Positions 1 to 64,000 of a stretch of DNA of 64,000 bases are shown here, piece after piece (position 1 is the first letter of the stretch; every line of letters begins with the position of its first letter). Source of the stretch: Rhodospirillales bacterium (lineage in GTDB: Bacteria; Pseudomonadota; Alphaproteobacteria; Acetobacterales; Acetobacteraceae); contig CANHKG010000003.1 in NCBI GenBank assembly GCA_947460455.1, positions 1-64,000 of the forward strand. Direction: 5' to 3'. A program made the position numbers and the translations under genes. Under the pieces are notes generated by a model. It was not told the DNA's origin and did not search any database. It saw only the letters and a program-made list of their open reading frames with translations.

Positions 1-98
1 ACAGACGCTCGGCAAGGTTCAACTCGTGATAGCCAGCCATCCCATCCTCCGAGCAAACGCAAACATCAAAGGCGTTGCACCCGGAGTTGGAAACCGCC

Positions 99-131
99 GT
101 CTTTTTGCTTCTTTTTCTTCAGAAAAAGAAG
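99..131. repeat. T-rich/A-rich palindromic intergenic repeat, copy 1 (unit A)
   Basis: A 33-bp unit containing the palindrome TTCTTTTTCT-TC-AGAAAAAGAA. The same 33 bp occurs without mismatch in the opposite orientation at 22293-22325. It lies downstream of the leftward M20 gene. I see no coding role; it is one half of a composite repeat that is more complete near 22.3 kb. Confidence 0.8.
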
Positions 132-185
132 AGATTTTTCTTTGGCAGAAAAAACGATGACCGATGCAGCGGCGGAGGGAAAGAA

Positions 186-217
186 CTGGATTGCTTCGCT
201 TCGCTCGCAATGACGGG
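186..217. repeat. Dispersed REP-like repeat (GCTTCGCTTCGCTCGCAATGACG type)
   Basis: The stretch contains GATTGCTTCGCTTCGCTC followed by GCAATGACG. From memory this is a very widespread short intergenic repeat in bacterial genomes; only one copy is seen here. It sits 22 bp beyond the stop codon of the M20 gene, the usual 3'-flanking position for such repeats. Confidence 0.5.
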
Positions 218-238
218 GGTGTGCTGGGTGGGTGGTTT

Positions 239-1384
239 TTATGACCCCAAGCGCTGCCGCACCAGGGTGGTGAAGTAGCGCACGCCGTGCATCAGGGCGT
301 TGTCGTTGAAGTCGTAATGTGGCGAGTGGCAGACGGCGGTGTCGCCGTTGCCGATGAAGGCGAAGTTGCCGGCGGCGTGGGACAGGGCCCAGGCGAAATC
401 CTCGGCCCCGCCGACGCGGGCGGCTTCGCCGTTCACAGCATCGGCGCCGAAGGTGGCGCGGGCGGCGGCGAGGGCGTGTTGGGTGGCGGCCGGCTCGTTG
501 ATGAGCGGGGTGAAGACGCGGGTGTAGTCCAGCTCGGTCTCGCAGCGATGGGCGGCGCCGACCGAGGTGGCGATGCGGCGCATGGCGGCTTCGATTGCCT
601 CGCTCACCGCCGGCGAGAAGTTGCGGCAGTCGCCGTCGATCTCGGCGTAGCCGGCGATGGCGTTGCGGGTGCCGTCGGTGCGCAGTTCGGTGACGGAGAC
701 GACGGCCAGCTCCGACGGGTCGATGATGCGGGCGACGATGGTTTGCAGTTCCATGACGATGGCGCAGGCAGCCACCAGGGCATCGCGACATTCATGCGGG
801 CGGGAGGCGTGGCCCCCTGCCCCGCGGACGCGGATCAGGAAATTGTCCTCGGCGGCCATGAAGGGCCCGATGCGGGTGGCGAACTGGCCCACCGGCAGGC
901 CCGGGGCGTTATGCAGACCGTAGATCTCATCGAACGGGAAGCGCTCGGCCAGGCCGTCCTTCAGCATGGCGCGCATGCCCTGGCCCCATTCCTCGGCGGG
1001 CTGGAAGACGAAGCGCACCGTGCCATCGAACCCGCCCTGCTCGGCCAGGATTTTCGCGGCGCCGAGCAGCATGGTGGTGTGGCCGTCATGCCCGCAGGCG
1101 TGCATCACGCCGGGGGTGGCGGAGGCGTAGGGGAGGTTGGTTTGTTCCGGGATGCGCAGCGCATCCATGTCTGCCCGCAGCGCGATGCTGCGCGGGCCGG
1201 TGCCCAGGCGCAGCGTGGCGACGACGCCGGTGCCGCCGATGCCTTCCACCACATCGGTGATGCCGAAGCTGCGCAGCTTTTCCGCCACGAAGCGGGCGGT
1301 GGCATGCTCCTCGAAGCCGAACTCGGGATGGCGATGGAGGTGGCGGCGCCAGTCTCGCAGTGTGGCTTCGAGGGCGGTGTCCAT
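239..1384 (-). CDS. M20 family amidohydrolase (hippurate hydrolase-like)
   Basis: A 381-residue metal-dependent amidohydrolase of peptidase family M20D, which removes the acyl group from N-acyl amino acids or similar amides in the cytoplasm. Visible marks are ALRADMDAL (about 68-76), the metal-binding HACGHDGH at 95-102, QPAEE at 128-132 and a further His in YGLHNA near 158. The length is normal for the family. It lies 3 bp downstream of the DUF3126 gene on the same strand, so the two are probably co-transcribed. The substrate cannot be decided from sequence; hippurate, N-acetyl amino acids and indole-acetyl conjugates are all possible. Confidence 0.9.
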   Translation of the reverse strand: MDTALEATLRDWRRHLHRHPEFGFEEHATARFVAEKLRSFGITDVVEGIGGTGVVATLRLGTGPRSIALRADMDALRIPEQTNLPYASATPGVMHACGHDGHTTMLLGAAKILAEQGGFDGTVRFVFQPAEEWGQGMRAMLKDGLAERFPFDEIYGLHNAPGLPVGQFATRIGPFMAAEDNFLIRVRGAGGHASRPHECRDALVAACAIVMELQTIVARIIDPSELAVVSVTELRTDGTRNAIAGYAEIDGDCRNFSPAVSEAIEAAMRRIATSVGAAHRCETELDYTRVFTPLINEPAATQHALAAARATFGADAVNGEAARVGGAEDFAWALSHAAGNFAFIGNGDTAVCHSPHYDFNDNALMHGVRYFTTLVRQRLGS

Positions 1385-1387
1385 GGC

Positions 1388-1618
1388 CTACTTCCGGGCG
1401 ATGGCGACCTTGGGCAGGTCTTCGTCCAGGATCGACATGGTGAAGATGAAGCTCACTTCGCCATCCTCGTCGTCGCGGTCCAGCGTGCCGACGAACTCGT
1501 CGCCAATGCGCACCTCCACGGCGCCGCCCTTGCGGGTGGGCGGGTCGATGAAGATGCGGGTGTTGCCCAGTGTGGCGCGCAGGTACGCCTGCACTCGGGC
1601 GATGTCGGTTTCCTTCAC
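1388..1618 (-). CDS. DUF3126 family protein
   Basis: A 76-residue protein matching the small DUF3126 family, which is largely restricted to Alphaproteobacteria. It has an N-terminal helix (KETDIARVQAYLRATLG) followed by strands with an acidic stretch (DRDDEDGEVSF). No signal peptide or membrane segment is visible. Its function is unknown. It is the first gene of a two-gene unit with the M20 amidohydrolase. Confidence 0.85.
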   Translation of the reverse strand: MKETDIARVQAYLRATLGNTRIFIDPPTRKGGAVEVRIGDEFVGTLDRDDEDGEVSFIFTMSILDEDLPKVAIARK

Positions 1619-1671
1619 GGCGACCTCCTCGGTTCAGGCGCGTGGTCTACGCCGGCACGGCCGGCGTGTCA

Positions 1672-2736
1672 TCAACCCGGGCCGGCATCCGGCCCCTGCG
1701 GATAGGAGGTATTGACCACATCGGCGAGGGGCACCGGCCAGTCCACCAAAGCGGGCCCGGTCTTGCGGACCATGACGGTGGAACATTCGAAGCCGCCGGC
1801 ATTTTCGAAGGCGATGATGGGTTCGGCCACCACGGCGGGGATGATGTGGAGGAAGCGGCTGAGATCCGTCTTCATCACCTCGAACCCGGTGTAGCGGTTG
1901 AACAGGCCGGACCAGGCGTTGTCGGAGAAGCGCCAGAAATCCCACGGCATGTCGTGCATCCCCAGCGTCTGGTGGGTGTGCACCAGCACCACGCCGCCGG
2001 GGCGCAGCACGCGGTTGAGTTCCACGGCGGCGCGCCAGGGCATCAGCAGGTGTTCGAACACCGAGACGCTCATGGCGAAATCGAAGCTGTCGGCGGGGAA
2101 GTAGCGGGAGAGCTCATGCGCGTCGCCCACCACGTCCACGCCCGGGTCCGCCACGATGTCCAGCACCGTTACGTCGCATTCGGGGAACATCTCGCTGCGC
2201 TGCACCTGGCTGCGGGCGCGGCCGCCGATATCCAGCATGGTGGGGCGGCGGCCAGCGGCGACGACGGCGGCGACCTCGGCCTGGAAGTCCGGCAGGATGG
2301 AGCGCATGTCGGCGGCGCCGGCGACCTTGGCCAGCGTGGAGACGGACCAGGGCGAGGCCGCACCTTCGTAGGAGAGTTCCAGCACGGCGCCGTCGATGGC
2401 GCGGGCCCGGTCGATCAGCGCTTCGACCGTGAAGGCCACGCTGCCGTCGGGGGAGACGCGCACCACGTCCAGCTTCTGCATCGGGGCCATGCCGTCGTAG
2501 AGCACCCGGGCGCCGAACAGGGCGCGGGCGGTGCCCTCGCCGCGGAAGCGCGTGGGGTCGATGGTGGCCACGCCGCTGAGGCGGAGCAGCGAGTAGAACA
2601 CCGTGCAGGCGCTGAGTTCCACGTTGGTGACGGGGCCCGGCGCGGCATTGGGATCGGCCAGCGCAGCGGCAGATGGCGTCACCGGCGGCTGGGCCGGCGG
2701 GGGGGTGAGCAGGCGGCGCAGGAGGCTGCGGATCAT
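1672..2736 (-). CDS. Class I SAM-dependent methyltransferase
   Basis: A 354-residue protein. Residues 1-150 are not recognised. From about 165 it has a Rossmann methyltransferase core: motif I MLDIGG at 167-172, an acidic strand end in VTVLDIVAD, and the late motif VFEHLLMPWRAAVELNRVLRPGG at about 227-248. The last part is typical of methyltransferase type 11 proteins. The acceptor is unknown; the N-terminal extension may recognise it. The start is the ATG at the 5' end of the open frame. It is a single leftward gene. Confidence 0.75.
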   Translation of the reverse strand: MIRSLLRRLLTPPPAQPPVTPSAAALADPNAAPGPVTNVELSACTVFYSLLRLSGVATIDPTRFRGEGTARALFGARVLYDGMAPMQKLDVVRVSPDGSVAFTVEALIDRARAIDGAVLELSYEGAASPWSVSTLAKVAGAADMRSILPDFQAEVAAVVAAGRRPTMLDIGGRARSQVQRSEMFPECDVTVLDIVADPGVDVVGDAHELSRYFPADSFDFAMSVSVFEHLLMPWRAAVELNRVLRPGGVVLVHTHQTLGMHDMPWDFWRFSDNAWSGLFNRYTGFEVMKTDLSRFLHIIPAVVAEPIIAFENAGGFECSTVMVRKTGPALVDWPVPLADVVNTSYPQGPDAGPG

Positions 2737-2959
2737 GGCTGGACCTTGACGTGGGGATGTCTTGCCGCGGGCAGGCGCGGCGGCGCGTGAAGATGTGGCC
2801 TGCGCCGGGCCATTTGGGCGGAATGTTCACCAGTGGTTAACAAACGGCTTTGTATCATCCTTGGCAACGGTGGGCACCCGCGCGGCAAAATGTCGTGGCC
2901 CCGGCTTCCGTCTCCCAGCGGAGGACCAGCCGTTGCCAAGGAATCAGCCAGCCGCGTGG

Positions 2960-3643
2960 TCATGCCGCGCGGCTGGCATTCTGCGTACCGGGAACGACGA
3001 TGCCGAGCGCCATGGCGACGGCGGCCTGGCATGGCTCGATGACGGGAACGCCCAGCGCCTCCTCCAGCGCCGTGCGATGGCCGGCCATGCCGGTGCAGCC
3101 GAGGATCACCGCGCCTGCCCCGCGTTCCACCAGGCGCTGGCCGGTGGCGACCAGGGCGGCGCGGGTGGCCTGGGGGTCGAGCAGCGCCTCGATGCTGGTG
3201 TTCATGGCGATCTCGGCGGCCAGGCGGGGCTCGGCGCCGATGGCGCGCAGGGCGAGGGCGTGGCGGGCGATGGAGGCATCCACCAGGGCGATGACGCCGA
3301 AGCGCTCGGCGCGCAGCAGGGCAGTGGCCACGGCGCAGCGGAAGACGCCGAGCACCGGGCGGGGCGTGACCTCTCGCACCGCCTCGATCCCTGGGTCGGA
3401 GGCGCAGGCGATGAGGTAAGTGTCGGCGCGCTCGGCGGCGACGGCGCGGCAGAGCGGGGGCACGGCTGCGTGCCAGTCTTGCCAGGAGTAGATGCCCGGG
3501 GGGCCGTCGGCGACGGTGGCGACATCGATGGTGGGGCCGGCGGGGCTGCGGAAGCCGGCGATGGCGGCATCGATCCCGGCGCTGCAGGCGGTGCTGCGGT
3601 TGGGGTTGAGCAGGAGGACGCGTGCACGGGCAATGGCAGTCAT
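2960..3643 (-). CDS. Aspartate/glutamate (hydantoin) racemase family protein
   Basis: A 227-residue cytoplasmic racemase-fold protein. Family marks are the N-terminal VLLLNPNRS, a first catalytic-type cysteine at C80 (IACASDPG) and a second at C183 (ILGCTGMAG). This two-cysteine proton-transfer pattern is that of Asp/Glu/hydantoin racemases. The start MTAIARARV is chosen because the upstream in-frame residues do not resemble the family. The substrate is not determined; hydantoin or maleate-type relatives are alternatives. Confidence 0.8.
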   Translation of the reverse strand: MTAIARARVLLLNPNRSTACSAGIDAAIAGFRSPAGPTIDVATVADGPPGIYSWQDWHAAVPPLCRAVAAERADTYLIACASDPGIEAVREVTPRPVLGVFRCAVATALLRAERFGVIALVDASIARHALALRAIGAEPRLAAEIAMNTSIEALLDPQATRAALVATGQRLVERGAGAVILGCTGMAGHRTALEEALGVPVIEPCQAAVAMALGIVVPGTQNASRAA

Positions 3644-3758
3644 GTCAAACTCCGCTTCGCCATTGGGGCTGCCGTCCCTATATATTGCAGCGCACAACAG
3701 AGCGAGGCCGGCTGCGTCGGCCGAGGCCTACAACCTCGCTCCCCCGGAGGGTAGAGCC

Positions 3759-4199
3759 TTGACCGAGACAGCTGCGCCCGTGCGCTGGCATTCCGCGGAA
3801 GCCGTGGCCCCACCGGAGCCGCAACCGGCCCTGGCGGCGCTGGAGACCAAGACGGCGATGCTGCGCGGGATGCGCGGGATGTGCCCGGCCTGTGGGCAGG
3901 GGAAGCTGTTTGCCGGGTTCCTGACTGTGTCTGATTCCTGCGCTAAGTGCGGGGAGAAGCTTGGGCAGATCCGGGCTGACGATGCGCCGCCCTATTTCAC
4001 CATCTTCGCCGTGGGCCACGTGGTGATTCCGGGCATGATGTGGCTGGAGAAGGCCCATGCGCCCGATCTGTGGATCCATGCCGCGATCTGGCTGCCGCTG
4101 ACCCTGGGGATGACGCTGGCGATGATCCGCCCGGTGAAGGGCGCCACGATCGGGCTGATGCTGAAGCTGGGCTTCGGGCGCGACGCAGGGCAAAGCTGA
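3759..4199 (+). CDS. DUF983 family zinc-ribbon membrane protein
   Basis: A 146-residue protein reading from a TTG start with GGAGG 8 bp upstream (3746-3750). Two CxxC pairs (C42/C45 and C61/C64) form a zinc ribbon. They are followed by two hydrophobic segments (about residues 76-93 and 103-120) typical of DUF983 proteins. The molecular role is unknown. The next gene starts within 6 bp, so it probably shares an operon with the UPF0262 gene and mtnA. The TTG start is preferred over far-upstream ATGs, which overlap the racemase gene. Confidence 0.85.
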   Translation: MTETAAPVRWHSAEAVAPPEPQPALAALETKTAMLRGMRGMCPACGQGKLFAGFLTVSDSCAKCGEKLGQIRADDAPPYFTIFAVGHVVIPGMMWLEKAHAPDLWIHAAIWLPLTLGMTLAMIRPVKGATIGLMLKLGFGRDAGQS

Positions 4200-4204
4200 G
4201 GCCC

Positions 4205-4708
4205 ATGATGGCCCCGGCCACGCACGATCCTGCCACCGACTCGGCGCGGCTGGTGCGGCTGGTGCTGGAGGGTGAGGCGCTGACCCGGCTGGACGCCATG
4301 CTGGAGGCGGACCGGGCGCAGGCGGTGGATGACCTGCTGCATGAGAACCGCTTTGCCCCCCTGCGGGCGGAGACTCCGGGCCCCTACGCGCTGCGGCTTT
4401 CGATCACCGAGGGGCGGCTGGCCTTCGACATTCGCGACGCGGACGAGGCGCCGCTGCATTTGGTGGCATTGGCGCTGGGCCCGTTCCGGCGGCTGATCAA
4501 GGACTACCAGATGCTGGTGGACAGCCACGCCATGGCGGTTCAGGAAGGGCGCGAGGCCCGCATCCAGGCCATCGACATGGGCCGGCGCGGGCTGCACAAC
4601 GAAGGCGCGCAATTGCTGGTGGAACGGCTGGCCGGCAAGATCACCATTGATTTTCCGACCGCGCGTCGCCTTTTCACGCTGGTGTGTGTGCTGCACCAGC
4701 GGATGTAG
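4205..4708 (+). CDS. UPF0262 family protein
   Basis: A 167-residue protein of the UPF0262 family, conserved in Alphaproteobacteria and of unknown function. Recognisable segments are LHENRFAPL (about 44-52), [27 protein letters not shown] and the C-terminal [15 protein letters not shown]. It is acidic and soluble with no signal peptide. There are two possible starts (4205 and 4208). It lies between DUF983 and mtnA with short gaps on both sides. Confidence 0.85.
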
Positions 4709-4734
4709 CGCGCGAGCCCTGCGAGGATACGACC

Positions 4735-5841
<1,107 letters not shown>

Positions 5842-5928
5842 ATCGAGTGTCACAAATCATCTCTTGCGGCGGCCCCCGCGTGGTGGCCATTGTCGGAATC
5901 ACGATCCTGAACCCGGAGCGTTGCACCT

Positions 5929-6501
5929 TTGTCCGAACTCGCTGAAATCTGGACCGAATGGGGGCACCTGGCATATGTCGGCGCCTTCATATGGTCGTTC
6001 TTCGAGGGCGAGACCTTCGTTCTCCTGGCCTCCGCACTCGGGCATGCCACCGGGCTGGTGAACCCGTGGATCCTGATGTTCACGGTGTGGATCGGCTCCT
6101 TCCTGGGTGACCAGTGCTGGTTCTACCTGGGAAGGCGCTATGGCGTGCGCGTGGTGAAGCGCATTCCGGGCGCGGAAGCCAAGGTGGCCAAGGCGATCGA
6201 CTTCGTGGAGAGGTTCGGCGCCGCGTTTATACTCAGCTTCAGGTTTGCCTACGGCATCCGTAACGTCGCGTCCGTGGCGTGCGGTATGACCACCATGAAA
6301 TACAGCTACTTCGCTGTCCTCAACTTCATCGCCGCCGGCATCTGGGCGGCCAGCTTCGTGGCCGCCGGTTGGTTCCTCGCCGCCGCCTTCGGGCCGGAGC
6401 GGGTGGGCTGGGTGCTGGGCGGCATCGGATTGTTCGTCATCGCCGGGCTGGTCTACAAGGCCCGCTCCTCCCGCAAGCGGGCCGAAGCCCCCGTCTCCTA
6501 G
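5929..6501 (+). CDS. DedA family membrane protein
   Basis: A 190-residue integral membrane protein of the DedA/VTT family, implicated in lipid carrier flipping and envelope homeostasis. It shows FFEGETFVLLASALG near the N terminus, the conserved GxxxGDQCWFYLGRRYG and FAYGIRNVASVACGM, and further hydrophobic segments to the C terminus. Translation appears to start at TTG (5929). It is followed 7 bp later by an unrelated gene on the same strand. Confidence 0.85.
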   Translation: MSELAEIWTEWGHLAYVGAFIWSFFEGETFVLLASALGHATGLVNPWILMFTVWIGSFLGDQCWFYLGRRYGVRVVKRIPGAEAKVAKAIDFVERFGAAFILSFRFAYGIRNVASVACGMTTMKYSYFAVLNFIAAGIWAASFVAAGWFLAAAFGPERVGWVLGGIGLFVIAGLVYKARSSRKRAEAPVS

Positions 6502-6508
6502 GTCCGCC

Positions 6509-7270
6509 ATGGCCCTTTCCCCTGCCGAGGCGCTGGTTCTGCTGGACCCGAATGCCGCGCAGGGGGTGCAGGCCGCCAAGGTCACGTTCCTGGGCCTGCT
6601 GGCCGAGGGCGTGCTGCGGGCGGAGCAGGTGAAGGGGCGGATCACCAGCGAGACCCGGCTGCACATCGCCCGCCAGCCGGCCGAGACGCCGCCGCATGTG
6701 GGCGCGGTGCTGGATGCGGTGCGCCAGAGCAAGACCGGCAGCGTCTATCAGGTGACACGGCGGCTGGCGCGCGACACCAAGCAACTTTCCAGCTTCGTGC
6801 CGGTGCTGGTGCGCCCGCGCCTGGTGCAGCGCGGGCTGCTGGCCGAGCGGCGGCACCAGGAGGAGCGGAAGGTGCTCTTCGTGTTCCGCCGCAACGTGAC
6901 CTTGTCCACCTTCCACCCCACCGAGGCCGGCGCGCGTGAGCAGGCAAGGCTGCGGGCCATGCTGGACGACGCCCCGGCCATCGCGGCCGAACTGGATCGT
7001 GACCCACCGCGCGCCGCGGCGATGGCGGCGGCGCTGGGCCCGCTGATCGTGCTGGTGCCCGCCCTGCTGGCGGTGCTGGGCCCGCTCGCCCATGCCATGG
7101 CCCCGGGCACGCAAGGCTTCATCTCCGACGGCGGCGGCGGCGATACCTTCGCCTACATGGATTCCGCGATGGCGGAGATGGACTCGTCGCTGGACAGCGC
7201 GCTCTCCGATGCCGGCAGCGATGCCGGCTCCGATGGCGGCGGCAGCGATGGGGGTGGCGGCGGGGAGTAG
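6509..7270 (+). CDS. Unrecognised membrane protein with Asp/Ser/Gly-rich tail
   Basis: 253 residues, no family recognised. Residues 1-160 are soluble, alternating helix-like stretches rich in Leu, Arg and Glu. One strongly hydrophobic segment (about 171-200, with LGPLIVLVPALLAVLGPL) is probably a membrane span. The tail from about 205 is low complexity, with repeats of SDAGSDAGSDGGGSDGGG. The layout resembles TIGR04222-like proteins, which have a hydrophobic segment and a Gly-rich terminus, but I cannot confirm it. It is probably co-transcribed with the dedA-like gene. Confidence 0.6.
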   Translation: MALSPAEALVLLDPNAAQGVQAAKVTFLGLLAEGVLRAEQVKGRITSETRLHIARQPAETPPHVGAVLDAVRQSKTGSVYQVTRRLARDTKQLSSFVPVLVRPRLVQRGLLAERRHQEERKVLFVFRRNVTLSTFHPTEAGAREQARLRAMLDDAPAIAAELDRDPPRAAAMAAALGPLIVLVPALLAVLGPLAHAMAPGTQGFISDGGGGDTFAYMDSAMAEMDSSLDSALSDAGSDAGSDGGGSDGGGGGE

Positions 7271-7675
7271 CTACTCCACCGCGGCATCCAGCGCCGGGTT
7301 GGCGGCAACCTCGGCCAGCTTGTCCAGCGCTTCGGCGCGCTGGCCGTCACGCAGCGCGGCGCGGGCCTCGGCCAGGGTGCGCACCATGGCCTGGTCGCTG
7401 GGGGTATTGGCGCGCGAGGGGCGCACGGAGCGGATCAGCAGGCGGCTTTCGGCGCGCTCGATCGCCTCCATCGCCTCCCCTGTCCGTCCGACGGCAATCG
7501 CGGTGCGGGCGGCGATGATGAAGGCGCTGGCGGGCGCGTCATCGTCCACTGGCGGGTCCGGCAGGCGCACCAGGGGAACCCCATCCTGGCGCGGCGGCAC
7601 CTGGGCGTGCGCGGCGGGCAGGACGAGCAGGCCAAGGGCCAGGAGGCAGGTGAGGGTCTTCAGGGCATGGGGCAT
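7271..7675 (-). CDS. Small exported protein of unknown function
   Basis: 134 residues. The N terminus is a classical Sec signal peptide (MPHALKTLTCLLALGLLVLPAAHA, cleavage probably before QVPPRQDG). The mature part is helical, with Ala/Arg-rich segments resembling short repeats (AEARAALRDGQRAEALDKLAEVAANPALDAA). Its stop codon directly abuts that of the convergent gene on the other strand. It lies downstream of the yraN-like gene. No function can be assigned. Confidence 0.65.
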   Translation of the reverse strand: MPHALKTLTCLLALGLLVLPAAHAQVPPRQDGVPLVRLPDPPVDDDAPASAFIIAARTAIAVGRTGEAMEAIERAESRLLIRSVRPSRANTPSDQAMVRTLAEARAALRDGQRAEALDKLAEVAANPALDAAVE

Positions 7676-7750
7676 GGCGAGGCTCCGCTTGCGGCACGAC
7701 AGAGATGGGGCGCGCGCGGCCGCAATGCCATGCGCCAGGTCAATGCCCGG

Positions 7751-8131
7751 TTACGCCTCGCGCCGGAATGCATCCGCGATGCGGCGAACGGCGCCGTGGG
7801 CATCCACCAGCAGCAGGTCGAAGCGGACCCCTTCGCGGCCCCACTCCGGGTGCTCCGCCAGCAGGATCTCCGCCGCCGTGAGCAGGCGGGCCTGCTGGCG
7901 CGGGGCCAGCGCATAGGCGGCCTCGGCCAGGCTGGGCCTTTGCTTCACCTCGATGATGGCCAGCAGACCCGCGCGCTCCGCCACCATGTCGATCTCGCCG
8001 GCGGCGGTGCGCAGGCGGCGGGCCAGCACGGTCCAGCCATCCGCCTCCAGCGCCCGGGCGGCGGCGGCTTCGGCGGCGAGCCCACCGGCCTGGTTGGCGC
8101 GACCACGCAGGCTGCGCCCGGTTTCAGCCAT
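7751..8131 (-). CDS. YraN/UPF0102 family nuclease-like protein
   Basis: A 126-residue protein of the UPF0102 family, which has an Endonuclease_NS/Holliday-junction-resolvase-like fold. Marks are the N-terminal GRANQAGGLAAEAAAARALEADGWTVLARRLRTAAGEIDMVAE and the PD-(D/E)xK-like core GEIDMVAERAGLLAIIEVKQRPS. It overlaps the start of the protein by 8 bp with the Hsp70-like gene upstream, which indicates translational coupling. Its physiological role is unknown; a function in DNA uptake or repair is often proposed. Confidence 0.85.
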   Translation of the reverse strand: MAETGRSLRGRANQAGGLAAEAAAARALEADGWTVLARRLRTAAGEIDMVAERAGLLAIIEVKQRPSLAEAAYALAPRQQARLLTAAEILLAEHPEWGREGVRFDLLLVDAHGAVRRIADAFRREA

Positions 8132-9395
8132 GGCGATCGCGCGCGATCAGGGCGAGGCCCTCGGCCACCGAGACGAACTCGCCGCCGGTGGTCACGCGCT
8201 CGGCGCCGAAGCGCTCATCGAACAGGCGGCGCACGGCGGGCACGAAGCTGGTGCCGCCGGTGAGGAACACATGGTCCACCTCGGGCCGTCCCGCCTGCTC
8301 CAGCACACGGTCGATGGCGCCGGCGAACTGGGCGATATCGGCGGCGATCCAGCCTTCGAACTGCTCGCGCGTGATCTCGGTATCGATCGCCAATTCCTTA
8401 TGATGGAAGGAAAGCTGAACCGATTCCGCCCCCGAAAGCGCGGCCTTGGCGGCGGAGACGGTCTGGTAGAGCCGGTAGCCCATCTCCTCCTCGATCAGGG
8501 CGATCAGGTTGGCCAGGCGGTGCGGGTCGCGCGCGTTGCGCATCACGTCGCGCATGTCGCGCAGGGTGCGCGGGTTCTTCATCAAGGACAGCCGGTGCCA
8601 GCGCGCGAAGGAGGAATACCATTCCGGCGGCACCGGCAGCTCCGACCCGCCCATCACCCGGTAGGTGCCGCCCTTGCCCAGGCGCGGCGCGATCACGTGG
8701 TCGATGATGCGGTAGTCGAACACGTCGCCAGCGATGCCCACGCCGGAATGGCCCAGCGGTTCCACGCCTTCACCGGGCACGAAGCGCAGCAGCGAGAAAT
8801 CGCTGGTGCCGCCGCCGAAATCGCCGATCAGTACCGTAGCCGGCGCGTTCAGCGTGCGGGCGAAGCGATACCCGGCGCCCTCCGGCTCATAGGCCACATC
8901 CACCCCGGCCATCCCGGCCTCGGCGAAGGCGGCGCGCAGGCGGGTTTCGCCGAAATCGTCATCCGTGCGCTCCCCCGCGAAGCGCACCGGGCGGCCGGCG
9001 ACGATGCGCAGCCCGGCCGGGTCCATCTGCGCCGCGGCCAGGAAGCTGCGCAGGAAGGTGGCGATCAGCGCCTCCAGCGTGAAGCGCCGCCCGAAGATGG
9101 TGGTTTCGCTGAAGCTGCGCTGGGCGAGATAGGTCTTCATCGACATGATCAGCCGGCTGTCCAGCGGATCATCGAGATAGGCCTCGATCGCCGCCGGCCC
9201 GGCCTCATGGCGCAGCCGGCTGCCCTGGGCCACGCCGCGCCCGTAATCCTCGGCCCAGAAGCACAGCACGGAGCGGAACACATCCTGCGTGCCGAAGCGC
9301 GAGGTGCTGCTGGTGCCGTCCGGGTTCAGCAGGGCGAGAACGGTATTGGTGGTGCCGAAATCGATACCCAGAACGGCTTTGGGCGCGGGGGACAT
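8124..9395 (-). CDS. Hsp70 family (YegD-like) chaperone ATPase
   Basis: A 423-residue actin-fold ATPase. It carries the phosphate-1 motif GIDFGTTNTVLALL at the N terminus, the phosphate-2 motif IGDFGGGTSDFSLL and the adenosine motif VFLTGGTSFVPAVRRLF near the C terminus. It lacks the DnaK substrate-binding domain and C-terminal lid, so it belongs with the short YegD-type Hsp70 relatives. The start MSPAPKAV (9395) is chosen since it places the first phosphate motif at the usual distance. It is translationally coupled to the yraN-like gene. Confidence 0.85.
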   Translation of the reverse strand: MSPAPKAVLGIDFGTTNTVLALLNPDGTSSTSRFGTQDVFRSVLCFWAEDYGRGVAQGSRLRHEAGPAAIEAYLDDPLDSRLIMSMKTYLAQRSFSETTIFGRRFTLEALIATFLRSFLAAAQMDPAGLRIVAGRPVRFAGERTDDDFGETRLRAAFAEAGMAGVDVAYEPEGAGYRFARTLNAPATVLIGDFGGGTSDFSLLRFVPGEGVEPLGHSGVGIAGDVFDYRIIDHVIAPRLGKGGTYRVMGGSELPVPPEWYSSFARWHRLSLMKNPRTLRDMRDVMRNARDPHRLANLIALIEEEMGYRLYQTVSAAKAALSGAESVQLSFHHKELAIDTEITREQFEGWIAADIAQFAGAIDRVLEQAGRPEVDHVFLTGGTSFVPAVRRLFDERFGAERVTTGGEFVSVAEGLALIARDRHG

Positions 9396-9458
9396 CCGGC
9401 GGATCCTGTGCGGAGGGCCGCGGGTTTCAGCGCAGAACGGGCGCCGCCGCAAGAAGAA

Positions 9459-9809
9459 TCAGAACCGCTCCTGCCCGGTCTGGCGCACCGCATCCGGAAA
9501 ATCCCGGTAGAGCGCGAAGGTGGGGTTGGCGACCAGGGAATTGAGCCCGTGGTGATGGCCCTCCACCGGGTCGGCGCGGGTGGCGACGTGCCGGAAGGCG
9601 GCATCGAGCTGGGCGAGGTCCTGCACCTCGATCATCAGGTGCCAATCGCCGAGCCCCTTGAGCCCGAAGCCCAGCTTGGCACGGGTGAGGCGCCAGCCGG
9701 CAATCAGGCCCCGGTCGCGCAGATGGCCCATGTAGCGTTCCACCGCGGCGACGAACGCCATGTCGGAGATGCCGGGCTTGGTGTCGCAATGGATGTGGTA
9801 GAGATCCAT
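9459..9809 (-). CDS. DUF6614-like small protein
   Basis: A 116-residue cytoplasmic protein beginning MDLYHIHCDTKPG and containing RYMGHLRDRGLIAGWRLTRAKLGFG, a pattern of a dimeric alpha-beta barrel-like small protein. I match it to DUF6614 with moderate certainty. It starts 2 bp after the stop codon of the AI-2E family transporter gene, so the two are an operon. No catalytic residues can be proposed. Confidence 0.6.
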   Translation of the reverse strand: MDLYHIHCDTKPGISDMAFVAAVERYMGHLRDRGLIAGWRLTRAKLGFGLKGLGDWHLMIEVQDLAQLDAAFRHVATRADPVEGHHHGLNSLVANPTFALYRDFPDAVRQTGQERF

Positions 9810-9811
9810 GG

Positions 9812-10864
9812 TCAGGGCATCCCGTCTGGTGCCGCACCGCGGCGGCCGCTCCATTCCAGCACCAGCGTGTAGCCTACGGCGAGCAGCACCGGGCCGACGA
9901 AGATGCCCAGCAGGCCGAAGGCGATGGCGCCGCCGAGCACGCCGAGCATGGTCAGCAGGAAGGGCAGCTTGGCGCCGCGGGCGATGAAGTAGGGCCGCAC
10001 CACGTTGTCGGCCATGCTGATCACGCCCGCGCCCCAGGCGAGCATGAAGACGCCCCAGGCCGTCTCCCCGGTGGCGAACAGCCAGAGCGCTGCCGGCAGC
10101 CACACCATCGGCGCGCCGATCGGCAGCACCGAAAGCGCGCCGGCCACCACGCCGAGCAGCACCGCGCTGGGCACGCCAGACAGCCACAGGCCGAAGGTGG
10201 TGAGCATGCCCTGCACGATGGCGGTGCCCAGGATGCCATAGACCACGCCGCGCACCGTCTCCCCGGTCACGGAGATCAGCGGGTCTGCCCGGTCGCCGGC
10301 GATGCGGCGCAGGCTGGCCACCAGGCGCTCGGCCAGGGCATCGCCATAGACATACAGGAAGAAGGCGATGAACAGGGCGAGCAGGAATTCCAGCACGCCA
10401 TTGGCCAGCCCCAGCAGCAGGCGCAGCCCGAACTGCACGCCGATGCCGAAATAGGGGCGGAAGAAGGCCACCATGGCCTGCAGATCCTGCGCCCAGCGGG
10501 TCCACAGGTCGTTCACGGTGGGACCGATCAACGGGATGTCCAGCACCCAGTTGGGCGCGGGCGGCAGGCCGGCGCTGGTGGCTTCCGTCAGCCAGCGTTC
10601 GATCTGCTGCACATCGCCGGCGCCGCCGGGGGCGGCCAGGGCCAGCGGCAGCACGACGACGATCGCCGTGGCAGCCACCATCAGCCCGGCGGCGGTGGTG
10701 GGGCCAAGCCGCAGCCGATCGCGCAGCGTGGCGTAGATCGGCCAGGTGGTGAAGGCGAGGATCGAGGCCCAGAGGATGGCCGACAGGAACGGGGCCAGCA
10801 CCAGGAACGACCCTAGCGCGACACCGCCAAGGAACAGGCCCATCAGGATGCGTTCGGCCAGCAT
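9812..10864 (-). CDS. AI-2E family transporter (TqsA/PerM-like)
   Basis: A 350-residue inner-membrane protein of the AI-2E exporter family (PF01594). It has two N-terminal membrane spans (LMGLFLGGVALGSFLVLAP; ILWASILAFTTWPI), a soluble middle region and a cluster of spans in the second half. The conserved stretch GALSVLPIGAPMVWLPAALWL is typical. The start MLAERILMG is used rather than an upstream GTG, which would add about 60 non-family residues. The substrate is unknown; members act on varied solutes including Na+ by antiport. Confidence 0.85.
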   Translation of the reverse strand: MLAERILMGLFLGGVALGSFLVLAPFLSAILWASILAFTTWPIYATLRDRLRLGPTTAAGLMVAATAIVVVLPLALAAPGGAGDVQQIERWLTEATSAGLPPAPNWVLDIPLIGPTVNDLWTRWAQDLQAMVAFFRPYFGIGVQFGLRLLLGLANGVLEFLLALFIAFFLYVYGDALAERLVASLRRIAGDRADPLISVTGETVRGVVYGILGTAIVQGMLTTFGLWLSGVPSAVLLGVVAGALSVLPIGAPMVWLPAALWLFATGETAWGVFMLAWGAGVISMADNVVRPYFIARGAKLPFLLTMLGVLGGAIAFGLLGIFVGPVLLAVGYTLVLEWSGRRGAAPDGMP

Positions 10865-10955
10865 GGGCGTCCTCGGCTCCGGCAGTGGCAGGTGGTCCGT
10901 ATGGACCGGCGCTTGCGGCGAAGCTAGCCTGCCCGCGCCCCGGGAGGAACCGAAC

Positions 10956-11735
10956 ATGCCGAAGCTCGCCGCCAATCTTTCAATGATGTTCAACGAGGTC
11001 CCGTTCCTGGACCGATTCGATGCCGCGGCGAAGGCGGGCTTCACGGCGGTGGAGTTCCTGTTCCCCTATGATTTTCCCGCCGTGGAGCTGAAGAAGCGGC
11101 TGGAGGCGAACGGCCTGACCCAGGCGCTGTTCAACATGCCGCCCGGCGATTGGGCGAATGGCGAGCGCGGCATGGCCTCCCTGCCCGGCCGCCAGCAGGA
11201 ATTCCGTGACAGCGTGAAGAAGGCGCTGGAATACGCTGACATTCTTGATTGCAAGCTGATCCACTGCATGGCCGGCATCCCGCCCGCCGGCACCAACCCG
11301 GTCACCGCGGCCGCGCTTTATGCCAGCAACCTCGCCTGGGGCGGGGAAGAGGCGAAGAAGGCCGGCCGCCGCCTGGCGCTGGAGCCGATCAACCATCGCG
11401 ACATGCCGGGCTTTCACCTCAACACCGTGGAACAGGGGGCTGCGGTGGTGGATGCGATCGGCATCGACAAGGTTGGCCTGCAGTTCGACATCTACCACTG
11501 CCAGATCACCCAGGGCGACGTGACCAAGCGCATGGAGGCGCTGATCGACCGCATCGTGCACATGCAGATCGCCGACGTGCCGGCGCGCAACGAGCCGGGC
11601 ACGGGCGAGATCGGCTGGGAGTTCGTGCTGCGCCGGATCGACGAGCTGGGCTACCAGGGCTGGGTGGGCTGCGAATACCGCCCCGCCGGCGATACCGTGG
11701 CCGGGCTTGCGTGGCGCAAGCGTTTCGGCGTCTAA
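10956..11735 (+). CDS. hyi: Hydroxypyruvate isomerase
   Basis: A 259-residue TIM-barrel isomerase interconverting hydroxypyruvate and tartronate semialdehyde. Marks are ANLSMMFNEVPFLDRFDAAAKAGF at the N terminus, the metal-site regions LALEPINHRDMPGF and LQFDIYHCQ, and HMQIADVPARNEPGTGEI followed by GCEYRP. The start has GGGAGGA 8 bp upstream. The glxR gene follows after 34 bp, so the two enzymes act in succession on tartronate semialdehyde in glyoxylate/glycerate metabolism. Confidence 0.92.
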   Translation: MPKLAANLSMMFNEVPFLDRFDAAAKAGFTAVEFLFPYDFPAVELKKRLEANGLTQALFNMPPGDWANGERGMASLPGRQQEFRDSVKKALEYADILDCKLIHCMAGIPPAGTNPVTAAALYASNLAWGGEEAKKAGRRLALEPINHRDMPGFHLNTVEQGAAVVDAIGIDKVGLQFDIYHCQITQGDVTKRMEALIDRIVHMQIADVPARNEPGTGEIGWEFVLRRIDELGYQGWVGCEYRPAGDTVAGLAWRKRFGV

Positions 11736-11769
11736 GCGCCTCCTGTTCAAACATGTTGGGAGTGACCCC

Positions 11770-12645
11770 ATGAAGATCGGTTTCATCGGCCTGGGCATCA
11801 TGGGCCGCCCGATGGCCCTCAACCTGCGTGCCGCCGGGCATGAGCTGGTGGTGCCGGAGCGCCGCAGCCTGACGCAGGAAATCCGCGCCGCCGCCACCGT
11901 GGTGGGCGATGCCGCGCACGTGGCCGAGCAGGCCGACGTGATCATCCTGATGGTGCCCGACACCCCCGACGTGGAAGCCGCCCTGTTCGGCCACCACGGC
12001 GTGGCCGAGGGCCTGGCGAAGGGCAAGCTGGTGATCGACATGTCCTCGATCTCGCCCATCGCCACCAAGGACTATGCCGCGCGCATCAACGCGCTGGGCT
12101 GCGAATACCTCGATGCCCCGGTTTCCGGCGGCGAGGTCGGCGCCAAGAACGCGGCACTCACCATCATGGTCGGCGGGCCGGAGAGCGCCTTCGAGCGCGC
12201 GCTGCCGCTGTTCCAGGCCATGGGCAAGAACATCACCCATGTCGGCGTGGAAAACGGCGCCGGGCAAACCTGCAAGGTCTGCAACCAGATCATCGTTGCG
12301 CTGAACATCCAGGCCGTCAGCGAAGCGCTCACCTTCGCCCGCAAGGCCGGGGCCGACCCGGCCAAGGTGCGCACGGCGCTGATGGGCGGCTTCGCCTCCT
12401 CGCGCATCCTGGAAGTGCATGCCGAGCGCATGATCAACCGCACCTTCGCGCCGGGCTTCCGCATCAAGCTGCACCAGAAGGACCTGAACCTGGCCCTATC
12501 CTCGGCCAAGGAGATGGGCATGGCGCTGCCGAACACGGCGATCGCCCAGCAGATGTTCTCCGTGGTCGCGGCCGCCGGCGGGGAGGAGCAGGACCACTCC
12601 GCGCTGATCCAGGCGATCGAGCTGATGGGGAACGTGAAGGTCTGA
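11770..12645 (+). CDS. glxR: 2-hydroxy-3-oxopropionate (tartronate semialdehyde) reductase
   Basis: A 291-residue beta-hydroxyacid dehydrogenase reducing tartronate semialdehyde to D-glycerate with NAD(P)H. The Rossmann motif GFIGLGIMGRPMALNL lies at 4-19. The substrate-binding signature DAPVSGGEVGA follows near 118, and the catalytic lysine region GAGQTCKVCNQI near 168. The length is normal. It stands downstream of hyi, which supports the tartronate semialdehyde assignment over 3-hydroxyisobutyrate dehydrogenase. Confidence 0.9.
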   Translation: MKIGFIGLGIMGRPMALNLRAAGHELVVPERRSLTQEIRAAATVVGDAAHVAEQADVIILMVPDTPDVEAALFGHHGVAEGLAKGKLVIDMSSISPIATKDYAARINALGCEYLDAPVSGGEVGAKNAALTIMVGGPESAFERALPLFQAMGKNITHVGVENGAGQTCKVCNQIIVALNIQAVSEALTFARKAGADPAKVRTALMGGFASSRILEVHAERMINRTFAPGFRIKLHQKDLNLALSSAKEMGMALPNTAIAQQMFSVVAAAGGEEQDHSALIQAIELMGNVKV

Positions 12646-12657
12646 GCCGGGCAAGCC

Positions 12658-12705
12658 CGTAAACGTTTCCGTCACGCTCGCGGCCATGGCAGCGTAACGT
12701 TTACG
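12658..12705. promoter_or_regulatory. Extended inverted repeat with paired AACGTT cores
   Basis: Arms CGTAAACGTT (12658-12667) and AACGTTTACG (12696-12705) are perfect inverted repeats. Inner arms ACGCT and AGCGT (12674-12678, 12691-12695) add to the dyad. It begins 13 bp after the glxR stop and lies about 30 bp upstream of the promoter of the HTH regulator. It could be a transcript hairpin after glxR or a pair of operators 34 bp apart. Confidence 0.45.
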
Positions 12706-12736
12706 GAGACATTGTCTCGCACGGCGCGATCCGGTC

Positions 12737-12765
12737 TTGAATTAACCGATCCGCAAGAATATTAA
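12737..12765 (+). promoter_or_regulatory. Candidate sigma-70 promoter of the HTH regulator gene
   Basis: A -35 box TTGAAT (12737-12742), a spacer of exactly 17 bp, and a -10 box TATTAA (12760-12765). This is an A+T-rich patch in G+C-rich sequence upstream of the regulator at 12861. The expected start point near 12772 falls inside the dyad at 12771-12791. Confidence 0.55.
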
Positions 12766-12770
12766 CGGCT

Positions 12771-12791
12771 GGCGCCTCAGCTTGAGACGCC
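12771..12791. promoter_or_regulatory. Candidate operator overlapping the transcription start
   Basis: A dyad with arms GGCGCCTCA and TGAGACGCC around a 3-bp centre (8 of 9 positions pair). It lies 6 bp after the -10 box, where a bound repressor would block initiation. Autoregulation by the XRE-type protein encoded next is a reasonable inference, not shown. Confidence 0.45.
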
Positions 12792-12860
12792 GGCCGTTTT
12801 CGCGTGCGCTGTGCCATGCACCGGGAACGGCACGACCCTGGATCAGGAGGCCCTTCCCCG

Positions 12861-13742
12861 ATGCGCTTCACGGAAATCGGCCAACAATTGCGGGCCTACC
12901 GGCTCGAATCCGGCCTGCGCGCGGAAGAGATCGCCGCCCGCCTCGGCGTCTCCCGCGCCGCGCTCTACCGCTACGAGAAGGGCGAGGTGATCAAGCTCGA
13001 CACCATCAAGCGGCTGGCGGAACTCCTTAAGATTTCGCCGCTGTCGCTGCTAGGCATCGGGGTGGAGTACTATAACCGCCCGGTGGGCTACCTGGAGCGC
13101 ATCCGCCAGGTGGAGGAAACCGCCGACCAGATCCTGATGGTCAACGGCCCGCTCTGCTACCTCACCACCTCCGACGGCTACGACCAGGCGCTGTCGGCGG
13201 CCTATGAGGAAGCGGCGGAAACCGCGGGGGTGGACCGCAGCACGGCGCGCGCCGCGGCCGAGCAGGTGCTGGGTATTCTGGGCGCACGCAAACGGATGTA
13301 CAACATGCGCCGGCCCGGCATCATCGCCATGGTCCCGGCCGCGCGGGTGCGCCAGTTGCTGGAACACGGCGTCGCCCCGGGCCTGCAGGTTTCGGAACGC
13401 ACCCGGCGCATGTGCCGGGAAGCCGCCGCCACCGAGGTGAACAACATCGCCTCGCTGATGGAAGCCGAGCCGATGGGCCTCCAGTTCGGCCTGGTGCAGG
13501 CCGCCGACCTCAATGGCGGGTTCGAAATCCTGCGCTCGCGCGACCGCGCCACGCTGGCGATGAACCCGTTCCACCCCGATGCCAGCCCGTTCGGCGCGCC
13601 CGGCGTGGCGATGATCACGGCTGCGGACGAAGCCATCACCGCGCATCAGCGCGTGGCCGAAACCCAGTGGCGCGAAGCCGCCAAGGGCGCCACGGCCGCG
13701 GCCGAAGTGCGGCGCATGGTGGAGGCTGCCCGGCCGCGCTGA
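12861..13742 (+). CDS. XRE-type helix-turn-helix transcriptional regulator
   Basis: A 293-residue DNA-binding protein. Residues about 6-60 form a Cro/C1-type HTH (IGQQLRAYRLESGLRAEEIAARLGVSRAALYRYEKGE). The following 230 residues are a predicted effector or oligomerisation domain that I do not recognise (YYNRPVGYLERIRQVEETADQILM...). The ATG has GGAGG 10 bp upstream, which decides the start. A promoter and overlapping dyad lie upstream, suggesting autoregulation. Target genes are unknown; the neighbouring hyi-glxR pair is one possibility. Confidence 0.8.
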   Translation: MRFTEIGQQLRAYRLESGLRAEEIAARLGVSRAALYRYEKGEVIKLDTIKRLAELLKISPLSLLGIGVEYYNRPVGYLERIRQVEETADQILMVNGPLCYLTTSDGYDQALSAAYEEAAETAGVDRSTARAAAEQVLGILGARKRMYNMRRPGIIAMVPAARVRQLLEHGVAPGLQVSERTRRMCREAAATEVNNIASLMEAEPMGLQFGLVQAADLNGGFEILRSRDRATLAMNPFHPDASPFGAPGVAMITAADEAITAHQRVAETQWREAAKGATAAAEVRRMVEAARPR

Positions 13743-13818
13743 AGCTGAAGCGCGTCCCCCGCGGGTGGGCAAACCGGCACGAGGCGCCTAATCTCCGGCC
13801 CTCGTCGCGGGGGATTGC

Positions 13819-14532
13819 ATGACCGAACGCCTGTTCCTGGAAGATTCCTATCAGCGCAGCGCCACCGCGCGCGTGGTTTCGGCCGCGCCCGAGGGCGTGG
13901 TGCTGGACCGCACCGTGTTCTACGCCCGCTCCGGCGGCCAGCCCGGCGACACCGGCACCCTGCGCTGGGATGGCGGCGAGATGCGCGTGGCCGAGACGAT
14001 CAAGGGCGAAGGCGAGGCCATCCTGCACGTGCCGGCCGAAGGCAGCACCCTGCCCCCCACCGGCGCCGACATCACCGGCGAGATCGACTGGGCGCCGCGC
14101 CACGCCCTGATGCGCATGCACACCGCCATGCACCTGATGTGCGCCGTGCTGCCCGGCATCGCCGTGACCGGCGGCGCGGTGGGCGGCGATCGTTCGCGCC
14201 TAGATTTCAACCTGCCGGAAGCCCCGGACAAGGCCGCGATCGAGGCCGCGCTGAACGCGCTGATCGCCGAGGACCACCCCATCGCGCATGAATGGGTGGA
14301 GGAAAGCGTGTTGGATACCAACCCCACCCTGGTTCGCACCCTCTCCGTGCAGCCGCCGCGCGGCACCGGGCGGCTGCGGCTGGTGCGTATCGGCACGGGC
14401 GAAACCCCGGTGGACCTGCAACCCTGCGGCGGCACCCATGTGGCGCGCACCGGGGAAATCGGCCGCGTGGCGGTGCAGAAGATCGAGAACAAGGGCAAGC
14501 AGAACCGGCGCATTGTGATCGTTCCAGCCTAA
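13819..14532 (+). CDS. Alanyl-tRNA editing protein AlaX-like
   Basis: A 237-residue free-standing editing domain that hydrolyses mischarged Ser- or Gly-tRNA(Ala). It shows the N-terminal VVLDRTVFYARSGGQPGDTG, the first zinc-site pair HTAMH (about 98-102) and the second pair in QPCGGTHV (about 199-206). There is no aminoacylation domain. It is followed closely by sseA, metC and purC on the same strand. Confidence 0.88.
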   Translation: MTERLFLEDSYQRSATARVVSAAPEGVVLDRTVFYARSGGQPGDTGTLRWDGGEMRVAETIKGEGEAILHVPAEGSTLPPTGADITGEIDWAPRHALMRMHTAMHLMCAVLPGIAVTGGAVGGDRSRLDFNLPEAPDKAAIEAALNALIAEDHPIAHEWVEESVLDTNPTLVRTLSVQPPRGTGRLRLVRIGTGETPVDLQPCGGTHVARTGEIGRVAVQKIENKGKQNRRIVIVPA

Positions 14533-14542
14533 AGCCCTGAAG

Positions 14543-15403
14543 ATGAAGGAAATACACGTGGCACAGCACCCGCTGGTCTCCACCAACTGGCTCGCCGAGC
14601 GCCTCGGCCAGGCCGATCTCGTGGTGTTCGACACCACGAAATACCTCCCGAACGAGCCGAAGGACGGCAAAGCGGAATTCGCCAAGGCGCATATCCCGGG
14701 CGCCCGCTTCTTCGATATCGACGATATCGCGGACGCGGATACCGACCTGCCGCACATGGTCCCCACCGCCGGCCGCTTTGCTGCGAAGCTGGCAGCCCTG
14801 GGCATCTCCAACAGCAGCATGGTGGTGTTCTACGACCAGAAGGGCCTGGCCTCGGCCGCGCGCGGCTGGTGGATGATGGGCCTGTTCGGCCACGACCGCG
14901 CCGCCGTGCTCGATGGCGGCCTGCCGAAATGGGTCGCCGAAGGCCGCAAGACCGAGGCGGGCGCCCCCGCCCCGGCCGCGCCCGCCAGCTTCCGCCCGGA
15001 TTTCCGCGCCACCCGCCTGCGCGGCGTCGGCGACATCCTGGGCAACGTGGCCACGCAGTCCGAGCTGGTGCTGGATGCCCGCGCCGCCGGGCGGTTCACC
15101 GGCGCGGTGCCGGAACCCCGCCCCGGCATGCGCTCCGGCCACATGCCCGGCGCCGCCAACCTGCCCTACACAGATCTCCTCGCCGCCGACCAGACGCTCT
15201 TGCCGCCGGAAAAGCTTCGTGCCCGCTTCCTCGCCGCCGGTGCCGATGGCAGCCGCCCGCTCGTCACTTCCTGCGGCAGCGGCGTAACGGCCTGCATCCT
15301 GACCCTCGGCCTCACCCTCGCCGGCTTGCCCGCCGGCGCGGTGTACGACGGGTCCTGGACCGAATGGGGCGGCCGCCCCGATACCCCCGTGGAGACGAAC
15401 TGA
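14543..15403 (+). CDS. sseA: 3-mercaptopyruvate sulfurtransferase
   Basis: A 286-residue two-domain rhodanese. The inactive N-terminal domain carries AHIPGARFFDIDDIADADTDLPHM. The catalytic C-terminal domain has GHMPGAANLPY and the active-site loop SCGSGVTAC, whose CGSGV sequence favours 3-mercaptopyruvate over thiosulfate. It is 10 bp after alaX and its stop codon is 1 bp from the metC start. Its role is sulfur transfer from mercaptopyruvate, linked to cysteine breakdown. Confidence 0.9.
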   Translation: MKEIHVAQHPLVSTNWLAERLGQADLVVFDTTKYLPNEPKDGKAEFAKAHIPGARFFDIDDIADADTDLPHMVPTAGRFAAKLAALGISNSSMVVFYDQKGLASAARGWWMMGLFGHDRAAVLDGGLPKWVAEGRKTEAGAPAPAAPASFRPDFRATRLRGVGDILGNVATQSELVLDARAAGRFTGAVPEPRPGMRSGHMPGAANLPYTDLLAADQTLLPPEKLRARFLAAGADGSRPLVTSCGSGVTACILTLGLTLAGLPAGAVYDGSWTEWGGRPDTPVETN

Positions 15404-15404
15404 G

Positions 15405-16598
15405 ATGAACGACAAGACAGAGGGCCAGGGCTACTTCACCCGGCTTTCGCACGCGGGGCGCGCCGGCACCAACGTGCGCGGCTTCGTCAACGTGCCCGTG
15501 CATCGCGGCTCCACCATGCTCTACGGCAGCATGAGCGAGCGCACCAACGCGGCCAATGAGCGCTTCGAGCAGAAGGCCCATTACGGCACCGGCGGCAGCG
15601 CCACGCATTGGGCGCTGGAAAACGTGGTGGCGGAAATCGAGGGCGGCACGCGCTGCCAGATCGTCTCCACCGGCCTGGCCGCCGTCACCGTACCGCTGCT
15701 GGCCTACCTGAAGGCCGGCGAGCACGTGCTGATGCCGGATAGCTGCTACGGCCCCGCCCGCACCTTCTGCGACAATTTCCTCAGCAAGATGGGCGTCGCC
15801 ACCACCTACTACGACCCCAGCATCACAGGCGAAGCGATCGAGGCGCTGTTCCAGCCCAACACCACCGTGCTCTACCTGGAAAGCCCCGGCAGCCACACCT
15901 TCGAGGTGCAGGACGTGCCGGCGCTGTCCGCCGTGGCCAAGAAGCGTGGCGCCAAGGTGCTGATGGACAACACCTGGGGCATCCACCACTTCCAGCCCTT
16001 CCAGCATGGCGTGGACGTGTCGATCCAGGCGCTGACGAAGTACGTGGTCGGCCATTCCGACGTGCTGCTCGGCTCCATCACCGTGAACACGCAGGAGGAT
16101 TGGGAGCGTGTTCGCAGCACCTCCGTGATCCTCGGCCAGTATGCCAGCCCGGATGATTGCTGGCTCGCCCTGCGCGGCGCCCGCACCATGGGCGTGCGCA
16201 TGGACCGGCAGGAGAAGTCGGCGGTGGAAGTCGCCGCCTGGCTGCGCACGCGCCCGGAAGTGAAGCAGGTGCTGCACCCCGCCCTGCCCGGCGCCCCGGG
16301 CCACGAGATCTGGAAGCGCGACTTCACCGGCGCCTGCTCGCTGTTCGGCGTGGTGTTCCGCGAGGACATCCCCCGCGAGAGCGTGCACGCCATGGCCGAG
16401 GCGCTGCAGCTGTTCGGCAAGGGCGCCAGCTGGGGCGGCTTCGAGAGCCTCGCGCTCCCCACCGGCACCGTCACCCGCACCGCCGGCAGCGGCCAGTTCG
16501 GCGGCGAGATGCTGCGCCTGCATGTGGGCCTGGAAGACCCGGACGACCTGAAGGCCGACCTGGAACAGGGCCTCACCGTTCTGAACGCGCGGCGCTGA
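15405..16598 (+). CDS. metC: Cystathionine beta-lyase (Cys/Met metabolism PLP enzyme)
   Basis: A 397-residue fold-type I PLP enzyme that cleaves cystathionine to homocysteine, pyruvate and ammonia. The substrate-side [13 protein letters not shown] and the PLP region [38 protein letters not shown], with the Schiff-base lysine in ALTKY, are characteristic. The C terminus (GGFESLALP...[26 protein letters not shown]) matches MetC. It is tightly packed between sseA and purC. A methionine gamma-lyase-like activity is the main alternative. Confidence 0.9.
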
Positions 16599-16603
16599 CC
16601 CCG

Positions 16604-17569
16604 ATGCCCGACCTTGCCCCCTACGCGGACTACGCGCTGCGTGATGCCGCGATCCCGGAGCTGCCCGGCCACTACCGGGGCAAGGTGCGGGAGAATTACG
16701 ACCTCGGCGACGGTCGGCGGCTGATCGTCGCCACCGACCGTCTCTCGGCCTTCGACCGCATCATCACCGCCGTGCCGCTGAAGGGCCAGGTGCTGACCCA
16801 GATCGCGCGGTTCTGGTTCGACCACACCGCCGATCTCTGCCCCAACCACGTGCTGGAATATCCCGACCCCAACGTGCTGCTCTGCCGCAGCCTCACCATC
16901 ATGCCGGTGGAAGTGGTGGTGCGGGATTACCTGGCCGGCACCACATCCACCTCGATCCTGTCGATGTACAAGGCCGGCCGCCGCGAAATGTACGGCCACC
17001 GCTTCCCGGACGGCATGCGCCCGAACCAGAAGCTGCCCGCCACCATCATCACCCCCACCAGCAAGGCCTTCGACGCCGGCCACGACGAGGAACTCACCCC
17101 AGCCGAGATCGTCGCCACCGGCCTGCTCACCCAGGCCCAGTGGGACGAAGTCTGCGCCAAGGCGATGGCCCTCTTCGCCCGCGGCCGCGAGATGGCCGCC
17201 GCGCGCGGCCTGATCCTGGTGGACACCAAATACGAATTCGGCTTCGCGCCCGATGGCAGCATCGTGCTGGCCGACGAAATCCACACCCCGGATTCCAGCC
17301 GCTACTGGTTCGCCGAAACCTACCCCGCGCGCTTCGAAGCAGGCACCGCGCCGCAAAGCTTCGACAAGGACTTCGTGCGCAGCTGGGTCGTCGCGCGCTG
17401 CGACCCCTACAAGGACGACATCCCCGAAATCCCGCGCGAGATCGTGCTGCAGGCCGCCGACATCTACGTGAACGTCTTCGCGGCGATCACCGGCCAGCCC
17501 CTGCCCCTGCCCGACCCCGCCGTGCCGGTGCTGGACCGGGTGCGCCACAACCTCGCGCGCTATTTCTGA
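16604..17569 (+). CDS. purC: SAICAR synthase
   Basis: A 321-residue ATP-dependent ligase of purine synthesis that joins aspartate to CAIR. Motifs are the ATP-binding [57 protein letters not shown] and [10 protein letters not shown], followed by [14 protein letters not shown]. It is the long form, similar to eukaryotic Ade1, rather than the roughly 240-residue bacterial form. It begins 5 bp after metC. Transcription ends toward a large inverted repeat at 17604-17700. Confidence 0.95.
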
Positions 17570-17603
17570 ACAACGCGGCGGCCGCGGCATCCCAAAGCGA
17601 AGC

Positions 17604-17700
17604 GGTCACAGAGAGCACAGAGGGCCACAGAGAATCACAGAGAAGCCGAGCTTGCTTTCTTCTCTGTGATTCTCTGTGGCCCTCTGTGCTCTCTGTGACC
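17604..17700. repeat. Perfect 42-bp inverted repeat (CACAGAG type) between convergent genes
   Basis: The left arm 17604-17645 and right arm 17659-17700 are exact reverse complements (42 bp each) around a 13-nt loop. Within each arm the unit CACAGAG recurs four times with small spacers. It lies between the 3' ends of purC (+) and zur (-), where an RNA hairpin would form on either transcript. It may act as a bidirectional terminator. It resembles the CACGGAG repeat near 24.8-25.0 kb. Confidence 0.85.
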
Positions 17701-17748
17701 CCTTAACCTTAACCCCGCCGAAGCCGCTCCCAGGTCAACGAGAGGGCA

Positions 17749-18231
17749 TCAAGCCGCCGCCCTGCACTTCGCGCAGGTCCCCTCGGCCTCGATCGTCGCC
17801 CCGCTCACCTTGAACCCCACCGCCTCGGCGGCGTGCACCAGCGCGTGCGCCAGATGATGGTCGTCGATCTCGGTCGCCTGGCCGCAGCTGCGGCAGATCA
17901 GGAACTGCGCGGCATGGTGGTGGTCGCCCTCATGGCTATGCGCGTCGATGCAGCCCACGAAGGCCGAAAGCCGCTCGATCCGGTGCACAAACCCCTGCTC
18001 CAGCAGGAAATCCAGCGCGCGATACACGGTGGGCGGCGCGCTCGCCCCGCGATGGCTGCGCAGCTTCTCCAGCAGGTCATAGGCCCCGGTGGGCGCCTCC
18101 GCATCCAGGATCAGGCCCAGCACGATGCGGCGCAGCTCGGTCAGCTTCGTACCCCGCCGGTCGCACAACGCGGCGGCGTGATCGAGCTTGGCGATGGTCA
18201 CGGGGGTGAATTCCGGCGGCATCCGTGTCAT
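17749..18231 (-). CDS. zur: Fur-family zinc uptake repressor
   Basis: A 160-residue Fur-family regulator. A winged helix occupies about residues 15-85 (GTKLTELRRIVLGLI; PPTVYRALDFLLEQG). A His-rich segment DAHSHEGDHHH lies at 97-106, and two cysteine pairs, C113/C116 and C153/C156, form the structural zinc site. Residues and context (divergent hisI and a COG0523 GTPase) favour Zur over Fur or PerR. Alternative starts are ATG 18222 and GTG 18201; the first ATG would leave only 9 bp to the hisI start. Confidence 0.82.
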   Translation of the reverse strand: MTRMPPEFTPVTIAKLDHAAALCDRRGTKLTELRRIVLGLILDAEAPTGAYDLLEKLRSHRGASAPPTVYRALDFLLEQGFVHRIERLSAFVGCIDAHSHEGDHHHAAQFLICRSCGQATEIDDHHLAHALVHAAEAVGFKVSGATIEAEGTCAKCRAAA

Positions 18232-18240
18232 GTAGCACTC

Positions 18241-18642
18241 ATGGAGAGCACGCACATACTGTCTGCCGTCAGCTTCGACGCCAACGGCCTTGTTCCGGCC
18301 ATCGCCCAGCAGCACGACACCGGCGAGGTGCTGATGATGGCGTGGATGAACCGCGACTCCATCGCCGAAACCCTGTCCACCGGCCGGGTCTGCTATTTCA
18401 GCCGCAGCCGCGGCAAGCTGTGGCGCAAGGGCGAAAGCTCCGGCCAGCAGCAGCGCCTGGTGGAACTGCGCCTGGATTGCGATGGCGACACCATCCTCCT
18501 CCTGGTGGACCAGCAGGGCGTGGCCTGCCACACCGGCAGGCGAGACTGCTTCTACCGCGCCGCCCGCGACGGCACGCTGGTGGAAATCGCCGATCCCCAG
18601 GTCTCACCCGAACAGCTCTACGGCCATGGCCACAGCCATTAG
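18241..18642 (+). CDS. hisI: Phosphoribosyl-AMP cyclohydrolase
   Basis: A 133-residue zinc enzyme opening the ring of phosphoribosyl-AMP in histidine synthesis. Conserved features are MMAWMNRDS, the core CYFSRSRGKLWRKGESSG (51-68), the metal-binding acids and cysteine of LDCDGD (78-83), and C96/C103 in ACHTGRRDCF. It is monofunctional, with no HisE domain. No other his gene is nearby; instead it lies next to zur and overlaps the COG0523 gene by 17 bp, which hints at a zinc-regulated copy. Confidence 0.9.
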   Translation: MESTHILSAVSFDANGLVPAIAQQHDTGEVLMMAWMNRDSIAETLSTGRVCYFSRSRGKLWRKGESSGQQQRLVELRLDCDGDTILLLVDQQGVACHTGRRDCFYRAARDGTLVEIADPQVSPEQLYGHGHSH

Positions 18643-19621
18643 CGCCGTTCCCCTCACGGTGCTGACGGGCTTCCTCGGCGCCGGCAAGACCACGCTGCTC
18701 AACCGCCTGCTGCCCAAGCCCGAAATGGCCGGCACCGCGGTGCTGGTGAACGAGTTCGGCGAAATCGGCATCGACCACCTGCTGGTCGAAAAGCTGGACG
18801 ACACCACCGTCCTGCTCCCCTCCGGCTGCCTGTGCTGCTCCGTCGGCGGCGACCTCGCCCGCGCCCTGGCCGACCTGGTGCCCCGCATCCGCACCGGCGA
18901 GGTAAAACGCGTGGTGGTCGAAACCACCGGGCTGGCCGACCCCGCCCCGGTGGTGCAAAGCCTGCTGGCAGACGTCGCCCTGGCCCGCCACTACCGCATG
19001 GACGGCATCATCACCGTGATCGACGCCGTGCACGGCCTCGCCACGCTGAACGCGCATGAGGAAGCGATCCGCCAACTCGCCATGGCCGACCGCATCATCC
19101 TCTCCAAGTCCGACCTCGCCGAGGCGCCCGAAGCCCTCTTCGCCCGCATCACCGCGCTGAACCCCGGCGCCCCCATCATCCCCGCCATCCGCGGCGAGAT
19201 CGACCCCAACGCCATCCTCGAATGCGGCCTGTTCGACGCCGACGGCAAGATCGCCGAGGTGAAGACCTGGCTGAACGACGCCGCCTGGGGCCGCGCCGGC
19301 GCGCATGACGGCAGCATCCACTCCTTCTGCCTCACCTTCACCGAACCGCTGCACTGGTCCGGCATCGGCATGTGCCTGGAAATGCTGATCGGCACCCGCG
19401 GCGAAAACCTGCTGCGCGTGAAGGGCATCCTGAACCTCGTCGGCCAAGACCGCCCCGTCGCCATCCACGGCGTGCAGCACATGTTCCACGAACCCGTCCT
19501 GCTCCCCGCCTGGCCACCGGGCGACCCGCAAACCAGCCGCATCGTCTTCATCACGAAAGACCTCTCGCGCGAGACGATCGAGCAGGGCCTGCTGGCCTTC
19601 GAACGCGCGGCGGCCGGCTAG
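18626..19621 (+). CDS. COG0523 (CobW/ZigA-like) GTP-binding metallochaperone
   Basis: A 331-residue G3E-family GTPase. The Walker A GFLGAGKT is at 15-22. The metal-binding CxCC motif GCLCC (C68, C70, C71) sits where this family has it, and ETTGLADPAPV and the base-specificity motif SKSD follow. A CobW C-terminal domain occupies about 230-325. Because it overlaps hisI and lies next to zur, a zinc-transfer role is more likely than cobalamin synthesis; no cob gene is present. Confidence 0.87.
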   Translation: MATAISAVPLTVLTGFLGAGKTTLLNRLLPKPEMAGTAVLVNEFGEIGIDHLLVEKLDDTTVLLPSGCLCCSVGGDLARALADLVPRIRTGEVKRVVVETTGLADPAPVVQSLLADVALARHYRMDGIITVIDAVHGLATLNAHEEAIRQLAMADRIILSKSDLAEAPEALFARITALNPGAPIIPAIRGEIDPNAILECGLFDADGKIAEVKTWLNDAAWGRAGAHDGSIHSFCLTFTEPLHWSGIGMCLEMLIGTRGENLLRVKGILNLVGQDRPVAIHGVQHMFHEPVLLPAWPPGDPQTSRIVFITKDLSRETIEQGLLAFERAAAG

Positions 19622-19660
19622 CCCCGCGACAAACGTGCGCGTCCGTCGCATGATGGTGCC

Positions 19661-21280
19661 ATGACCGATCTGCGTGATGGCCCGATGCGCGCTCCCCTGC
19701 CCCGCCGCCGCCTGCTCGCCGGCGCCGCTGCCCTGCCCTTCCTGCCCCGCCCCGCCCTGGCCCAGGCCAAGCGCGGCGGCCGCCTCACCGTCGCCGCCGA
19801 TTCCGAACCACCCAACCTCAACCCCGCCATCATCGCCAGCAACGGCGTCTTCTTCGTCGCCAGCAAGGTCATCGAACCCCTGGCCGAAGCCGACTACCGG
19901 GCCAAGGACGGCCTCGCCCCCCGCCTCGCCACCGCCTGGGAAGGTGCCGCCGACGGCCGCTCCCTCACCTTCACCCTGCGCCAGGGCGTTACCTGGCACG
20001 ACGCCAAGCCGTTCTCATCCGCCGACGTCGCCTTCTCCGCGCTGGAGGTCTGGAAGAAACACGGCAATCTCGGCCGCGCCGTGTTCCGCGAGCTGGAAGC
20101 GGTGGAAACGCCGGATGCCCACACCGCCATCTTCCGCTTCGCCGTGCCCACCCCGGCACAGCTCATCCGCAACGCCCTGCCGGCCCTCACCGCCGTGGTG
20201 CCGAAGCACCTGTACGAGGGCACGGACATCATGCGGAATCCGGCCAACCAGAAACTGGTCGGCACCGGCCCGTTCCGTTTCGCCGAATGGCGCCCCGGCG
20301 AATACACCCGCCTCGTCCGCAACCCAACCTACTGGGACCAGGCACGCCCCTTCCTCAATGAGATCGTCTACCGCGTCCTGCCAGACCGCGCCGCCGCCGC
20401 CAACGCGCTGGAAGCCGAGGAAATCCAGCTCGCCGCCTTCTCCGCCGTCCCGCTGGCAGACCTCGACCGCATCGCCAAGGTGCCGGGGATGAAGGTCTAT
20501 TCCAACGGCTACGAGGGCCTCACCTACCAGCTGGTCGTGGAAATCAACCACCGCCGCAAGGAACTGTCCGATGTGCGCGTCCGCCGCGCCATCGCCCACG
20601 CCATCGACCGCGATTTCGTCGTCCGCGCCATCTTCCGCGGCTTCGCGGCCACCAGCCAGGGCCCCGTGCCCAAGAACGACCGCGTCTTCCACGCAACGGA
20701 TGTCGCCGGCTACGGCTTCAACCCCCAGCGCGCCAACGCCCTGCTGGACGAAGCCGGCTACCCCCGCAGCGAGGGCGGCATCCGCTTCCGCCTCCGCCTC
20801 CTCCCCGCCCCGTTCTTCAACGAAACCCGCCAGTTCGGCGACTACCTGCGCCAGGCGCTGGCCGCCGTGGGCATCGACGCCACCATCGTCTCCAACGACA
20901 CCCCCGCCCACCTGCGCGCCGTCTACACCGACCGCGCCTTCGACATCACCGTGGCCTCTCCGGTCTATCGCGGCGACCCCGCCATCTCCACCACCATCCT
21001 GTTTCAAAGCGGCCTGCCCGCCGGCGTCCCTTTCGCCAACCAGTACGGCTACGAAAACCCGGAGGTCGATGCCCTCATCAAGCAGGCCGCCGCCACCATC
21101 GACGATGCCGAGCGCGTGCGCCTCTACAACGCCTTCCAGAAGCAGGTGACGGACGACGTCGCCCTGGTGAACGTCGCCGAGTTCAGCTTCATCACCGTGG
21201 CGCGAGACAATGTGCTGAACGTCTCCAACAACCCGCGCTGGGCCGTGTCGAACTGGGCCGATACGGGCTTCGCGGTCTGA
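19661..21280 (+). CDS. ABC transporter substrate-binding protein, peptide/opine type
   Basis: A 539-residue periplasmic solute receptor of family SBP_bac_5. The N terminus has a signal peptide with a twin-arginine-like start (PRRRLLAGAAALPFLPRPALAQA). The mature domain shows GGRLTVAADSEPPNLNPAI, LAPRLATAWE and LRQGVTWHDAKPFSSADVAFS, all standard for oligopeptide, dipeptide or glutathione binding proteins. It heads a five-gene importer operon. The ligand is not predictable. Confidence 0.88.
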   Translation: MTDLRDGPMRAPLPRRRLLAGAAALPFLPRPALAQAKRGGRLTVAADSEPPNLNPAIIASNGVFFVASKVIEPLAEADYRAKDGLAPRLATAWEGAADGRSLTFTLRQGVTWHDAKPFSSADVAFSALEVWKKHGNLGRAVFRELEAVETPDAHTAIFRFAVPTPAQLIRNALPALTAVVPKHLYEGTDIMRNPANQKLVGTGPFRFAEWRPGEYTRLVRNPTYWDQARPFLNEIVYRVLPDRAAAANALEAEEIQLAAFSAVPLADLDRIAKVPGMKVYSNGYEGLTYQLVVEINHRRKELSDVRVRRAIAHAIDRDFVVRAIFRGFAATSQGPVPKNDRVFHATDVAGYGFNPQRANALLDEAGYPRSEGGIRFRLRLLPAPFFNETRQFGDYLRQALAAVGIDATIVSNDTPAHLRAVYTDRAFDITVASPVYRGDPAISTTILFQSGLPAGVPFANQYGYENPEVDALIKQAAATIDDAERVRLYNAFQKQVTDDVALVNVAEFSFITVARDNVLNVSNNPRWAVSNWADTGFAV

Positions 21281-21284
21281 CCCC

Positions 21285-22277
21285 ATGGCCGGCCGCCGCC
21301 CCCTGGCCCTGATGCGCCGCCGCCTCATCGGCGTGGTGCCGGTCTTCGCCCTCGTCGTGCTCGGCGCGTTCGCGCTGCTGGAATCCGCCCCCGGCGACGC
21401 GGTCGATGCCTACCTCGCCGGCATCGGCGGCGGAGATGCCGCGCAGATGGCCGCCCTGCGCGCCGAATGGGGGCTGGACCAGGGCCCCCTGCCCCGCTTC
21501 CTCGCCTATATCTCGGCCCTGGCGCGGCTCGATCTCGGCTGGTCCACCGCCTTCGGCCGCCCGGTGCTGGATGTGGTCCTCGCCCGCCTGCCCAACACCC
21601 TGTTGCTGATGGGCCTTGCCACCGGGCTCGCCCTCTCCCTCGGCTCGCTGCTCGGCATCATCTGCGGCGCCCGCCCGGGCTCCCTGCAGGATCGTACGCT
21701 GTCGCTCGCCGCCATCGCCCTCTACGCCATGCCCGGCTTCTGGCTCGGCCTCGTCCTCATCGTCGCCTTCTCGGTGGAACGCCGCTGGCTGCCCAGCGGC
21801 GGCATCGAAACCGTCGCCTCCGGCCTCACCGGCCTAGACCGCGCGGCCGACATAGGGCGCCACCTCGTCCTGCCCGTGCTCTCCCTCGGCCTCGTCTACA
21901 TGGCGCTCTACCTGCGCCTGATGCGCGACGGCATGGCCGAGCTGTGGGCCCAGGATTTCGTCCGCGCCGCCCGCGCCCGCGGCATGCACGGCGCCCGCCT
22001 GGTGCTGCGCCACGTCGCCCGCAACGCGCTGCTGCCGGTCGTCACCATGCTCGGCCTGCAATCCGCCGCCATGCTCGGCGGCAGCGTGGTGATCGAAAGC
22101 GTCTTCGCCATCCCCGGCCTCGGCCGCCTGGCCAGCGAAGCCGTCGCCCGGCGAGACACCCCCCTGCTCCTCGGCGTCATGCTGCTCAGCGCCATGGTGG
22201 TGATGCTGGTAAATCTCCTGGTGGATCTCGCCTACGCCATGCTCGACCCCCGTGTTGGCAGCGGAACCGGCGGATGA
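21285..22277 (+). CDS. ABC transporter permease, DppB/OppB type
   Basis: A 330-residue inner-membrane permease with an N-terminal span followed by a periplasmic loop and five further spans. The EAA loop appears as FVRAARARGMHGARLVLRHVARNALLPV at about 225-252. The long N-terminal loop (ESAPGDAVDAYLAGIGGGD) is usual for DppB-like permeases. Its stop codon overlaps the ATG of the next permease (ATGA), so the two are translationally coupled. Confidence 0.88.
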   Translation: MAGRRPLALMRRRLIGVVPVFALVVLGAFALLESAPGDAVDAYLAGIGGGDAAQMAALRAEWGLDQGPLPRFLAYISALARLDLGWSTAFGRPVLDVVLARLPNTLLLMGLATGLALSLGSLLGIICGARPGSLQDRTLSLAAIALYAMPGFWLGLVLIVAFSVERRWLPSGGIETVASGLTGLDRAADIGRHLVLPVLSLGLVYMALYLRLMRDGMAELWAQDFVRAARARGMHGARLVLRHVARNALLPVVTMLGLQSAAMLGGSVVIESVFAIPGLGRLASEAVARRDTPLLLGVMLLSAMVVMLVNLLVDLAYAMLDPRVGSGTGG

Positions 22278-23236
22278 CCAGCAAGAAAGACTCTTCTTTT
22301 TCTGAAGAAAAAGAAGCAAAAAGACTTTTTCCACCAGATGCGGCGCCGCCCGTTTTTCCCGGCGCCAGGTCGGAAAAATTTTTTGGTTCTTTTTTTCAAA
22401 AAAGAACATCCTTGCTGTTTCGCCTCCTCTCAACCGGCGAAGGCCTAGCCGGCCTCACCATGCTGGCAATCCTGCTGGCCGTCGCCCTCGCCGCCCCCAT
22501 CCTCGCCCCCGGCGACCCGCTCGCCATCAAGGGCGATCCCCTCCTGCCGCCCTGGCAGACCATGGCCCACCCCCTGGGCACGGATCGCCTGGGGCGCGAT
22601 GTCCTCTCCGCCCTCATCCACGGCGCCCGCACCACGCTGCTCGTCGCCACCGCCGCTGCCGCCGCCGCGCTGTTCATCGGCATCACCGTGGGCACCATCG
22701 CCGGCTTCCTCGGCGGCTGGGTGGATGAGGCGCTGATGCGCGTCGCCGAAGCCTTCCAAACCGTCCCCGCCTTCCTCCTCACCCTGGCGCTCATCTCCGT
22801 CACCGGCCCGCGCGTGCCCACCATCGTGCTGGGCATCGCCATCGGCGCCTGGATGCAACCCGCCCGCATCACCCGCGCCGAGATCCTTTCCCTGCGCGAG
22901 CGCGATTTCGTCGCCGCCGCCCGCGTCATCGGCATGCGCCCGCTGGAAATCGCCTTCCGCGAGGTCCTGCCCAACGCCCTCACGCCCGTCGTCTCGCTCG
23001 CCGCCGTCATCGTCGCCGCGGCGGTGCTGATCGAGGCGGCACTGTCCTTTCTTGGCTTCGGCGACCCCAACCGCTTCACCTGGGGCAGCATGATCGCCGA
23101 GGGCCGCACCGTCCTGCGCCGCGCCCCGTTCCTGTCGATCATCCCCGGCATCGGCCTGGTCCTCACCGTGCTCGCCGTCCACCTCACCGGCCAGGGCGTC
23201 GCCAAGGCCCTGCGCACACGGCGGCACGCGGCATGA
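22274..23236 (+). CDS. ABC transporter permease, DppC/OppC type, with repeat-derived N terminus
   Basis: A 320-residue permease. From about residue 47 it is ordinary DppC: LLSTGEGLAGLTMLAILLAVALAAPILAPGDPL, HPLGTDRLGRDVLSALIHGARTTLLVA, and the EAA loop FVAAARVIGMRPLEIAFREVLPNALTPV. Residues about 4-46 (KKDSSFSEEKEAKRLF... GSFFQKRTS) are encoded by the composite palindromic repeat at 22293-22407, which keeps the reading frame. The ATG at 22274 overlaps the stop of the first permease; a TTG at 22412 would give a standard-length protein if the repeat is not translated. Confidence 0.85.
   Translation: MTSKKDSSFSEEKEAKRLFPPDAAPPVFPGARSEKFFGSFFQKRTSLLFRLLSTGEGLAGLTMLAILLAVALAAPILAPGDPLAIKGDPLLPPWQTMAHPLGTDRLGRDVLSALIHGARTTLLVATAAAAAALFIGITVGTIAGFLGGWVDEALMRVAEAFQTVPAFLLTLALISVTGPRVPTIVLGIAIGAWMQPARITRAEILSLRERDFVAAARVIGMRPLEIAFREVLPNALTPVVSLAAVIVAAAVLIEAALSFLGFGDPNRFTWGSMIAEGRTVLRRAPFLSIIPGIGLVLTVLAVHLTGQGVAKALRTRRHAA
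22293..22407. repeat. Composite palindromic repeat, copy 2 (units A and B with a G+C hairpin)
   Basis: Unit A (22293-22325) is an exact inverted copy of 99-131. Unit B (22379-22407, 29 bp) is an exact inverted copy of 59230-59258. Between them is a G+C-rich hairpin (22342-22366, arms starting GGCGCC) sharing GCGCCGGGAAAAAC with the hairpin beside unit B at 59.27 kb. Unlike the other two copies it lies within a gene, at the 5' end of the second permease. Confidence 0.85.
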
Positions 23237-24036
23237 TCGCGGTGCAGACCCTGTCCGTCGCCTATGGCAGCGGCGCAAAGGCGCTGGACGACATCACCCT
23301 CTCCCTCGCCCAGGGCCGCCGCCTCGCCGTGCTGGGCGAAAGCGGCTCCGGCAAATCCACCCTAGCCATGGCGATCTGCGGCCTGCTCCCGACCGGCGCG
23401 CGCCTCTCCGGCCACATCACCTTCCCAAGCCTCAACACCCCAGTCCTGGGCCGCGACATCGGCGTTGTTTTCCAGGACCCCGGCGGCAGCCTTAACCCGG
23501 TGCTGACCATCGGCGAGCAGATCGCCGAGGTCGCCGTCGTCCATCGCGGCCAGTCCTGGCGCGAAGCCGAAGCCCACGCCGCCCGCCTGCTGGACCGCAT
23601 GGGCATCCCCCACCCCACGGAAGCCCTACGCCGCCACCCCCACGAATTCAGCGGCGGCCAACGCCAACGCATCGCGCTCGCCGCCGCGCTGGCCGCCGAC
23701 CCCGTGCTGCTGATCGCCGACGAACCCACCAGCGCGCTCGACACCGTCGTCCAACACGCCATGGTCGAACTGCTAGACAGCCTGGTCCGCGAACGCGGCC
23801 TCACCCTCCTCTTCGTCACCCACGACATCGCGCTCGCCTCGATGCTGGCCGACGAGGTCGCCATCCTCCACGCCGGCCACCTGATGGAATCCGGCCCGGT
23901 CACCCAGGTCTTCCGCACCCCCACCCACGCCTACACACGCGCCCTGCTCGCCGCGCGCCTGGACCTGGACACACCGCTCCAGCACCGCCTGCCGGAAATC
24001 GGCCCCAACTTCACCGTGGTCACCCCAAATGGCTGA
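23233..24036 (+). CDS. ABC transporter ATP-binding protein, DppD type
   Basis: A 267-residue nucleotide-binding subunit. Walker A GESGSGKST is at about 35-43, the Q-loop in VVFQDPGGSLNPVLTIGEQI, the signature FSGGQRQRIALA and Walker B LLIADEPTSALD, followed by the H-loop VTHD. It lacks the usual extended C-terminal oligopeptide-transport region, although GHLMESGPVTQVFRTPTHAYTRALLAA is present. The start ATG overlaps the permease stop by 4 bp. Confidence 0.9.
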   Translation: MIAVQTLSVAYGSGAKALDDITLSLAQGRRLAVLGESGSGKSTLAMAICGLLPTGARLSGHITFPSLNTPVLGRDIGVVFQDPGGSLNPVLTIGEQIAEVAVVHRGQSWREAEAHAARLLDRMGIPHPTEALRRHPHEFSGGQRQRIALAAALAADPVLLIADEPTSALDTVVQHAMVELLDSLVRERGLTLLFVTHDIALASMLADEVAILHAGHLMESGPVTQVFRTPTHAYTRALLAARLDLDTPLQHRLPEIGPNFTVVTPNG

Positions 24037-24805
24037 CCCGCTGCTGACAATCCGCGGCCTGCGCAAGACCTTCACCCGCGCCGGCCAAACCGTGGCCGCC
24101 CTCGATGGCGTGGACCTCGATGTCCCCCCCGGCACCACCGTCGCGCTGGCCGGCGCCTCGGGCTCCGGCAAATCCACCCTCGCCCGCTGCGTCATGCGCC
24201 TCACCACGCCGGATGCCGGCACCATCCACCTCGCCGGCACCGACCTCCTCGCCCTCCCCGAGCCCGTCCTGCGCACCCTCCGCCCCCGCTTCCAGATGGT
24301 CTTCCAGGACCCCTCGGCCGCCTTCAACCCCCGCGCCACCGTGCTGCGCGCCCTCTCCGACCCGCTGCGCCTGCACAACCTCGCCCCGCGCCACGAATGG
24401 CGAGACCGCGCCCTCGCACTGCTGGCGATGGTCCGCCTTCCGCCAGACCTCATCGACCGCCGCCCGCACGAGCTCTCCGGCGGCCAGCGCCAACGCGTCG
24501 CCATCGCCCGCGCCCTGGCCACCAACCCCAGCCTCGTCGTGCTGGATGAACCCGTCTCCGCGCTCGATGTCTCCGTGCGAAACGCCGTCCTCAACCTGCT
24601 GCAGGACCTGCAGGACCGCACCGGCGTCGCCTACCTGCTGATCTCCCACGACCTCGCCGTGGTTCGCGCCATCGCCCGCACCGTGGCCATCATGGAAGCC
24701 GGCCGCATCGTCGAACACGGCCCCGTCGCCGAGGTCTTCGCCCACCCCAGCACCGAAACGACACGCCGCCTCCTGGCCGCCGTCCCTCGCCTGTCGCTGG
24801 CCTGA
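24029..24805 (+). CDS. ABC transporter ATP-binding protein, DppF type
   Basis: A 258-residue second nucleotide-binding subunit of the importer. Walker A GASGSGKST, Q-loop MVFQDPSAAFNPRATV, signature LSGGQRQRVAIARAL, Walker B LVVLDEPVSALD and H-loop ISHD are all intact. It overlaps the preceding ATPase gene by 8 bp. The two ATPases and two permeases complete a heteromeric importer. Transcription would then enter the CACGGAG inverted repeat. Confidence 0.9.
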   Translation: MADPLLTIRGLRKTFTRAGQTVAALDGVDLDVPPGTTVALAGASGSGKSTLARCVMRLTTPDAGTIHLAGTDLLALPEPVLRTLRPRFQMVFQDPSAAFNPRATVLRALSDPLRLHNLAPRHEWRDRALALLAMVRLPPDLIDRRPHELSGGQRQRVAIARALATNPSLVVLDEPVSALDVSVRNAVLNLLQDLQDRTGVAYLLISHDLAVVRAIARTVAIMEAGRIVEHGPVAEVFAHPSTETTRRLLAAVPRLSLA

Positions 24806-24818
24806 AAGAAAGCCAGAG

Positions 24819-24972
24819 TCACCACGGAGGCACGGAGGGCACGGAGAAGGCACGGAGAAGCACGCCAGGTTGCTTCCTTCCCCCCAACGCCGATGTCCCG
24901 GGGCGAGGCGGTCGAACGCTGACCATCCTTCCCCTCCGCGCCGTCTCCGTGCCCTCCGCGTCTCCGTGGTGA
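24819..24972. repeat. Imperfect inverted repeat of CACGGAG units
   Basis: The left arm 24819-24847 and right arm 24944-24972 (29 bp) pair with two mismatches across a 96-bp spacer; extra GGCACGGAG units continue after the left arm. It follows the dppF-type gene. It is structurally like the perfect CACAGAG repeat at 17604-17700, differing by an A/G change in the unit, so the two may be variants of one repeat class. Confidence 0.75.
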
Positions 24973-25075
24973 ACCTTTCTTCCGTCGGCGCATCGCCACG
25001 GACATCAGGAATTTTTTTCACCAATCCTGGATTTTTTTCTATACACCGACCTTTGTTGGTGAGAGAATATATCCG

Positions 25076-25495
25076 ATGTCCCTTCTCGCCACCGCAGCGC
25101 CCCAAGCCGTCCCGGCTCGGGCGCCCCTGGCCGACGCCGCTTCCCCCCTCCTTCAGGGGTCGGAGAATCGCGTCCTGATTCTGGCGCTCACCCTCCTGCG
25201 CCTGTCCACGGGCATCGCCCTCCTCCCCGCGCTCCTCCTCGCCCTTCTCACTGCCGCCACCACCCGCCGCCCGCGCGCCCACACCCTGTGGTACCTCTCC
25301 CCCTCCGACCAGGACAGCATCGAAACCTTGTCCCCCCGCGCCCAGCGCACCCTGCGCCGCCTCCTCGCCATCATCGGCTGGGCCGTCGCCGGGTACCACA
25401 ACCGCGGCATGCGCCCGCACGCCCGCACCAGCGGGAGAACCGCGTCCAGCCCCCGCCCGACAAACGGCCCCCGCGCACCCCCGCGCCCCACCTGA
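25076..25495 (+). CDS. Possible small membrane protein of unknown function
   Basis: 139 residues, not recognised. A hydrophobic segment at about 32-60 (RVLILALTLLRLSTGIALLPALLLALLTA) is followed by a basic, Pro/Arg-rich tail. GAGAG lies 10 bp upstream of the ATG. The 60 bp before it are A+T-rich with a CACCGAC...GTTGGTG dyad, as expected for a promoter region. The C-terminal composition could also arise from non-coding G+C-rich sequence, so the call is tentative. Confidence 0.4.
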   Translation: MSLLATAAPQAVPARAPLADAASPLLQGSENRVLILALTLLRLSTGIALLPALLLALLTAATTRRPRAHTLWYLSPSDQDSIETLSPRAQRTLRRLLAIIGWAVAGYHNRGMRPHARTSGRTASSPRPTNGPRAPPRPT

Positions 25496-25561
25496 ACCCC
25501 AACGCACCCCGAATCCGTCGCCAAAACCCCGCATCGCGCGGCGACGACTCACGCCCACACC

Positions 25562-26002
25562 TCAGCCGAATTCCCGCACCGCCCACACCAGCACCAGGTA
25601 GCGCCCCACCTTCGCGATCGTCACCAGCACCAGGAACCGCCACAAGGGCTCGCGCAGCATCCCCGCGATCACCGTCAGCGGATCGCCCACCACCGGCGCC
25701 CAGCTCAACAGCAAAGACCACCGCCCCCAGCGCTCATACTGCCCGCGCGCCCGCGCCAGCGCCGCCGGCGAGGCCGGAAACCATTTCCGGTCGGAGAACC
25801 GCTCCACCACCCGCCCCAGCGCGTAGTTCACCACGCTGCCCAGCACATTCCCCAGGCTCGCCGCCAGCAGCAGCAGCCCCACCGGCTGCTGCCCCGCCAG
25901 AACAAGCCCCACCAGCACCGCCTCCGATTGCATCGGCAGGATCGTCGCGGCCACCAGGGCAGACAGGAACAAGCCGCCATAGGCGGCGGCATCGGCCAGC
26001 AC
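25562..26002 (-). CDS. YqaA family membrane protein
   Basis: A 146-residue inner-membrane protein of the YqaA/SNARE-associated (VTT) group, related to DedA. Marks are FLSALVAATILPMQSEAVLVGLVLAGQQP, GNVLGSVVNYALGR, RWGRWSLLLSWAPVVGDPLTVIAGMLR and KVGRYLVLVWAV. It starts 1 bp after the stop codon of the dimethylformamidase-like gene, so it is the third gene of that operon. The biochemical function is unknown. Confidence 0.85.
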   Translation of the reverse strand: MLADAAAYGGLFLSALVAATILPMQSEAVLVGLVLAGQQPVGLLLLAASLGNVLGSVVNYALGRVVERFSDRKWFPASPAALARARGQYERWGRWSLLLSWAPVVGDPLTVIAGMLREPLWRFLVLVTIAKVGRYLVLVWAVREFG

Positions 26003-26003
26003 G

Positions 26004-28163
26004 TTATTCGCTGAAGCGCAGAACCACGTTGCGGATCATCCGCGACACCTGGTTATCGAAATTGTTCCACGGCAGGCTGCCGCAGAAGGTGATCGAGCCC
26101 ACCGAGAACACCGCCCCACCCCGCGCCGTGGTGAAATACACCATGTCGCTGCGGATCAGCGGATCCGGCGCATTGCTCATCTTGTTCTCGCGCGGCTGCA
26201 ACACGTCCTCCGGCGTCACCCCGAAATGCGCCTGGTGCCCCTCCGACCGGCACAGCACCACGGTGTTCGGCGGCGAGCCCAGCAACGGATCGGCCCGGTC
26301 CAACTCGAACCCCGCCGCGCCGCCACCCGAGAACCCGAAATCGCCAATCACCTCGCCGTCCACGCCGTCAAAAATCCACGCCACCTCCGGCGCGAAACTC
26401 TCCGGCAGCCGCCGGTAGTAGCTCCCCTCGAACCGCCCCTGCGCCGAGAACCCTACCCCCGCCAACTTCTGCGGCGCCCGATCCTGCCGCCGCCACAACC
26501 CGCCATACCCGCCATCGAACTGGTGGTAGTATTCGCCCGGGTCAGCCGCCCAGGCCCGCGTGCCAGACTCCGTCCGCCGCAACTCCAACGTTCCCGGCAC
26601 CGCGGCGCTCACCGCCACCCGCCAGTAAAACCCGTTGCCGCCGAGATACACCAACCGCCCACCATCCGCCGTGAAGTCCCGCAGCGCATCCAGCGTGCCG
26701 AGGCTTTGATACTCGGGATGAGACGGCGTCAGCACCACCTTGTAGCGCGCCAGCAGATCCGCCCCTTCCGCCTCCACATCGTGGTCGGTGATCGCATCCC
26801 ACGCGATCCCCATCGCATCCAGCCAGGCCGCCAGATGCATATCCGCCGGAAAATGCCGAAGGCCGGAGCCACGCTGGTCCGGATACGCCAGATACCCCGG
26901 CCGAAACGTCAGGATCGGCCGCAGATGCGACGAATGCGCCACGCCAGACCCATCGGCGTGCCAATTATAGGTGGAAAGCCCAAACTGCGGATTGTCTCCG
27001 GGATGATGCGGATAACTCCCAGGCCACGCCGCCCGCCGCTCCCGATACGCCTCGTCATAGTTGCCGCGGTCGTAGTTGGCGTACACCTGATACGTGTAGG
27101 TCGAGAACAACAACGCCACCTTCGCCGTCGCCGTCCCCGCAGGCGGCAGCACGAAAAACGGCACAACGTCCTCGTCCGTCCCCGCCCGCAGCCGAATGCC
27201 ATACACCCCGCTCGGCAGATCCGCCGGCACATCAAAGAAGAAATCCGTCTCCCACCCGCAATCGTACAGATCATCCTCATGGAAATGGATCGCGGCATAC
27301 TCGTCCGGCGCATGCCGCCAGTTCAGCTCCCGCCCACTCCAGAACGCCCCACGGCTGGCACGCGTCGGCATGTTCACCAACCGCCCATGCCGCCGATGCG
27401 GCCCCTGGTCCAGAATCTCCGCCGTATCCTGGCCCAGCGCGAAGTTCCACCAGGCATGAACATGTGTCCGAGGCATCTGCCCCGGCTCCACGATCCCCGG
27501 CGCCCCCGCCCGGTCGCCGTCGAGAATCAGCGGGTGCTCAAGCCGCCCGTTGAAGTGGTCCTTGGGGGTGCCGTCCGCATCCGGCGCGGCGGCAAGCAGC
27601 AGCCGTCCCGGCGCCGAAACCGAGCCATCCGCCGTTGCGTAGAGCAGAGAGCCGGCCATGCCGCCATGGCCCCAATCCTCGTGCAGCTTGTCGACCGTGA
27701 GGCCCACGGCCGCAGGGCCGACAGACAGACGAAGCTGATACCAGCGGCGTTCGAGGAACGGGCATTCCTGCCGCAGCTCCTGGTCGCCGAACCGCAGCAC
27801 AACCCCGTCGCGCGCGATGTGCAGCGACACGCCTTCCCAGCCCAGCACCGCCTGCGGCCGCCCATCGAGCAACCAGGGCTGCACCCTAATGCACAGCGTC
27901 CAATGCCGCCCCAGCGGCAGCCCGGCCACGTCGATCTCCGCATGGGACCCACGCAGGGCCCACTGGAACCGCCCCGTGTAGCTGCCGGCAAAGGCGGCGG
28001 GAACATCCTCGAAGCGCATGCCCGGCCCTGCCGGATTGGGATCGGCGCTGCGGATGCGCACAAGATCGGCGCGGTACTCCGGATGCGTGGTCGAAGCCTT
28101 CAGCGCAATGCCGCCACCGGCACGAACCGAAAACCGGTCGGCATACCCGATCAGCGGTATCAT
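26004..28163 (-). CDS. N,N-dimethylformamidase-type large subunit
   Basis: A 719-residue protein matching the large subunit of N,N-dimethylformamidase, an iron-dependent amidohydrolase. Residues about 60-260 form a LamG-like beta-sandwich. The second half carries the conserved segments LLFSTYTYQVYANYD, GLSTYNWHADGSG, LTPSHPEYQS, LVYLGGNGFYWRV and CRSEGHQAHFG. The tyrosines of SHPEY and GFYW and the glutamate of SEGH are candidates for the Tyr-Tyr-Glu iron site known in this family. No small subunit is encoded nearby. It overlaps the aminotransferase stop by 4 bp. The real substrate is unknown. Confidence 0.8.
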   Translation of the reverse strand: MIPLIGYADRFSVRAGGGIALKASTTHPEYRADLVRIRSADPNPAGPGMRFEDVPAAFAGSYTGRFQWALRGSHAEIDVAGLPLGRHWTLCIRVQPWLLDGRPQAVLGWEGVSLHIARDGVVLRFGDQELRQECPFLERRWYQLRLSVGPAAVGLTVDKLHEDWGHGGMAGSLLYATADGSVSAPGRLLLAAAPDADGTPKDHFNGRLEHPLILDGDRAGAPGIVEPGQMPRTHVHAWWNFALGQDTAEILDQGPHRRHGRLVNMPTRASRGAFWSGRELNWRHAPDEYAAIHFHEDDLYDCGWETDFFFDVPADLPSGVYGIRLRAGTDEDVVPFFVLPPAGTATAKVALLFSTYTYQVYANYDRGNYDEAYRERRAAWPGSYPHHPGDNPQFGLSTYNWHADGSGVAHSSHLRPILTFRPGYLAYPDQRGSGLRHFPADMHLAAWLDAMGIAWDAITDHDVEAEGADLLARYKVVLTPSHPEYQSLGTLDALRDFTADGGRLVYLGGNGFYWRVAVSAAVPGTLELRRTESGTRAWAADPGEYYHQFDGGYGGLWRRQDRAPQKLAGVGFSAQGRFEGSYYRRLPESFAPEVAWIFDGVDGEVIGDFGFSGGGAAGFELDRADPLLGSPPNTVVLCRSEGHQAHFGVTPEDVLQPRENKMSNAPDPLIRSDMVYFTTARGGAVFSVGSITFCGSLPWNNFDNQVSRMIRNVVLRFSE

Positions 28164-29503
28164 GCGGCCTCCCGCGGCAGGGTCTCCAGCGCCGCGGTGA
28201 AGCGCCGCATCATCTCGTCGATCTCCGCTTCCGTGATGATCAGCGGCGGCGAGAAGTTGATCGTATCCCCCACCACCCGCAGCAGCAGCCCCTGCTCCAT
28301 CATCGCCTGCATCATCGCCTGCCCCCGCACCCCCGGCTGCCCCTTCAACGGATGCAACTGCACCGCGCCGCCCAGCCCCAGCGCCCGCGTATTGAACACC
28401 AGCTCATGGCCGGAAAGCCCATGGATCAACCGGTGCAGCCGTGGCGACACGCGCTGCACATGCCCCACCAGATCCCGCTCCTCGATGATCTCCAGCATCC
28501 GCAACGCCACGGCCGCGGCCACGGGATGCCCGGCATAGGTCGCCGCATGAGGCATGGTGCCGATCACGTCCGACGCCTGCTCCAGCACATCGTAGAATTC
28601 GCCCGACATCACGATGGCCGAGATCGGCATGTAGGCCGCCGACAACGCCTTGGCGAGCGACATGCAATCCGGCGTGAACCCGAAGGTCTCGGCCGCGAAC
28701 ATGTGCCCGGTGCGGCAGAACCCGGTGATCACCTCGTCATCGAAGAACAGCACCCCATACCGCGCCAGGATCTCCTGCAAACCCGTGAGATACCCCTGCG
28801 GCGGCAAAACACAGCCGGCGGAATACGAAACGGGATCCAGGATCATCGCCCCCACCGTCTCCGGCCCCGCCTGCTCGATGGTCTGCTCCACCTCCAGAAG
28901 CATCCGCGCGGTGAACTCCGCCTCGCTCTCCCCCTCCAGCGCGCGGTTCACGAAATCCGGCTGGCCCACCGTCAGCACATCGTCCATCGGCAGGTTGAAC
29001 GCCGCGGCCGTGCCCGGAAACCCACCCAGCGCCGCCGTGGCCATGGTGCCGCCATGGTAGCTGCCGGTGCGCGCGATCACCTTGGTGCGCTTCGGCTGGC
29101 CCAGATAGGCGTTGCGGAAGCGCATGAACTTCATCAGGAAGTCGTTGGCCTCCGACCCCGTGGAGGCAAACGCCACCCGCGCATCCTTCATCGGCGCCAA
29201 CGCCGCCAGCTTCTCGCCCAGCGCCAACGCCGCCGGCACCGTGCGATACACGCCAGAGGCATAGGCCGGCAGCGACCGCATCTGCCGCACCGCCGCCTCC
29301 ACCAGCTCCTCGTCCGAAAAGCCCAGCGCCGCGCAATAGAAGCTGGCCGTGCCCTCCATGTATTCGCGGCCATTCTCGTCGATCAGGAAGATCCCGCGCC
29401 CGCGCTCGATCACCATCGGCCGCGTGGTGCGGGCCCGGCGCAGATTGGTGAAGCCGATCAGCGCCGCATTGTCCGGCGTGTTGTCGCCACGGGAAATCCG
29501 CAT
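28160..29503 (-). CDS. Class III (omega) aminotransferase
   Basis: A 447-residue PLP-dependent aminotransferase. Visible are FASTGSEANDFLMK, SYHGGTMATAALGG, FFDDEVITGFCRTG with the PLP-contacting aspartate, and SLAKALSAAYMPISA with the Schiff-base lysine. ATG 29503 is chosen; a GTG 12 bp further upstream is possible. It leads an operon with the dimethylformamidase-type protein and yqaA. This suggests successive steps on an amine or amide compound, but the substrate is not determined. Confidence 0.87.
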   Translation of the reverse strand: MRISRGDNTPDNAALIGFTNLRRARTTRPMVIERGRGIFLIDENGREYMEGTASFYCAALGFSDEELVEAAVRQMRSLPAYASGVYRTVPAALALGEKLAALAPMKDARVAFASTGSEANDFLMKFMRFRNAYLGQPKRTKVIARTGSYHGGTMATAALGGFPGTAAAFNLPMDDVLTVGQPDFVNRALEGESEAEFTARMLLEVEQTIEQAGPETVGAMILDPVSYSAGCVLPPQGYLTGLQEILARYGVLFFDDEVITGFCRTGHMFAAETFGFTPDCMSLAKALSAAYMPISAIVMSGEFYDVLEQASDVIGTMPHAATYAGHPVAAAVALRMLEIIEERDLVGHVQRVSPRLHRLIHGLSGHELVFNTRALGLGGAVQLHPLKGQPGVRGQAMMQAMMEQGLLLRVVGDTINFSPPLIITEAEIDEMMRRFTAALETLPREAA

Positions 29504-29641
29504 CCTGGGCCTCACCTGTTGCGTGCCAGGCCAGCGTGGCCAGCGGCGGCAGCCACGTCAATCACGCGGTTGGCGCGGCCGCCGCTCTGCCTGATACTCG
29601 CTGAAACGGCGCGCCACTCCCGGCCGCCAGGGAGACGTCGC

Positions 29642-30268
29642 ATGAGCATCGAGTTCTGGACCTGGAACACCCCGAACGGCCGCAAGATCAGCGCGGCGCT
29701 GGAGGAGATGGGGCTGGCTTACGACGTGAAGCCGGTGAACATCTCCAAGAACGAGCAGTTCAACCCCGAGTTCCTGAAGTTCTCGCCCAACAACCGCATC
29801 CCCGCCATCGTCGACCCCGACGGCCCCGGCGGCAAGCCGATCACCGTGTTCGAAAGTGGCGCGATCCTGATCTATCTCGGCGCCAAGACCGGCAAGTTCT
29901 GGCCTTCGGATATCCGCGCCCAGGTGCCGGTGCTGGAATGGCTGATGTGGCAGATGGCCGGCTTCGGCCCCATGCCCGGCCAGGTGCACCACTTCCTGAT
30001 GGTGGAAAACGAGCAGGACCGCCGCTACGGGCTGGAGCGCTACAGCAAGGAAACCCGCCGCCTGTACGGCGTGGCCGACCGCCGCCTGGCCGAGGTGGAA
30101 TTCTTCGCCGGCGACATTTCGATCGCCGATTTCGCCATCCTCGGCTGGGCCTGGCGCCACGAACGCCACCTGGTGGACCTGGCCGATTTCCCGAACGTGA
30201 AGCGCTGGTACGAAACCATGATGGCCCGCCCCGCCACCAAGCGCGGCTTCGAAGTGGCGCTGAGCTAG
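29642..30268 (+). CDS. Glutathione S-transferase family protein
   Basis: A 208-residue soluble protein with a thioredoxin-like N-terminal domain (IEFWTWNTPNGRKISAALEEMGLAYDV) and the cis-proline and gamma-loop region NNRIPAIVDPDG followed by VFESGAILIYLG. The helical C-terminal domain follows, with DISIADFAILGW. It resembles YghU/YfcG-type enzymes, which act as disulfide-bond reductases. It starts after GGGAGA. It is the last chromosomal gene before the tRNA-Ser locus. Confidence 0.88.
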   Translation: MSIEFWTWNTPNGRKISAALEEMGLAYDVKPVNISKNEQFNPEFLKFSPNNRIPAIVDPDGPGGKPITVFESGAILIYLGAKTGKFWPSDIRAQVPVLEWLMWQMAGFGPMPGQVHHFLMVENEQDRRYGLERYSKETRRLYGVADRRLAEVEFFAGDISIADFAILGWAWRHERHLVDLADFPNVKRWYETMMARPATKRGFEVALS

Positions 30269-30363
30269 ATTGGAGACTCTGGGTGGCGCGCGGGGCATTT
30301 GACGCTCCGCACGCCAGCCCCTAGAAGGACCGCAGCAAACGTCGTGTGACCATTGCTCCAGGC

Positions 30364-30455
30364 GGAGGGGTGGCCGAGCGGCTGAAGGCGACGGTTTGCT
30401 AAATCGTTGTACGGGTTAAACCGTACCGTGGGTTCGAATCCCATCCCCTCCGCCA
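30364..30455 (+). tRNA. tRNA-Ser (anticodon GCU)
   Basis: A 92-nt class II tRNA. The acceptor stem GGAGGGG pairs with CCCCTCC, with discriminator G and encoded CCA. The D arm is TGGCCGAGCGGCTGAAGGC, the anticodon loop TTGCTAA gives anticodon GCT, a long variable arm GTACGGG...CCGTAC follows, and the T loop is GGTTCGAATCC. The long variable arm and anticodon give tRNA-Ser reading AGC/AGU. Its 3' end is the attachment target of both downstream elements and remains intact. Confidence 0.96.
30440..30455 (+). other. attL core of element 1 (3' end of tRNA-Ser)
   Basis: The 16-bp core CCCATCCCCTCCGCCA covers the T-stem end, acceptor strand and CCA of the tRNA. It is repeated exactly at 44666-44681, and 14 bp of it recurs at 52322-52335. 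tRNA 3' ends are standard targets of tyrosine integrases, and an integrase gene lies before each of the two repeats. Confidence 0.88.
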
Positions 30456-30516
30456 ACTCTCCCCTCAGACGAAACTTGCAGTCTGGAACAGCGAACTTTT
30501 CGTTGCCTTGCAGCAT

Positions 30517-30537
30517 TGCTCCCACCCCTGCTCCCAC
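30517..30537 (+). promoter_or_regulatory. Left arm-type site pair of element 1
   Basis: Two copies of TGCTCCCAC separated by CCC (12-bp period). The identical 21-bp sequence occurs in the same orientation at 44566-44586 near the other end. It is 61 bp inside the attL core. The 348 bp between the tRNA and hsdR hold no other feature that I can support. Confidence 0.6.
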
Positions 30538-30803
30538 CTCGCACGCCCACCCCGCCCGATCCTGTGCCGTTCTCATGGACACGCCCCGGCTTCCTGCGGC
30601 CCCCCTGGGAGCGACTCCCCGCCCTCCATCGACGGAACCAGGATGTGTTGCACCGCGACGGTGCCTATCGTCCGAGAAGCTGGGCGTCCTCACCGCGTCC
30701 CGCCTCCTCCGGATTATCGAGGGGGCGGGGGGCAGGTCCTCGCCCTGGCCCGCGCCCTGGGGTCCTGCCTGCCGGCTACAGGTCGAGCGAGTAGCACAAC
30801 ACG

Positions 30804-33800
30804 TCAGTGAGGCCCTGCACCGACACCTCCACCAGAAGCCTGTCGCCCGAACACGAACTGCCAAGTCTCCTCGACCTTCAAGTTCCAAAGCTCTTCGGGG
30901 TAGGGTTCCTCGGGAAGTTCGTTCAGGACCTGCTTGATGGTCCACTGGACGGCTGCTCGGGTCTGCTGCCGCTGTCGCCACTGGAAGACGCCGACATGGT
31001 CTTGCAGCTTGGCCAACAGTTCCTTGGCGACCTTCTTCACCTGGAGCGTCTGGGCCTTCGTCAGCTTGGGCTCTGGGCGGGTCAGAAGGTCGTAGATGGC
31101 CAGCTCCTCCTCCGTCAGTTCCTCCCTGGCGGCCCTCCCGTCCTCCTCGTTCAGGGTCTTGATGAAGTCCTTGAGGCGCTCGAAGGCCTGCTCCACGTTG
31201 CCGCTGGCGGCGTTGTATTCGTCGATCAGCTTCTCCAGCTTCTCGATCAGGTCCACCCGTGTGGGGTTCTTCGCGGCCATCTCCTGGGCCTTCTGAGTGG
31301 CCTGGGTCCGGAGTTCGTCGATGGTGGTCCTGGGGGCCTTCGCGAAGGCGGCGGCCAGTGCCTCGAAGTCGATGGTCGAGAGGTCCACCGCGCCCTCGGC
31401 AGGTCCGCCCTCGGGGATCGGAGCGGTGATCTCCACGCCTAGAACGTTCTGGTCCAGCAGCGCCTCGATCTGGGCTGCCAGTGCGGAGATGTCGGCGGGG
31501 CCGAGATGGTTGCGGATCGCTTGGGCGACCACTGCGACAGCGGCCACACGGCGCAGGAAGGGGGCTGCCCGCTCATCCGGCAGCACGGCGCCATACGCCC
31601 TCACAGCGGCATCAGCGCGCCTCAGGAACCCTCTGCGGAGGTCGTCAGGGGCCAACAGGGCCTCCTTCGCCTGGCCAATCCGCTGGGCTCGCTGCAGCTT
31701 CTCCACGTCGAGAATGGCCGAGGTGTCCACACCGTGCTGGGTGCAGTAGCCCTCGACATCGGCCAGCGCCTCCTCCAGCTGCTCCACCAGGGCCAGCTTG
31801 TCCCGGATCGGCTTGGCCTCGCCCTTCGGCGCGCCGTAGATCGCCAGGGCGTCCTGCAGGTTCGCGAAGACGCCCACGTAGTCCACGATGGTCCCGGCCC
31901 GTTTCCCAGGGGCATTCCGGTTCGCCCTGGCGATGGTCTGCATCAGGGTGTGGTTCTTCATCGGCTTGTCGAGATAGACGGTGCTGCAGGTCGGCACATC
32001 GAAGCCCGTGATCCACATCGCGCAAACGAACACCAGCCGTAGCGGATGCTTGGCGTCCTTGAAGTCCCGGTCCAGGTCCTCCTCAACCATCCGCTTGCGG
32101 TGCGGAGTGATGTCCAAGCCCCTGGCCTTCATCTCCTCAATCTCGCCCTGGCCCTGGCTGACCACCACGGCCATGTCGGTCTCGCGCAGCCAGGCCAGCC
32201 GCTCCGCCAGGGTCTCACGCACATCCTGAGGGGCCTTCGCCAGGGCGGCCTCCTCCTCCACCAGCATCGCCTTCCAGGCCGCCGTAGCCTTCATCCACAT
32301 CCGCACCGCCGTGGCCTTGTCGATCGCCACGAACATGGCCTTGCCGCGATAGCCTCGGCCGGCGAAGTGCCGCACCAGGTCGGCCGCGATCTTGTCCAGC
32401 CGGTCCTCGCGGGTGATCAGATGATACTGCTTCCCGAATTGGGCCTGGACCTTCTTCTCCTGATCCTCATCAAGCGACGCCTCGTCCAGCAGGGCCTGCA
32501 ACTCCTCCTGCAGGTCCTCCTTGGCCAGTTGCAGTTCAGGCTGCCGGCTCTCGTAGAACAGCGGGACGGTGGCCCCATCGGCAACCGACTGGGCGAAGTT
32601 GTAGATCGACACGTAATCGCCGAAGACCTCGCGGGTCTTCTCCTCGCCGGCCATCAGGGGCGTCCCGGTGAACCCAAGGAACGCGGCGTTGGGCAGGGCG
32701 GCGCGCATGTTGGCGGCAAGCTGGGCATATTGGCTGCGGTGTGCCTCATCGGTGATGACGATCACGTCGTCGCGGTCCGACAGCAGGGGCATTGCCTCGC
32801 CCCTATCGGTCCCGAACTTTTGGATCAGCGTGAACAGGTAACGCTGCTGGCCCTTCAGTTTCACCCGCAGGTCCGCCCCGCTCTGCGCCTGACAGTCCTT
32901 GGCCGTCAGGGAACCGAAGGCGCCGATCGAGGCGAAGGTGCCGGCGATCTGGTCGTCCAGTTCGGTCCGGTCGGTGACCACCACGAAGGACCAGTTGTTC
33001 CCCACGGTCCGCAGCACCTTCTCGGCGAAGAAGGCCATCGACAGGCTCTTGCCGGAACCCTGGGTGTGCCAGAAGACACCCAGCTTGCCCTGGCGCTCCC
33101 GCACGTCCCGCACCGCCGCGATGGCCCGGTTTACCCCCAGCACCTGGTGGTTCTTACCGAGTACCTTCCGGACACCCTGCGGGTCGACCGCGACGGGCAC
33201 CTCCTGGAACACCGTGAAGTTCTCCACCAGGTCCAGGAAGCGCTCCGGCGTGCAGGTGCCCCGGAGCATCGTCTCCAGGCCTGGTCGCTCGTCTTCGTCT
33301 TCGTCGGCCTCCTTGGTCCAGGGAGCGTAGAGGGCCAGTGGTGCATGGCTGGGGCCCATCACCGCCTCGTAGCCGTTGGACAGCACCACGAAGGCATTGG
33401 CGTGGAACAGGCGAGGGATGGTGTCTCGGTAGTCCTTGATGTTTTTCTCGTAGGCCTCTGCCAGCTTCACGTGTACCGCCTTCAACTCCACCAGCAACAG
33501 CGGCATGCCGTTGACGAAGCCCACCAAGTCTGGGCGGCGTACGTAGAGGTCGCTGTGGACCCAGACCTGCGATCCGAGGAAGAAGTCGTTGGCCCGTGGG
33601 TTGCGCCAATTGATCAGCCAGACCCGCTCATCCCGGAACGTGCCGTCGGGGTTCCTCACCTGCACCGGAACGCCATCTCGCAGCAGCCTCGACAGGTCTC
33701 GATTGGCCTGCACGGGCAGCATGGCGGTGCGCGGGTCGGTCACCTCGTCGATCGCCTGCTGGATGGCCTCTGCCGGCAAGTCGGGGTTCAGCCTGCTGAC

Positions 33801-34001
33801 CGCCGAGAGCATACGGGCAGGCAGGTAGGGGGTCTTGAAGGTCAGCCGCCCGGTCGAGTTCGCGGGGCCTGGGGTCTCGCCGAATAGATTGGCCGTTGAC
33901 CAGCCCAACGCCTGCAGCAGTTCAATCGCCGGAGCCTCCACGAGGGTGTCCTCGGTAGAGATAGACGACAGGATCGAGCCGGACACGTCGCGTTGGGCCA
34001 T
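30804..34001 (-). CDS. hsdR: Type I restriction enzyme subunit R
   Basis: A 1065-residue translocase-nuclease. The N-terminal PD-(D/E)xK nuclease is seen as D158 with E172-L-K174 (RRPDLVGFVNG, LLLVELKA). The helicase core follows, with Walker A GSGKS at 315-319, DEAH at 418-421 and GFTGTPL, then MWITGFDVPTCSTVYLDKPMKNHTLMQTIARANR. A helical C-terminal region, possibly for HsdM contact, completes it. Its ATG shares one base with the TGA of the preceding gene. It is the last gene of the operon. Confidence 0.93.
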   Translation of the reverse strand: MAQRDVSGSILSSISTEDTLVEAPAIELLQALGWSTANLFGETPGPANSTGRLTFKTPYLPARMLSAVSRLNPDLPAEAIQQAIDEVTDPRTAMLPVQANRDLSRLLRDGVPVQVRNPDGTFRDERVWLINWRNPRANDFFLGSQVWVHSDLYVRRPDLVGFVNGMPLLLVELKAVHVKLAEAYEKNIKDYRDTIPRLFHANAFVVLSNGYEAVMGPSHAPLALYAPWTKEADEDEDERPGLETMLRGTCTPERFLDLVENFTVFQEVPVAVDPQGVRKVLGKNHQVLGVNRAIAAVRDVRERQGKLGVFWHTQGSGKSLSMAFFAEKVLRTVGNNWSFVVVTDRTELDDQIAGTFASIGAFGSLTAKDCQAQSGADLRVKLKGQQRYLFTLIQKFGTDRGEAMPLLSDRDDVIVITDEAHRSQYAQLAANMRAALPNAAFLGFTGTPLMAGEEKTREVFGDYVSIYNFAQSVADGATVPLFYESRQPELQLAKEDLQEELQALLDEASLDEDQEKKVQAQFGKQYHLITREDRLDKIAADLVRHFAGRGYRGKAMFVAIDKATAVRMWMKATAAWKAMLVEEEAALAKAPQDVRETLAERLAWLRETDMAVVVSQGQGEIEEMKARGLDITPHRKRMVEEDLDRDFKDAKHPLRLVFVCAMWITGFDVPTCSTVYLDKPMKNHTLMQTIARANRNAPGKRAGTIVDYVGVFANLQDALAIYGAPKGEAKPIRDKLALVEQLEEALADVEGYCTQHGVDTSAILDVEKLQRAQRIGQAKEALLAPDDLRRGFLRRADAAVRAYGAVLPDERAAPFLRRVAAVAVVAQAIRNHLGPADISALAAQIEALLDQNVLGVEITAPIPEGGPAEGAVDLSTIDFEALAAAFAKAPRTTIDELRTQATQKAQEMAAKNPTRVDLIEKLEKLIDEYNAASGNVEQAFERLKDFIKTLNEEDGRAAREELTEEELAIYDLLTRPEPKLTKAQTLQVKKVAKELLAKLQDHVGVFQWRQRQQTRAAVQWTIKQVLNELPEEPYPEELWNLKVEETWQFVFGRQASGGGVGAGPH

Positions 34002-34837
34002 CAGGGTTTCTCCCCGGCCAGCTTGTGCCAGCGTTGGTAGGCGAGGAAGAGTTCTTGACCCTTCCGAATTGCCCAGCCGCGATTGAGATATCGGCGAGCC
34101 TCCGGCAACAGGGCGCGGTCGAGGGTCTTTTCGTAGAGGTCGAGCATCGCGGCGGCGCGGTGGCAGCACAGCATGGACATCTCGTGATCGCTCGCGCGCA
34201 GGTAGGGGCCGGCCCGGTCGATCACGTTGCTCACGTCCAGGGACCGCTCGGGCTGCTTTGCGTGGCGCAGAAGAACCGCCAGCAGCAGGCGGCCGAGGGC
34301 GTCATGCTCGGGATACTTCTGGTCCTCGATAAGCTGGAGCCACCGGGTGAAGAAGGAAACCGCGGGCTTGTGCTGGCCGGCCTTCATCACCGCCTCGTAG
34401 ACCATGGACCGCTCCCGGGCGGGCGGCAGGTGCCCTTCGGTCTCCGACCGATGCAGGATGTCGGCAACCAGCAGGCGGTCATCGTCACTGGCGAAAGGGT
34501 CCGGTTGGAACCCGTGCTCCCGTAGCCAAGCCCTCACGTTCTTCAACGCGACCACCTGCGTCGGCAGGCCCTGCTGGATCATGTCGCGCAGGTCCCGCTT
34601 CACCTGCGGCACCACCAGGCAGCCTTGTCGCAGCACCGCCCATGCCCGGGTTGCGGTGGCGCCGCGCGGCTCGTCCAGCCTCACTTCCAGGATATCCTTG
34701 CGAACCGCGACGATCGGTAGGGGGTCTTCGCGCACCCCGTCATCGAGGCCGCAGTCCACCAGGGCGTTCCACTGGCTCTGCTCGGCATGGAGCAGCCACT
34801 GAAAGACATCCTCCCCGTTGATGTCGATCTCTGCCAC
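34001..34837 (-). CDS. Unknown protein encoded inside the type I restriction operon
   Basis: A 278-residue soluble protein not matched to a family. The first 90 residues look mixed alpha-beta (DVFQWLLHAEQSQWNALVDCGLDDG). The rest is helical with TPR-like spacing (FFTRWLQLIEDQKYPEHDALGRLLLAVLLRH; EARRYLNRGWAIRKGQELFLAYQRW). Its stop overlaps the hsdR start, so it is translated together with the endonuclease subunit. A control or accessory role in restriction is an inference from position alone. Confidence 0.75.
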   Translation of the reverse strand: MAEIDINGEDVFQWLLHAEQSQWNALVDCGLDDGVREDPLPIVAVRKDILEVRLDEPRGATATRAWAVLRQGCLVVPQVKRDLRDMIQQGLPTQVVALKNVRAWLREHGFQPDPFASDDDRLLVADILHRSETEGHLPPARERSMVYEAVMKAGQHKPAVSFFTRWLQLIEDQKYPEHDALGRLLLAVLLRHAKQPERSLDVSNVIDRAGPYLRASDHEMSMLCCHRAAAMLDLYEKTLDRALLPEARRYLNRGWAIRKGQELFLAYQRWHKLAGEKP

Positions 34838-34960
34838 GGCGTGCGTTCCTCATCCGGGCTGGCGGAGGCGAGGGGGCAGACCATCTGGCACCCCGTGGCA
34901 ACCTCCGGCCGGGGTGGGCAGGTGTATCGAAGAGGGGCGCTCGGAGGCTGCCATGGCGGC

Positions 34961-35941
34961 TCACACGGGCGGGTCGTCGGCGGCGGGAGCGAAGGCCTTT
35001 ACGCGCGGGGCCAGGGCCTTGTGGAGGGCCTCCAGGCGCGTGGAGATCCACAGGTGCTGCTCGCCCCACTGCGCCTCGATGGCCGGATCGGTCCCCTCAC
35101 GGCGCCAGTAGATGCGCTGGAGGTCACGGTCCGAGAGGTCCTCCCAGATGAGGCCGGGGCCCACCTCTAGCTCGATCTCGGTCTTCTGGTTGTAGAGGAA
35201 GTCGAAGAGGCCCTTCGCGAGTGACCGCCGCATCTGGCACTCAGCCGTGAGCGCCTTCGTGTTCGTCCCCATGGTGGCCTGGAGCCATGCCCGCTGTATG
35301 CCGATGGCGAACACAGCCCAGCGCCGGTGGCTCGGCTTCTGGGACTTCACCGGGCTCTTGCGCTCGACCAGGAGCTGCCGAAGCCCCTCCCAGAAGCGCA
35401 CGCGCTGGGTGTCCTGCGGGGTCAGGGCGCCTTCGGTCTTCTTCGCTTCGTTGACGGCGCGGCTCCAGTCATTCGGGCGAGCCACCACGTTCAGCTTCGG
35501 TGCCAGGGGGGAGGGGCCGATGCGCCACAACTCGATCTCCATTCCGAAGAACTGCAGGCCCTCACCGGTCATGGTGTTGAGCCAGTCGATCGCCGCGCGG
35601 TGCTGGTCCACGAACTGGGTTGCCACCCAGATCACTGTGGCTGCCTTCACGCCGGCCGCGTAGGTGAGCATCTGGCCGAGATGGGCGTGGTCGGTCTTCT
35701 CCAACTGGTTCTCGATCACCACCCATTGCTCGTCGGGCGTGTCGGTGCGGCGGGCCAGGATGTCGGCCTTGAAGGGGCCAATGGCGTGCTCCTCGGCTTC
35801 CAGTTCCAGGCCGATCCCGAGCGTGTCGCCCAGCAGCTTCAGGCCCTCTGGGGAGGCCAGCCAGGGGGTGAAGTTCTCGGCCTCCTTGGGCCAGGCCATG
35901 CGAGGATCGACGCGCTCCAGGGAGCCTAGGGTGGTGCTCAT
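34961..35941 (-). CDS. DUF4268 protein with PD-(D/E)xK-like N-terminal domain
   Basis: 326 residues. The N-terminal part resembles RecB-like nucleases, with D60 (PFKADILARR) and E77-N-Q79 followed by LEKTDHAHLGQMLTYAAG, where ENQ replaces the usual ExK. The C-terminal part (from about 180, VRFWEGLRQLLVERKSP...) is the DUF4268 domain. Its ATG overlaps the hsdS stop by 4 bp. A second nuclease or DNA-end-binding activity in the operon is possible. 119 bp separate it from the next gene. Confidence 0.8.
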   Translation of the reverse strand: MSTTLGSLERVDPRMAWPKEAENFTPWLASPEGLKLLGDTLGIGLELEAEEHAIGPFKADILARRTDTPDEQWVVIENQLEKTDHAHLGQMLTYAAGVKAATVIWVATQFVDQHRAAIDWLNTMTGEGLQFFGMEIELWRIGPSPLAPKLNVVARPNDWSRAVNEAKKTEGALTPQDTQRVRFWEGLRQLLVERKSPVKSQKPSHRRWAVFAIGIQRAWLQATMGTNTKALTAECQMRRSLAKGLFDFLYNQKTEIELEVGPGLIWEDLSDRDLQRIYWRREGTDPAIEAQWGEQHLWISTRLEALHKALAPRVKAFAPAADDPPV

Positions 35942-37197
35942 GCGGCGGCCTCCAGGGCGGTCTCTGCGGCCGTGACGAACAACTCGCCGGAGATGAGACG
36001 GGGAAGAAGGAGGTCGCGGGAGGCGGCAAGGCGCTTGTTGGCGTCAGCATAGATGCCAGCGCCATTGAGCATCGGCCAGGCGACCTGTTCGAACTGCCCG
36101 AGCAAATCACGACCGGGGACGGCTACCGGGAACTGCTTGAGGCTCTCTACTCGAACTCGTTGGCGGCCCGTTGCACCTGACATGCTCTTGACGGCATGGG
36201 CGCGAAATGGCGCCGACCGGGCAAGACAATAGATGTATGCCGGCCCCACCGCCTTCTGGCGCATGACGATAAATTCGGTTGAGCCGAAGCCAATGCCACC
36301 AGCAGACAAAAGTCCTCGAACCAGCCCCGTCTTCCCGTTCTCCAGGCAGGGGGTGATGCGAGCGAGCAAAGTATCGCCGTTCTGGAACTTCGACCCCGAG
36401 TTGCCCTCGCGTTGCTCGGGGTCATCGATGATTGATGTCGACGTCGAAAGTGCGTTCATGCCGATGAACGGCTTCGCGCCTTCCCGTGGGACCCGGGTTG
36501 GAGGATCGAAAGCGATGGCCTCCGAGGCGTTCAGTAGCTGCCACCCCTCCGGTATCCGCCCCTGCTCCGTCTCGACTATCGGGTGACCCTCGTGGCCCGG
36601 GAAGCGGAAGTGGACGAACCATTCGTCGAACAGGCGCCGGGCCATCTCCTCCAAGATCGCGATGCGCCGCCGGTTCACCTCGATGAGGTCGTCGTAGGCC
36701 CCGAGGATGGAGGCGATGCGGCGCTGGATGGGAAGGGGGGGCAGCCTGACCGGGAAGTTGGGAAACCTGGCAATCGGAATACGATCTACGGTCGCCCCGG
36801 ATAACCGGTTTGCATCGATCGTGTCCCGCCACTCGCGACTGAAGAAACTGTAAAAGAGGAAACGCGTGTCGACCTTTCGTATGTCGGGTCGTATCAGAGC
36901 AGTGCGGCGTCCGAGACATCCTCGGAAACCCGGTGGGATAATCGCATATCTGTTCAGCGTGGCCTCGTATGTGAAGACGATATCGCCAGGGCTTGGCGTT
37001 ACTCGCCTGGTCCACTGGGCGAAATCGGCTTCCGCTATGTGCCTGACATCAGATAGGTCGAGATGCCCATCTTCAGAGATGTTTCCAATGCCGAGGAATA
37101 CTGGTCCTTCAATCGCTGGAGGAGGGGTAGCGTGCGGTCCGTCGTATATTCCCTCCACAATGTGACTTATCGGAACGACGCTCCATTCGCGGTTCAT
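35938..37197 (-). CDS. hsdS: Type I restriction-modification specificity subunit S
   Basis: A 419-residue DNA-recognition subunit with two target-recognition domains (about 1-160 and 215-370). The first ends in the conserved region FPVRLPPLPIQRRIASILGAYDDLIEVNRRRIAILEEMARRLFDEWFVHFRFPG; the second ends in QFPVAVPGRDLLGQFEQVAWPMLNG. Two different recognition domains imply a split, asymmetric target. Both junctions (with hsdM and the DUF4268 gene) are 4-bp overlaps. Confidence 0.92.
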   Translation of the reverse strand: MNREWSVVPISHIVEGIYDGPHATPPPAIEGPVFLGIGNISEDGHLDLSDVRHIAEADFAQWTRRVTPSPGDIVFTYEATLNRYAIIPPGFRGCLGRRTALIRPDIRKVDTRFLFYSFFSREWRDTIDANRLSGATVDRIPIARFPNFPVRLPPLPIQRRIASILGAYDDLIEVNRRRIAILEEMARRLFDEWFVHFRFPGHEGHPIVETEQGRIPEGWQLLNASEAIAFDPPTRVPREGAKPFIGMNALSTSTSIIDDPEQREGNSGSKFQNGDTLLARITPCLENGKTGLVRGLLSAGGIGFGSTEFIVMRQKAVGPAYIYCLARSAPFRAHAVKSMSGATGRQRVRVESLKQFPVAVPGRDLLGQFEQVAWPMLNGAGIYADANKRLAASRDLLLPRLISGELFVTAAETALEAAA

Positions 37198-38753
37198 GAC
37201 AGCAGCAGCTCCGCGACGTTCTGAGCGATCTGGGACTGGAGCCTTGTCGCCTCAGCGTTCAGCCCCTCCAGCTCCTCCTGCAGCGCCTCCAGCTTCACCC
37301 GGAATTCCTCGTCATCCACCGCTTGCCCAGGCGCCACGCCGACATACCGGCCGGGGTTCAGGCTCCAGTCCTGAGCAGCGATGTCGGCCCGGTTCGCCAC
37401 CCGGCAGAGCCCCGGCACGTCCCGGTAGGTGCCGTCGGGGAACGCCTCGGCCATGCGGGGAACGCTGCCGGCCTCCGTCTCCGCCGCCTCGCCGCGCCAC
37501 AGCCGCACGATGTTGCCCAGGAACTCGATCTGGTCGGGGTCGAACACGCGATGGGCGCGGGTGACTTGGCGGAACAGGTGGCGGGCATCCAGGAACAGCA
37601 CCTGGTCGGCACGGGGGCAATTTGTCTTGCCGCGGTCCAGGAACCACAGGGTCACCGGCAGGGTGACCGTGTAGAACATGTTCGGTCCCACGGCGACGAT
37701 GCAGTCCACCGCACCGGTCTCCACCAGCCGCTGCCGGATCGCCCGCTCGCTGCCTCCTGCCTCGCTGGCGCTGTTGGCCATGACGAAGCCGGCCCGCCCG
37801 GTCTCGTTGAGGGCCGCGTAGAACAAGTTGAGCCAGAGGGTGTTCGCGTTGTTCACCGTAGGCAGGCCCAGGGGATACCGCGGGTCCACCTGGCCTGTGG
37901 CCGTGACGAGGCGGGTACGGTCCACCTCGCTCTGGTTGAACGGTGGGTTGGCCATCACGAAGTCGAAGCGGCCCCGCAGGCTGTGGGGGTCCTCGTAGTA
38001 GGTGTTGGCCTCGCGGATGTCGCCGGACAGGCCATGCACGGCAAGGTTCAGCCGGCACAGCCGCAGCGTGTCGCTCATCTTCTCGATGCCGTAGACCGCC
38101 AGTTCCTTGTCGGGGGCCCTGTGGTGCCGGCGCACGAACTCTGCGGAATGAACGAACATGCCGCCGGAGCCGCAGGCGGGGTCCAGGATGGCGCCGTGGT
38201 AGGGCTCGATGATCTCCACGATCAGCTTAACGATGGAGCCGGGGGTGAAATACTCCCCACCCTTCTGCATGAAGGCCGAGGCGAACTCTCCCATGAAGTA
38301 TTCGAAGATCAGCCCGTAGGCGTCCCCCTCGACCTCTAGGGGAGCCAGCAGGCGCAGGAGGTCCGACAGCACGGAGTTCGGCAGGGCGGCGTAGCTGCGG
38401 GGCAGGACACCGGCCAGATCGGGGTTCGCATCGACGATGCCGTCCATGGCAGCGGTCAGTTCGGCTCCCAGGTTGGCGTTCCCCGGCAGGGCCAGCAGGC
38501 GGGAGAAGCGGGCCACTTCGGGCACGAACATGGCACCGCGGGCCTGGTAGGCGGCCGGGGTGGGCTTCAGGCGTCCGGTGAACTGCGGCTTCAGTTCGGC
38601 ATCCACCAGGAGGAACTTCGCCTCCATCTGCCGCAGGGCGATCAGGGCGAGCACGGGCTGGGCATACTGGTCCGGACGGAGCCCGGTGTTCGTCCACATC
38701 GTCTCGGCGGCCTTGAAGAGCCGGCGGGCGAGGTCCTGGAGGTCTAGCGCCAT
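37194..38753 (-). CDS. hsdM: Type I restriction-modification methylase subunit M
   Basis: A 519-residue adenine-N6 methyltransferase. A helical HsdM N-terminal domain precedes the SAM motif DPACGSGGMF at 191-200 and the catalytic NPPF at 269-272. FMQKGGEYFTPGSIVKLIVEII is typical. The start MALDLQDLAR is chosen; 59 upstream in-frame residues do not look coding. It is the first gene of the five-gene leftward operon, so its expression protects the host before hsdR is made. Confidence 0.93.
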   Translation of the reverse strand: MALDLQDLARRLFKAAETMWTNTGLRPDQYAQPVLALIALRQMEAKFLLVDAELKPQFTGRLKPTPAAYQARGAMFVPEVARFSRLLALPGNANLGAELTAAMDGIVDANPDLAGVLPRSYAALPNSVLSDLLRLLAPLEVEGDAYGLIFEYFMGEFASAFMQKGGEYFTPGSIVKLIVEIIEPYHGAILDPACGSGGMFVHSAEFVRRHHRAPDKELAVYGIEKMSDTLRLCRLNLAVHGLSGDIREANTYYEDPHSLRGRFDFVMANPPFNQSEVDRTRLVTATGQVDPRYPLGLPTVNNANTLWLNLFYAALNETGRAGFVMANSASEAGGSERAIRQRLVETGAVDCIVAVGPNMFYTVTLPVTLWFLDRGKTNCPRADQVLFLDARHLFRQVTRAHRVFDPDQIEFLGNIVRLWRGEAAETEAGSVPRMAEAFPDGTYRDVPGLCRVANRADIAAQDWSLNPGRYVGVAPGQAVDDEEFRVKLEALQEELEGLNAEATRLQSQIAQNVAELLLS

Positions 38754-39051
38754 GGGTATCCCGGTGGTTGGTCGTTGCGAGACTACCACGGGCGATGCGC
38801 TGGCCAAGCGGAACCCGTTGGCTGCGGTTTGGGCGGCTCCTCGTGATGCGGCGGGACTGTTTTGGATTGGTGTGCGTCGTGTCGGCTGTGAGGCTTCCTC
38901 AGGGGGGCGCGTCGTGGCGTGGACCGACAACAGCCTTCAGCTCTCTTTTTGAAGTGTCCCAGAATGACCCCCCACCCGGGTGCCAGGGGACCCTATCTGG
39001 CCGCCGGCTACGGCGTCACGGCTCTCCCGTTGGTCAGCGTCCTTCCCGGCA

Positions 39052-39615
39052 TCACTGTCGCGGGCCGGCACCGGGCATCAGGCGGTAGACGCTGCTGCGG
39101 GCGACGTCGAGGCGCCTTGCGACCTCCGCGGGGCCGACCCCTTGGGACAGGAGTTGCGCCACCGCCGCCGCATCGATGGTCGCCTTGCGCCCCTTGTACT
39201 TGCCGTCGGCCTTGGCCTTGGCGATCCCCTCGCGTTGCCGTTCAAGCATGATGGACCTCTCCCATGCCGCGACCCCGGCCAGGATGGTCAGCATCAGGGT
39301 TGCCGTGGGGTTGCGGGTGTCGAGACGCTCTCCGCCCATGCTGAGGATCACCAGTCCGACTTCGCGGGCCTTGAGGTCCTCCACGATGCTGAGGAGTTCC
39401 GCAGTGTTGCGGGCGAGGCGGTCCGGACGGGCCACCACGAGGACGTCGCCAGCACGGAGGAACGCCAAGGCTTCCTTGAGGACCTTACGGGCAGCAACGC
39501 TGGAGACCTGCTCCGAGAACACCCGCTCGCAGCTGGCAGCACGGAGGTCGCGCTCCTGGGCCTCCAGGCCGGCTATCTGGTCCGAGGTCGAGGTGCGGGC
39601 GTATCCGACGAGCAT
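39052..39615 (-). CDS. Serine recombinase (resolvase/invertase family)
   Basis: A 187-residue small serine recombinase. The catalytic serine S9 is in GYARTSTSDQ, and catalytic arginines lie in VVARPDRLARN (R63, R66, R69). A C-terminal Hin-type helix-turn-helix (AAVAQLLSQGVGPAEVARRLDVARSSVYRLM) follows. The length is that of Tn3-type resolvases. Candidate res subsites lie directly upstream. It may resolve dimers of the element rather than transpose; no transposase is present. Confidence 0.9.
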   Translation of the reverse strand: MLVGYARTSTSDQIAGLEAQERDLRAASCERVFSEQVSSVAARKVLKEALAFLRAGDVLVVARPDRLARNTAELLSIVEDLKAREVGLVILSMGGERLDTRNPTATLMLTILAGVAAWERSIMLERQREGIAKAKADGKYKGRKATIDAAAVAQLLSQGVGPAEVARRLDVARSSVYRLMPGAGPRQ

Positions 39616-39629
39616 GTGGGGTCTCCAGT

Positions 39630-39757
39630 TGTCCGAATAGGGTCTGGACTCTCTGCCACACTCCGTCCGATTGTACCAGCCCCATTCATACCGGACGCGC
39701 TTCGCTCTCTGGCGCAGTTCCAGCGGACGTCCTGCTGGGGCAAGGGCTAGTCGGACA
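39630..39757. promoter_or_regulatory. Candidate resolvase res site (three subsites)
   Basis: Three inverted (T/C)GTCC...GGAC(A/G) pairs lie directly upstream of the resolvase start: 39630-39650, 39664-39697 (34 bp, ends CGTCCG and CGGACG) and 39728-39757 (30 bp, ends CGTCC and CGGACA). Tn3-family res sites have three such dimer sites upstream of the resolvase gene, with a 34-bp site II. The half-site match is short, so this is a proposal. The stretch 39616-39933 holds nothing else. Confidence 0.4.
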
Positions 39758-39933
39758 TCCATGCAGGTTCATAGATCCCACGAGGTCCAGCGGAGCATCT
39801 CAGATGAACAGGACGCGCTACCTTGCGGTGGGCCTTCGGCGCTGTCGCTAGCCTATCTGCATCGTCGCAATGTATCATCAGATCCTGAAATACTGGGCAG
39901 CCTTTCGTCCCAGAGACATGACTGGAGACAATC

Positions 39934-40806
39934 ATGCGGCGCTCTGCAGATGTGTGGAAACTTCCTCTCCAGACCGAGCGGATCCGCAGGCTTGAGAGTG
40001 AGCTTTGGAGCGCTCGTCGAACGATAGTCGGAATGGCAGCGGAACCTCTTGCCGAGGCGCTCTTGAACTACAGGGATTGTCAGTCCGAGGATGATTTCTG
40101 GCGTTGGCGACAACAAGCGATCGAAACAGTAATTAGCGCTGCGACAGTAGATCCGGAAATCAGTTATCTGCAACCGCGCGCTTGGTGCCCGCTATGCCGC
40201 GGCGGCAGTTCCGGGCCATTTGACCGCGGCTTTTCGATACCGGAAGGCATGCGGCGACATCTCGACGGGCACGGAAATGTTGCTGCGTGCCCGGTCACTG
40301 CGGCAGCTTTTTGGCTTGCCAGGGAGGGGCTGCAAGACCGTTTCGAGGCAGATAAGCGCACCAAGGAGGCAATCCTGCTCGAGCGTCGCGAAACCGAGCG
40401 CCTCTATCTGACCCATCCGAACGAACCTCCGCGCCTGCTGGAGGAGCGGGTGGAGGGCTGGATTGGAGAACTCCGTGACGCCGCGGCAATGCACGCAGCG
40501 GAACAACGGTTGCTCGCACTGGGTTTCGGGATGGAGACGAGCGGGAATGTGGTGTCTTGGCGCCTTCAGACAGAAGGTTGGACCGTGCTGGCCGATCCGC
40601 GCAGCGTCGGACGCATCGCTTGCGTCCTCTACCGCACAGAGATTCTACCCGTTGCATCCATAGGTCGCAGCCGAAAACGTCACTCGCCTAGACCTGTGAC
40701 CTCATCATTCACCTTGCTGGACACTTGGAAACACGACATCCCCGGCAAGTTCAGACAGCGGATGGAAGATGCAGCTCGAGAGCTGTCCGCTCGTGATGAG
40801 TCGTAG
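39934..40806 (+). CDS. Unrecognised protein with possible zinc-binding CxxC/H module
   Basis: 290 residues, no family recognised. Residues about 1-70 are helical and charged. A possible zinc finger follows: CPLC near 85-88, then His residues in MRRHLDGHGN and a Cys in AACPV. The middle is a long helical region rich in Glu and Arg (REGLQDRFEADKRTKEAILLERRETERLYL). The end is basic. The codon use is less G+C-rich than the flanking chromosome. It is a lone rightward gene within element 1. Confidence 0.6.
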   Translation: MRRSADVWKLPLQTERIRRLESELWSARRTIVGMAAEPLAEALLNYRDCQSEDDFWRWRQQAIETVISAATVDPEISYLQPRAWCPLCRGGSSGPFDRGFSIPEGMRRHLDGHGNVAACPVTAAAFWLAREGLQDRFEADKRTKEAILLERRETERLYLTHPNEPPRLLEERVEGWIGELRDAAAMHAAEQRLLALGFGMETSGNVVSWRLQTEGWTVLADPRSVGRIACVLYRTEILPVASIGRSRKRHSPRPVTSSFTLLDTWKHDIPGKFRQRMEDAARELSARDES

Positions 40807-41389
40807 TTACTTCGGCAGTGTAGGCGCGATCAACCAGTGCCCGGGACGGGACGGGAGGTCCTACACCGACCACGTGGTTTCCATTCGGGCGACACAGGCC
40901 AGCTAGATGAAGCCCAGGATCGAGCGGGAGGCGTCGTGGCGGGCGCTGATCGGAGCGTTGAGCGCCATGACCGTTGTGGGCGCTCAGTTGGCCACTGGCT
41001 CACTTCCCCGTGAACAGCATGTCACGGCAGGGATATATGGAGAATATTTATTACGCCAACACGCTTCTTCGAGAAAGAAAATTGCTCAATGACATGGCGA
41101 GTGGGGCATTGCTGACGACCTACCGATTCCGGGGATGCCCGTTGGCTGCCCGCCGGCCCTCTGAGCGCTACCCATGGGATACGGCCTGGAGATCCCAGAG
41201 ACCTCAAGGCCGTCGGGCCGAAGAGCCAAGGAGTAGGGTGGTCCACACCACCCCCACACCGAAGTGGAACAGGATGGTAGCCCTCTGGCCATCTCTAGGA
41301 CCTAGGAGTGGGGTCATCCTGTCCCCTCTCTGTCCCCCCTGTGGTCTTCTAGTAGCTTGGCGTGGCCCTGGCGTAAGTAGGCGGATTTC
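40807..41389. other. 583-bp gap without a supported gene in element 1
   Basis: The stretch includes a small A+T-rich patch (about 41030-41095), a perfect 10-bp palindrome ACCACGTGGT at 40869-40878 and a short hairpin GGGTGGT-CCAC-ACCACCC at 41236-41253. The only open frame (40907-41092, 61 codons) lacks a ribosome-binding site. It could hold the promoter of the polymerase-like gene or a replication origin, but I see no iterons. Confidence 0.4.
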
Positions 41390-42757
41390 GTGATGAGCAT
41401 CTCCCCTCAGTCCGCTCCGGACCTCCACAAGGCCCCTCGCCCGGTCGGGTTGATCCGGGAGGCGGCCACCACGGAGGCTATCGCCCTGGCAGCCGTGGTG
41501 GCGGACCTCTGTGAGTCTCACTTGGACCGCGTGAGGATCCTGAAGGCGCAGGGACGTAGGACCTTGCGGGAGGACGTAGGGACAATCCTGGCCGATCTTC
41601 TCAGGGCGGACTTCAAGGGGCGGGCCAGTTCTGCCGCCATGGGCCACGCCACTCGAGCATGGGAGGCCACCATCGTTGGACGAGAGCGCTTCTCGGCTCG
41701 GGTGATGGCCATGCGGAAGGCCGGTCTGCTGCAGACGAAGATTGGCACCCGATGGGGTGACTCCTGGGAGGACGGGCCGACGACCTTCACCGGGTCTCCT
41801 ACCCTGCTATGGCCCACAGAGCGCCTCAGGGATCTTGCTGCAGAACATGGCGTCGGCGCGGCGGGCGCCGCGAGGGACTGGCGGATCAGCCCCACGGCCG
41901 AGAGGCAAGTCATCAAGCTGCGCCCCGTGGACCTTGTGCGGATCGGGGCGCTGGAGGAGCCGAACCGCACTGCCAGCAGAATTGGGCAACGAAAGCGGGT
42001 CTCGGCGGTCCTGCCCGAGAGCCAGGAGGAGACGCTAGAGGTCATGCGGGCTGCCGTCGCTGCGCTCAATGCCCACGTCGCCTCTGCCGACATTCGCGGC
42101 TGCCTTGCGCCGGCCTTCCGGCGGACGTTCAAGCACGCCTTGACCTTCGGCGGCAGGCTGAACGCGGTGGGGGCAGACCGCTATCAGATCGCGTCGAAGG
42201 AGGAGCGGGCGGCCATTACCATTAGCGGGGAGCCCGTAGCGGAGGTGGACATCCATGCATCCCAACTCTGCATCCTGCTTGCCCTGACGGGGACCAGGAG
42301 CCTGCCCCCTGGCGACCTGTACGCTTGCGGCGGGCTTCCCCGCGACCCCGTCAAGGACTGCGTGGTGCAGACCATCGGGGCCGGACGGTTCCTCAGGCGA
42401 TGGTCCGACAGGACCCCGGCGGCGAGCAAGGCGATCCCGCTCCGCGTGGTGCAAAACGCCCTCCGCGCCTCGTATCCAGCCCTAGGCGATCTTCCTGCCG
42501 CGGTGCCCCCCGCAATTCTCAGCGGCGTCCCGAAGGCGAGCATCGATTGGGCCGCCGGGCAGTACTTGGTATTCCTCGAGAGCGAGATCGTTGGGGACGC
42601 CCTGGCCTACCTGATGGCGCGCGGGGTCATCGGGCTGCCGGTCCATGACTCAATACTCGTGCCCCGGTCAGCCGTGGGGCTTGCCCAAGCAGGGCTGGGC
42701 GAGGCGTCAACCAGGCGTCTGGGCCTCCCCCTGCGGACGAAGGTCTCGGGGTCGTAG
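41390..42757 (+). CDS. Family A polymerase palm-like protein (function unknown)
   Basis: 455 residues. The C-terminal half carries motifs in the order of DNA polymerase I-type palms. Motif A-like is EVDIHASQLCILLALTG (D287, compare DYSQIELR). Motif B-like is RDPVKDCVVQTIGAG (K322). Motif C-like is GLPVHDSILVP (H419-D420, compare VHDE), preceded by a helix FLESEIVGDALAYLMARGV. Before motif A comes TFKHALTFGGRLNAVGADRYQ. No 3'-5' exonuclease motif is seen. Residues 1-200 are not recognised. It might replicate the element, prime synthesis, or be an inactive relative. Confidence 0.55.
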   Translation: MMSISPQSAPDLHKAPRPVGLIREAATTEAIALAAVVADLCESHLDRVRILKAQGRRTLREDVGTILADLLRADFKGRASSAAMGHATRAWEATIVGRERFSARVMAMRKAGLLQTKIGTRWGDSWEDGPTTFTGSPTLLWPTERLRDLAAEHGVGAAGAARDWRISPTAERQVIKLRPVDLVRIGALEEPNRTASRIGQRKRVSAVLPESQEETLEVMRAAVAALNAHVASADIRGCLAPAFRRTFKHALTFGGRLNAVGADRYQIASKEERAAITISGEPVAEVDIHASQLCILLALTGTRSLPPGDLYACGGLPRDPVKDCVVQTIGAGRFLRRWSDRTPAASKAIPLRVVQNALRASYPALGDLPAAVPPAILSGVPKASIDWAAGQYLVFLESEIVGDALAYLMARGVIGLPVHDSILVPRSAVGLAQAGLGEASTRRLGLPLRTKVSGS

Positions 42758-43192
42758 CGCGCCATGGGGGCCTCTCGGACGAGCCTGCACCACACCCCGG
42801 CCACCCCTGGCCTGGACGTGCCTTCGGCGACTCCTGGGAGGCCCGCCAGGGGCCCTGGAGTGGTGTCGGGTGGGTCAGTACCTGGGCGTCACAGAAGGCG
42901 CTTGGGATGCCTCCAGGACTCGGGAAACGGGTGGGCCCTAGCGAGGTTGCCGCGCCGCCGGATCGGGTGCCTGGGCGAGACGGAAGGAGACCTCGCCGCC
43001 CCCGGCAAGGGTCTCCGAAGGTCCAGATGCTACCGTCGGCAGTCCAACTCCGGATGCCCTCAGGAGGGCTTCTCGGGACTCGTTGGGGGCGGGCTGACCC
43101 CTCGCCGGTAGGGGTGTGGCCCGCATGTCCGCGCTGCCTCCAGTGACTCCCTCAGGGGCTCCTGAGGGCGCGCATGGAACGAGGCCCTGGCG
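42758..43192. other. 435-bp gap without a supported gene
   Basis: G+C-rich sequence between the palm-like gene and the 3' end of the integrase gene. Open frames here have no start signals and no recognisable protein. The two flanking genes converge on it; it contains several CCTCAGGGGC-like runs near 43060-43165, but no clear terminator with a T tract. Confidence 0.4.
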
Positions 43193-44566
43193 CTACTCGG
43201 GCAACCTCACAGCTTCAACGCACGCACGCAGCAGGGCTTCACTGGGACCGCCCGAATAGACGTCATCGGTGATGTTCCCAGCCTCGTGACCCACGACCGC
43301 CTGGACCGTGGCCAAGTCGATGCCGCTGTTCCTCGCGGTCGTCACGAACCATCGGCGGAGGCTGTGGAAATCCACTCGGCTCGACCGGCCACCTGCCCGA
43401 ACCTCATCTACCCCCAGGGACCGCCGGTAGGTTCCGAACCGCTTGGACGCCGGCATTGACCGCTCCCGACCAGGCTTGGGGTCCCCCCCGGCCTCGTCAA
43501 TTAGGTAGGCCGCTGGTGGTTTTCCCGAAACTCGCCGTGCGACAATCGCTTGGAGGTCGGCGTGCGTGGGGACACGCCGGACAGCGGCGTTCGACTTGCC
43601 AATCCGAACCGTGAACCAACCACCTCGGCAGTCCGCCACCCGTAGTCGGTAGACTTCCTCTAGTCGCAGTCCGCTCAGGGACGCCAGCCGGATGACGTCC
43701 GCCATCTCGCCCACCGCAGGCCCCCGTAGGAGGAGCAACAGTTCATCATCCGTCATTGGTCGCTTGGACCTCTCATCGCCGGGCTGACGGGCCTTCGACA
43801 GGGACTGCCCGACCCACGGGTTCGATTCCCGGTCGGTCCGCCTAACCAGCCATCGCCAATACGCCGACAGCGCAGACATCTTCCGGTTGGCAGTCTTCCG
43901 GTCGGCCCCGTGTTCAAGGAACCAGGACGCATATCGCCCGGCCACTGATTTAGTGACTGCTTCAAGGGTCACGGGGAGGCGCTCGGTCGCGAGCCAAGTC
44001 GCAAACCCCTCGAGGTCCGAGCGATACTGCTGGACCGTCCGAGGGCGCAGCGGGCCCTTGGTGCCGCCCTCGCCAACCCACCGGTCCACGTAGGTCAGAA
44101 GGGGCGTCGCTGTGCCCTGTGCGATCGGAATGGCGGCATTCCGCTCGTCATCGGTTAGGCCTTCCATGCCCTCCCAGAACGATAATTCAGCAACATGCTT
44201 GGCGACCACGACAGGATGTGACGACGGCTCCTCCCAGGGCCGCCCCTCCACCCGGTCGCCCTTGAACCGCGCGACCATCTCAGGGTCTCCTCGCTCCAAC
44301 GCCACGAAAACCTCCCGCCACGCGAGGCCCAGAGTGGTCATTGGGTCAGTCCCCGCCACGGTCTGCTGGGTCCGCAGCGCCAATCGGAGTGCTGCATCGA
44401 AGGCCGCCAGGACGGCGTGACGTCGGGCCTGTGCAACCCGAAGGTCACCCGTACGAAGGGACTGGACGAACCGACGTTTACCCAGGGCATCCCACAGTGG
44501 CCGAGGCACAGCTTTCACCGCGTAGTATGTTTGCCCGCGTCTCTCCAGCCACCTCGTATCTGCCAT
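43193..44566 (-). CDS. Tyrosine integrase of element 1
   Basis: A 457-residue tyrosine recombinase. A SAM-like core-binding domain spans about 150-250. The catalytic set is complete: R301 (SGLRLEEVYRL), K324 (IGKSNAAVRR), H401 and R404 (HSLRRWF), H427 (GHEAG) and the nucleophile Y437 (DDVYSGG). The N-terminal part (RWLERRGQTYYAVKAVPRPL) resembles DUF6538-type integrases. Its start codon coincides with the right arm-type repeat at 44566-44586, so integrase binding there would repress its own gene. Confidence 0.93.
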   Translation of the reverse strand: MADTRWLERRGQTYYAVKAVPRPLWDALGKRRFVQSLRTGDLRVAQARRHAVLAAFDAALRLALRTQQTVAGTDPMTTLGLAWREVFVALERGDPEMVARFKGDRVEGRPWEEPSSHPVVVAKHVAELSFWEGMEGLTDDERNAAIPIAQGTATPLLTYVDRWVGEGGTKGPLRPRTVQQYRSDLEGFATWLATERLPVTLEAVTKSVAGRYASWFLEHGADRKTANRKMSALSAYWRWLVRRTDRESNPWVGQSLSKARQPGDERSKRPMTDDELLLLLRGPAVGEMADVIRLASLSGLRLEEVYRLRVADCRGGWFTVRIGKSNAAVRRVPTHADLQAIVARRVSGKPPAAYLIDEAGGDPKPGRERSMPASKRFGTYRRSLGVDEVRAGGRSSRVDFHSLRRWFVTTARNSGIDLATVQAVVGHEAGNITDDVYSGGPSEALLRACVEAVRLPE

Positions 44567-44586
44567 GCTCCCACCCCTGCTCCCAC
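44566..44586 (+). promoter_or_regulatory. Right arm-type site pair of element 1
   Basis: An exact 21-bp copy, in the same orientation, of 30517-30537: two TGCTCCCAC nonamers with 12-bp period. It lies 79 bp inside the right core repeat and overlaps the integrase start codon and its leader. Confidence 0.6.
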
Positions 44587-44665
44587 TGGTTCACTCCCAT
44601 CACCAGGGGTCAATTCACAAGGTAAGTCAATGACTTCTGAAGGTTAGGCACAGATTGAAGAGGGT

Positions 44666-44681
44666 CCCATCCCCTCCGCCA
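44666..44681 (+). other. Shared attachment core between elements 1 and 2
   Basis: An exact 16-bp repeat of the tRNA-Ser 3' end. It is attR of element 1 and attL of element 2. Only the acceptor-strand end is present here, not a second tRNA gene. Confidence 0.85.
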
Positions 44682-44736
44682 TTTTATTCTCATAATGCCT
44701 TGGAATTGGCCGGAATTTTCTCTACCCAGTGCGGCA

Positions 44737-44756
44737 TTACCACAGCCATTACCACA
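44737..44756 (+). promoter_or_regulatory. Left arm-type site pair of element 2
   Basis: Two TTACCACA octamers with 12-bp period. The copy at 52182-52201 near the other end has the same orientation and matches 18 of 20 positions. It lies 55 bp inside the core. Confidence 0.55.
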
Positions 44757-44797
44757 CCACGGCCTCGCTAGGCGGCCTGGATTGCCGCTCGCCGGCC

Positions 44798-44950
44798 TCA
44801 AGGCAAAAGCTCGATCTTCTGCCTTTCCTCCCGTCCGTCGCCTTCGTGGCCATCGGCCAGGGTCACGGCCGCCGGCAGCACGCCGCACCGGCTGCATTTC
44901 AGCCGAATCACGGCATGGGCAACGTGCAGGTCAGGGTTGCTTGCCCGGAG
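44798..44950 (-). pseudogene. C-terminal remnant of a small phage-type protein
   Basis: The minus strand reads RLRASNPDLHVAHAVIRLKC followed by SRCGVLPAAVTLADGHEGDG and a stop. I take this to be the C terminus of a small cysteine-pair protein common in alphaproteobacterial prophage-like islands. The upstream part is missing: the frame runs into sequence that codes on the opposite strand. Confidence 0.4.
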
Positions 44951-44979
44951 GCGGTCAACGTCGATCCGAACCAGGACAC

Positions 44980-45327
44980 GGCAAGCGGCTCTATGCGCTT
45001 GGCGATCAGCGGCAGAAGGACATTGCCGCGGCACTTGGTGTCTCGCCGTCCACCGTGTCGGAATGGCTGGCGCGGACGATCAAGGAAGAGAAGGAACAGA
45101 AGCGCGCGAAGGCTTACGCGATGTGGCTGGCGTGCGCGACGCAGCAGGAGATCGCGGAGGCTGTGGATGTCCATGTAGATACCGCCTCCGAATGGTCGAA
45201 GGGTTTTTCGGAAAATACGGCTGCCGAATTTTCCGAAAACTGGCGCGATTTCGACCCACCCATCTACAACGTTTGGAAGCAGCAAACCAAAACCAACGCC
45301 GTTGGCCATTTCGGCAACTCCGAAGCG
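44980..45327 (+). pseudogene. Fragment of a DNA methyltransferase-associated protein
   Basis: The plus strand encodes about 115 recognisable residues: two helix-turn-helix-like repeats (QKDIAAALGVSPSTVSEWLA; TQQEIAEAVDVHVDTASEW) followed by FDPPIYNVWKQQTKTNAVGH and FGNSEA. I recall the last segment from phage ParB/adenine-methylase fusion proteins, just before the catalytic part. Here the frame then becomes unrelated, so the methylase domain is lost. Confidence 0.55.
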
Positions 45328-45495
45328 CGGGATCGCGGCGATTTGCTGGTAGCGGGAGGATTGGTCGCGGGTGATGCCGATCTCAGAAAGTGTGGGAGGC
45401 GCGATAAACGCTGTCGTGCTGGACGACGGCGTTTGGTTCCACCCTTCGCGCGCCGCACCCTTCGCCTTCTCCGCATCCCTAAGCGCCTCTCCCAT
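45328..45495 (-). pseudogene. N-terminal remnant of a GI(T/S)xxQSSRxQ-type protein
   Basis: The minus strand reads MGEALRDAEKAKGAAREGW followed by TLSEIGITRDQSSRYQQIAA and then loses similarity at the exact base where the plus-strand fragment ends. It starts 22 bp downstream of the HGGXSTG gene, as a normal operon member would. The rest of the gene appears to have been removed or inverted. Confidence 0.5.
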
Positions 45496-45517
45496 CCGCC
45501 GCTCAGCCCGGATGCGC

Positions 45518-45820
45518 CTACTCCCGCGCCCACCGCAGTAGCTCGCGAAGCGCCCGGCGCTCGGCCGCCAGCATCCGCCGCAGTTCTATCGCGGCGGCCG
45601 AATACCGGCCGTGGATCGTGCGGGCCTTCCTAAGCCTCTCCAGGCCTTCAGGCGTGCGGGGGCCTGTGCTGGCGCCGCCGTGCATTCGACACCGGCCGTT
45701 GGCCATCCCTGGCCCTTGGCAGGGGGTGCCCTTCCGGGTCCGCGCTCCGCACCGGGGACAGGACTGCGCCAGTGGAAGCGTCGTGCGCCAGTCGGGGAGC
45801 CGGCGCATCGGGTTCTCCAT
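45518..45820 (-). CDS. HGGXSTG domain protein
   Basis: A 100-residue protein with two cysteine pairs (C21/C24 in CPRCGARTRKGTPC, then C34 and C44) and the HGGASTG motif at 47-53, followed by GPRTPEGLERLRKARTIHG. This is the HGGXSTG family of small putative zinc proteins found in proteobacterial phage-like elements; function unknown. The start MENPMRRL has AGGGG 7 bp upstream; a second ATG at 45835 is possible. The 5' part overlaps the next gene in another frame. Confidence 0.78.
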   Translation of the reverse strand: MENPMRRLPDWRTTLPLAQSCPRCGARTRKGTPCQGPGMANGRCRMHGGASTGPRTPEGLERLRKARTIHGRYSAAAIELRRMLAAERRALRELLRWARE

Positions 45821-46346
45821 CGGTTTCCCCTTCATGGCCCCGGCCCCCCTGTCCACCGTTCGCGATCCCGACAACTGCCTGTGCGCCGGCTTCCACCGTC
45901 ACCCGCTCCACCCGCACCACCTGGCGCCGATGCTTCCCGCGCTTGCGGTCCATCGCGTCCACGATCTCGGTGAACATGCGGCTTGCGCTGATTGCCGACT
46001 TCCGCAGCCCTTGGGCGATCTCGTGCGGCTGGTTGTCTTGCTGCGCCTTCCGGGCGCACTCCATCGCCATCGCGTGCAGCGCCATTCCCTGCGCCGCCAT
46101 CAGCCCTTCGATGGCGTCCCGCGGCGCAAAGGCGGCCATGCCAATCGCGACAAACTCGCCTCGGTCTTGCTTGTCCCGGTCGCTGGCGTCGGCGCCAACG
46201 GGTCGTTGGCCCTCCAAGGCTTGGTTCAACACGACGTTGTTGAAGCGGTCGCGGTCTGTCCCGCCGATGCGGCGGCCGTGCGCCGTGTCCTTCCAGTCCA
46301 GGTCGATGGCCACCGGCTGCGGCGCCGGAGTGCTCGGGTTCGTCAT
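45648..46346 (-). CDS. Unknown protein of element 2
   Basis: 232 residues, no family recognised. The first 165 residues look genuinely coding (DLDWKDTAHGRRIGGTDRDRFNNVVLNQALEG; helical AIEGLMAAQGMALHAMAMECARKAQQ). The last 60 residues are low-complexity and lie over the start of the HGGXSTG gene in a different frame, so the original stop may have been lost by a frameshift around 45840. Genes of this kind often follow P4-type primases in such islands. Confidence 0.6.
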   Translation of the reverse strand: MTNPSTPAPQPVAIDLDWKDTAHGRRIGGTDRDRFNNVVLNQALEGQRPVGADASDRDKQDRGEFVAIGMAAFAPRDAIEGLMAAQGMALHAMAMECARKAQQDNQPHEIAQGLRKSAISASRMFTEIVDAMDRKRGKHRRQVVRVERVTVEAGAQAVVGIANGGQGGRGHEGETDGEPDAPAPRLAHDASTGAVLSPVRSADPEGHPLPRARDGQRPVSNARRRQHRPPHA

Positions 46347-46494
46347 TTCGTCGTCCTCCGGGGACATTGGGGGACAAGGTGCAGGGTTGTGCAGGGTTGT
46401 CCGGTTAACCCGTCATGTGTGCGCGCGCGCACACGCACGTAACGGTGGAAATGGAAAACCCTGCACCACCCTGCACCTTCATTGCGTTCCAGCA

Positions 46495-48780
46495 TCAGAA
46501 CGGCACTTCCAAGGGGTCTGCGGCTAGGAGTTGCAGCCCGAGGAACACCATGCCGGCCTTGGTTTTCACTTTCGCAGCATGGCGCACCAGCGCCTCCGAG
46601 AACCGCTTCTCCGTGCCTGCGTCCTCGCCCCGGCTCGCGGCCCACATCTTCCAATCGGAATACAGATGCCGGGCCTGCGCCTTGGCGTGGTCCATGCGCT
46701 CGCACCTCTCCGCGAGCCACGTCGCGATGCTGTCCTGATCGGCGAAGTAGTCGGCTGAGGCGGCCATCACCACCGGCGGCGGGTTCAGCCCTTCCTTCTG
46801 CCATGCAAGGCACCCACGGATGGCCCATGCCAGGATACCGGGCAACTCAGCCTTGAGCCGTTCTGCAAGGTCTGGATCGGGTTTCGCCGGAACGAAGGTC
46901 AGCGGCACCAGATGGAGGCGACGGCGCATCGCGGCATCGGGGTTGCGCAGCACCGGAGAGTGATTGCCCGCGATCCACCACTTGCCCACCGGCTGAAATT
47001 CAAAAGGGTCGCCGCGCATCACGCGGGCGGCGATCTTGTCGCCGGCCACCAACGCCTTGAGCCGGGCTTCAGCCCACGGGCGGCCCTCCTCCGTCTCGGT
47101 CACGAGCACCATGCGCGCGCCCCGCAGGCTGGCCAGATGCGTCGGGTGTTGCTCATTGCGGCCCACCGTCACCACATCCCCCATGGCGGTTGTGGCGTAG
47201 TCCCCGAGGGCTGAGGCGACGGTGCCCAGCAGGACCGACTTACCGTTGCCGCCCGGCCCGCGCAGGAACACGAAGGCATGTTCGCGCGTGGTGCCCGTCA
47301 GCGTGTAGCCGATGAACCGCTGGAGGTAGCGCACCAGGTCCTTGTCTCGGCGCGTGATCTCCAACAGGAACCGCAGCCATCGCGGGCAGCCGCCACCCGG
47401 CGCCACACCCGCAACCTTCGTGTGCAGGTCGTCGCGGTTGTGGCTGCGTATCTCGCCGGTCTTGAGGTTCACCACCCCCTCCGGCGTATTCAGGCTCCAC
47501 GGCTCGGCGTCGAAGTCCTCCACTCGTCGCGCGTGCCGTGGGTCGGATCGGGCCAGCCGCTCCACAGCGGCCACGGTCGCGGCACTCGCCAGCTTCACCG
47601 CCTTGTTGCCGTCCTCAGCCACAGCCGCCTCTCGACACACAGCGCGGGCGAGGTCGAACACGGCAAGCGTATCATCCGTCCGCCAGCGGCATCCGTCCCA
47701 CCGTAGCCACGAGCCGAGGGCCGGCACGTAGAGAAGTTGGCCTACATGGCGCTCAGAGAACGTCAAAGCGAGCCGGTCTTCTGAGATTGCCGGCAGCGCG
47801 TCGGTAGCGCCCACGGCCCCGGTGCAATCTTGCGCCGCCCTATTGGGGCTGCCTTCCTCCCGCGATTGCCCACGCTTCCATCCGTTCTCCCGCGCGATGG
47901 CGTAGAGCGTGCCCGCTCCGGCGCCGGGCGGATGGTCGCGGTAGTGCTGCCACCTCGCTTCGGTGGCGGCTTCGTCGTAGGCGGGATGGCGTGTGCTCCA
48001 CTCGTGCCACGCGCACCGGCCCATTTCGCTCCCATCGGTCGCGCCCCAGGTCGCAAGCCCGATCTTGTTCCACGCCTCCCAATCGGCGGCGCCGTTGTTC
48101 GGGATCGCGGCTAGCGCTGCCAGCACGTCGAAGGTCGGGCCGCGCTGGCCCAGTGGCGAACGCTCGCGATTACCAGAACCAGAGGCGGGCTTGTCGGCAC
48201 CGATGATGACGCCGGCCGCATCCAGGAACTCCGTGATCTGCTCCTCCGTCACGGCCGGCAGCGTATCCACGGGCCAGGATCGCGGCCCGTCTGGTATCCA
48301 CTGGAGCGCGGCGCCGGAGTGGTGGATGCCGTAGGCCACGAATTGCTGGCCATGTCCCAGCACCTCGACCTTGCCGAACGCCTTGCTCTTGATCCACCGC
48401 TTGCCCGGCTCGCCTTCGGCGGCCCGATACAGCAGCAGCACGCGCGGCGAGTTGTCGCGGTAGCGCATGGGCGCCTCGCCGAACTGCTCCAGCGTCAACG
48501 CTTTCACCCTGGCCGCGATGGTCGGGTTGTCCACGTCGATGTCGATGGCGCGCAGCCCGGTGCAGAGGATGCCGGTGTTGAGCGCGTGACGCTGCGCCGG
48601 GCCGAGGTCTGGCCCGTGCTGCCAGCCGTTGCAGATCGGTGCCTTGCCCGCGTCCTTGTGGTTGGCATTCCAGTTGATGATTTCGATGGGCCTATACCCG
48701 GCATCCACCAGTTCAGCGCGGATGGCTTCGACCTGCGCAATCGAAGGCAGGGCAACAGGGAGGCTGGCGCCCTCGCTCAT
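46495..48780 (-). CDS. P4-type phage/plasmid primase-helicase
   Basis: A 761-residue replication protein. An N-terminal primase-polymerase domain has the acidic pair D80/D82 (LRAIDIDVDNP) and VLGHGQQFVAYGIHHSG. A PriCT-2-like region lies at about 218-300. The D5_N region precedes a superfamily 3 helicase with Walker A GPGGNGKS at 508-515, then VLVTETEEGRPWAEARLKALVAGDKI and KWWIAGNHSPV. It would start and unwind replication of the excised element. Its ATG overlaps the previous stop by 4 bp. Confidence 0.93.
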   Translation of the reverse strand: MSEGASLPVALPSIAQVEAIRAELVDAGYRPIEIINWNANHKDAGKAPICNGWQHGPDLGPAQRHALNTGILCTGLRAIDIDVDNPTIAARVKALTLEQFGEAPMRYRDNSPRVLLLYRAAEGEPGKRWIKSKAFGKVEVLGHGQQFVAYGIHHSGAALQWIPDGPRSWPVDTLPAVTEEQITEFLDAAGVIIGADKPASGSGNRERSPLGQRGPTFDVLAALAAIPNNGAADWEAWNKIGLATWGATDGSEMGRCAWHEWSTRHPAYDEAATEARWQHYRDHPPGAGAGTLYAIARENGWKRGQSREEGSPNRAAQDCTGAVGATDALPAISEDRLALTFSERHVGQLLYVPALGSWLRWDGCRWRTDDTLAVFDLARAVCREAAVAEDGNKAVKLASAATVAAVERLARSDPRHARRVEDFDAEPWSLNTPEGVVNLKTGEIRSHNRDDLHTKVAGVAPGGGCPRWLRFLLEITRRDKDLVRYLQRFIGYTLTGTTREHAFVFLRGPGGNGKSVLLGTVASALGDYATTAMGDVVTVGRNEQHPTHLASLRGARMVLVTETEEGRPWAEARLKALVAGDKIAARVMRGDPFEFQPVGKWWIAGNHSPVLRNPDAAMRRRLHLVPLTFVPAKPDPDLAERLKAELPGILAWAIRGCLAWQKEGLNPPPVVMAASADYFADQDSIATWLAERCERMDHAKAQARHLYSDWKMWAASRGEDAGTEKRFSEALVRHAAKVKTKAGMVFLGLQLLAADPLEVPF

Positions 48781-49154
48781 GCCTTCCCCCCCTTCCCATA
48801 GCGCCGCCGCAGATACGCCTTCGGGTCCATCTTCTTGGTAATGGCCCAGGAACAGAGGTTCGCCTGCGGGTCGAGAATGTCGTGGAGCGCGTCGATCAGA
48901 TGGCCCATGTCGATAACGCGGGTCCAGGACTTGCCGCGCAACTGGAAAATCCAATCCAGAACCTCAGCCGAGGTCGAGCAACGCTCCAGGTCAATCCGAT
49001 AGAACGTCCGCTGGTCCTGCACATAAGCAAGCTCCAGCGTCTCAACGCTCAGATGCCAGCGCCCCCACTGGCGGCGTTCAACACTCTCTTGCTCGGCCTT
49101 TTCGGCCAGCGCCACAATCTGATCGAAGGTCAAGAAGCTGATCGGTTTTTTCAT
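48777..49154 (-). CDS. Unknown protein upstream of the primase gene
   Basis: 125 residues beginning MKKPISFLTFDQIVALAEKAEQESVERRQWGRWHLSVETLEL, mixed alpha-beta, ending with a basic segment (KKMDPKAYLRRRYGKGGKA). No family is recognised. It overlaps both neighbours by 4 bp (ATGA), so it is translated as part of the primase operon, probably as a replication accessory or regulator. Confidence 0.7.
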   Translation of the reverse strand: MKKPISFLTFDQIVALAEKAEQESVERRQWGRWHLSVETLELAYVQDQRTFYRIDLERCSTSAEVLDWIFQLRGKSWTRVIDMGHLIDALHDILDPQANLCSWAITKKMDPKAYLRRRYGKGGKA

Positions 49155-49306
49155 GCGCGGGCGGCCTCCTGCCCGCAGATGGAACGAGCCACCATTGCGG
49201 CGTCGATCTCAGCCACGATGGCGGCGGCGATATCGCCTCTGCGACGATGCTCGGCAGCCTCGGCGCGCAGGTCGCGGGGAGTCTGTGCAGGATGGGTTGT
49301 CTGCAT
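49151..49306 (-). CDS. Small protein of element 2 (51 residues)
   Basis: MQTTHPAQTPRDLRAEAAE followed by a helical stretch ending SICGQEAARA. GGACC is the only upstream purine-rich signal. It ends in a 4-bp overlap with the following gene, which supports translation. No similarity to a known family is seen. Confidence 0.5.
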   Translation of the reverse strand: MQTTHPAQTPRDLRAEAAEHRRRGDIAAAIVAEIDAAMVARSICGQEAARA

Positions 49307-49429
49307 GGTCGGTCCTTGCGGAGCCGGCCGGACTGGAAATCCAGGCTTGCAAACGGTATATGCCGGGGTGTCAGCCGCCCAACACAACCGCCGCCGCCGG
49401 TCTCTCCACCCGAGGGCCGGCGGTTTCGT

Positions 49430-49675
49430 TTAGGTGCGGGACGGTGCGATGCGCGCGGGCGGAAGCGAGCCCAGAAACTCGCGGAGGCTGGCCATATCCA
49501 CGAGCACGCTGCGGCCCAGCTTGCGCATGACGATCTGCCCAGCACCCGCAGCGCGGTAGATCGCGGACCGGGACAGGCCCGACAACTCGCAGGCGTCAGG
49601 GATCGTCGCGAAGGCCGGCCATAGGGCCAGCGTTGCAGGCGGCGGCGCGGGTGGTGCGGAAATGGAGAGGGACAT
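49430..49675 (-). CDS. AlpA/excisionase-like helix-turn-helix protein
   Basis: 81 residues with a MerR/AlpA-type HTH: TIPDACELSGLSRSAIYRAAGAGQIVMRKLGRSVLVDMASLREFLGSLP, ending in a short basic tail. Proteins of this kind act as excisionases or as activators of the integrase gene in P4-like satellites. The start at 49675 is chosen because family members begin shortly before the HTH. It lies 5' of the replication genes. Confidence 0.8.
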   Translation of the reverse strand: MSLSISAPPAPPPATLALWPAFATIPDACELSGLSRSAIYRAAGAGQIVMRKLGRSVLVDMASLREFLGSLPPARIAPSRT

Positions 49676-49752
49676 TGGGTGCTCCGGGTTGTGCCGGAGA
49701 ACCATCTAGGCCATGCAACAGGCGATTTGTGGAACAAGAAGTCCCGCAGACA

Positions 49753-50301
49753 TTACGTTCCGGTCAGGCTGACGCGGGCGAGTGCGCGGCGCACCCGTTG
49801 CTTTGCTGTCGCCAAGGTCTGTAGTTGCCGGCCAAGCGGGATCCTCCCGGAGAGCACAAGCTGGGCCATCTCGCCGATGATGGCTCCTTTGCTAACGTCG
49901 GGGTGCTGCGCTTGGACTGCCCTAATCGTCGCGGCCACTTGCTCCTCCTCCAGCGTCGGGCCGGGCTTCTTAGGTCTGCCCATCACAGGCTTGTCCTCAA
50001 TCCATTGCTGGGCAGTATCTGCAATGGCGATCAGGGTCGCTTGCGCCTCCCTCCACCCCGTTAGCCGTGCCAGCGCAACCGCCGCCTCTGCCAAGGCGTC
50101 CTTGGCGGCCCGCACCGAAGATCGCTTGCGCTCCATCTCCTGCCGTGCGCGCTCCGCGTTTGCCTCGGATGCTTGCGAAAACAGAGCCTCCGCCAACATC
50201 CAGCGCTTCTCGGCGGCCAGCAGCACGCCACGCGCCGCCCTGCCGTCAATGCGGACGGTCGCAGGCCTTCCCGGCGGGTTGCCCGTTGCCTTCCTTGGCA
50301 T
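49753..50301 (-). CDS. Unknown helical protein of element 2
   Basis: 182 residues. A basic N terminus (MPRKATGNPPGRPATVRIDGRAARG) is followed by long helices rich in Ala, Glu and Arg (EALFSQASEANAERARQEMERKRSSV), suggesting a coiled coil. The end is a helix-turn-helix-like stretch (HPDVSKGAIIGEMAQLVLSGRIPLGRQLQTLATAKQRVRRALAR). It could be a DNA-binding regulator. No family is recognised. Confidence 0.6.
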   Translation of the reverse strand: MPRKATGNPPGRPATVRIDGRAARGVLLAAEKRWMLAEALFSQASEANAERARQEMERKRSSVRAAKDALAEAAVALARLTGWREAQATLIAIADTAQQWIEDKPVMGRPKKPGPTLEEEQVAATIRAVQAQHPDVSKGAIIGEMAQLVLSGRIPLGRQLQTLATAKQRVRRALARVSLTGT

Positions 50302-50446
50302 GTCGCCTCCGCTGGCGATCCGCATGGAGGTCGGCGCGGCGGCCCGGTGCGGTGCCGGGCTTTTCGGCGGCCAAACCTAGCCGCGCCGAGTCGGAGAATA
50401 CGATACCGGTTCTATTCTTTCCCGCCGGCCGCCTTCCAATAGGCGT

Positions 50447-50716
50447 TCATGCTGCCACCTCACCGCGCGTGGCGCACGCCTCGGCCAGCAATTCCGTGGC
50501 CCCCACTGCATCGTTGTGAGCGCGGCGCAGCACCTCGGCCAGCGGATGCAGCGCGCCGGATTGAAGCGAAGCGGGGCTGGCGGCGATGGCGGCCAGCAGG
50601 CTCGCCGTATCGAAAACGTCGATCAACGCGCGATCCAGAGTCGCGCGGGCCTCGGCGGTTGTGATGGCGTCACCGATCTCCAGCGTTGTGCTAGATGGCC
50701 TCTTAGCCTCAGTCAT
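50447..50716 (-). CDS. Small unknown protein of element 2 (89 residues)
   Basis: Begins MTEAKRPSSTTLEIGDAITTAEARATLDRALID with helical continuation (ASPASLQSGALHPLAEVLRRAHNDAVGATELLAEACATRGE). It is preceded by GGAAGGAAA 5 bp upstream, a good ribosome-binding site. There is no recognisable family. It is the first gene after the integrase in the leftward series. Confidence 0.6.
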   Translation of the reverse strand: MTEAKRPSSTTLEIGDAITTAEARATLDRALIDVFDTASLLAAIAASPASLQSGALHPLAEVLRRAHNDAVGATELLAEACATRGEVAA

Positions 50717-50804
50717 GGACTTTCCTTCCATGTTGCGGTCAGGCCGGCGGGGTGCTTCCACCACCTCGCCGGCCGCCTCTATGCCCGGTGCCGCCGGGCG
50801 CGGA

Positions 50805-52157
50805 TTACCCGGCGGCCTCGCGGTGCAGGGGAATGACGTTAGCGCCGGCCGGGCGGGTGCAGAACGTGCCCCATGCCTCCATCAGCGGCCGGCGGCGTTC
50901 CAATAGGTCGGATCGCTGATAGGCGGCCTCCACCTTGTCGCGGATGCTGTGGGCCAGGGCCGCCTCCACAACCTCCCTGCCTTCCGGTCGCGTCTCGCCG
51001 GCCCACATGCGGAAGGTGCTGCGGAAGCCATGCGGCACCGCGGCGCGGCCCTCCGTATCACGCCAACGGGGCAACTCGCCCTCGGCCAGCCCATCGCAAC
51101 TCATGCCGCGCACCAACATGGACAGGCTCATGTCGGACAGCGGCGCGGCGGTCTGGCGACGCGGCGCGGGCGATGGGAACACCAGCGCGCCCGGTGCCGG
51201 CTGGCCCACCTTCACCGCCTCCAGCACGGCCAGGGCGGCGGCAGACAGCGGCACGCGGTGCAGCTTGCCGGCCTTCATGCGCTTGCCCGGCACGGTCCAA
51301 ACGGCGCCGGCCATGTCCACCTCGCCCCAGGTCATACCGCGCACCTCGCCCGTCCTGGCGGCCGTCAGGATGGCGAAGCGCAGCGCGAGCGCGGCCATGC
51401 CCTTGCGGCACTCCAGAGCCGCCAGGAAGGCCGGCACGTTGCCCCAGGGTAGCGCTGGCTGGTGCGCCACTGCACGCACCTTGCGCGGCGCTGGAAGCAA
51501 CTCAGCGAGGTTGCCACGCCACCGGGCCGCGTTGTCGCCGGTCCGCAGCTTCCGGGCATGGGCGTAGTCCAAAACCGTCTCGATGCGACCACGCACGCGG
51601 GATGCCGTTTCAGGCGTGCGGGTCCATAGCGGTTGCAGCACGCGCAACACATGCTCGGTTGTCACGTCCGCCACCGGTAGCTTGCCCATGATCGGGAACA
51701 CATGGGCGGCCATCGTCGCTTCCCACTGCGCCGCGTGCTTGGCGTTCCGCCAGCCGGGCGCCCTCGCCTCGATGCAGGCGCGGGCGATGGCGGCGAAGCT
51801 GCGATCAACGGCGGCGGCCTCGATGCGCGCTGCCTTCGCCTGCGCCCTCTCGGCCTGCGGGTCTGTGCCGGTCCGCAGTTTCGTCCGCGCCTCGGCGGCC
51901 CGCGCCCGCGCCTCGGCCAGCCCTAGCTCCGGGAACGCGCCTAGACCCATGTCCTTGCGCTTGCCGTCGAAGGTGTATCGCAGGGTCCAGGCGCCTTGAT
52001 CCTGCGCCCGGGCCGTCTCGTCGGGCTTGGGCTTCGGCGGCACCGGCAGCAGGAGGGACAGGCCCTCTCCGTCCTGGATGCGGACAGCTTTGCCGGGCGG
52101 GTTCTTTGCCACCGCCGCCACCTTCGCCTTGAGCGCAACCGCCGTCAGCCGTGCCAT
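50805..52157 (-). CDS. Tyrosine integrase of element 2 (P4/DUF4102 type)
   Basis: A 450-residue tyrosine recombinase. The N-terminal arm-binding domain has the DUF4102 pattern (RIQDGEGLSLLL, WTLRYTFDGKRKDMGLGAFPELGLAEAR). The catalytic residues are R268 (TAARTGEVRGM), a lysine near 295-298, H376/R379 (HGFRSTFR), H403 (LAHSI) and Y413. The order and spacing are complete, so the enzyme should be active. The arm-type pair at 52182-52201 lies 25 bp upstream of its start codon. Confidence 0.93.
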   Translation of the reverse strand: MARLTAVALKAKVAAVAKNPPGKAVRIQDGEGLSLLLPVPPKPKPDETARAQDQGAWTLRYTFDGKRKDMGLGAFPELGLAEARARAAEARTKLRTGTDPQAERAQAKAARIEAAAVDRSFAAIARACIEARAPGWRNAKHAAQWEATMAAHVFPIMGKLPVADVTTEHVLRVLQPLWTRTPETASRVRGRIETVLDYAHARKLRTGDNAARWRGNLAELLPAPRKVRAVAHQPALPWGNVPAFLAALECRKGMAALALRFAILTAARTGEVRGMTWGEVDMAGAVWTVPGKRMKAGKLHRVPLSAAALAVLEAVKVGQPAPGALVFPSPAPRRQTAAPLSDMSLSMLVRGMSCDGLAEGELPRWRDTEGRAAVPHGFRSTFRMWAGETRPEGREVVEAALAHSIRDKVEAAYQRSDLLERRRPLMEAWGTFCTRPAGANVIPLHREAAG

Positions 52158-52181
52158 TTGCCTGTCCGCCGAACCGTCCTC

Positions 52182-52201
52182 TTACCACACTCATTACCAC
52201 A
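52182..52201 (+). promoter_or_regulatory. Right arm-type site pair of element 2
   Basis: Two TTACCACA octamers with 12-bp period, same orientation as 44737-44756 and differing from it at two positions. It lies between the integrase start and the right core repeat, so it may also repress the integrase promoter. Confidence 0.55.
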
Positions 52202-52321
52202 GTCAGCACGGGATGGCGAGGGACGAACAGAAACGACCTGCGACAGATATGAGCCTTATTCAGCGGCTTATGGCGCCTCTACGGCATAGAGCGAAATGGC
52301 CGGAAACGCTAATTTGGCGGA

Positions 52322-52335
52322 CATCCCCTCCGCCA
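52322..52335 (+). other. attR core of element 2
   Basis: CATCCCCTCCGCCA repeats the last 14 bp of the tRNA-Ser gene. The identity with the tRNA side continues for a further 3 bp (ACT). Sequence to its right is expected to be the original chromosomal flank of the tRNA gene. Confidence 0.82.
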
Positions 52336-53215
52336 ACTCCCCCTTGTCTCCGAAGAAACCAATCGCGGCGTTGCGTCGCGCCTACCCTTCCGACAGCAGC
52401 AGACAGCTTGCCGCAGTCCAAGAGAATCCATCGCCACCCAAGCCAATGCGGGCCAGCTGCTCAAAATCGAAGCCCGGAGCATCGGTGAGCAGGGGCAGGA
52501 AGCCGCCGGAGCAGGGGCGGCCAGCAGGGCGCCATCGATCATGTCGCGGGAGGCGGATGGGCCCATCGCGGGGAGCCACAGCGATGCCAGCCCTGCTTCG
52601 CTGGTCGCGATCCGCGCGGTGATTTCCGCCTGGTCAGCGAAGCTGCCGTGGTCTGCCGCGAGTCCCGGCAGTGCTGTTTCCGCCGCCACCAGGATCGCGG
52701 TCACGCCGACACCGGCCACTTTGAACCGGGCCAGCTGCCAGAGTTGCTCCGGCTGCCCGCCGGGGCATCGGACCAACCTCCAGGGTGTTGCAGTTCGAAC
52801 GGCCGTTGCTTCGTTGGGTCAGGCACGCGGGCCGACCGATGCGCGCCAGACGGGCGTCACCGGAAGGAGGTTTGGTAGCCGGTGGGATCGGCACCGCCGA
52901 GTGAGGCCCCGATCTGCCTCGGCCAGCGACGTGCCGATCGCGGCTGCGAGGCCAACGAAGAGCGCCGCATGGCACCGGCCCGGTGTGGCCGGTTTCACCA
53001 ACGCCACCATGCCGCTGGCACGGCGGGAGAGCCGGCGGCCCACGACATTCGGCCGGTAGCCTGCCGCCGCCTGCCCCCGCTTCCGCGTCTCCGGCACAAC
53101 ATCGGGATGACCATCCAGTGCGTGCGAGACGGTGGTCTTGATCAGCAACACGAAGCGACGAACCCAAACCGGTTTGGTCGCCAAGACCCGCGTGCTTGCA
53201 CCCATGTCAGCCCCA
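52336..53215. other. Decayed chromosomal stretch right of the islands
   Basis: About 0.9 kb without an intact gene. On the minus strand short segments look like broken coding sequence: the LacI-type remnant at 52897-53151, and around 52580-52720 a stretch reading AEITARIATSEAGLASLWLP, faintly like luciferase-type monooxygenases. Frames change repeatedly. I can support only the LacI remnant. Confidence 0.45.
52897..53151 (-). pseudogene. Remnant of a LacI-family regulator (N-terminal DNA-binding part)
   Basis: The minus strand reads TTVSHALDGHPDVVPETRKR followed by GYRPNVVGRRL and SGMVALVKPATPG, the helix-turn-helix and hinge of LacI-family repressors. The first recognition helix is incomplete, a few residues are missing between RKRGQAAA and GYRPN, and the effector domain is absent: similarity ends about 85 residues in. 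It cannot encode a working repressor. Confidence 0.6.
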
Positions 53216-53244
53216 AAAAGGAAAGGGGCCTTACGGCCCCTTTT
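53216..53244 (-). terminator. Intrinsic terminator of the TRAP operon
   Basis: On the minus strand a stem AAAGGGGCC-GTAA-GGCCCCTTT is followed by CCTTTTT. It starts 2-3 bp after the permease stop codon. The stem is perfect over 9 bp with a 4-nt loop; an ordinary Rho-independent terminator. Confidence 0.85.
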
Positions 53245-53245
53245 C

Positions 53246-55273
53246 TCACCCTGCACTGCGTGGTGCCGGCGCTTGTCGCATTTGCCAGGCCACCAAAGCG
53301 GCCATCAGAGCCATCCCCACGAAATGCGGATAGGGCAATGCGTCGTCCAGCACCCCTTCGATCACCGCGGGGAACACCAACAGCAGGCCGGCGAGCACCA
53401 GCCCTGCCCGCTCCCACGGCGCCAGCGCGCGCACCAGCCAGCCCTGGCAGGCGGCCGCCAGCGCGGCCAGGCCCGCGGTTGCCAGCACCACCTGCCACGC
53501 CACGTCCATCCAGGTCATGCCCGGTGTCATCTGCAGCAGCAGCCCCACGCCCTGCGGGTCGGTCACGAACACGAAGGGCAGCACGAAGGCCGGCAGCGTG
53601 TATTTCCACGCCATCAGCGTGGTGCGATACGGCCCGGCCCCGGTGATCGCGCTGGCCGCGAACGGGGAAAGCGCGGTCGGCGGCGAGACCTCGCTCAGCA
53701 CCGCGTAGTAGAACACGAACATATGGGCCGCGTAGTCCGGCACGCCCAGCTTGATCAGCGCGGGTGCTGCCACCACGGCGCAGATGATGTAGCTGGCCGT
53801 CACCGGCACCGCGAGCCCCACCACCCACACGATCAGCGCGGTGTAGATCGCGGTCACCACCAGCGAGCCGCCGGCGCCCTGGATGGCGATGTCGGAGAAT
53901 TTCAGCCCCAGCCCGGTCAGCGTGATCACGCCCACGATGATGCCGGCGCAGGCGCAGGTGGCCGCGATGCCCACGGATTGCACGGCGCCAGAGGCCAGCG
54001 CCTCCACCAACCGCCGCGGCGTCAGCGCCGTTTCACGCCGTACGTAGCTCAGCACCACGGCAACCCCGGTGGCGTAGAGCACCGACAGCGTTGCCGAATA
54101 GCCCATCACCATGAAGACGATGATCGCGACCAGCGTGGTGAAGTGAAACCCGTAGAGCTTCAGCAGCTTGCCGACGGGATCGACCTTCATCACCTCCGCC
54201 GCCTGCCCGTCCCCGGCCGCGGCGCGCGCGGCGATGCGGCGCTGGTCCAGCTCCACCATGAACAGCAGCGAGGCGTAGTAGAGGCAGGTGGGCACAATCG
54301 CCATCACCAGAACCTCCAGGTATCCGATCTTGAGATACTCGGCGATCAGGAATGCAGCCGCCCCCAGCACGGGCGGGGAGATGATCGCGCCCAGCCCGCC
54401 GGCCGCCAGCAGGCCGCCGGCGTCATCCGGCCGGTAACCCACCTTCTTCATCATCGGCCAGGCCACCGTGCCCAGCGTGACCGTGGTGGCCACGCCGGAG
54501 CCGGAGGGGCCGCCCAGGAGGAAGGAGGACAGCACCACCGTGCGCCCCGCGCTCTGCGGCTTGCCGCCGGTGAGCGCGAAGGAGAAATCCACAAAGAACT
54601 TGCCGGCGCCGGAGGCCTGCAGGATCGCGCCATAGATGGTGAACAGCACAATCAAGGAGGCCGAGACATCCACCGCCGTGCCGAAGATGCCCTCCAGCGT
54701 GATGGTCAGATGCGGGATCAGCCGCAGCATGTCGTAGCCCTGGTGGCGCCAGGGCGGCGGCAAATGGTTGCCGTAGAATCCATAGAGCAGGAACAGGATG
54801 GAGATCACCGGCATGATCCACCCGGTGGAACGCCGGCATACCTCCAGCACCAACGCGATCAGCATCCAGCCAACCACGATATCCATCGGTTCCGGGAAGA
54901 TGTACCGGTCCTGCAGGTCGTCCCCGCCCGCGACGAGGTAGTACACCACGTAGATCCCGGCCGCGATCAGCGCCCAGTCCCACACCATCACCCGGTGCCG
55001 GAAGCGCCGCGCCACCGGGAACAGCGCGAAGCCCAGCACCATGGCGAAGGCCACGTGCACGTAGCGCAACGTGGTGGTTGGAACGATGTCCCACGCCGCC
55101 CAGAGATGGAACAGCGACATCGCCAGGGCGACAGCCACCGCCGCATGGCCGAGCAGGCCGGGAAGGCGGTTCTGCGCCCCCTCCTCCTGCTCGATCAGTT
55201 CCTCGACCTTCCTGGCGGTATCGTCATCGAGCGCGCCAGGCTGGACCTCGGGCGGCAGGGCGGAGTGGGACAT
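53246..55273 (-). CDS. TRAP transporter fused permease (DctQM type)
   Basis: A 675-residue membrane protein combining the small and large TRAP permease subunits. The first third has about four to five spans (HAAVAVALAMSLFHLWAAW; DWALIAAGIYVVYYLVAGG). The DctM part carries SGSGVATTVTLGTVAWPMMKKVGY, GGLGAIISPPVLGAAAFLIAEYL and EVSPPTALSPFAASAITGA. With the TAXI receptor it forms a sodium-driven importer for carboxylate-like solutes. It starts 7 bp after the receptor gene. Confidence 0.9.
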   Translation of the reverse strand: MSHSALPPEVQPGALDDDTARKVEELIEQEEGAQNRLPGLLGHAAVAVALAMSLFHLWAAWDIVPTTTLRYVHVAFAMVLGFALFPVARRFRHRVMVWDWALIAAGIYVVYYLVAGGDDLQDRYIFPEPMDIVVGWMLIALVLEVCRRSTGWIMPVISILFLLYGFYGNHLPPPWRHQGYDMLRLIPHLTITLEGIFGTAVDVSASLIVLFTIYGAILQASGAGKFFVDFSFALTGGKPQSAGRTVVLSSFLLGGPSGSGVATTVTLGTVAWPMMKKVGYRPDDAGGLLAAGGLGAIISPPVLGAAAFLIAEYLKIGYLEVLVMAIVPTCLYYASLLFMVELDQRRIAARAAAGDGQAAEVMKVDPVGKLLKLYGFHFTTLVAIIVFMVMGYSATLSVLYATGVAVVLSYVRRETALTPRRLVEALASGAVQSVGIAATCACAGIIVGVITLTGLGLKFSDIAIQGAGGSLVVTAIYTALIVWVVGLAVPVTASYIICAVVAAPALIKLGVPDYAAHMFVFYYAVLSEVSPPTALSPFAASAITGAGPYRTTLMAWKYTLPAFVLPFVFVTDPQGVGLLLQMTPGMTWMDVAWQVVLATAGLAALAAACQGWLVRALAPWERAGLVLAGLLLVFPAVIEGVLDDALPYPHFVGMALMAALVAWQMRQAPAPRSAG

Positions 55274-55280
55274 CGGGTGA

Positions 55281-56273
55281 TCAGGCCAGGGTTGCGCCGG
55301 CGGCCTTCCAGAAGGCCTCCGCAGCGGGGTGCCAGGGAATGCCGGCGGCCGACGTTTTCTGAGCCGCCAGCACGAAGTTGCGTGCTTCCGCGTGGACCTT
55401 CGACCAGTCCTCGCGGTTGCCCCAGGTGATCTCCAGGATCTTCGCCACCATCTCGGCCGGCATGTTCTCATGCACCGCCAGGATGTTGGCGACCGAGAGC
55501 TGCTTGTTCTCCACCGCCTGGCCCGGATAGGTCCCGGCCGGGATCGCCTCCGGGAAATACACCGGCCCGTTCTCGGCCACGATGCGCTGGTGCAGGTCGG
55601 CATGGTCGATCATCTGGATCTGCGTGCCCGGCGTGGCGGCGAGGTCGGTGATCGCGCTGGTCGGCACGCCGGAGACGAAGAAATACGCATCGAGCTTGCC
55701 GTCGCGGATGGCATTGGTGGATTCCGCCGGAGACAGCCGCTCACGCGCACGGAAATCCTTCTCCCGGTCCAGCCCGGCGGCGGCGATCACGCGGAAGGCA
55801 AACAGCTCCGTGGCCGAACCCGGCGCGCCGGTGCTGATGCGCTTGCCCTTGAGGTCCGCGACAGACTTGATGCCGGTGGCCGCCGTGGTCACGATCTGCA
55901 TGCGGTTGGTGTAGAGCACCGCGATCGCGCGTGCCGGCACGGCCCGGCCGCGGAACGGCCCGGCACCCGTGATGCCATCCACCGCCGCATCCACCTGCCC
56001 GAACACCAGGCCGGCGCGCCCGGCGCCCAGCAGCTGGAAGTTCGCCACCGAACCGCCAGTAACTTCGGCCGTGGCGCTCATGCCCGGAATGCCACGCGAG
56101 AGGTAGTTGGCCAGCGCGCCGCCCAGCGGATAGTACACGCCGCCCGTTGTGCCGGTGGCGATCGACATCTGCGTGCCGGCCTGGGCCTGCGCGCGGCCGG
56201 AAACCGCGCCGGTGGAAAGTGCGGCGGCGGCGGCCCCGAAAGCGAGGCCACGGCGGCCGATGCTGAAGGTCAT
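55281..56273 (-). CDS. TAXI family TRAP substrate-binding protein
   Basis: A 330-residue periplasmic receptor. A signal peptide (MTFSIGRRGLAFGAAAAALSTGAVSGRAQAQ) precedes MSIATGTTGGVYYPLGGALANYLSRGIPG, the family hallmark. GKRISTGAPGSATELFAFRVIAAAGL and AYFFVSGVPTSAITDLA follow. GGGAG lies 8 bp before the chosen ATG; a second in-frame ATG 18 bp upstream exists. The ligand is unknown; TAXI receptors bind dicarboxylates such as glutamate or 2-oxoglutarate. Confidence 0.9.
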   Translation of the reverse strand: MTFSIGRRGLAFGAAAAALSTGAVSGRAQAQAGTQMSIATGTTGGVYYPLGGALANYLSRGIPGMSATAEVTGGSVANFQLLGAGRAGLVFGQVDAAVDGITGAGPFRGRAVPARAIAVLYTNRMQIVTTAATGIKSVADLKGKRISTGAPGSATELFAFRVIAAAGLDREKDFRARERLSPAESTNAIRDGKLDAYFFVSGVPTSAITDLAATPGTQIQMIDHADLHQRIVAENGPVYFPEAIPAGTYPGQAVENKQLSVANILAVHENMPAEMVAKILEITWGNREDWSKVHAEARNFVLAAQKTSAAGIPWHPAAEAFWKAAGATLA

Positions 56274-56367
56274 GGATGCGTCTCCCGTCATGGGGCCGCT
56301 CTGGGCCCTGCGGCGGGTAGAAGGGGTTTCACGCCCCTGTAGTCAAGTGTGGCGGCGCCACAGGTCG

Positions 56368-57225
56368 TCACGCCAGGGCCTGGCGCCCTGCCCGCGTGCC
56401 GCGCCATGCGGCATGAACCTTGGTCAGCTCCGCGCCGAACAGGAAGATCTGCACCGACCAGTAGATCCACAACAACAGCAGGATCACCGCCCCCGCCGCG
56501 CCATAGCTGGAAGCGGCCGCGCTGCGGGCGAGGTACAGCGCGATCAGGAACTTCCCGGCATTGAACAGCAGCGCCGTTACGATCGCGCCCACCATCACAT
56601 CGCGCCAGGCCAGCCGCACATCGGGCAAGACCTTATAGATGGCCGCGAACAACAGCGTGACCAGAACATAGGAAATAACCAGGTTCAGCACGCCCAGCAC
56701 CAGCGTGCCCCAGGCCAGCCGCGCGTTGATCCAGTCCCCCAGCCCAGCCAGCAGGGCACTCACCACCAGCGACACCATCAGCAGGAACCCCAGCGCCGCC
56801 ACCAGGCCGAGGCTGACGATCCGCGCCCGCACCAGGCGGGAAACGGTGGTGGCGCGCGGCGGCGCCCGCCACAGCGCGTTCAACGCCGCCTGCATCTCGG
56901 CGAACACGCCAGAGGCCGTCACCAGCAGGGTCACCGCCCCAAGCACGGAGGCCAGGATGCCTTGCGGCGCACCAGCCGCCCCCCGCAGCGCCGCCTGCAC
57001 CAGATCGGCGCTCTCCCGCCCCACCAGCCCCGTGAGTTGCGCGGATATCGCACCGCGCGCCGCATCCTCGCCGAACGCCAGGCCGCCGATCGCCACCACG
57101 ATGAACAGCACCGGCCCCAGGGATGTCACGGTGTAGAACGCGATCGCGGCGCCGCGCGTCAACGCCTCGTCCTCGATGAAGGCATAGGCTGCATCACGCA
57201 CCAGCCGCCACAGCACCATCAGCAT
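56368..57225 (-). CDS. YihY/BrkB family membrane protein
   Basis: A 285-residue inner-membrane protein with six predicted spans, among them AIAFYTVTSLGPVLFIVVAIGGLAFG, ASVLGAVTLLVTASGVFAEMQAALNALW, LVAALGFLLMVSLVVSALLAGLGDWI and SSYGAAGAVILLLLWIYWSVQIFLFGAELT. These are family landmarks. Members were once called ribonuclease BN in error; the actual function is unknown. It is a lone leftward gene between the TRAP operon and mucR. Confidence 0.88.
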   Translation of the reverse strand: MLMVLWRLVRDAAYAFIEDEALTRGAAIAFYTVTSLGPVLFIVVAIGGLAFGEDAARGAISAQLTGLVGRESADLVQAALRGAAGAPQGILASVLGAVTLLVTASGVFAEMQAALNALWRAPPRATTVSRLVRARIVSLGLVAALGFLLMVSLVVSALLAGLGDWINARLAWGTLVLGVLNLVISYVLVTLLFAAIYKVLPDVRLAWRDVMVGAIVTALLFNAGKFLIALYLARSAAASSYGAAGAVILLLLWIYWSVQIFLFGAELTKVHAAWRGTRAGRQALA

Positions 57226-57342
57226 GCATCGTCTCCTCCCGTGTTCGGGCGAGGCGGCAACGCGGGGTGCAACACAGCGTTCCGCCGGACCCCTTGCGAG
57301 ATCCGGCGGCGCTCAGTCGATCGTGCAATCAGTCGGAGCCAG

Positions 57343-57365
57343 CCAGGGCCCGGCGTGGGCCCTGG
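57343..57365 (-). terminator. Hairpin after mucR
   Basis: A perfect 9-bp stem CCAGGGCCC-GGCGT-GGGCCCTGG located 20 bp beyond the mucR stop codon. There is no T tract on the minus strand, so it may be a weak or Rho-assisted terminator. Confidence 0.45.
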
Positions 57366-57385
57366 TCAGGCGTGCCGTGCTGGCC

Positions 57386-57862
57386 TCAGCCGGCCTTCGG
57401 CTTGCGGCCACGCGTGCCGGGCTTGCGCGCCGCGGCCGGGGCGGCGGAGGCTGCGGCCGGCTTGCGGCCCAGGCCGATTTCCTTGGCCAGCGCCGAGCGA
57501 TGCTTGGCGTAATCCGGCGCCACCATGGGGTAGTCGTGCGGCAGGCCCCAACGCTCGCGATACTGCTGCGGGGTCATGTTGTACGAAGTTGCCAGATGCC
57601 GCTTCAGCATCTTCAGCTTCTTGCCGTCTTCCAGGCAGATGATGTGATCCGGGAAAACCGACTTCTTGATCGGCACCGCCGGCTCCAGCTTCAGCGGCTC
57701 CGGCGCATCCTTGCCGGCGCCGGCAAGGGTCTTGAACACGGACTGGATCAGACCCGGCAAAGCATCGGGCTGAACGGGATTGTTCGCCACATGGGCAGAC
57801 ACAATCTGGGCCGTCAGGCCGAGCAGGTGGGCTTCCTTGGCATTGTCGCTCATTGCACTCAT
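57386..57862 (-). CDS. mucR: MucR family transcriptional regulator
   Basis: A 158-residue Ros/MucR-type regulator, a global repressor in Alphaproteobacteria that binds A+T-rich targets. The N-terminal oligomerisation part (LLGLTAQIVSAHVANNPVQPDALPGLIQSVFKTL) is followed by the zinc finger with C76 and histidines (FPDHIICLEDGKKLKMLKRHLATSYNMTPQQYRERWGLPHDYPMVAPDYAKHRS). The C terminus is Ala/Lys-rich, with RKPGTRGRKPKAG. MSDNAKEA at 57853 is an alternative start. Confidence 0.92.
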   Translation of the reverse strand: MSAMSDNAKEAHLLGLTAQIVSAHVANNPVQPDALPGLIQSVFKTLAGAGKDAPEPLKLEPAVPIKKSVFPDHIICLEDGKKLKMLKRHLATSYNMTPQQYRERWGLPHDYPMVAPDYAKHRSALAKEIGLGRKPAAASAAPAAARKPGTRGRKPKAG

Positions 57863-57880
57863 CTCGTGAAGGTTTCCGGT

Positions 57881-57909
57881 TGTATAGGCGAAGGATTCAC
57901 GCCTTGCAA
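57881..57909 (-). promoter_or_regulatory. Candidate promoter of mucR
   Basis: Reading on the minus strand, -35 TTGCAA (57904-57909), a 17-bp spacer and -10 TATACA (57881-57886) lie about 20 bp before the start codon. The leader would be very short. The rest of the 394-bp gap to the divergent dehydrogenase gene (57910-58256) shows nothing I can name. Confidence 0.6.
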
Positions 57910-58256
57910 CGCATCATACTCCAATGAATGCTGCTTCTGGCGATTTTGGCGCGACTTTTACGCCGAAAGCACCCCATGGCGCACCCGGCGGGCATACCAT
58001 GGCACCAAAACGTCAAGTAATCCTCTCCAAACCAACACGCCACCACCCGAGTCGGGCACCGATACCTGCCGTGCTACAAAGGGATACTTGAAGTCCCATG
58101 TCCAACCGCGCAGCCGCCGCCGCACCGCCGCGATCGGCTCCGCAGACCCGCGACAAATAATCACCGGCGGTCGTTCCTTGCCCGGCCCGGCCGCGCCCCG
58201 TTCCCTTCCGCCCGCGCCCGATCTACCGTCGCCGGCCAGGAATAGGGGAACCCGAA

Positions 58257-59216
58257 ATGACCAACCGCACCCGCGTGCTGCTCTGGACCGACACGCCGCA
58301 GGCCTACCTCGAAGCCATCGAGGCCGCAGGCCTCGGTCCGCGTGTCGCCATCGAAACGCTCGCCCGCAAGGACCTCCCCTCGCCCGACCAGCGCGCCGGC
58401 GTGGAAGCCATGCTCTCACTCGCCGCCCCACCCGGCCTGCTGCCCACCATGACCAAGCTGCGCTGGATCCAGGGGCTCACCGCCGGCATCGAATCCTGGC
58501 TCGCCCTGCCGGACCTGCCGCCCGCACTCGCCCTCTCCTCCGCGCGCGGCACCCACCGCGAGAGCATGCCGGAAAATATCCTCGGCGCGCTCTTCCACAT
58601 CGCCAAGCCCTACGCGGCCATCGTGGACGACAACAAGGCCGCCACCTGGACGCGCCGCATGGCCACCCCGCTCAACGGCAGCACCCTCGGCATTCTTGGC
58701 CTCGGCGCCATCGGGCAAGACCTCGCCCGCATGGCCTCTGCCATCGGCATGCGCGTAATCGGCACCCGCCGCACCCCGGGCGACTTGCCGGGCGTCGATC
58801 GCGTCTATGCCCCGGAGCAAACCGCCGAAGTTCTCGCCCAGGCGGACTACGTTGTGCTGCTGCTGCCCTCCACGCCCACCACCGACAACTCCGTCAACGC
58901 CGCCCTACTGGCCCAGATGAAGAAGGGCGCCTGGCTGCTCAACTTCGGCCGCGGCGCGCTGATCGTGGATGCCGACCTCATCGCCGCCGTCGAAAGCGGG
59001 CACCTGGCAGGCGCCATCCTGGATGTGTTCCGCACCGAGCCCCTGCCGAAGGAACACCCGTTCTGGGCGGCGAAGGGCATCATGGTCCTGCCCCATATCG
59101 GCGGCGGCCACCCGGAACGCGACAAGACCGTGGCCAAGCTGTTCGTCGACAACCTGGCGCGCTTCCTGGATGGCAGGCCGCTCCGGGAGCTGGTGGATCG
59201 GGCGGCGGGTTACTGA
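58257..59216 (+). CDS. D-2-hydroxyacid dehydrogenase family protein
   Basis: A 319-residue NAD(P)-dependent oxidoreductase. The dinucleotide motif ILGLGAIGQDLARM lies at about 143-156. The catalytic arginine is in LLNFGRGALIVD, the glutamate in FRTEPLP and the histidine in LPHIGGGH. This is the standard Arg-Glu-His set of glyoxylate/hydroxypyruvate and phosphoglycerate dehydrogenase relatives. GGGGAA precedes the ATG. The substrate is not determined. It converges on a class IV aminotransferase gene. Confidence 0.88.
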   Translation: MTNRTRVLLWTDTPQAYLEAIEAAGLGPRVAIETLARKDLPSPDQRAGVEAMLSLAAPPGLLPTMTKLRWIQGLTAGIESWLALPDLPPALALSSARGTHRESMPENILGALFHIAKPYAAIVDDNKAATWTRRMATPLNGSTLGILGLGAIGQDLARMASAIGMRVIGTRRTPGDLPGVDRVYAPEQTAEVLAQADYVVLLLPSTPTTDNSVNAALLAQMKKGAWLLNFGRGALIVDADLIAAVESGHLAGAILDVFRTEPLPKEHPFWAAKGIMVLPHIGGGHPERDKTVAKLFVDNLARFLDGRPLRELVDRAAGY

Positions 59217-59229
59217 AGGAAGCAAGCGC

Positions 59230-59258
59230 GTTCTTTTTTGAAAAAAAGAACCAAAAAA
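59230..59258. repeat. Palindromic intergenic repeat, copy 3 (unit B)
   Basis: 29 bp identical, in inverted orientation, to 22379-22407. It contains TTCTTTTTTGAAAAAAAGAA and is followed at once by the G+C hairpin at 59264-59300, as in the copy near 22.3 kb. It lies between two convergent genes. Confidence 0.8.
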
Positions 59259-59263
59259 CTTTT

Positions 59264-59300
59264 GTTCCTTTGCGCCGGGAAAAACCCGGCGCAAAGGAAC
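59264..59300. terminator. Perfect 16-bp hairpin between convergent genes
   Basis: Arms GTTCCTTTGCGCCGGG and CCCGGCGCAAAGGAAC are exact complements around an AAAAA loop. With the flanking T and A runs of the repeat unit it could terminate transcripts from both sides: the dehydrogenase gene (+, ends 59216) and the aminotransferase gene (-, ends 59310). Confidence 0.6.
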
Positions 59301-59309
59301 AATTCGTCT

Positions 59310-60248
59310 TCAGTCGATGTGCTTCAGGTACTGCGCCACGAAGTCGCAGCCGACCTCTGCGCTGTAGGCCGCGATCAGCTTCTGCGTCACCGGCCCCGGA
59401 ATGGCACCATCCGCCACCTTCTGCCCGTTGAACGAACTCACCGGCAGAATGCACAGGCTGGTCGAGGTCAGGAACATCTCATCCGCCGTCGCCGCGTCGA
59501 ACATGTCGATGTCCCGCTCCTCGAACTTCACGCCCAGCTTGTGCGCCATGTCGATCGTCATCTGGCGCGAAACGCCAGGCAGCACGAACTTCTCGCGCGG
59601 CGTCTTCAACACCCCATCGCGCACAATGAAGATGTTGCTGCCAATGCCCTCGGCCAGATTGCCGTTCTCGTCCAGCAACACCGCCCAGGCATCGGGGTTG
59701 GCCGCCTTCACCGGCTGCTCCGCCACGATCATGTTCAGGTAGTTGTGCGTCTTGGCCCTGGGGCTGAGCATGTCCGGCGCCGTGCGACGCACCGGCGGCA
59801 CGATCACCTCCGCCCCATCGCGATACATCTTCGCCCGCGCCTTGAACGGCAGCGGCATCATCTCGATCACCACGTTGGGCCCGGTGTGCTCCCAGCCCTC
59901 GTCGCCCACCGCGTTCACCCCGCGGCTCACGCGCTGGCCCACCCACCAGTCGCCACCTTCCTGCCGCAGGTGATTGTTGCGCTCCACGATCTCTTCGCTC
60001 AGCGCCACCATCTCCGCCGGTCCCATGCCGGGATCAATGCGGAGGTAGCGCAGCGAGCGGTAGAAACGATCGATATGTTCCTTGATGCGGAAGATGTGGC
60101 CATCGAAGGTCCGCGTCATGTCGAAGGCGCCGTCGCCGTAAAGCCAGGAACGGTCGCGGAACGGAACCATCACCTCCCGCTCCGGCACCCACTTCCCGTT
60201 GAACCAGGCGATGCGCTCATTGGCCAGGCGATGGGCGGGCTGCGACAT
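59310..60248 (-). CDS. Class IV aminotransferase (branched-chain or D-amino acid type)
   Basis: A 312-residue fold-type IV PLP enzyme. It shows the conserved start region WFNGKWVPEREVMVPFRDRSWLYGDGAFDMTRTFDG, the PLP lysine in SPRAKTHNYLNMI, the glutamate region NLAEGIGSNIFIV and VLPGVSRQMTIDMA, and TSTSLCILPVSSFNG. The sequence fits the IlvE/DAAT family; whether it acts on branched-chain or D-amino acids is open, and no ilv genes are nearby. The start MSQPAHRL has AGGAG-like bases 7 bp upstream. Confidence 0.85.
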   Translation of the reverse strand: MSQPAHRLANERIAWFNGKWVPEREVMVPFRDRSWLYGDGAFDMTRTFDGHIFRIKEHIDRFYRSLRYLRIDPGMGPAEMVALSEEIVERNNHLRQEGGDWWVGQRVSRGVNAVGDEGWEHTGPNVVIEMMPLPFKARAKMYRDGAEVIVPPVRRTAPDMLSPRAKTHNYLNMIVAEQPVKAANPDAWAVLLDENGNLAEGIGSNIFIVRDGVLKTPREKFVLPGVSRQMTIDMAHKLGVKFEERDIDMFDAATADEMFLTSTSLCILPVSSFNGQKVADGAIPGPVTQKLIAAYSAEVGCDFVAQYLKHID

Positions 60249-60446
60249 GGGGATCCTCCTGGGATGCAAGCCGGAAGCGGAAACTATCCGGCCAATCCCC
60301 CGCCCGCGCAACGGCGCAAACGTCCCGCGGATGCCGCGCCTAACTCCAGAACACCTTTGTGCAGAGGGTATGTAAGCCGGCCCGCGCCGCGATGTGTCCT
60401 TTCTCCTCCGCGAGCAACCGCGGCAGCAGCCCTTCCGGCGCCACCA

Positions 60447-61286
60447 TCATCCGCCCGCCAGCGCCCGCACCTCGGCGGCACTCCGCCCCGCCGCCCGCAG
60501 GTCGCGCAACGTCGCCGCCCGGTCCCGCTTCGCCAACCGCCGGCCGCTCGCATCGGTCAGCAGCGCATGATGTGCATAGTCTGGCGTCGGCCAACCCATC
60601 AGCGCCTGCAGCAGCACGTGCACATGCGTCGCCGCCAGCAGATCCTCGCCCCGCACCACCAGCGTCACCCCCTGCAGCGCGTCGTCATGCGTCACGCAAA
60701 GATGGTAGCTCGCCGGCACATCCTTGCGCGCCAGCACCACGTCGCCGAACGCCGCGGGATCGGCCACCACCCACCCGGCGCGCTCGTCCCGGAACCCCAA
60801 CGCCCGCCCCACCTCGGCCAGCGCCGCCCCCATGTTCAGCCGCAGCGCATAGGGCACCCCGGCCCCGATCCGCTTTGCCCGCTCCGCTTCGGAAAGCCCC
60901 CGGCACGTCCCGGGATACACCGGCCCCTCCGGCCCATGCGGCGCCCCCGCTGAAGCCGCCAGCTCACGCGCAATCTCCGCGCGCGTGCAGAAGCAGGGAT
61001 AGAGCAATCCTCGCCCCCGCAATTTCTCCAGCACCAAGCTGTACTCGCCGAAATGCGCCGACTGCACCCGCACCGGCCCATCACACTCCAGCCCCAGCCA
61101 CGCCAGGTCTTCCAGGATGCCCGCCGCGAATTCCGGCCGGCAGCGCGTGGCGTCGATATCCTCCAGCCGCAGCAGGAACCGCCCACCCACCGCCCGGGCC
61201 CGCCGCCACGCCGTCAGCGCCGAATGCGCATGGCCGAGATGGAGATACCCCGTCGGGCTCGGCGCGAACCGCGTCACCAGCCCCAC
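60447..61286 (-). CDS. gluQ: Glutamyl-Q tRNA(Asp) synthetase
   Basis: A 279-residue truncated paralogue of glutamyl-tRNA synthetase that attaches glutamate to queuosine in tRNA(Asp). The HIGH-like motif HLGH is at 16-19 (FAPSPTGYLHLGHAHSAL), the RFLLRLEDIDATRC region follows, and a zinc-type CFCTR...YPGTC lies in the middle. The KMSKS equivalent is reduced to RLAKRD. The anticodon-binding domain is absent, as expected. It begins 4 bp after the beta-helix protein gene. Confidence 0.92.
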   Translation of the reverse strand: MGLVTRFAPSPTGYLHLGHAHSALTAWRRARAVGGRFLLRLEDIDATRCRPEFAAGILEDLAWLGLECDGPVRVQSAHFGEYSLVLEKLRGRGLLYPCFCTRAEIARELAASAGAPHGPEGPVYPGTCRGLSEAERAKRIGAGVPYALRLNMGAALAEVGRALGFRDERAGWVVADPAAFGDVVLARKDVPASYHLCVTHDDALQGVTLVVRGEDLLAATHVHVLLQALMGWPTPDYAHHALLTDASGRRLAKRDRAATLRDLRAAGRSAAEVRALAGG

Positions 61287-61290
61287 CGGC

Positions 61291-62385
61291 TCAGGCGCTC
61301 CGCAGCGGCCGCCAGCAGCGCAACGCCACGCCGGCCACCAGCGCGCCCGCCAGCAGCAGCACGCTCGCCGGCTCCGGCACTGCCGCGATGGAAGACTGCC
61401 AGGGCGAAGCGGTGGAAACCGCAGGCGCGGCCCCGGTCAGCATCACATTCCCCGTCAGCGTCAACGGCGACGGCCCGTATCCCGTCCGCACCAGGTCATT
61501 GACATTGTAGAACGTGTTGTTCACCAGCGTGGCCGGGTTGGAGAACCCCGACGGCCCATCGCGGGACTGGTTGAACAACGCCGTCGCCCCATCACCGCGC
61601 TCGTTGATGATGATGTTGCCGATGATGTCCAGTGTCGACCCCGGCCAGGTCGGCACCACCTCGCCCCCGTAATGGATGATGTAGCGATTGACCGAGAGCG
61701 GCCCCTTCACGATCTGGTTGTTCTCGATCCGCGCCACCCCGCCATTCGGCAGGTCGATGCTGTAGCTCGCCTGCGAATCCGGCCCGTCCACGAACCGGCT
61801 GTTGGTGATCGTGGTCACCGCGGCGCGCGACTTCAGTTCGTGGTTGGTGCGCACGCTGTTGAAGTAGCTGTCCGTCACGGTCAGCGTGCCGACCTTGTTC
61901 ACATACAAATTGTGCGCCGGGCTGTTCGTGCCCGCATAGGTGGGGTTGCCGTTGGCGCTGAATTCGGAGCGCACGATCTCCACATCGGTGTTGGCGCCAT
62001 CGCCCACCAGGATGCCGTTCTCGTTGTGGTGGATATAGGAATCGTAGACCCTGAGGTCCCCGTTGCCGAACTCGAACAGGATCCCGGCGCCATTGGTCCA
62101 GAACGGGCGCGCGGCACCGAAGATCTCCAGGTTCCGAACCGTCAGGTCCGCCCCGACATTGCCCGGCACCATCAGCACCGCCCGGTCGTTCGCCGGCGCC
62201 GGGTTCGGCGTTCGCAGCTGCGCCATCCCACCCACGCCCTGCAGCGTGAGCGAATGGGTGATCAGCGGAAACTCCTCCACGTACAGCCCCGTGGGGATCA
62301 AAATCACATCCCCGGCCGAGGAGGCGGTGATCGCCTCCGAAACGGTCGAGTAGGAAAGTCCATCGGTCGCGTTGAGGATACTCAT
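61291..62385 (-). CDS. Right-handed beta-helix protein with PEP-CTERM sorting signal
   Basis: A 364-residue protein. Residues 1-330 are parallel beta-helix repeats (SLTLQGVGGM, LTVRNLEIFGA, LRVYDSYIHHNENGILVGDG, NLYVNKVGTLTVTDSYF, SYSIDLPNGGVARIENNQI). The C terminus is a PEP-CTERM signal: VPEPAS, a hydrophobic span and a basic end (RCWRPLRSA). No signal peptide follows the chosen ATG; an in-frame ATG at 62478 would add 31 residues with a weak hydrophobic stretch. The protein could be a surface polysaccharide-binding or -cleaving protein. Confidence 0.75.
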   Translation of the reverse strand: MSILNATDGLSYSTVSEAITASSAGDVILIPTGLYVEEFPLITHSLTLQGVGGMAQLRTPNPAPANDRAVLMVPGNVGADLTVRNLEIFGAARPFWTNGAGILFEFGNGDLRVYDSYIHHNENGILVGDGANTDVEIVRSEFSANGNPTYAGTNSPAHNLYVNKVGTLTVTDSYFNSVRTNHELKSRAAVTTITNSRFVDGPDSQASYSIDLPNGGVARIENNQIVKGPLSVNRYIIHYGGEVVPTWPGSTLDIIGNIIINERGDGATALFNQSRDGPSGFSNPATLVNNTFYNVNDLVRTGYGPSPLTLTGNVMLTGAAPAVSTASPWQSSIAAVPEPASVLLLAGALVAGVALRCWRPLRSA

Positions 62386-62497
62386 GGGGACCCACGCGCT
62401 GCGTTCACACAACAGTACCACGCCGATCCATACCGGAGAAGGCAAACTCCCACCCCACCATGCTAGCCTGCGGCACATCACTGCCAGGAGTTGCCCG

Positions 62498-63163
62498 ATG
62501 GCCCCGATCGACGGCCCCCGCTGGGGCCCCGCCGAACCCGGCCCCGCCCGCCAGCTCGTCGTGCTCTGCCACGGCCTCGGCGCCGACGGCCACGACCTGA
62601 TAGACCTTGCCCCCCTCTGGGGCCGCACCCTCCCGCATGCCGCCTTCGCCGCCCCGGATGCGCCGGAACCCTGCGACATGGGCCCCTACGGCCGCCAATG
62701 GTTCTCGGTGGCGGACCGCACTCCCGCCCGCCTCGCCGCGGGTGCCGCCATCGCACGCGATGCGCTGGATGCCTTCCTCGATACGGAACTCGCCCGCCTC
62801 GGCCTGCCGCCCGATGCCTACGCGCTGATGGGTTTCAGCCAGGGCGCCATGACCGCGCTCTACACCGGCCTGCGCCGCCCCGTTCCGCCGCGCGGCATCC
62901 TCGCCTTCTCCGGCGCCCTGATCGCGCCCGAAAGCCTGGCCGAGGTCACCGCCCGCCCACCGATCCTCCTCATCCACGGCGAGGATGACGAGGTGGTGCC
63001 CGTCACCCGCTCCCGCACCGCCCAATCGGCCCTGGAGGCCAGCGGCTTCGGCGTCACCGCCCTCTACTGCCCCCGCCTCGGCCACGGCATCGACGATGCG
63101 GGCCTGTCGGCCGGCGCCCTTTTCCTGCAACGCATCTTCGCCACGCCCGAGCACGCATCATGA
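62498..63163 (+). CDS. Alpha/beta hydrolase, phospholipase/carboxylesterase family
   Basis: A 221-residue serine esterase. The oxyanion-side LVVLCHGLGADGHDLIDLAP, nucleophile GFSQG (Ser about 115), acid in IHGEDDEVVP and catalytic His in LGHGI form a complete triad. The size and motifs match the carboxylesterase 2/YpfH group acting on short acyl esters. GGAG lies 9 bp before the ATG. It is divergent from the beta-helix gene. Confidence 0.88.
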   Translation: MAPIDGPRWGPAEPGPARQLVVLCHGLGADGHDLIDLAPLWGRTLPHAAFAAPDAPEPCDMGPYGRQWFSVADRTPARLAAGAAIARDALDAFLDTELARLGLPPDAYALMGFSQGAMTALYTGLRRPVPPRGILAFSGALIAPESLAEVTARPPILLIHGEDDEVVPVTRSRTAQSALEASGFGVTALYCPRLGHGIDDAGLSAGALFLQRIFATPEHAS

Positions 63164-63305
63164 CACGGCGGTGAAACCTTCGGCCCGCCCAGTTGCCGCG
63201 CACCAATTTCCGGTGCGAAGATCACTCAGGTTTCGGCAACGCTCGCATCGCGGCGATTCGTTCGGACACCCGGTCGCCGCCGGTGCGCTACCCAGGGGGT
63301 GACCC

Positions 63306-63866
63306 TTGCCTGACGGCGGCAGCCACTATCCGGCTCTGGTCCTGAATGCGGACTTCCGTCCGCTGTCCTATTTCCCGTTGTCGCTGTGGTCCTGGCAGGA
63401 CGCAGTGAAGGCGGTCTTCCTCGATCGGGTGTCCGTGCTCTCGGAATACGAAACCGAGGTCCGCTCCCCCTCCCTCACCATCCGCCTGCCCAGCGTCATC
63501 GCGCTGAAGGACTACATCGCCACCGCCCGCCGCCCCGCCTTCACCCGCTTCAACGTCTTCCTGCGCGATGCCTTCTCCTGCCAGTACTGCAATGAGCGCG
63601 CGCCGGCCCCCGACCTCACCTTCGACCACGTCATCCCCCGCAGCCGTGGCGGCCGCACCACCTGGGAGAACGTCGTCACCGCCTGCGGCCCCTGCAACCT
63701 GCGCAAGGGCAGCCGCCTGCCGCGGGAATGCCACATGCACCCGCACATCACCCCCCGCCAGCCCTCCACCTGGGAGCTACAGGAAAACGGCCGCGCCTTC
63801 CCCCCCAACTATCTCCACGAAAGCTGGCGAGACTACTTATACTGGGACAGCGAACTGGAAAGCTGA
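63306..63866 (+). CDS. HNH endonuclease family protein
   Basis: 186 residues. An N-terminal domain (YPALVLNADFRPLSYFPLSLWSWQDAVKAVFLDRV) common to a bacterial HNH subgroup is followed by the HNH core: zinc cysteines C92/C95 and C127/C130, the DH of FDHVIPRSRGG (D107, H108) and N122. The start is a TTG. It is a chromosomal housekeeping-type HNH gene, not part of an intron or phage. Its biological target is unknown. Confidence 0.88.
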   Translation: MPDGGSHYPALVLNADFRPLSYFPLSLWSWQDAVKAVFLDRVSVLSEYETEVRSPSLTIRLPSVIALKDYIATARRPAFTRFNVFLRDAFSCQYCNERAPAPDLTFDHVIPRSRGGRTTWENVVTACGPCNLRKGSRLPRECHMHPHITPRQPSTWELQENGRAFPPNYLHESWRDYLYWDSELES

Positions 63867-63922
63867 CCGGGATGCCGGCCAGCCTTGGCGACCAGAGTTG
63901 GGGAAACGACAGGGATGAACCG

Positions 63923-64000
63923 ATGCGGCCACACCCATGCCTGCGGCGCCGTGCCCTCCTGCTCGGCGGCGGCGCCATGCTGACCGCCGGCATGCAGGCC
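63923..64000 (+). CDS. Start of an exported protein (cut by the window end)
   Basis: Twenty-six codons without a stop: MRPHPCLRRRALLLGGGAML followed by TAGMQA. This is an N-terminal signal sequence with a twin-arginine-like RRR before a hydrophobic core, ending at an A-x-A-like position. GGGA precedes the start. The mature protein lies outside the window and cannot be named. Confidence 0.55.
   Translation, partial: MRPHPCLRRRALLLGGGAMLTAGMQA

Follow-up and report, generated by a model that had tools for sequence, protein, structure and literature searches.

A divPolA2-type minimal polymerase encoded in a bacterial element inserted at a tRNA gene

Polymerase palms of the family A type normally serve cellular repair, phage replication, and organelle transcription. 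Previous work by Yutin et al. in 2024 described one protein with such a palm, divPolA2, in barbaviruses and other phages (PMC11348598). It has active-site residues in its palm, no exonuclease, and an N-terminal domain that replaces the thumb. It was reported from tailed phages only, in which one to three copies with variable neighborhoods accompany the regular polymerase, and both a repair DNA polymerase and an RNA polymerase were considered (PMC11348598). A second described system is the PICMI satellite, which has a core of integrase, AlpA, and primase, and in which the excised form replicates less once the primase is deleted (PMC10803314). We analyzed a stretch of 64,000 nucleotides from a Rhodospirillales bacterium (the window), in which one gene had been read as a minimal or degenerate family A polymerase. 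The family of this gene is already known from phages, and its bacterial setting with integrases and tRNA repeats appears to be new: the literature covered, which included few subscription papers, gave no account of bacterial divPolA2 elements.

A bacterial member of divPolA2

The open reading frame at 41390-42757 (forward strand, as are all its features below) has a GTG start, encodes 455 amino acids, and was confirmed as real. The ORF itself, a match to phrog_4756 (E 2.6e-13; function not known in PHROGs), and models with fold searches identify it as a divPolA2-type minimal polymerase gene. Three polymerase motifs lie exactly where the original prediction had placed them: motif A, VDIHASQL, at residues 286-293 (42245..42268), motif B, RDPVKDCVVQTIGAG, at residues 318-332 (42341..42385), and motif C, PVHDS, at residues 417-421 (42638..42652). 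The long helix noted ahead of motif C is likewise present in the window model, where DSSP assigns it to residues 382-410 (42533..42619); its positions L393 and D/E397 are kept in 80 of 80 sequences. A fourth motif, TFGGR at residues 252-256 (42143..42157), had been missed, and corresponds to the T/DxxGR motif of PolA and single-subunit RNA polymerases. The order of motifs is that of DNA polymerase I, as proposed, but the spacing is tighter: 31 residues from the arginine of TxxGR to motif A, 31 from A to B, and 102 from B to C, compared with 37, 49, and 129 in bacterial PolA and 112, 90, and 185 in T7 RNA polymerase. Pfam and NCBIfam searches detected no exonuclease domain in the window protein, in agreement with the first reading of the sequence.

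Searches of Pfam, NCBIfam, and PDB sequences with the window protein returned no matches, single-sequence scans of sequence collections returned no relatives, and a PDB profile search with the whole family returned no matches. A family scan of GTDB contigs found 223 relatives, of which the best 80, mainly from Rhodobacterales and SAR116, were kept, and two scans of viral contigs contributed 16 and 6 more. All 80 family members match phrog_4756. Of 100 related genomes, 6 carry the gene, as do 32 of the 385 sampled genomes of Alphaproteobacteria (~8%). Vibrio and Aeromonas phages also encode homologues (E 7e-6 for that of Vibrio phage HNL01), and Sphingomonas and Neorhizobium plasmids carry others.

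A tblastn search with one bacterial relative, L278, matched 284 phage records; 115 of these are from Rheinheimera phages, and Barba phages and MG592441.1 are also among them. The match in MG592441.1 (E 4e-7) falls within the gene of AUR84708, a representative used by Yutin et al. Since AUR84708 was recovered, the window protein is, by sequence comparison, a bacterial divPolA2. This identity rules out an undescribed protein family, and the earlier view of a new type with no characterised relative has to be given up: the family was reported in phages in 2024, though without biochemistry. What the bacterial and phage proteins share is the active-site palm, the lack of an exonuclease, an N-terminal domain of their own, and phrog_4756; the difference is that here the gene sits in chromosomal elements with an integrase and tRNA repeats. 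In a tree, the window protein groups with bacterial and plasmid copies in a branch of six rows with support 99 (the window, L002, L003, L030, L034, and a Sphingomonas plasmid). That branch holds no sampled phage copy, a separation that concerns the sampled phage copies in a tree whose deep branches are poorly supported. We also observed that Vibrio phage ICP1 encodes a homologue (L335:2191-3675; HQ641353.1 53296-54780) annotated as hypothetical (ADX89283.1).

In one 80-sequence alignment of the family, G255, R256, R273, E285, and L393 are invariant (80/80), and D287, R318, K322, H419, D420, and S421 are each retained in 79/80. The two aspartates singled out in the original prediction, D287 and D420, are thus conserved among homologues; the exceptions are one protein each, and one of these has an ambiguous base close by. 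Conservation and fold together rule out a chance occurrence of motifs in this ORF. An inactive, degenerate palm is ruled out for the family because the active-site residues are kept, so that this part of the original description does not hold.

AlphaFold2 models were built with the 80-sequence alignment for the window protein (pLDDT 77.3, pTM 0.73) and for L278 (pLDDT 89.9, pTM 0.88). The best Foldseek matches in the PDB were family A DNA polymerases for both (E 7.7e-6 for the window protein, 1.1e-5 for L278). With VIA-align, residues ~165-455 of the window model superpose on Taq Pol I with 251 positions aligned at 4.5 A (Z 15.1), and also on human mitochondrial RNA polymerase (Z 14.5) and T7 DNA polymerase (Z 14.1); the L278 model superposes on yeast mitochondrial RNA polymerase (14.8), apicoplast DNA polymerase (13.9), and T7 RNA polymerase (13.6). 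TM-scores are modest (~0.3) because the match covers the palm/fingers half only. In its predicted structure, the window protein therefore has the palm/fingers fold of the PolA/single-subunit RNA polymerase superfamily; the palm reading survives with Z of 13-15 against both classes, and a fold unrelated to the palm was not what the search returned. The polymerase match starts at ~165 and is preceded by a part of the protein's own, with no thumb. On models and sequences together, divPolA2 is a right-hand polymerase that has neither thumb nor exonuclease and has kept its catalytic residues.

The N-terminal part, residues ~55-152 (41552..41845), is possibly a winged-helix DNA-binding domain. The models show a helix/helix/helix/hairpin order there, and the best PDB matches of an N-terminal profile are PadR/MarR winged helices in a consistent register, at weak scores (E 0.14-0.9) that are suggestive only. 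A Pfam search of this part gave nothing useful.

Between DNA and RNA polymerases

Which of the two polymerase classes does divPolA2 belong to? Fold matches within one Z unit were counted as ties, and because the top Z scores are tied, the fold does not decide between them. Sequence profiles lean somewhat to one side. The family profile scored 47 (E 1e-4) in hhalign against 14 phage RNA polymerases and 38 (E 1.7e-3) against 31 PolA/T7-type DNA polymerases; reversed or column-shuffled targets scored 12-20, and RNA polymerases against PolA scored 20. In the proposed comparison with PolA and T7-type families, both scores lie above all controls (<=20), and the resemblance is not specific to PolA. 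The superfamily of the palm stands, and to call the protein a "family A DNA polymerase" would be too restrictive, because the sequence profile is somewhat closer to RNA polymerases.

Features of both classes are found. With family A (PolA and T7 DNA polymerase), divPolA2 shares the palm/fingers fold, TxxGR, motifs A, B (R..K), and C, and an LQNIP-like Q ahead of motif A; it differs in having neither exonuclease domains nor a thumb, in its shorter spacings, in a motif C of HDS rather than HDE, and in a motif B that does not end in YG as in PolA and has N-A there instead. With T7-type RNA polymerases it shares the fold, the DxxGR-like motif, HDS (in 79 of 80 members), and a DPY that aligns with DIY of those enzymes and not with DIH of PolA; it differs in having neither the large insertions nor the RNA polymerase N-terminal domain, and in being half the size. 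In an alignment with T7 RNA polymerase, TFGGR pairs with DWRGR, D287 with D537, R318/K322 with R627/K631, and HD420S with HD812S.

The substrate, dNTP or NTP, would be expected to show at the sugar-selecting positions, which are E710 and Y766 in PolA (E. coli Pol I numbering) and G542 and Y639 in T7 RNA polymerase. Where PolA has E and T7 RNA polymerase G, the family has H (77/80), and where both have Y, it has N (78/80); the window member departs from its family with Q in motif A and G in motif B. These residues fit neither class, and therefore substrate choice is not readable from sequence.

We consider it rather unlikely that divPolA2 acts as a small DNA-templated RNA polymerase, or as a primase-like RNA synthesizer, either in the transcription of element or phage genes or in primer synthesis; this option was also raised by Yutin et al. 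(PMC11348598). Beyond the higher profile score, HDS, and DPY/DIY, this reading draws on database matches: PF00940 (RNA_pol), matched weakly by 5 of the 80 proteins (lowest E 0.011), is the sole polymerase family among the 25 Pfam families listed for them. DNA_pol_A (PF00476) is absent from those 25 and was not matched by the window protein. Weak PHROG matches of single members divide between RNA polymerases (7/80) and DNA polymerases (5/80), and a PF00940 profile search in Alphaproteobacteria gave no matches, as did its controls. Against a transcribing enzyme, the long T7-type insertions around the palm, which are promoter-recognition elements, are missing (31 vs 112 and 102 vs 185 residues), the sugar-selecting positions match neither class, and the window model has Taq as one of its top structural matches.

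Elements at tRNA genes

The polymerase gene had been placed on a 14-kb element, and its boundaries confirm this. The insertion target is a tRNA-Ser(GCT) gene (30364..30455, +; ARAGORN), and the 17 nt at its 3' end (30439..30455), TCCCATCCCCTCCGCCA, recur at 44665..44681. This direct repeat bounds element I, 30456-44681, of 14.2 kb. A tyrosine integrase (43193..44566, -; DUF6538 and Phage_integrase in Pfam) starts 99 nt from the distal repeat. At the other end is a type I restriction-modification block (30804..38930) with hsdR (30804-34169, -) and hsdM (37194-38930, -), both recognized from sequence motifs, hsdS (35938-37197, -; Methylase_S, E 3.4e-10), and two further ORFs (34001-34837 and 34961-35941, both -). 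Between this block and the polymerase gene lie a serine resolvase (39052..39762, -; Resolvase, E 7.9e-37) and an ORF of 290 amino acids with a CxxC...HxxxH stretch (39934..40806, +), which has no homologue near other divPolA2 genes. Serine resolvases also occur near divPolA2 in unrelated loci (L010, L244, L258, L011).

Element I is followed in tandem by element II (44682..52339, 7.7 kb), whose far boundary is a further copy of the tRNA end, 18 nt long (52322-52339), that overlaps the sequence of the 17-nt repeat. Profile matches identify in it a D5/prim-pol protein (46495-48954, -) and an integrase that differs from that of element I (50805-52157, -). Given tRNA-end repeats at 30439, 44665, and 52322, the window most likely holds two tandem elements at one tRNA-Ser. 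All nine genomes of the genus match a query made of the left flank and the tRNA, and the chromosomal flank was found in eight, including the window genome. Where the tRNA-Ser site was read, it is occupied in one sister by a relative of element II and in another by a third integrase, and no divPolA2 match was found in the eight sister genomes searched. Compared across the genus, the site reads as a hot spot and element I as an addition to it. The relative of the element II integrase region that a sister carries at that tRNA, without divPolA2, has 79% DNA identity.

The association with integrases and tRNA genes extends to other genomes. Among 29 loci from genomes drawn regardless of integrases (the alphaproteobacterial set), at least 12 have a tyrosine integrase no more than 10 kb from divPolA2, compared with an expectation of 4.6% (binomial 2e-9). 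The count is conservative because the weakest integrase matches fall outside those listed; for more than half of these loci, no integrase is listed at such a distance, in part through contig ends and decay. A tRNA gene is contained in 46 of 78 divPolA2 loci, and in 17 of the 46, including the window, a tRNA-end repeat of at least 17 nt and up to 67 nt spans the divPolA2 gene; random 70-nt segments gave such repeats in 11 of 2369 cases (0.46%). We list 15 repeat-bounded elements of 6.0-15.0 kb, all with an integrase; L280, which has a repeat and no integrase, was excluded from that list. Culturable environmental bacteria that carry divPolA2 include Paracoccus kondratievae, with an element of 6.4 kb (L250), and Sulfitobacter sediminilitoris (L259). 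Many contigs end within elements, and loci were collected through divPolA2, so that elements without it are uncounted.

Element cargo varies, and includes a Pycsar-type cyclase, AIPR, HNH/PtuB-like, TerB, viperin-like, AbiU-like, and LmuA-like proteins, and metabolic genes. One 6.0-kb repeat-bounded element has a Pycsar cyclase match (L296:4818-6098, E 4e-32) beside divPolA2 and the integrase. Flanking genes were called by a simple longest-ORF rule and the top 25 neighbor families were tallied; among these, no second replication gene recurs in divPolA2 elements, and no neighbor other than integrases is general across the loci. Of 26 divPolA2 genomes, 5 have D5 primases, and only in the window does one adjoin divPolA2, within element II; none is near divPolA2 in the other 25. 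A prophage origin of the bacterial loci was rejected, as the repeat-bounded elements span just 6-15 kb and the families listed include no structural phage genes.

In eight loci (L017, L265, L271, L309, L310, L319, L320, and L343) divPolA2 is split into at least two ORFs, L320 being the copy of Paracoccus denitrificans DSM 413; such split integrated genes suggest decay after insertion. A contig from a viral collection (L045, 1-13249) carries divPolA2, a ParA-like protein, a serine resolvase, and an apparent RepA initiator. It is circular, of ~13.15 kb, because of a 99-nt terminal repeat, and is more likely a small plasmid than a virus.

Possible roles of divPolA2

Why would a small integrative element encode such a polymerase? 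The likeliest answer, to which we give about even odds, a probability near 0.5, is that divPolA2 is a replication protein that copies the excised element. The integrase would excise element I as a circle, the N-terminal domain would perhaps hold divPolA2 on element DNA, and divPolA2 would copy the excised circle or prime the host replisome. It would take the slot of the primase in PICMI satellites and of the D5/prim-pol protein in the tandem element II, and the restriction-modification genes would be cargo. PICMI and related satellites are likewise small (PICMI, 6 kb) and combine an integrase, one gene for nucleic acid synthesis, and variable cargo that is partly for defense. They differ in having AlpA and a DUF3987/DUF5906 primase and in inserting at fis, where the elements described here have divPolA2 and target tRNA genes. 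Features of satellites found in divPolA2 elements are thus the integrase and site-specific insertion, and no D5/DUF5906-type primase was found inside such an element. From the PICMI-like arrangement, and from tandem elements that carry one or the other gene, the simplest reading is that divPolA2 serves element copying.

Several observations count against a copying role. Phage divPolA2 occurs besides the phage's own replicative polymerase, and with that and the variable neighborhoods it is not the main replicase in phages. Iterons would be expected of an initiator; iteron-like repeats adjoining divPolA2 were absent from the window and were found elsewhere in 2/63 upstream and 7/63 downstream regions, a scarcity that counts against this role. 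The circular contig L045 pairs divPolA2 with an apparent RepA initiator.

By analogy with defense reverse transcriptases, divPolA2 might instead be defense or counter-defense cargo that makes a toxic or protective nucleic acid upon infection. Its neighbors in the elements include defense-like genes (restriction-modification in the window; elsewhere the Pycsar-type cyclase and the viperin-like, AIPR, AbiU-, PtuB-, and LmuA-like proteins), and phages carry one to three copies in variable contexts (PMC11348598). We regard this as improbable: divPolA2 stays with the integrase across elements of differing cargo, which is core-like behavior in a sample that was itself chosen by divPolA2, and no partner gene recurs with it. 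To our knowledge most integrases work without such a polymerase, and the host has its own PolA, so that an accessory repair or gap-filling polymerase acting on recombination or integration intermediates is more improbable still, even if divPolA2 is close to the integrase and the missing exonuclease and thumb would suit short patches. Yutin et al. suggested a repair function for divPolA2 in phages (PMC11348598).

The copying role can be extended to a broader, quite tentative proposal. divPolA2 may mark a widespread, undescribed class of tRNA-targeting elements of ~6-15 kb, which would combine an integrase with an initiator-polymerase, made of a winged helix and a minimal palm, that recognizes the origin and copies the element, often with defense cargo; the enzyme is also encoded by related lytic phages. 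We know of no bacterial integrative element in which one such polymerase both recognizes the origin and copies.

If divPolA2 does copy its element, a thumb-less, exonuclease-less palm would be the only recognized replication-type gene there, and little would be needed to copy a mobile element. The gene would also serve as a searchable marker for small defense-carrying elements, and it would help to decide the purpose of the phage copies, including that of Vibrio phage ICP1. With a protein of 455 residues, the choice between DNA and RNA polymerase is directly approachable.
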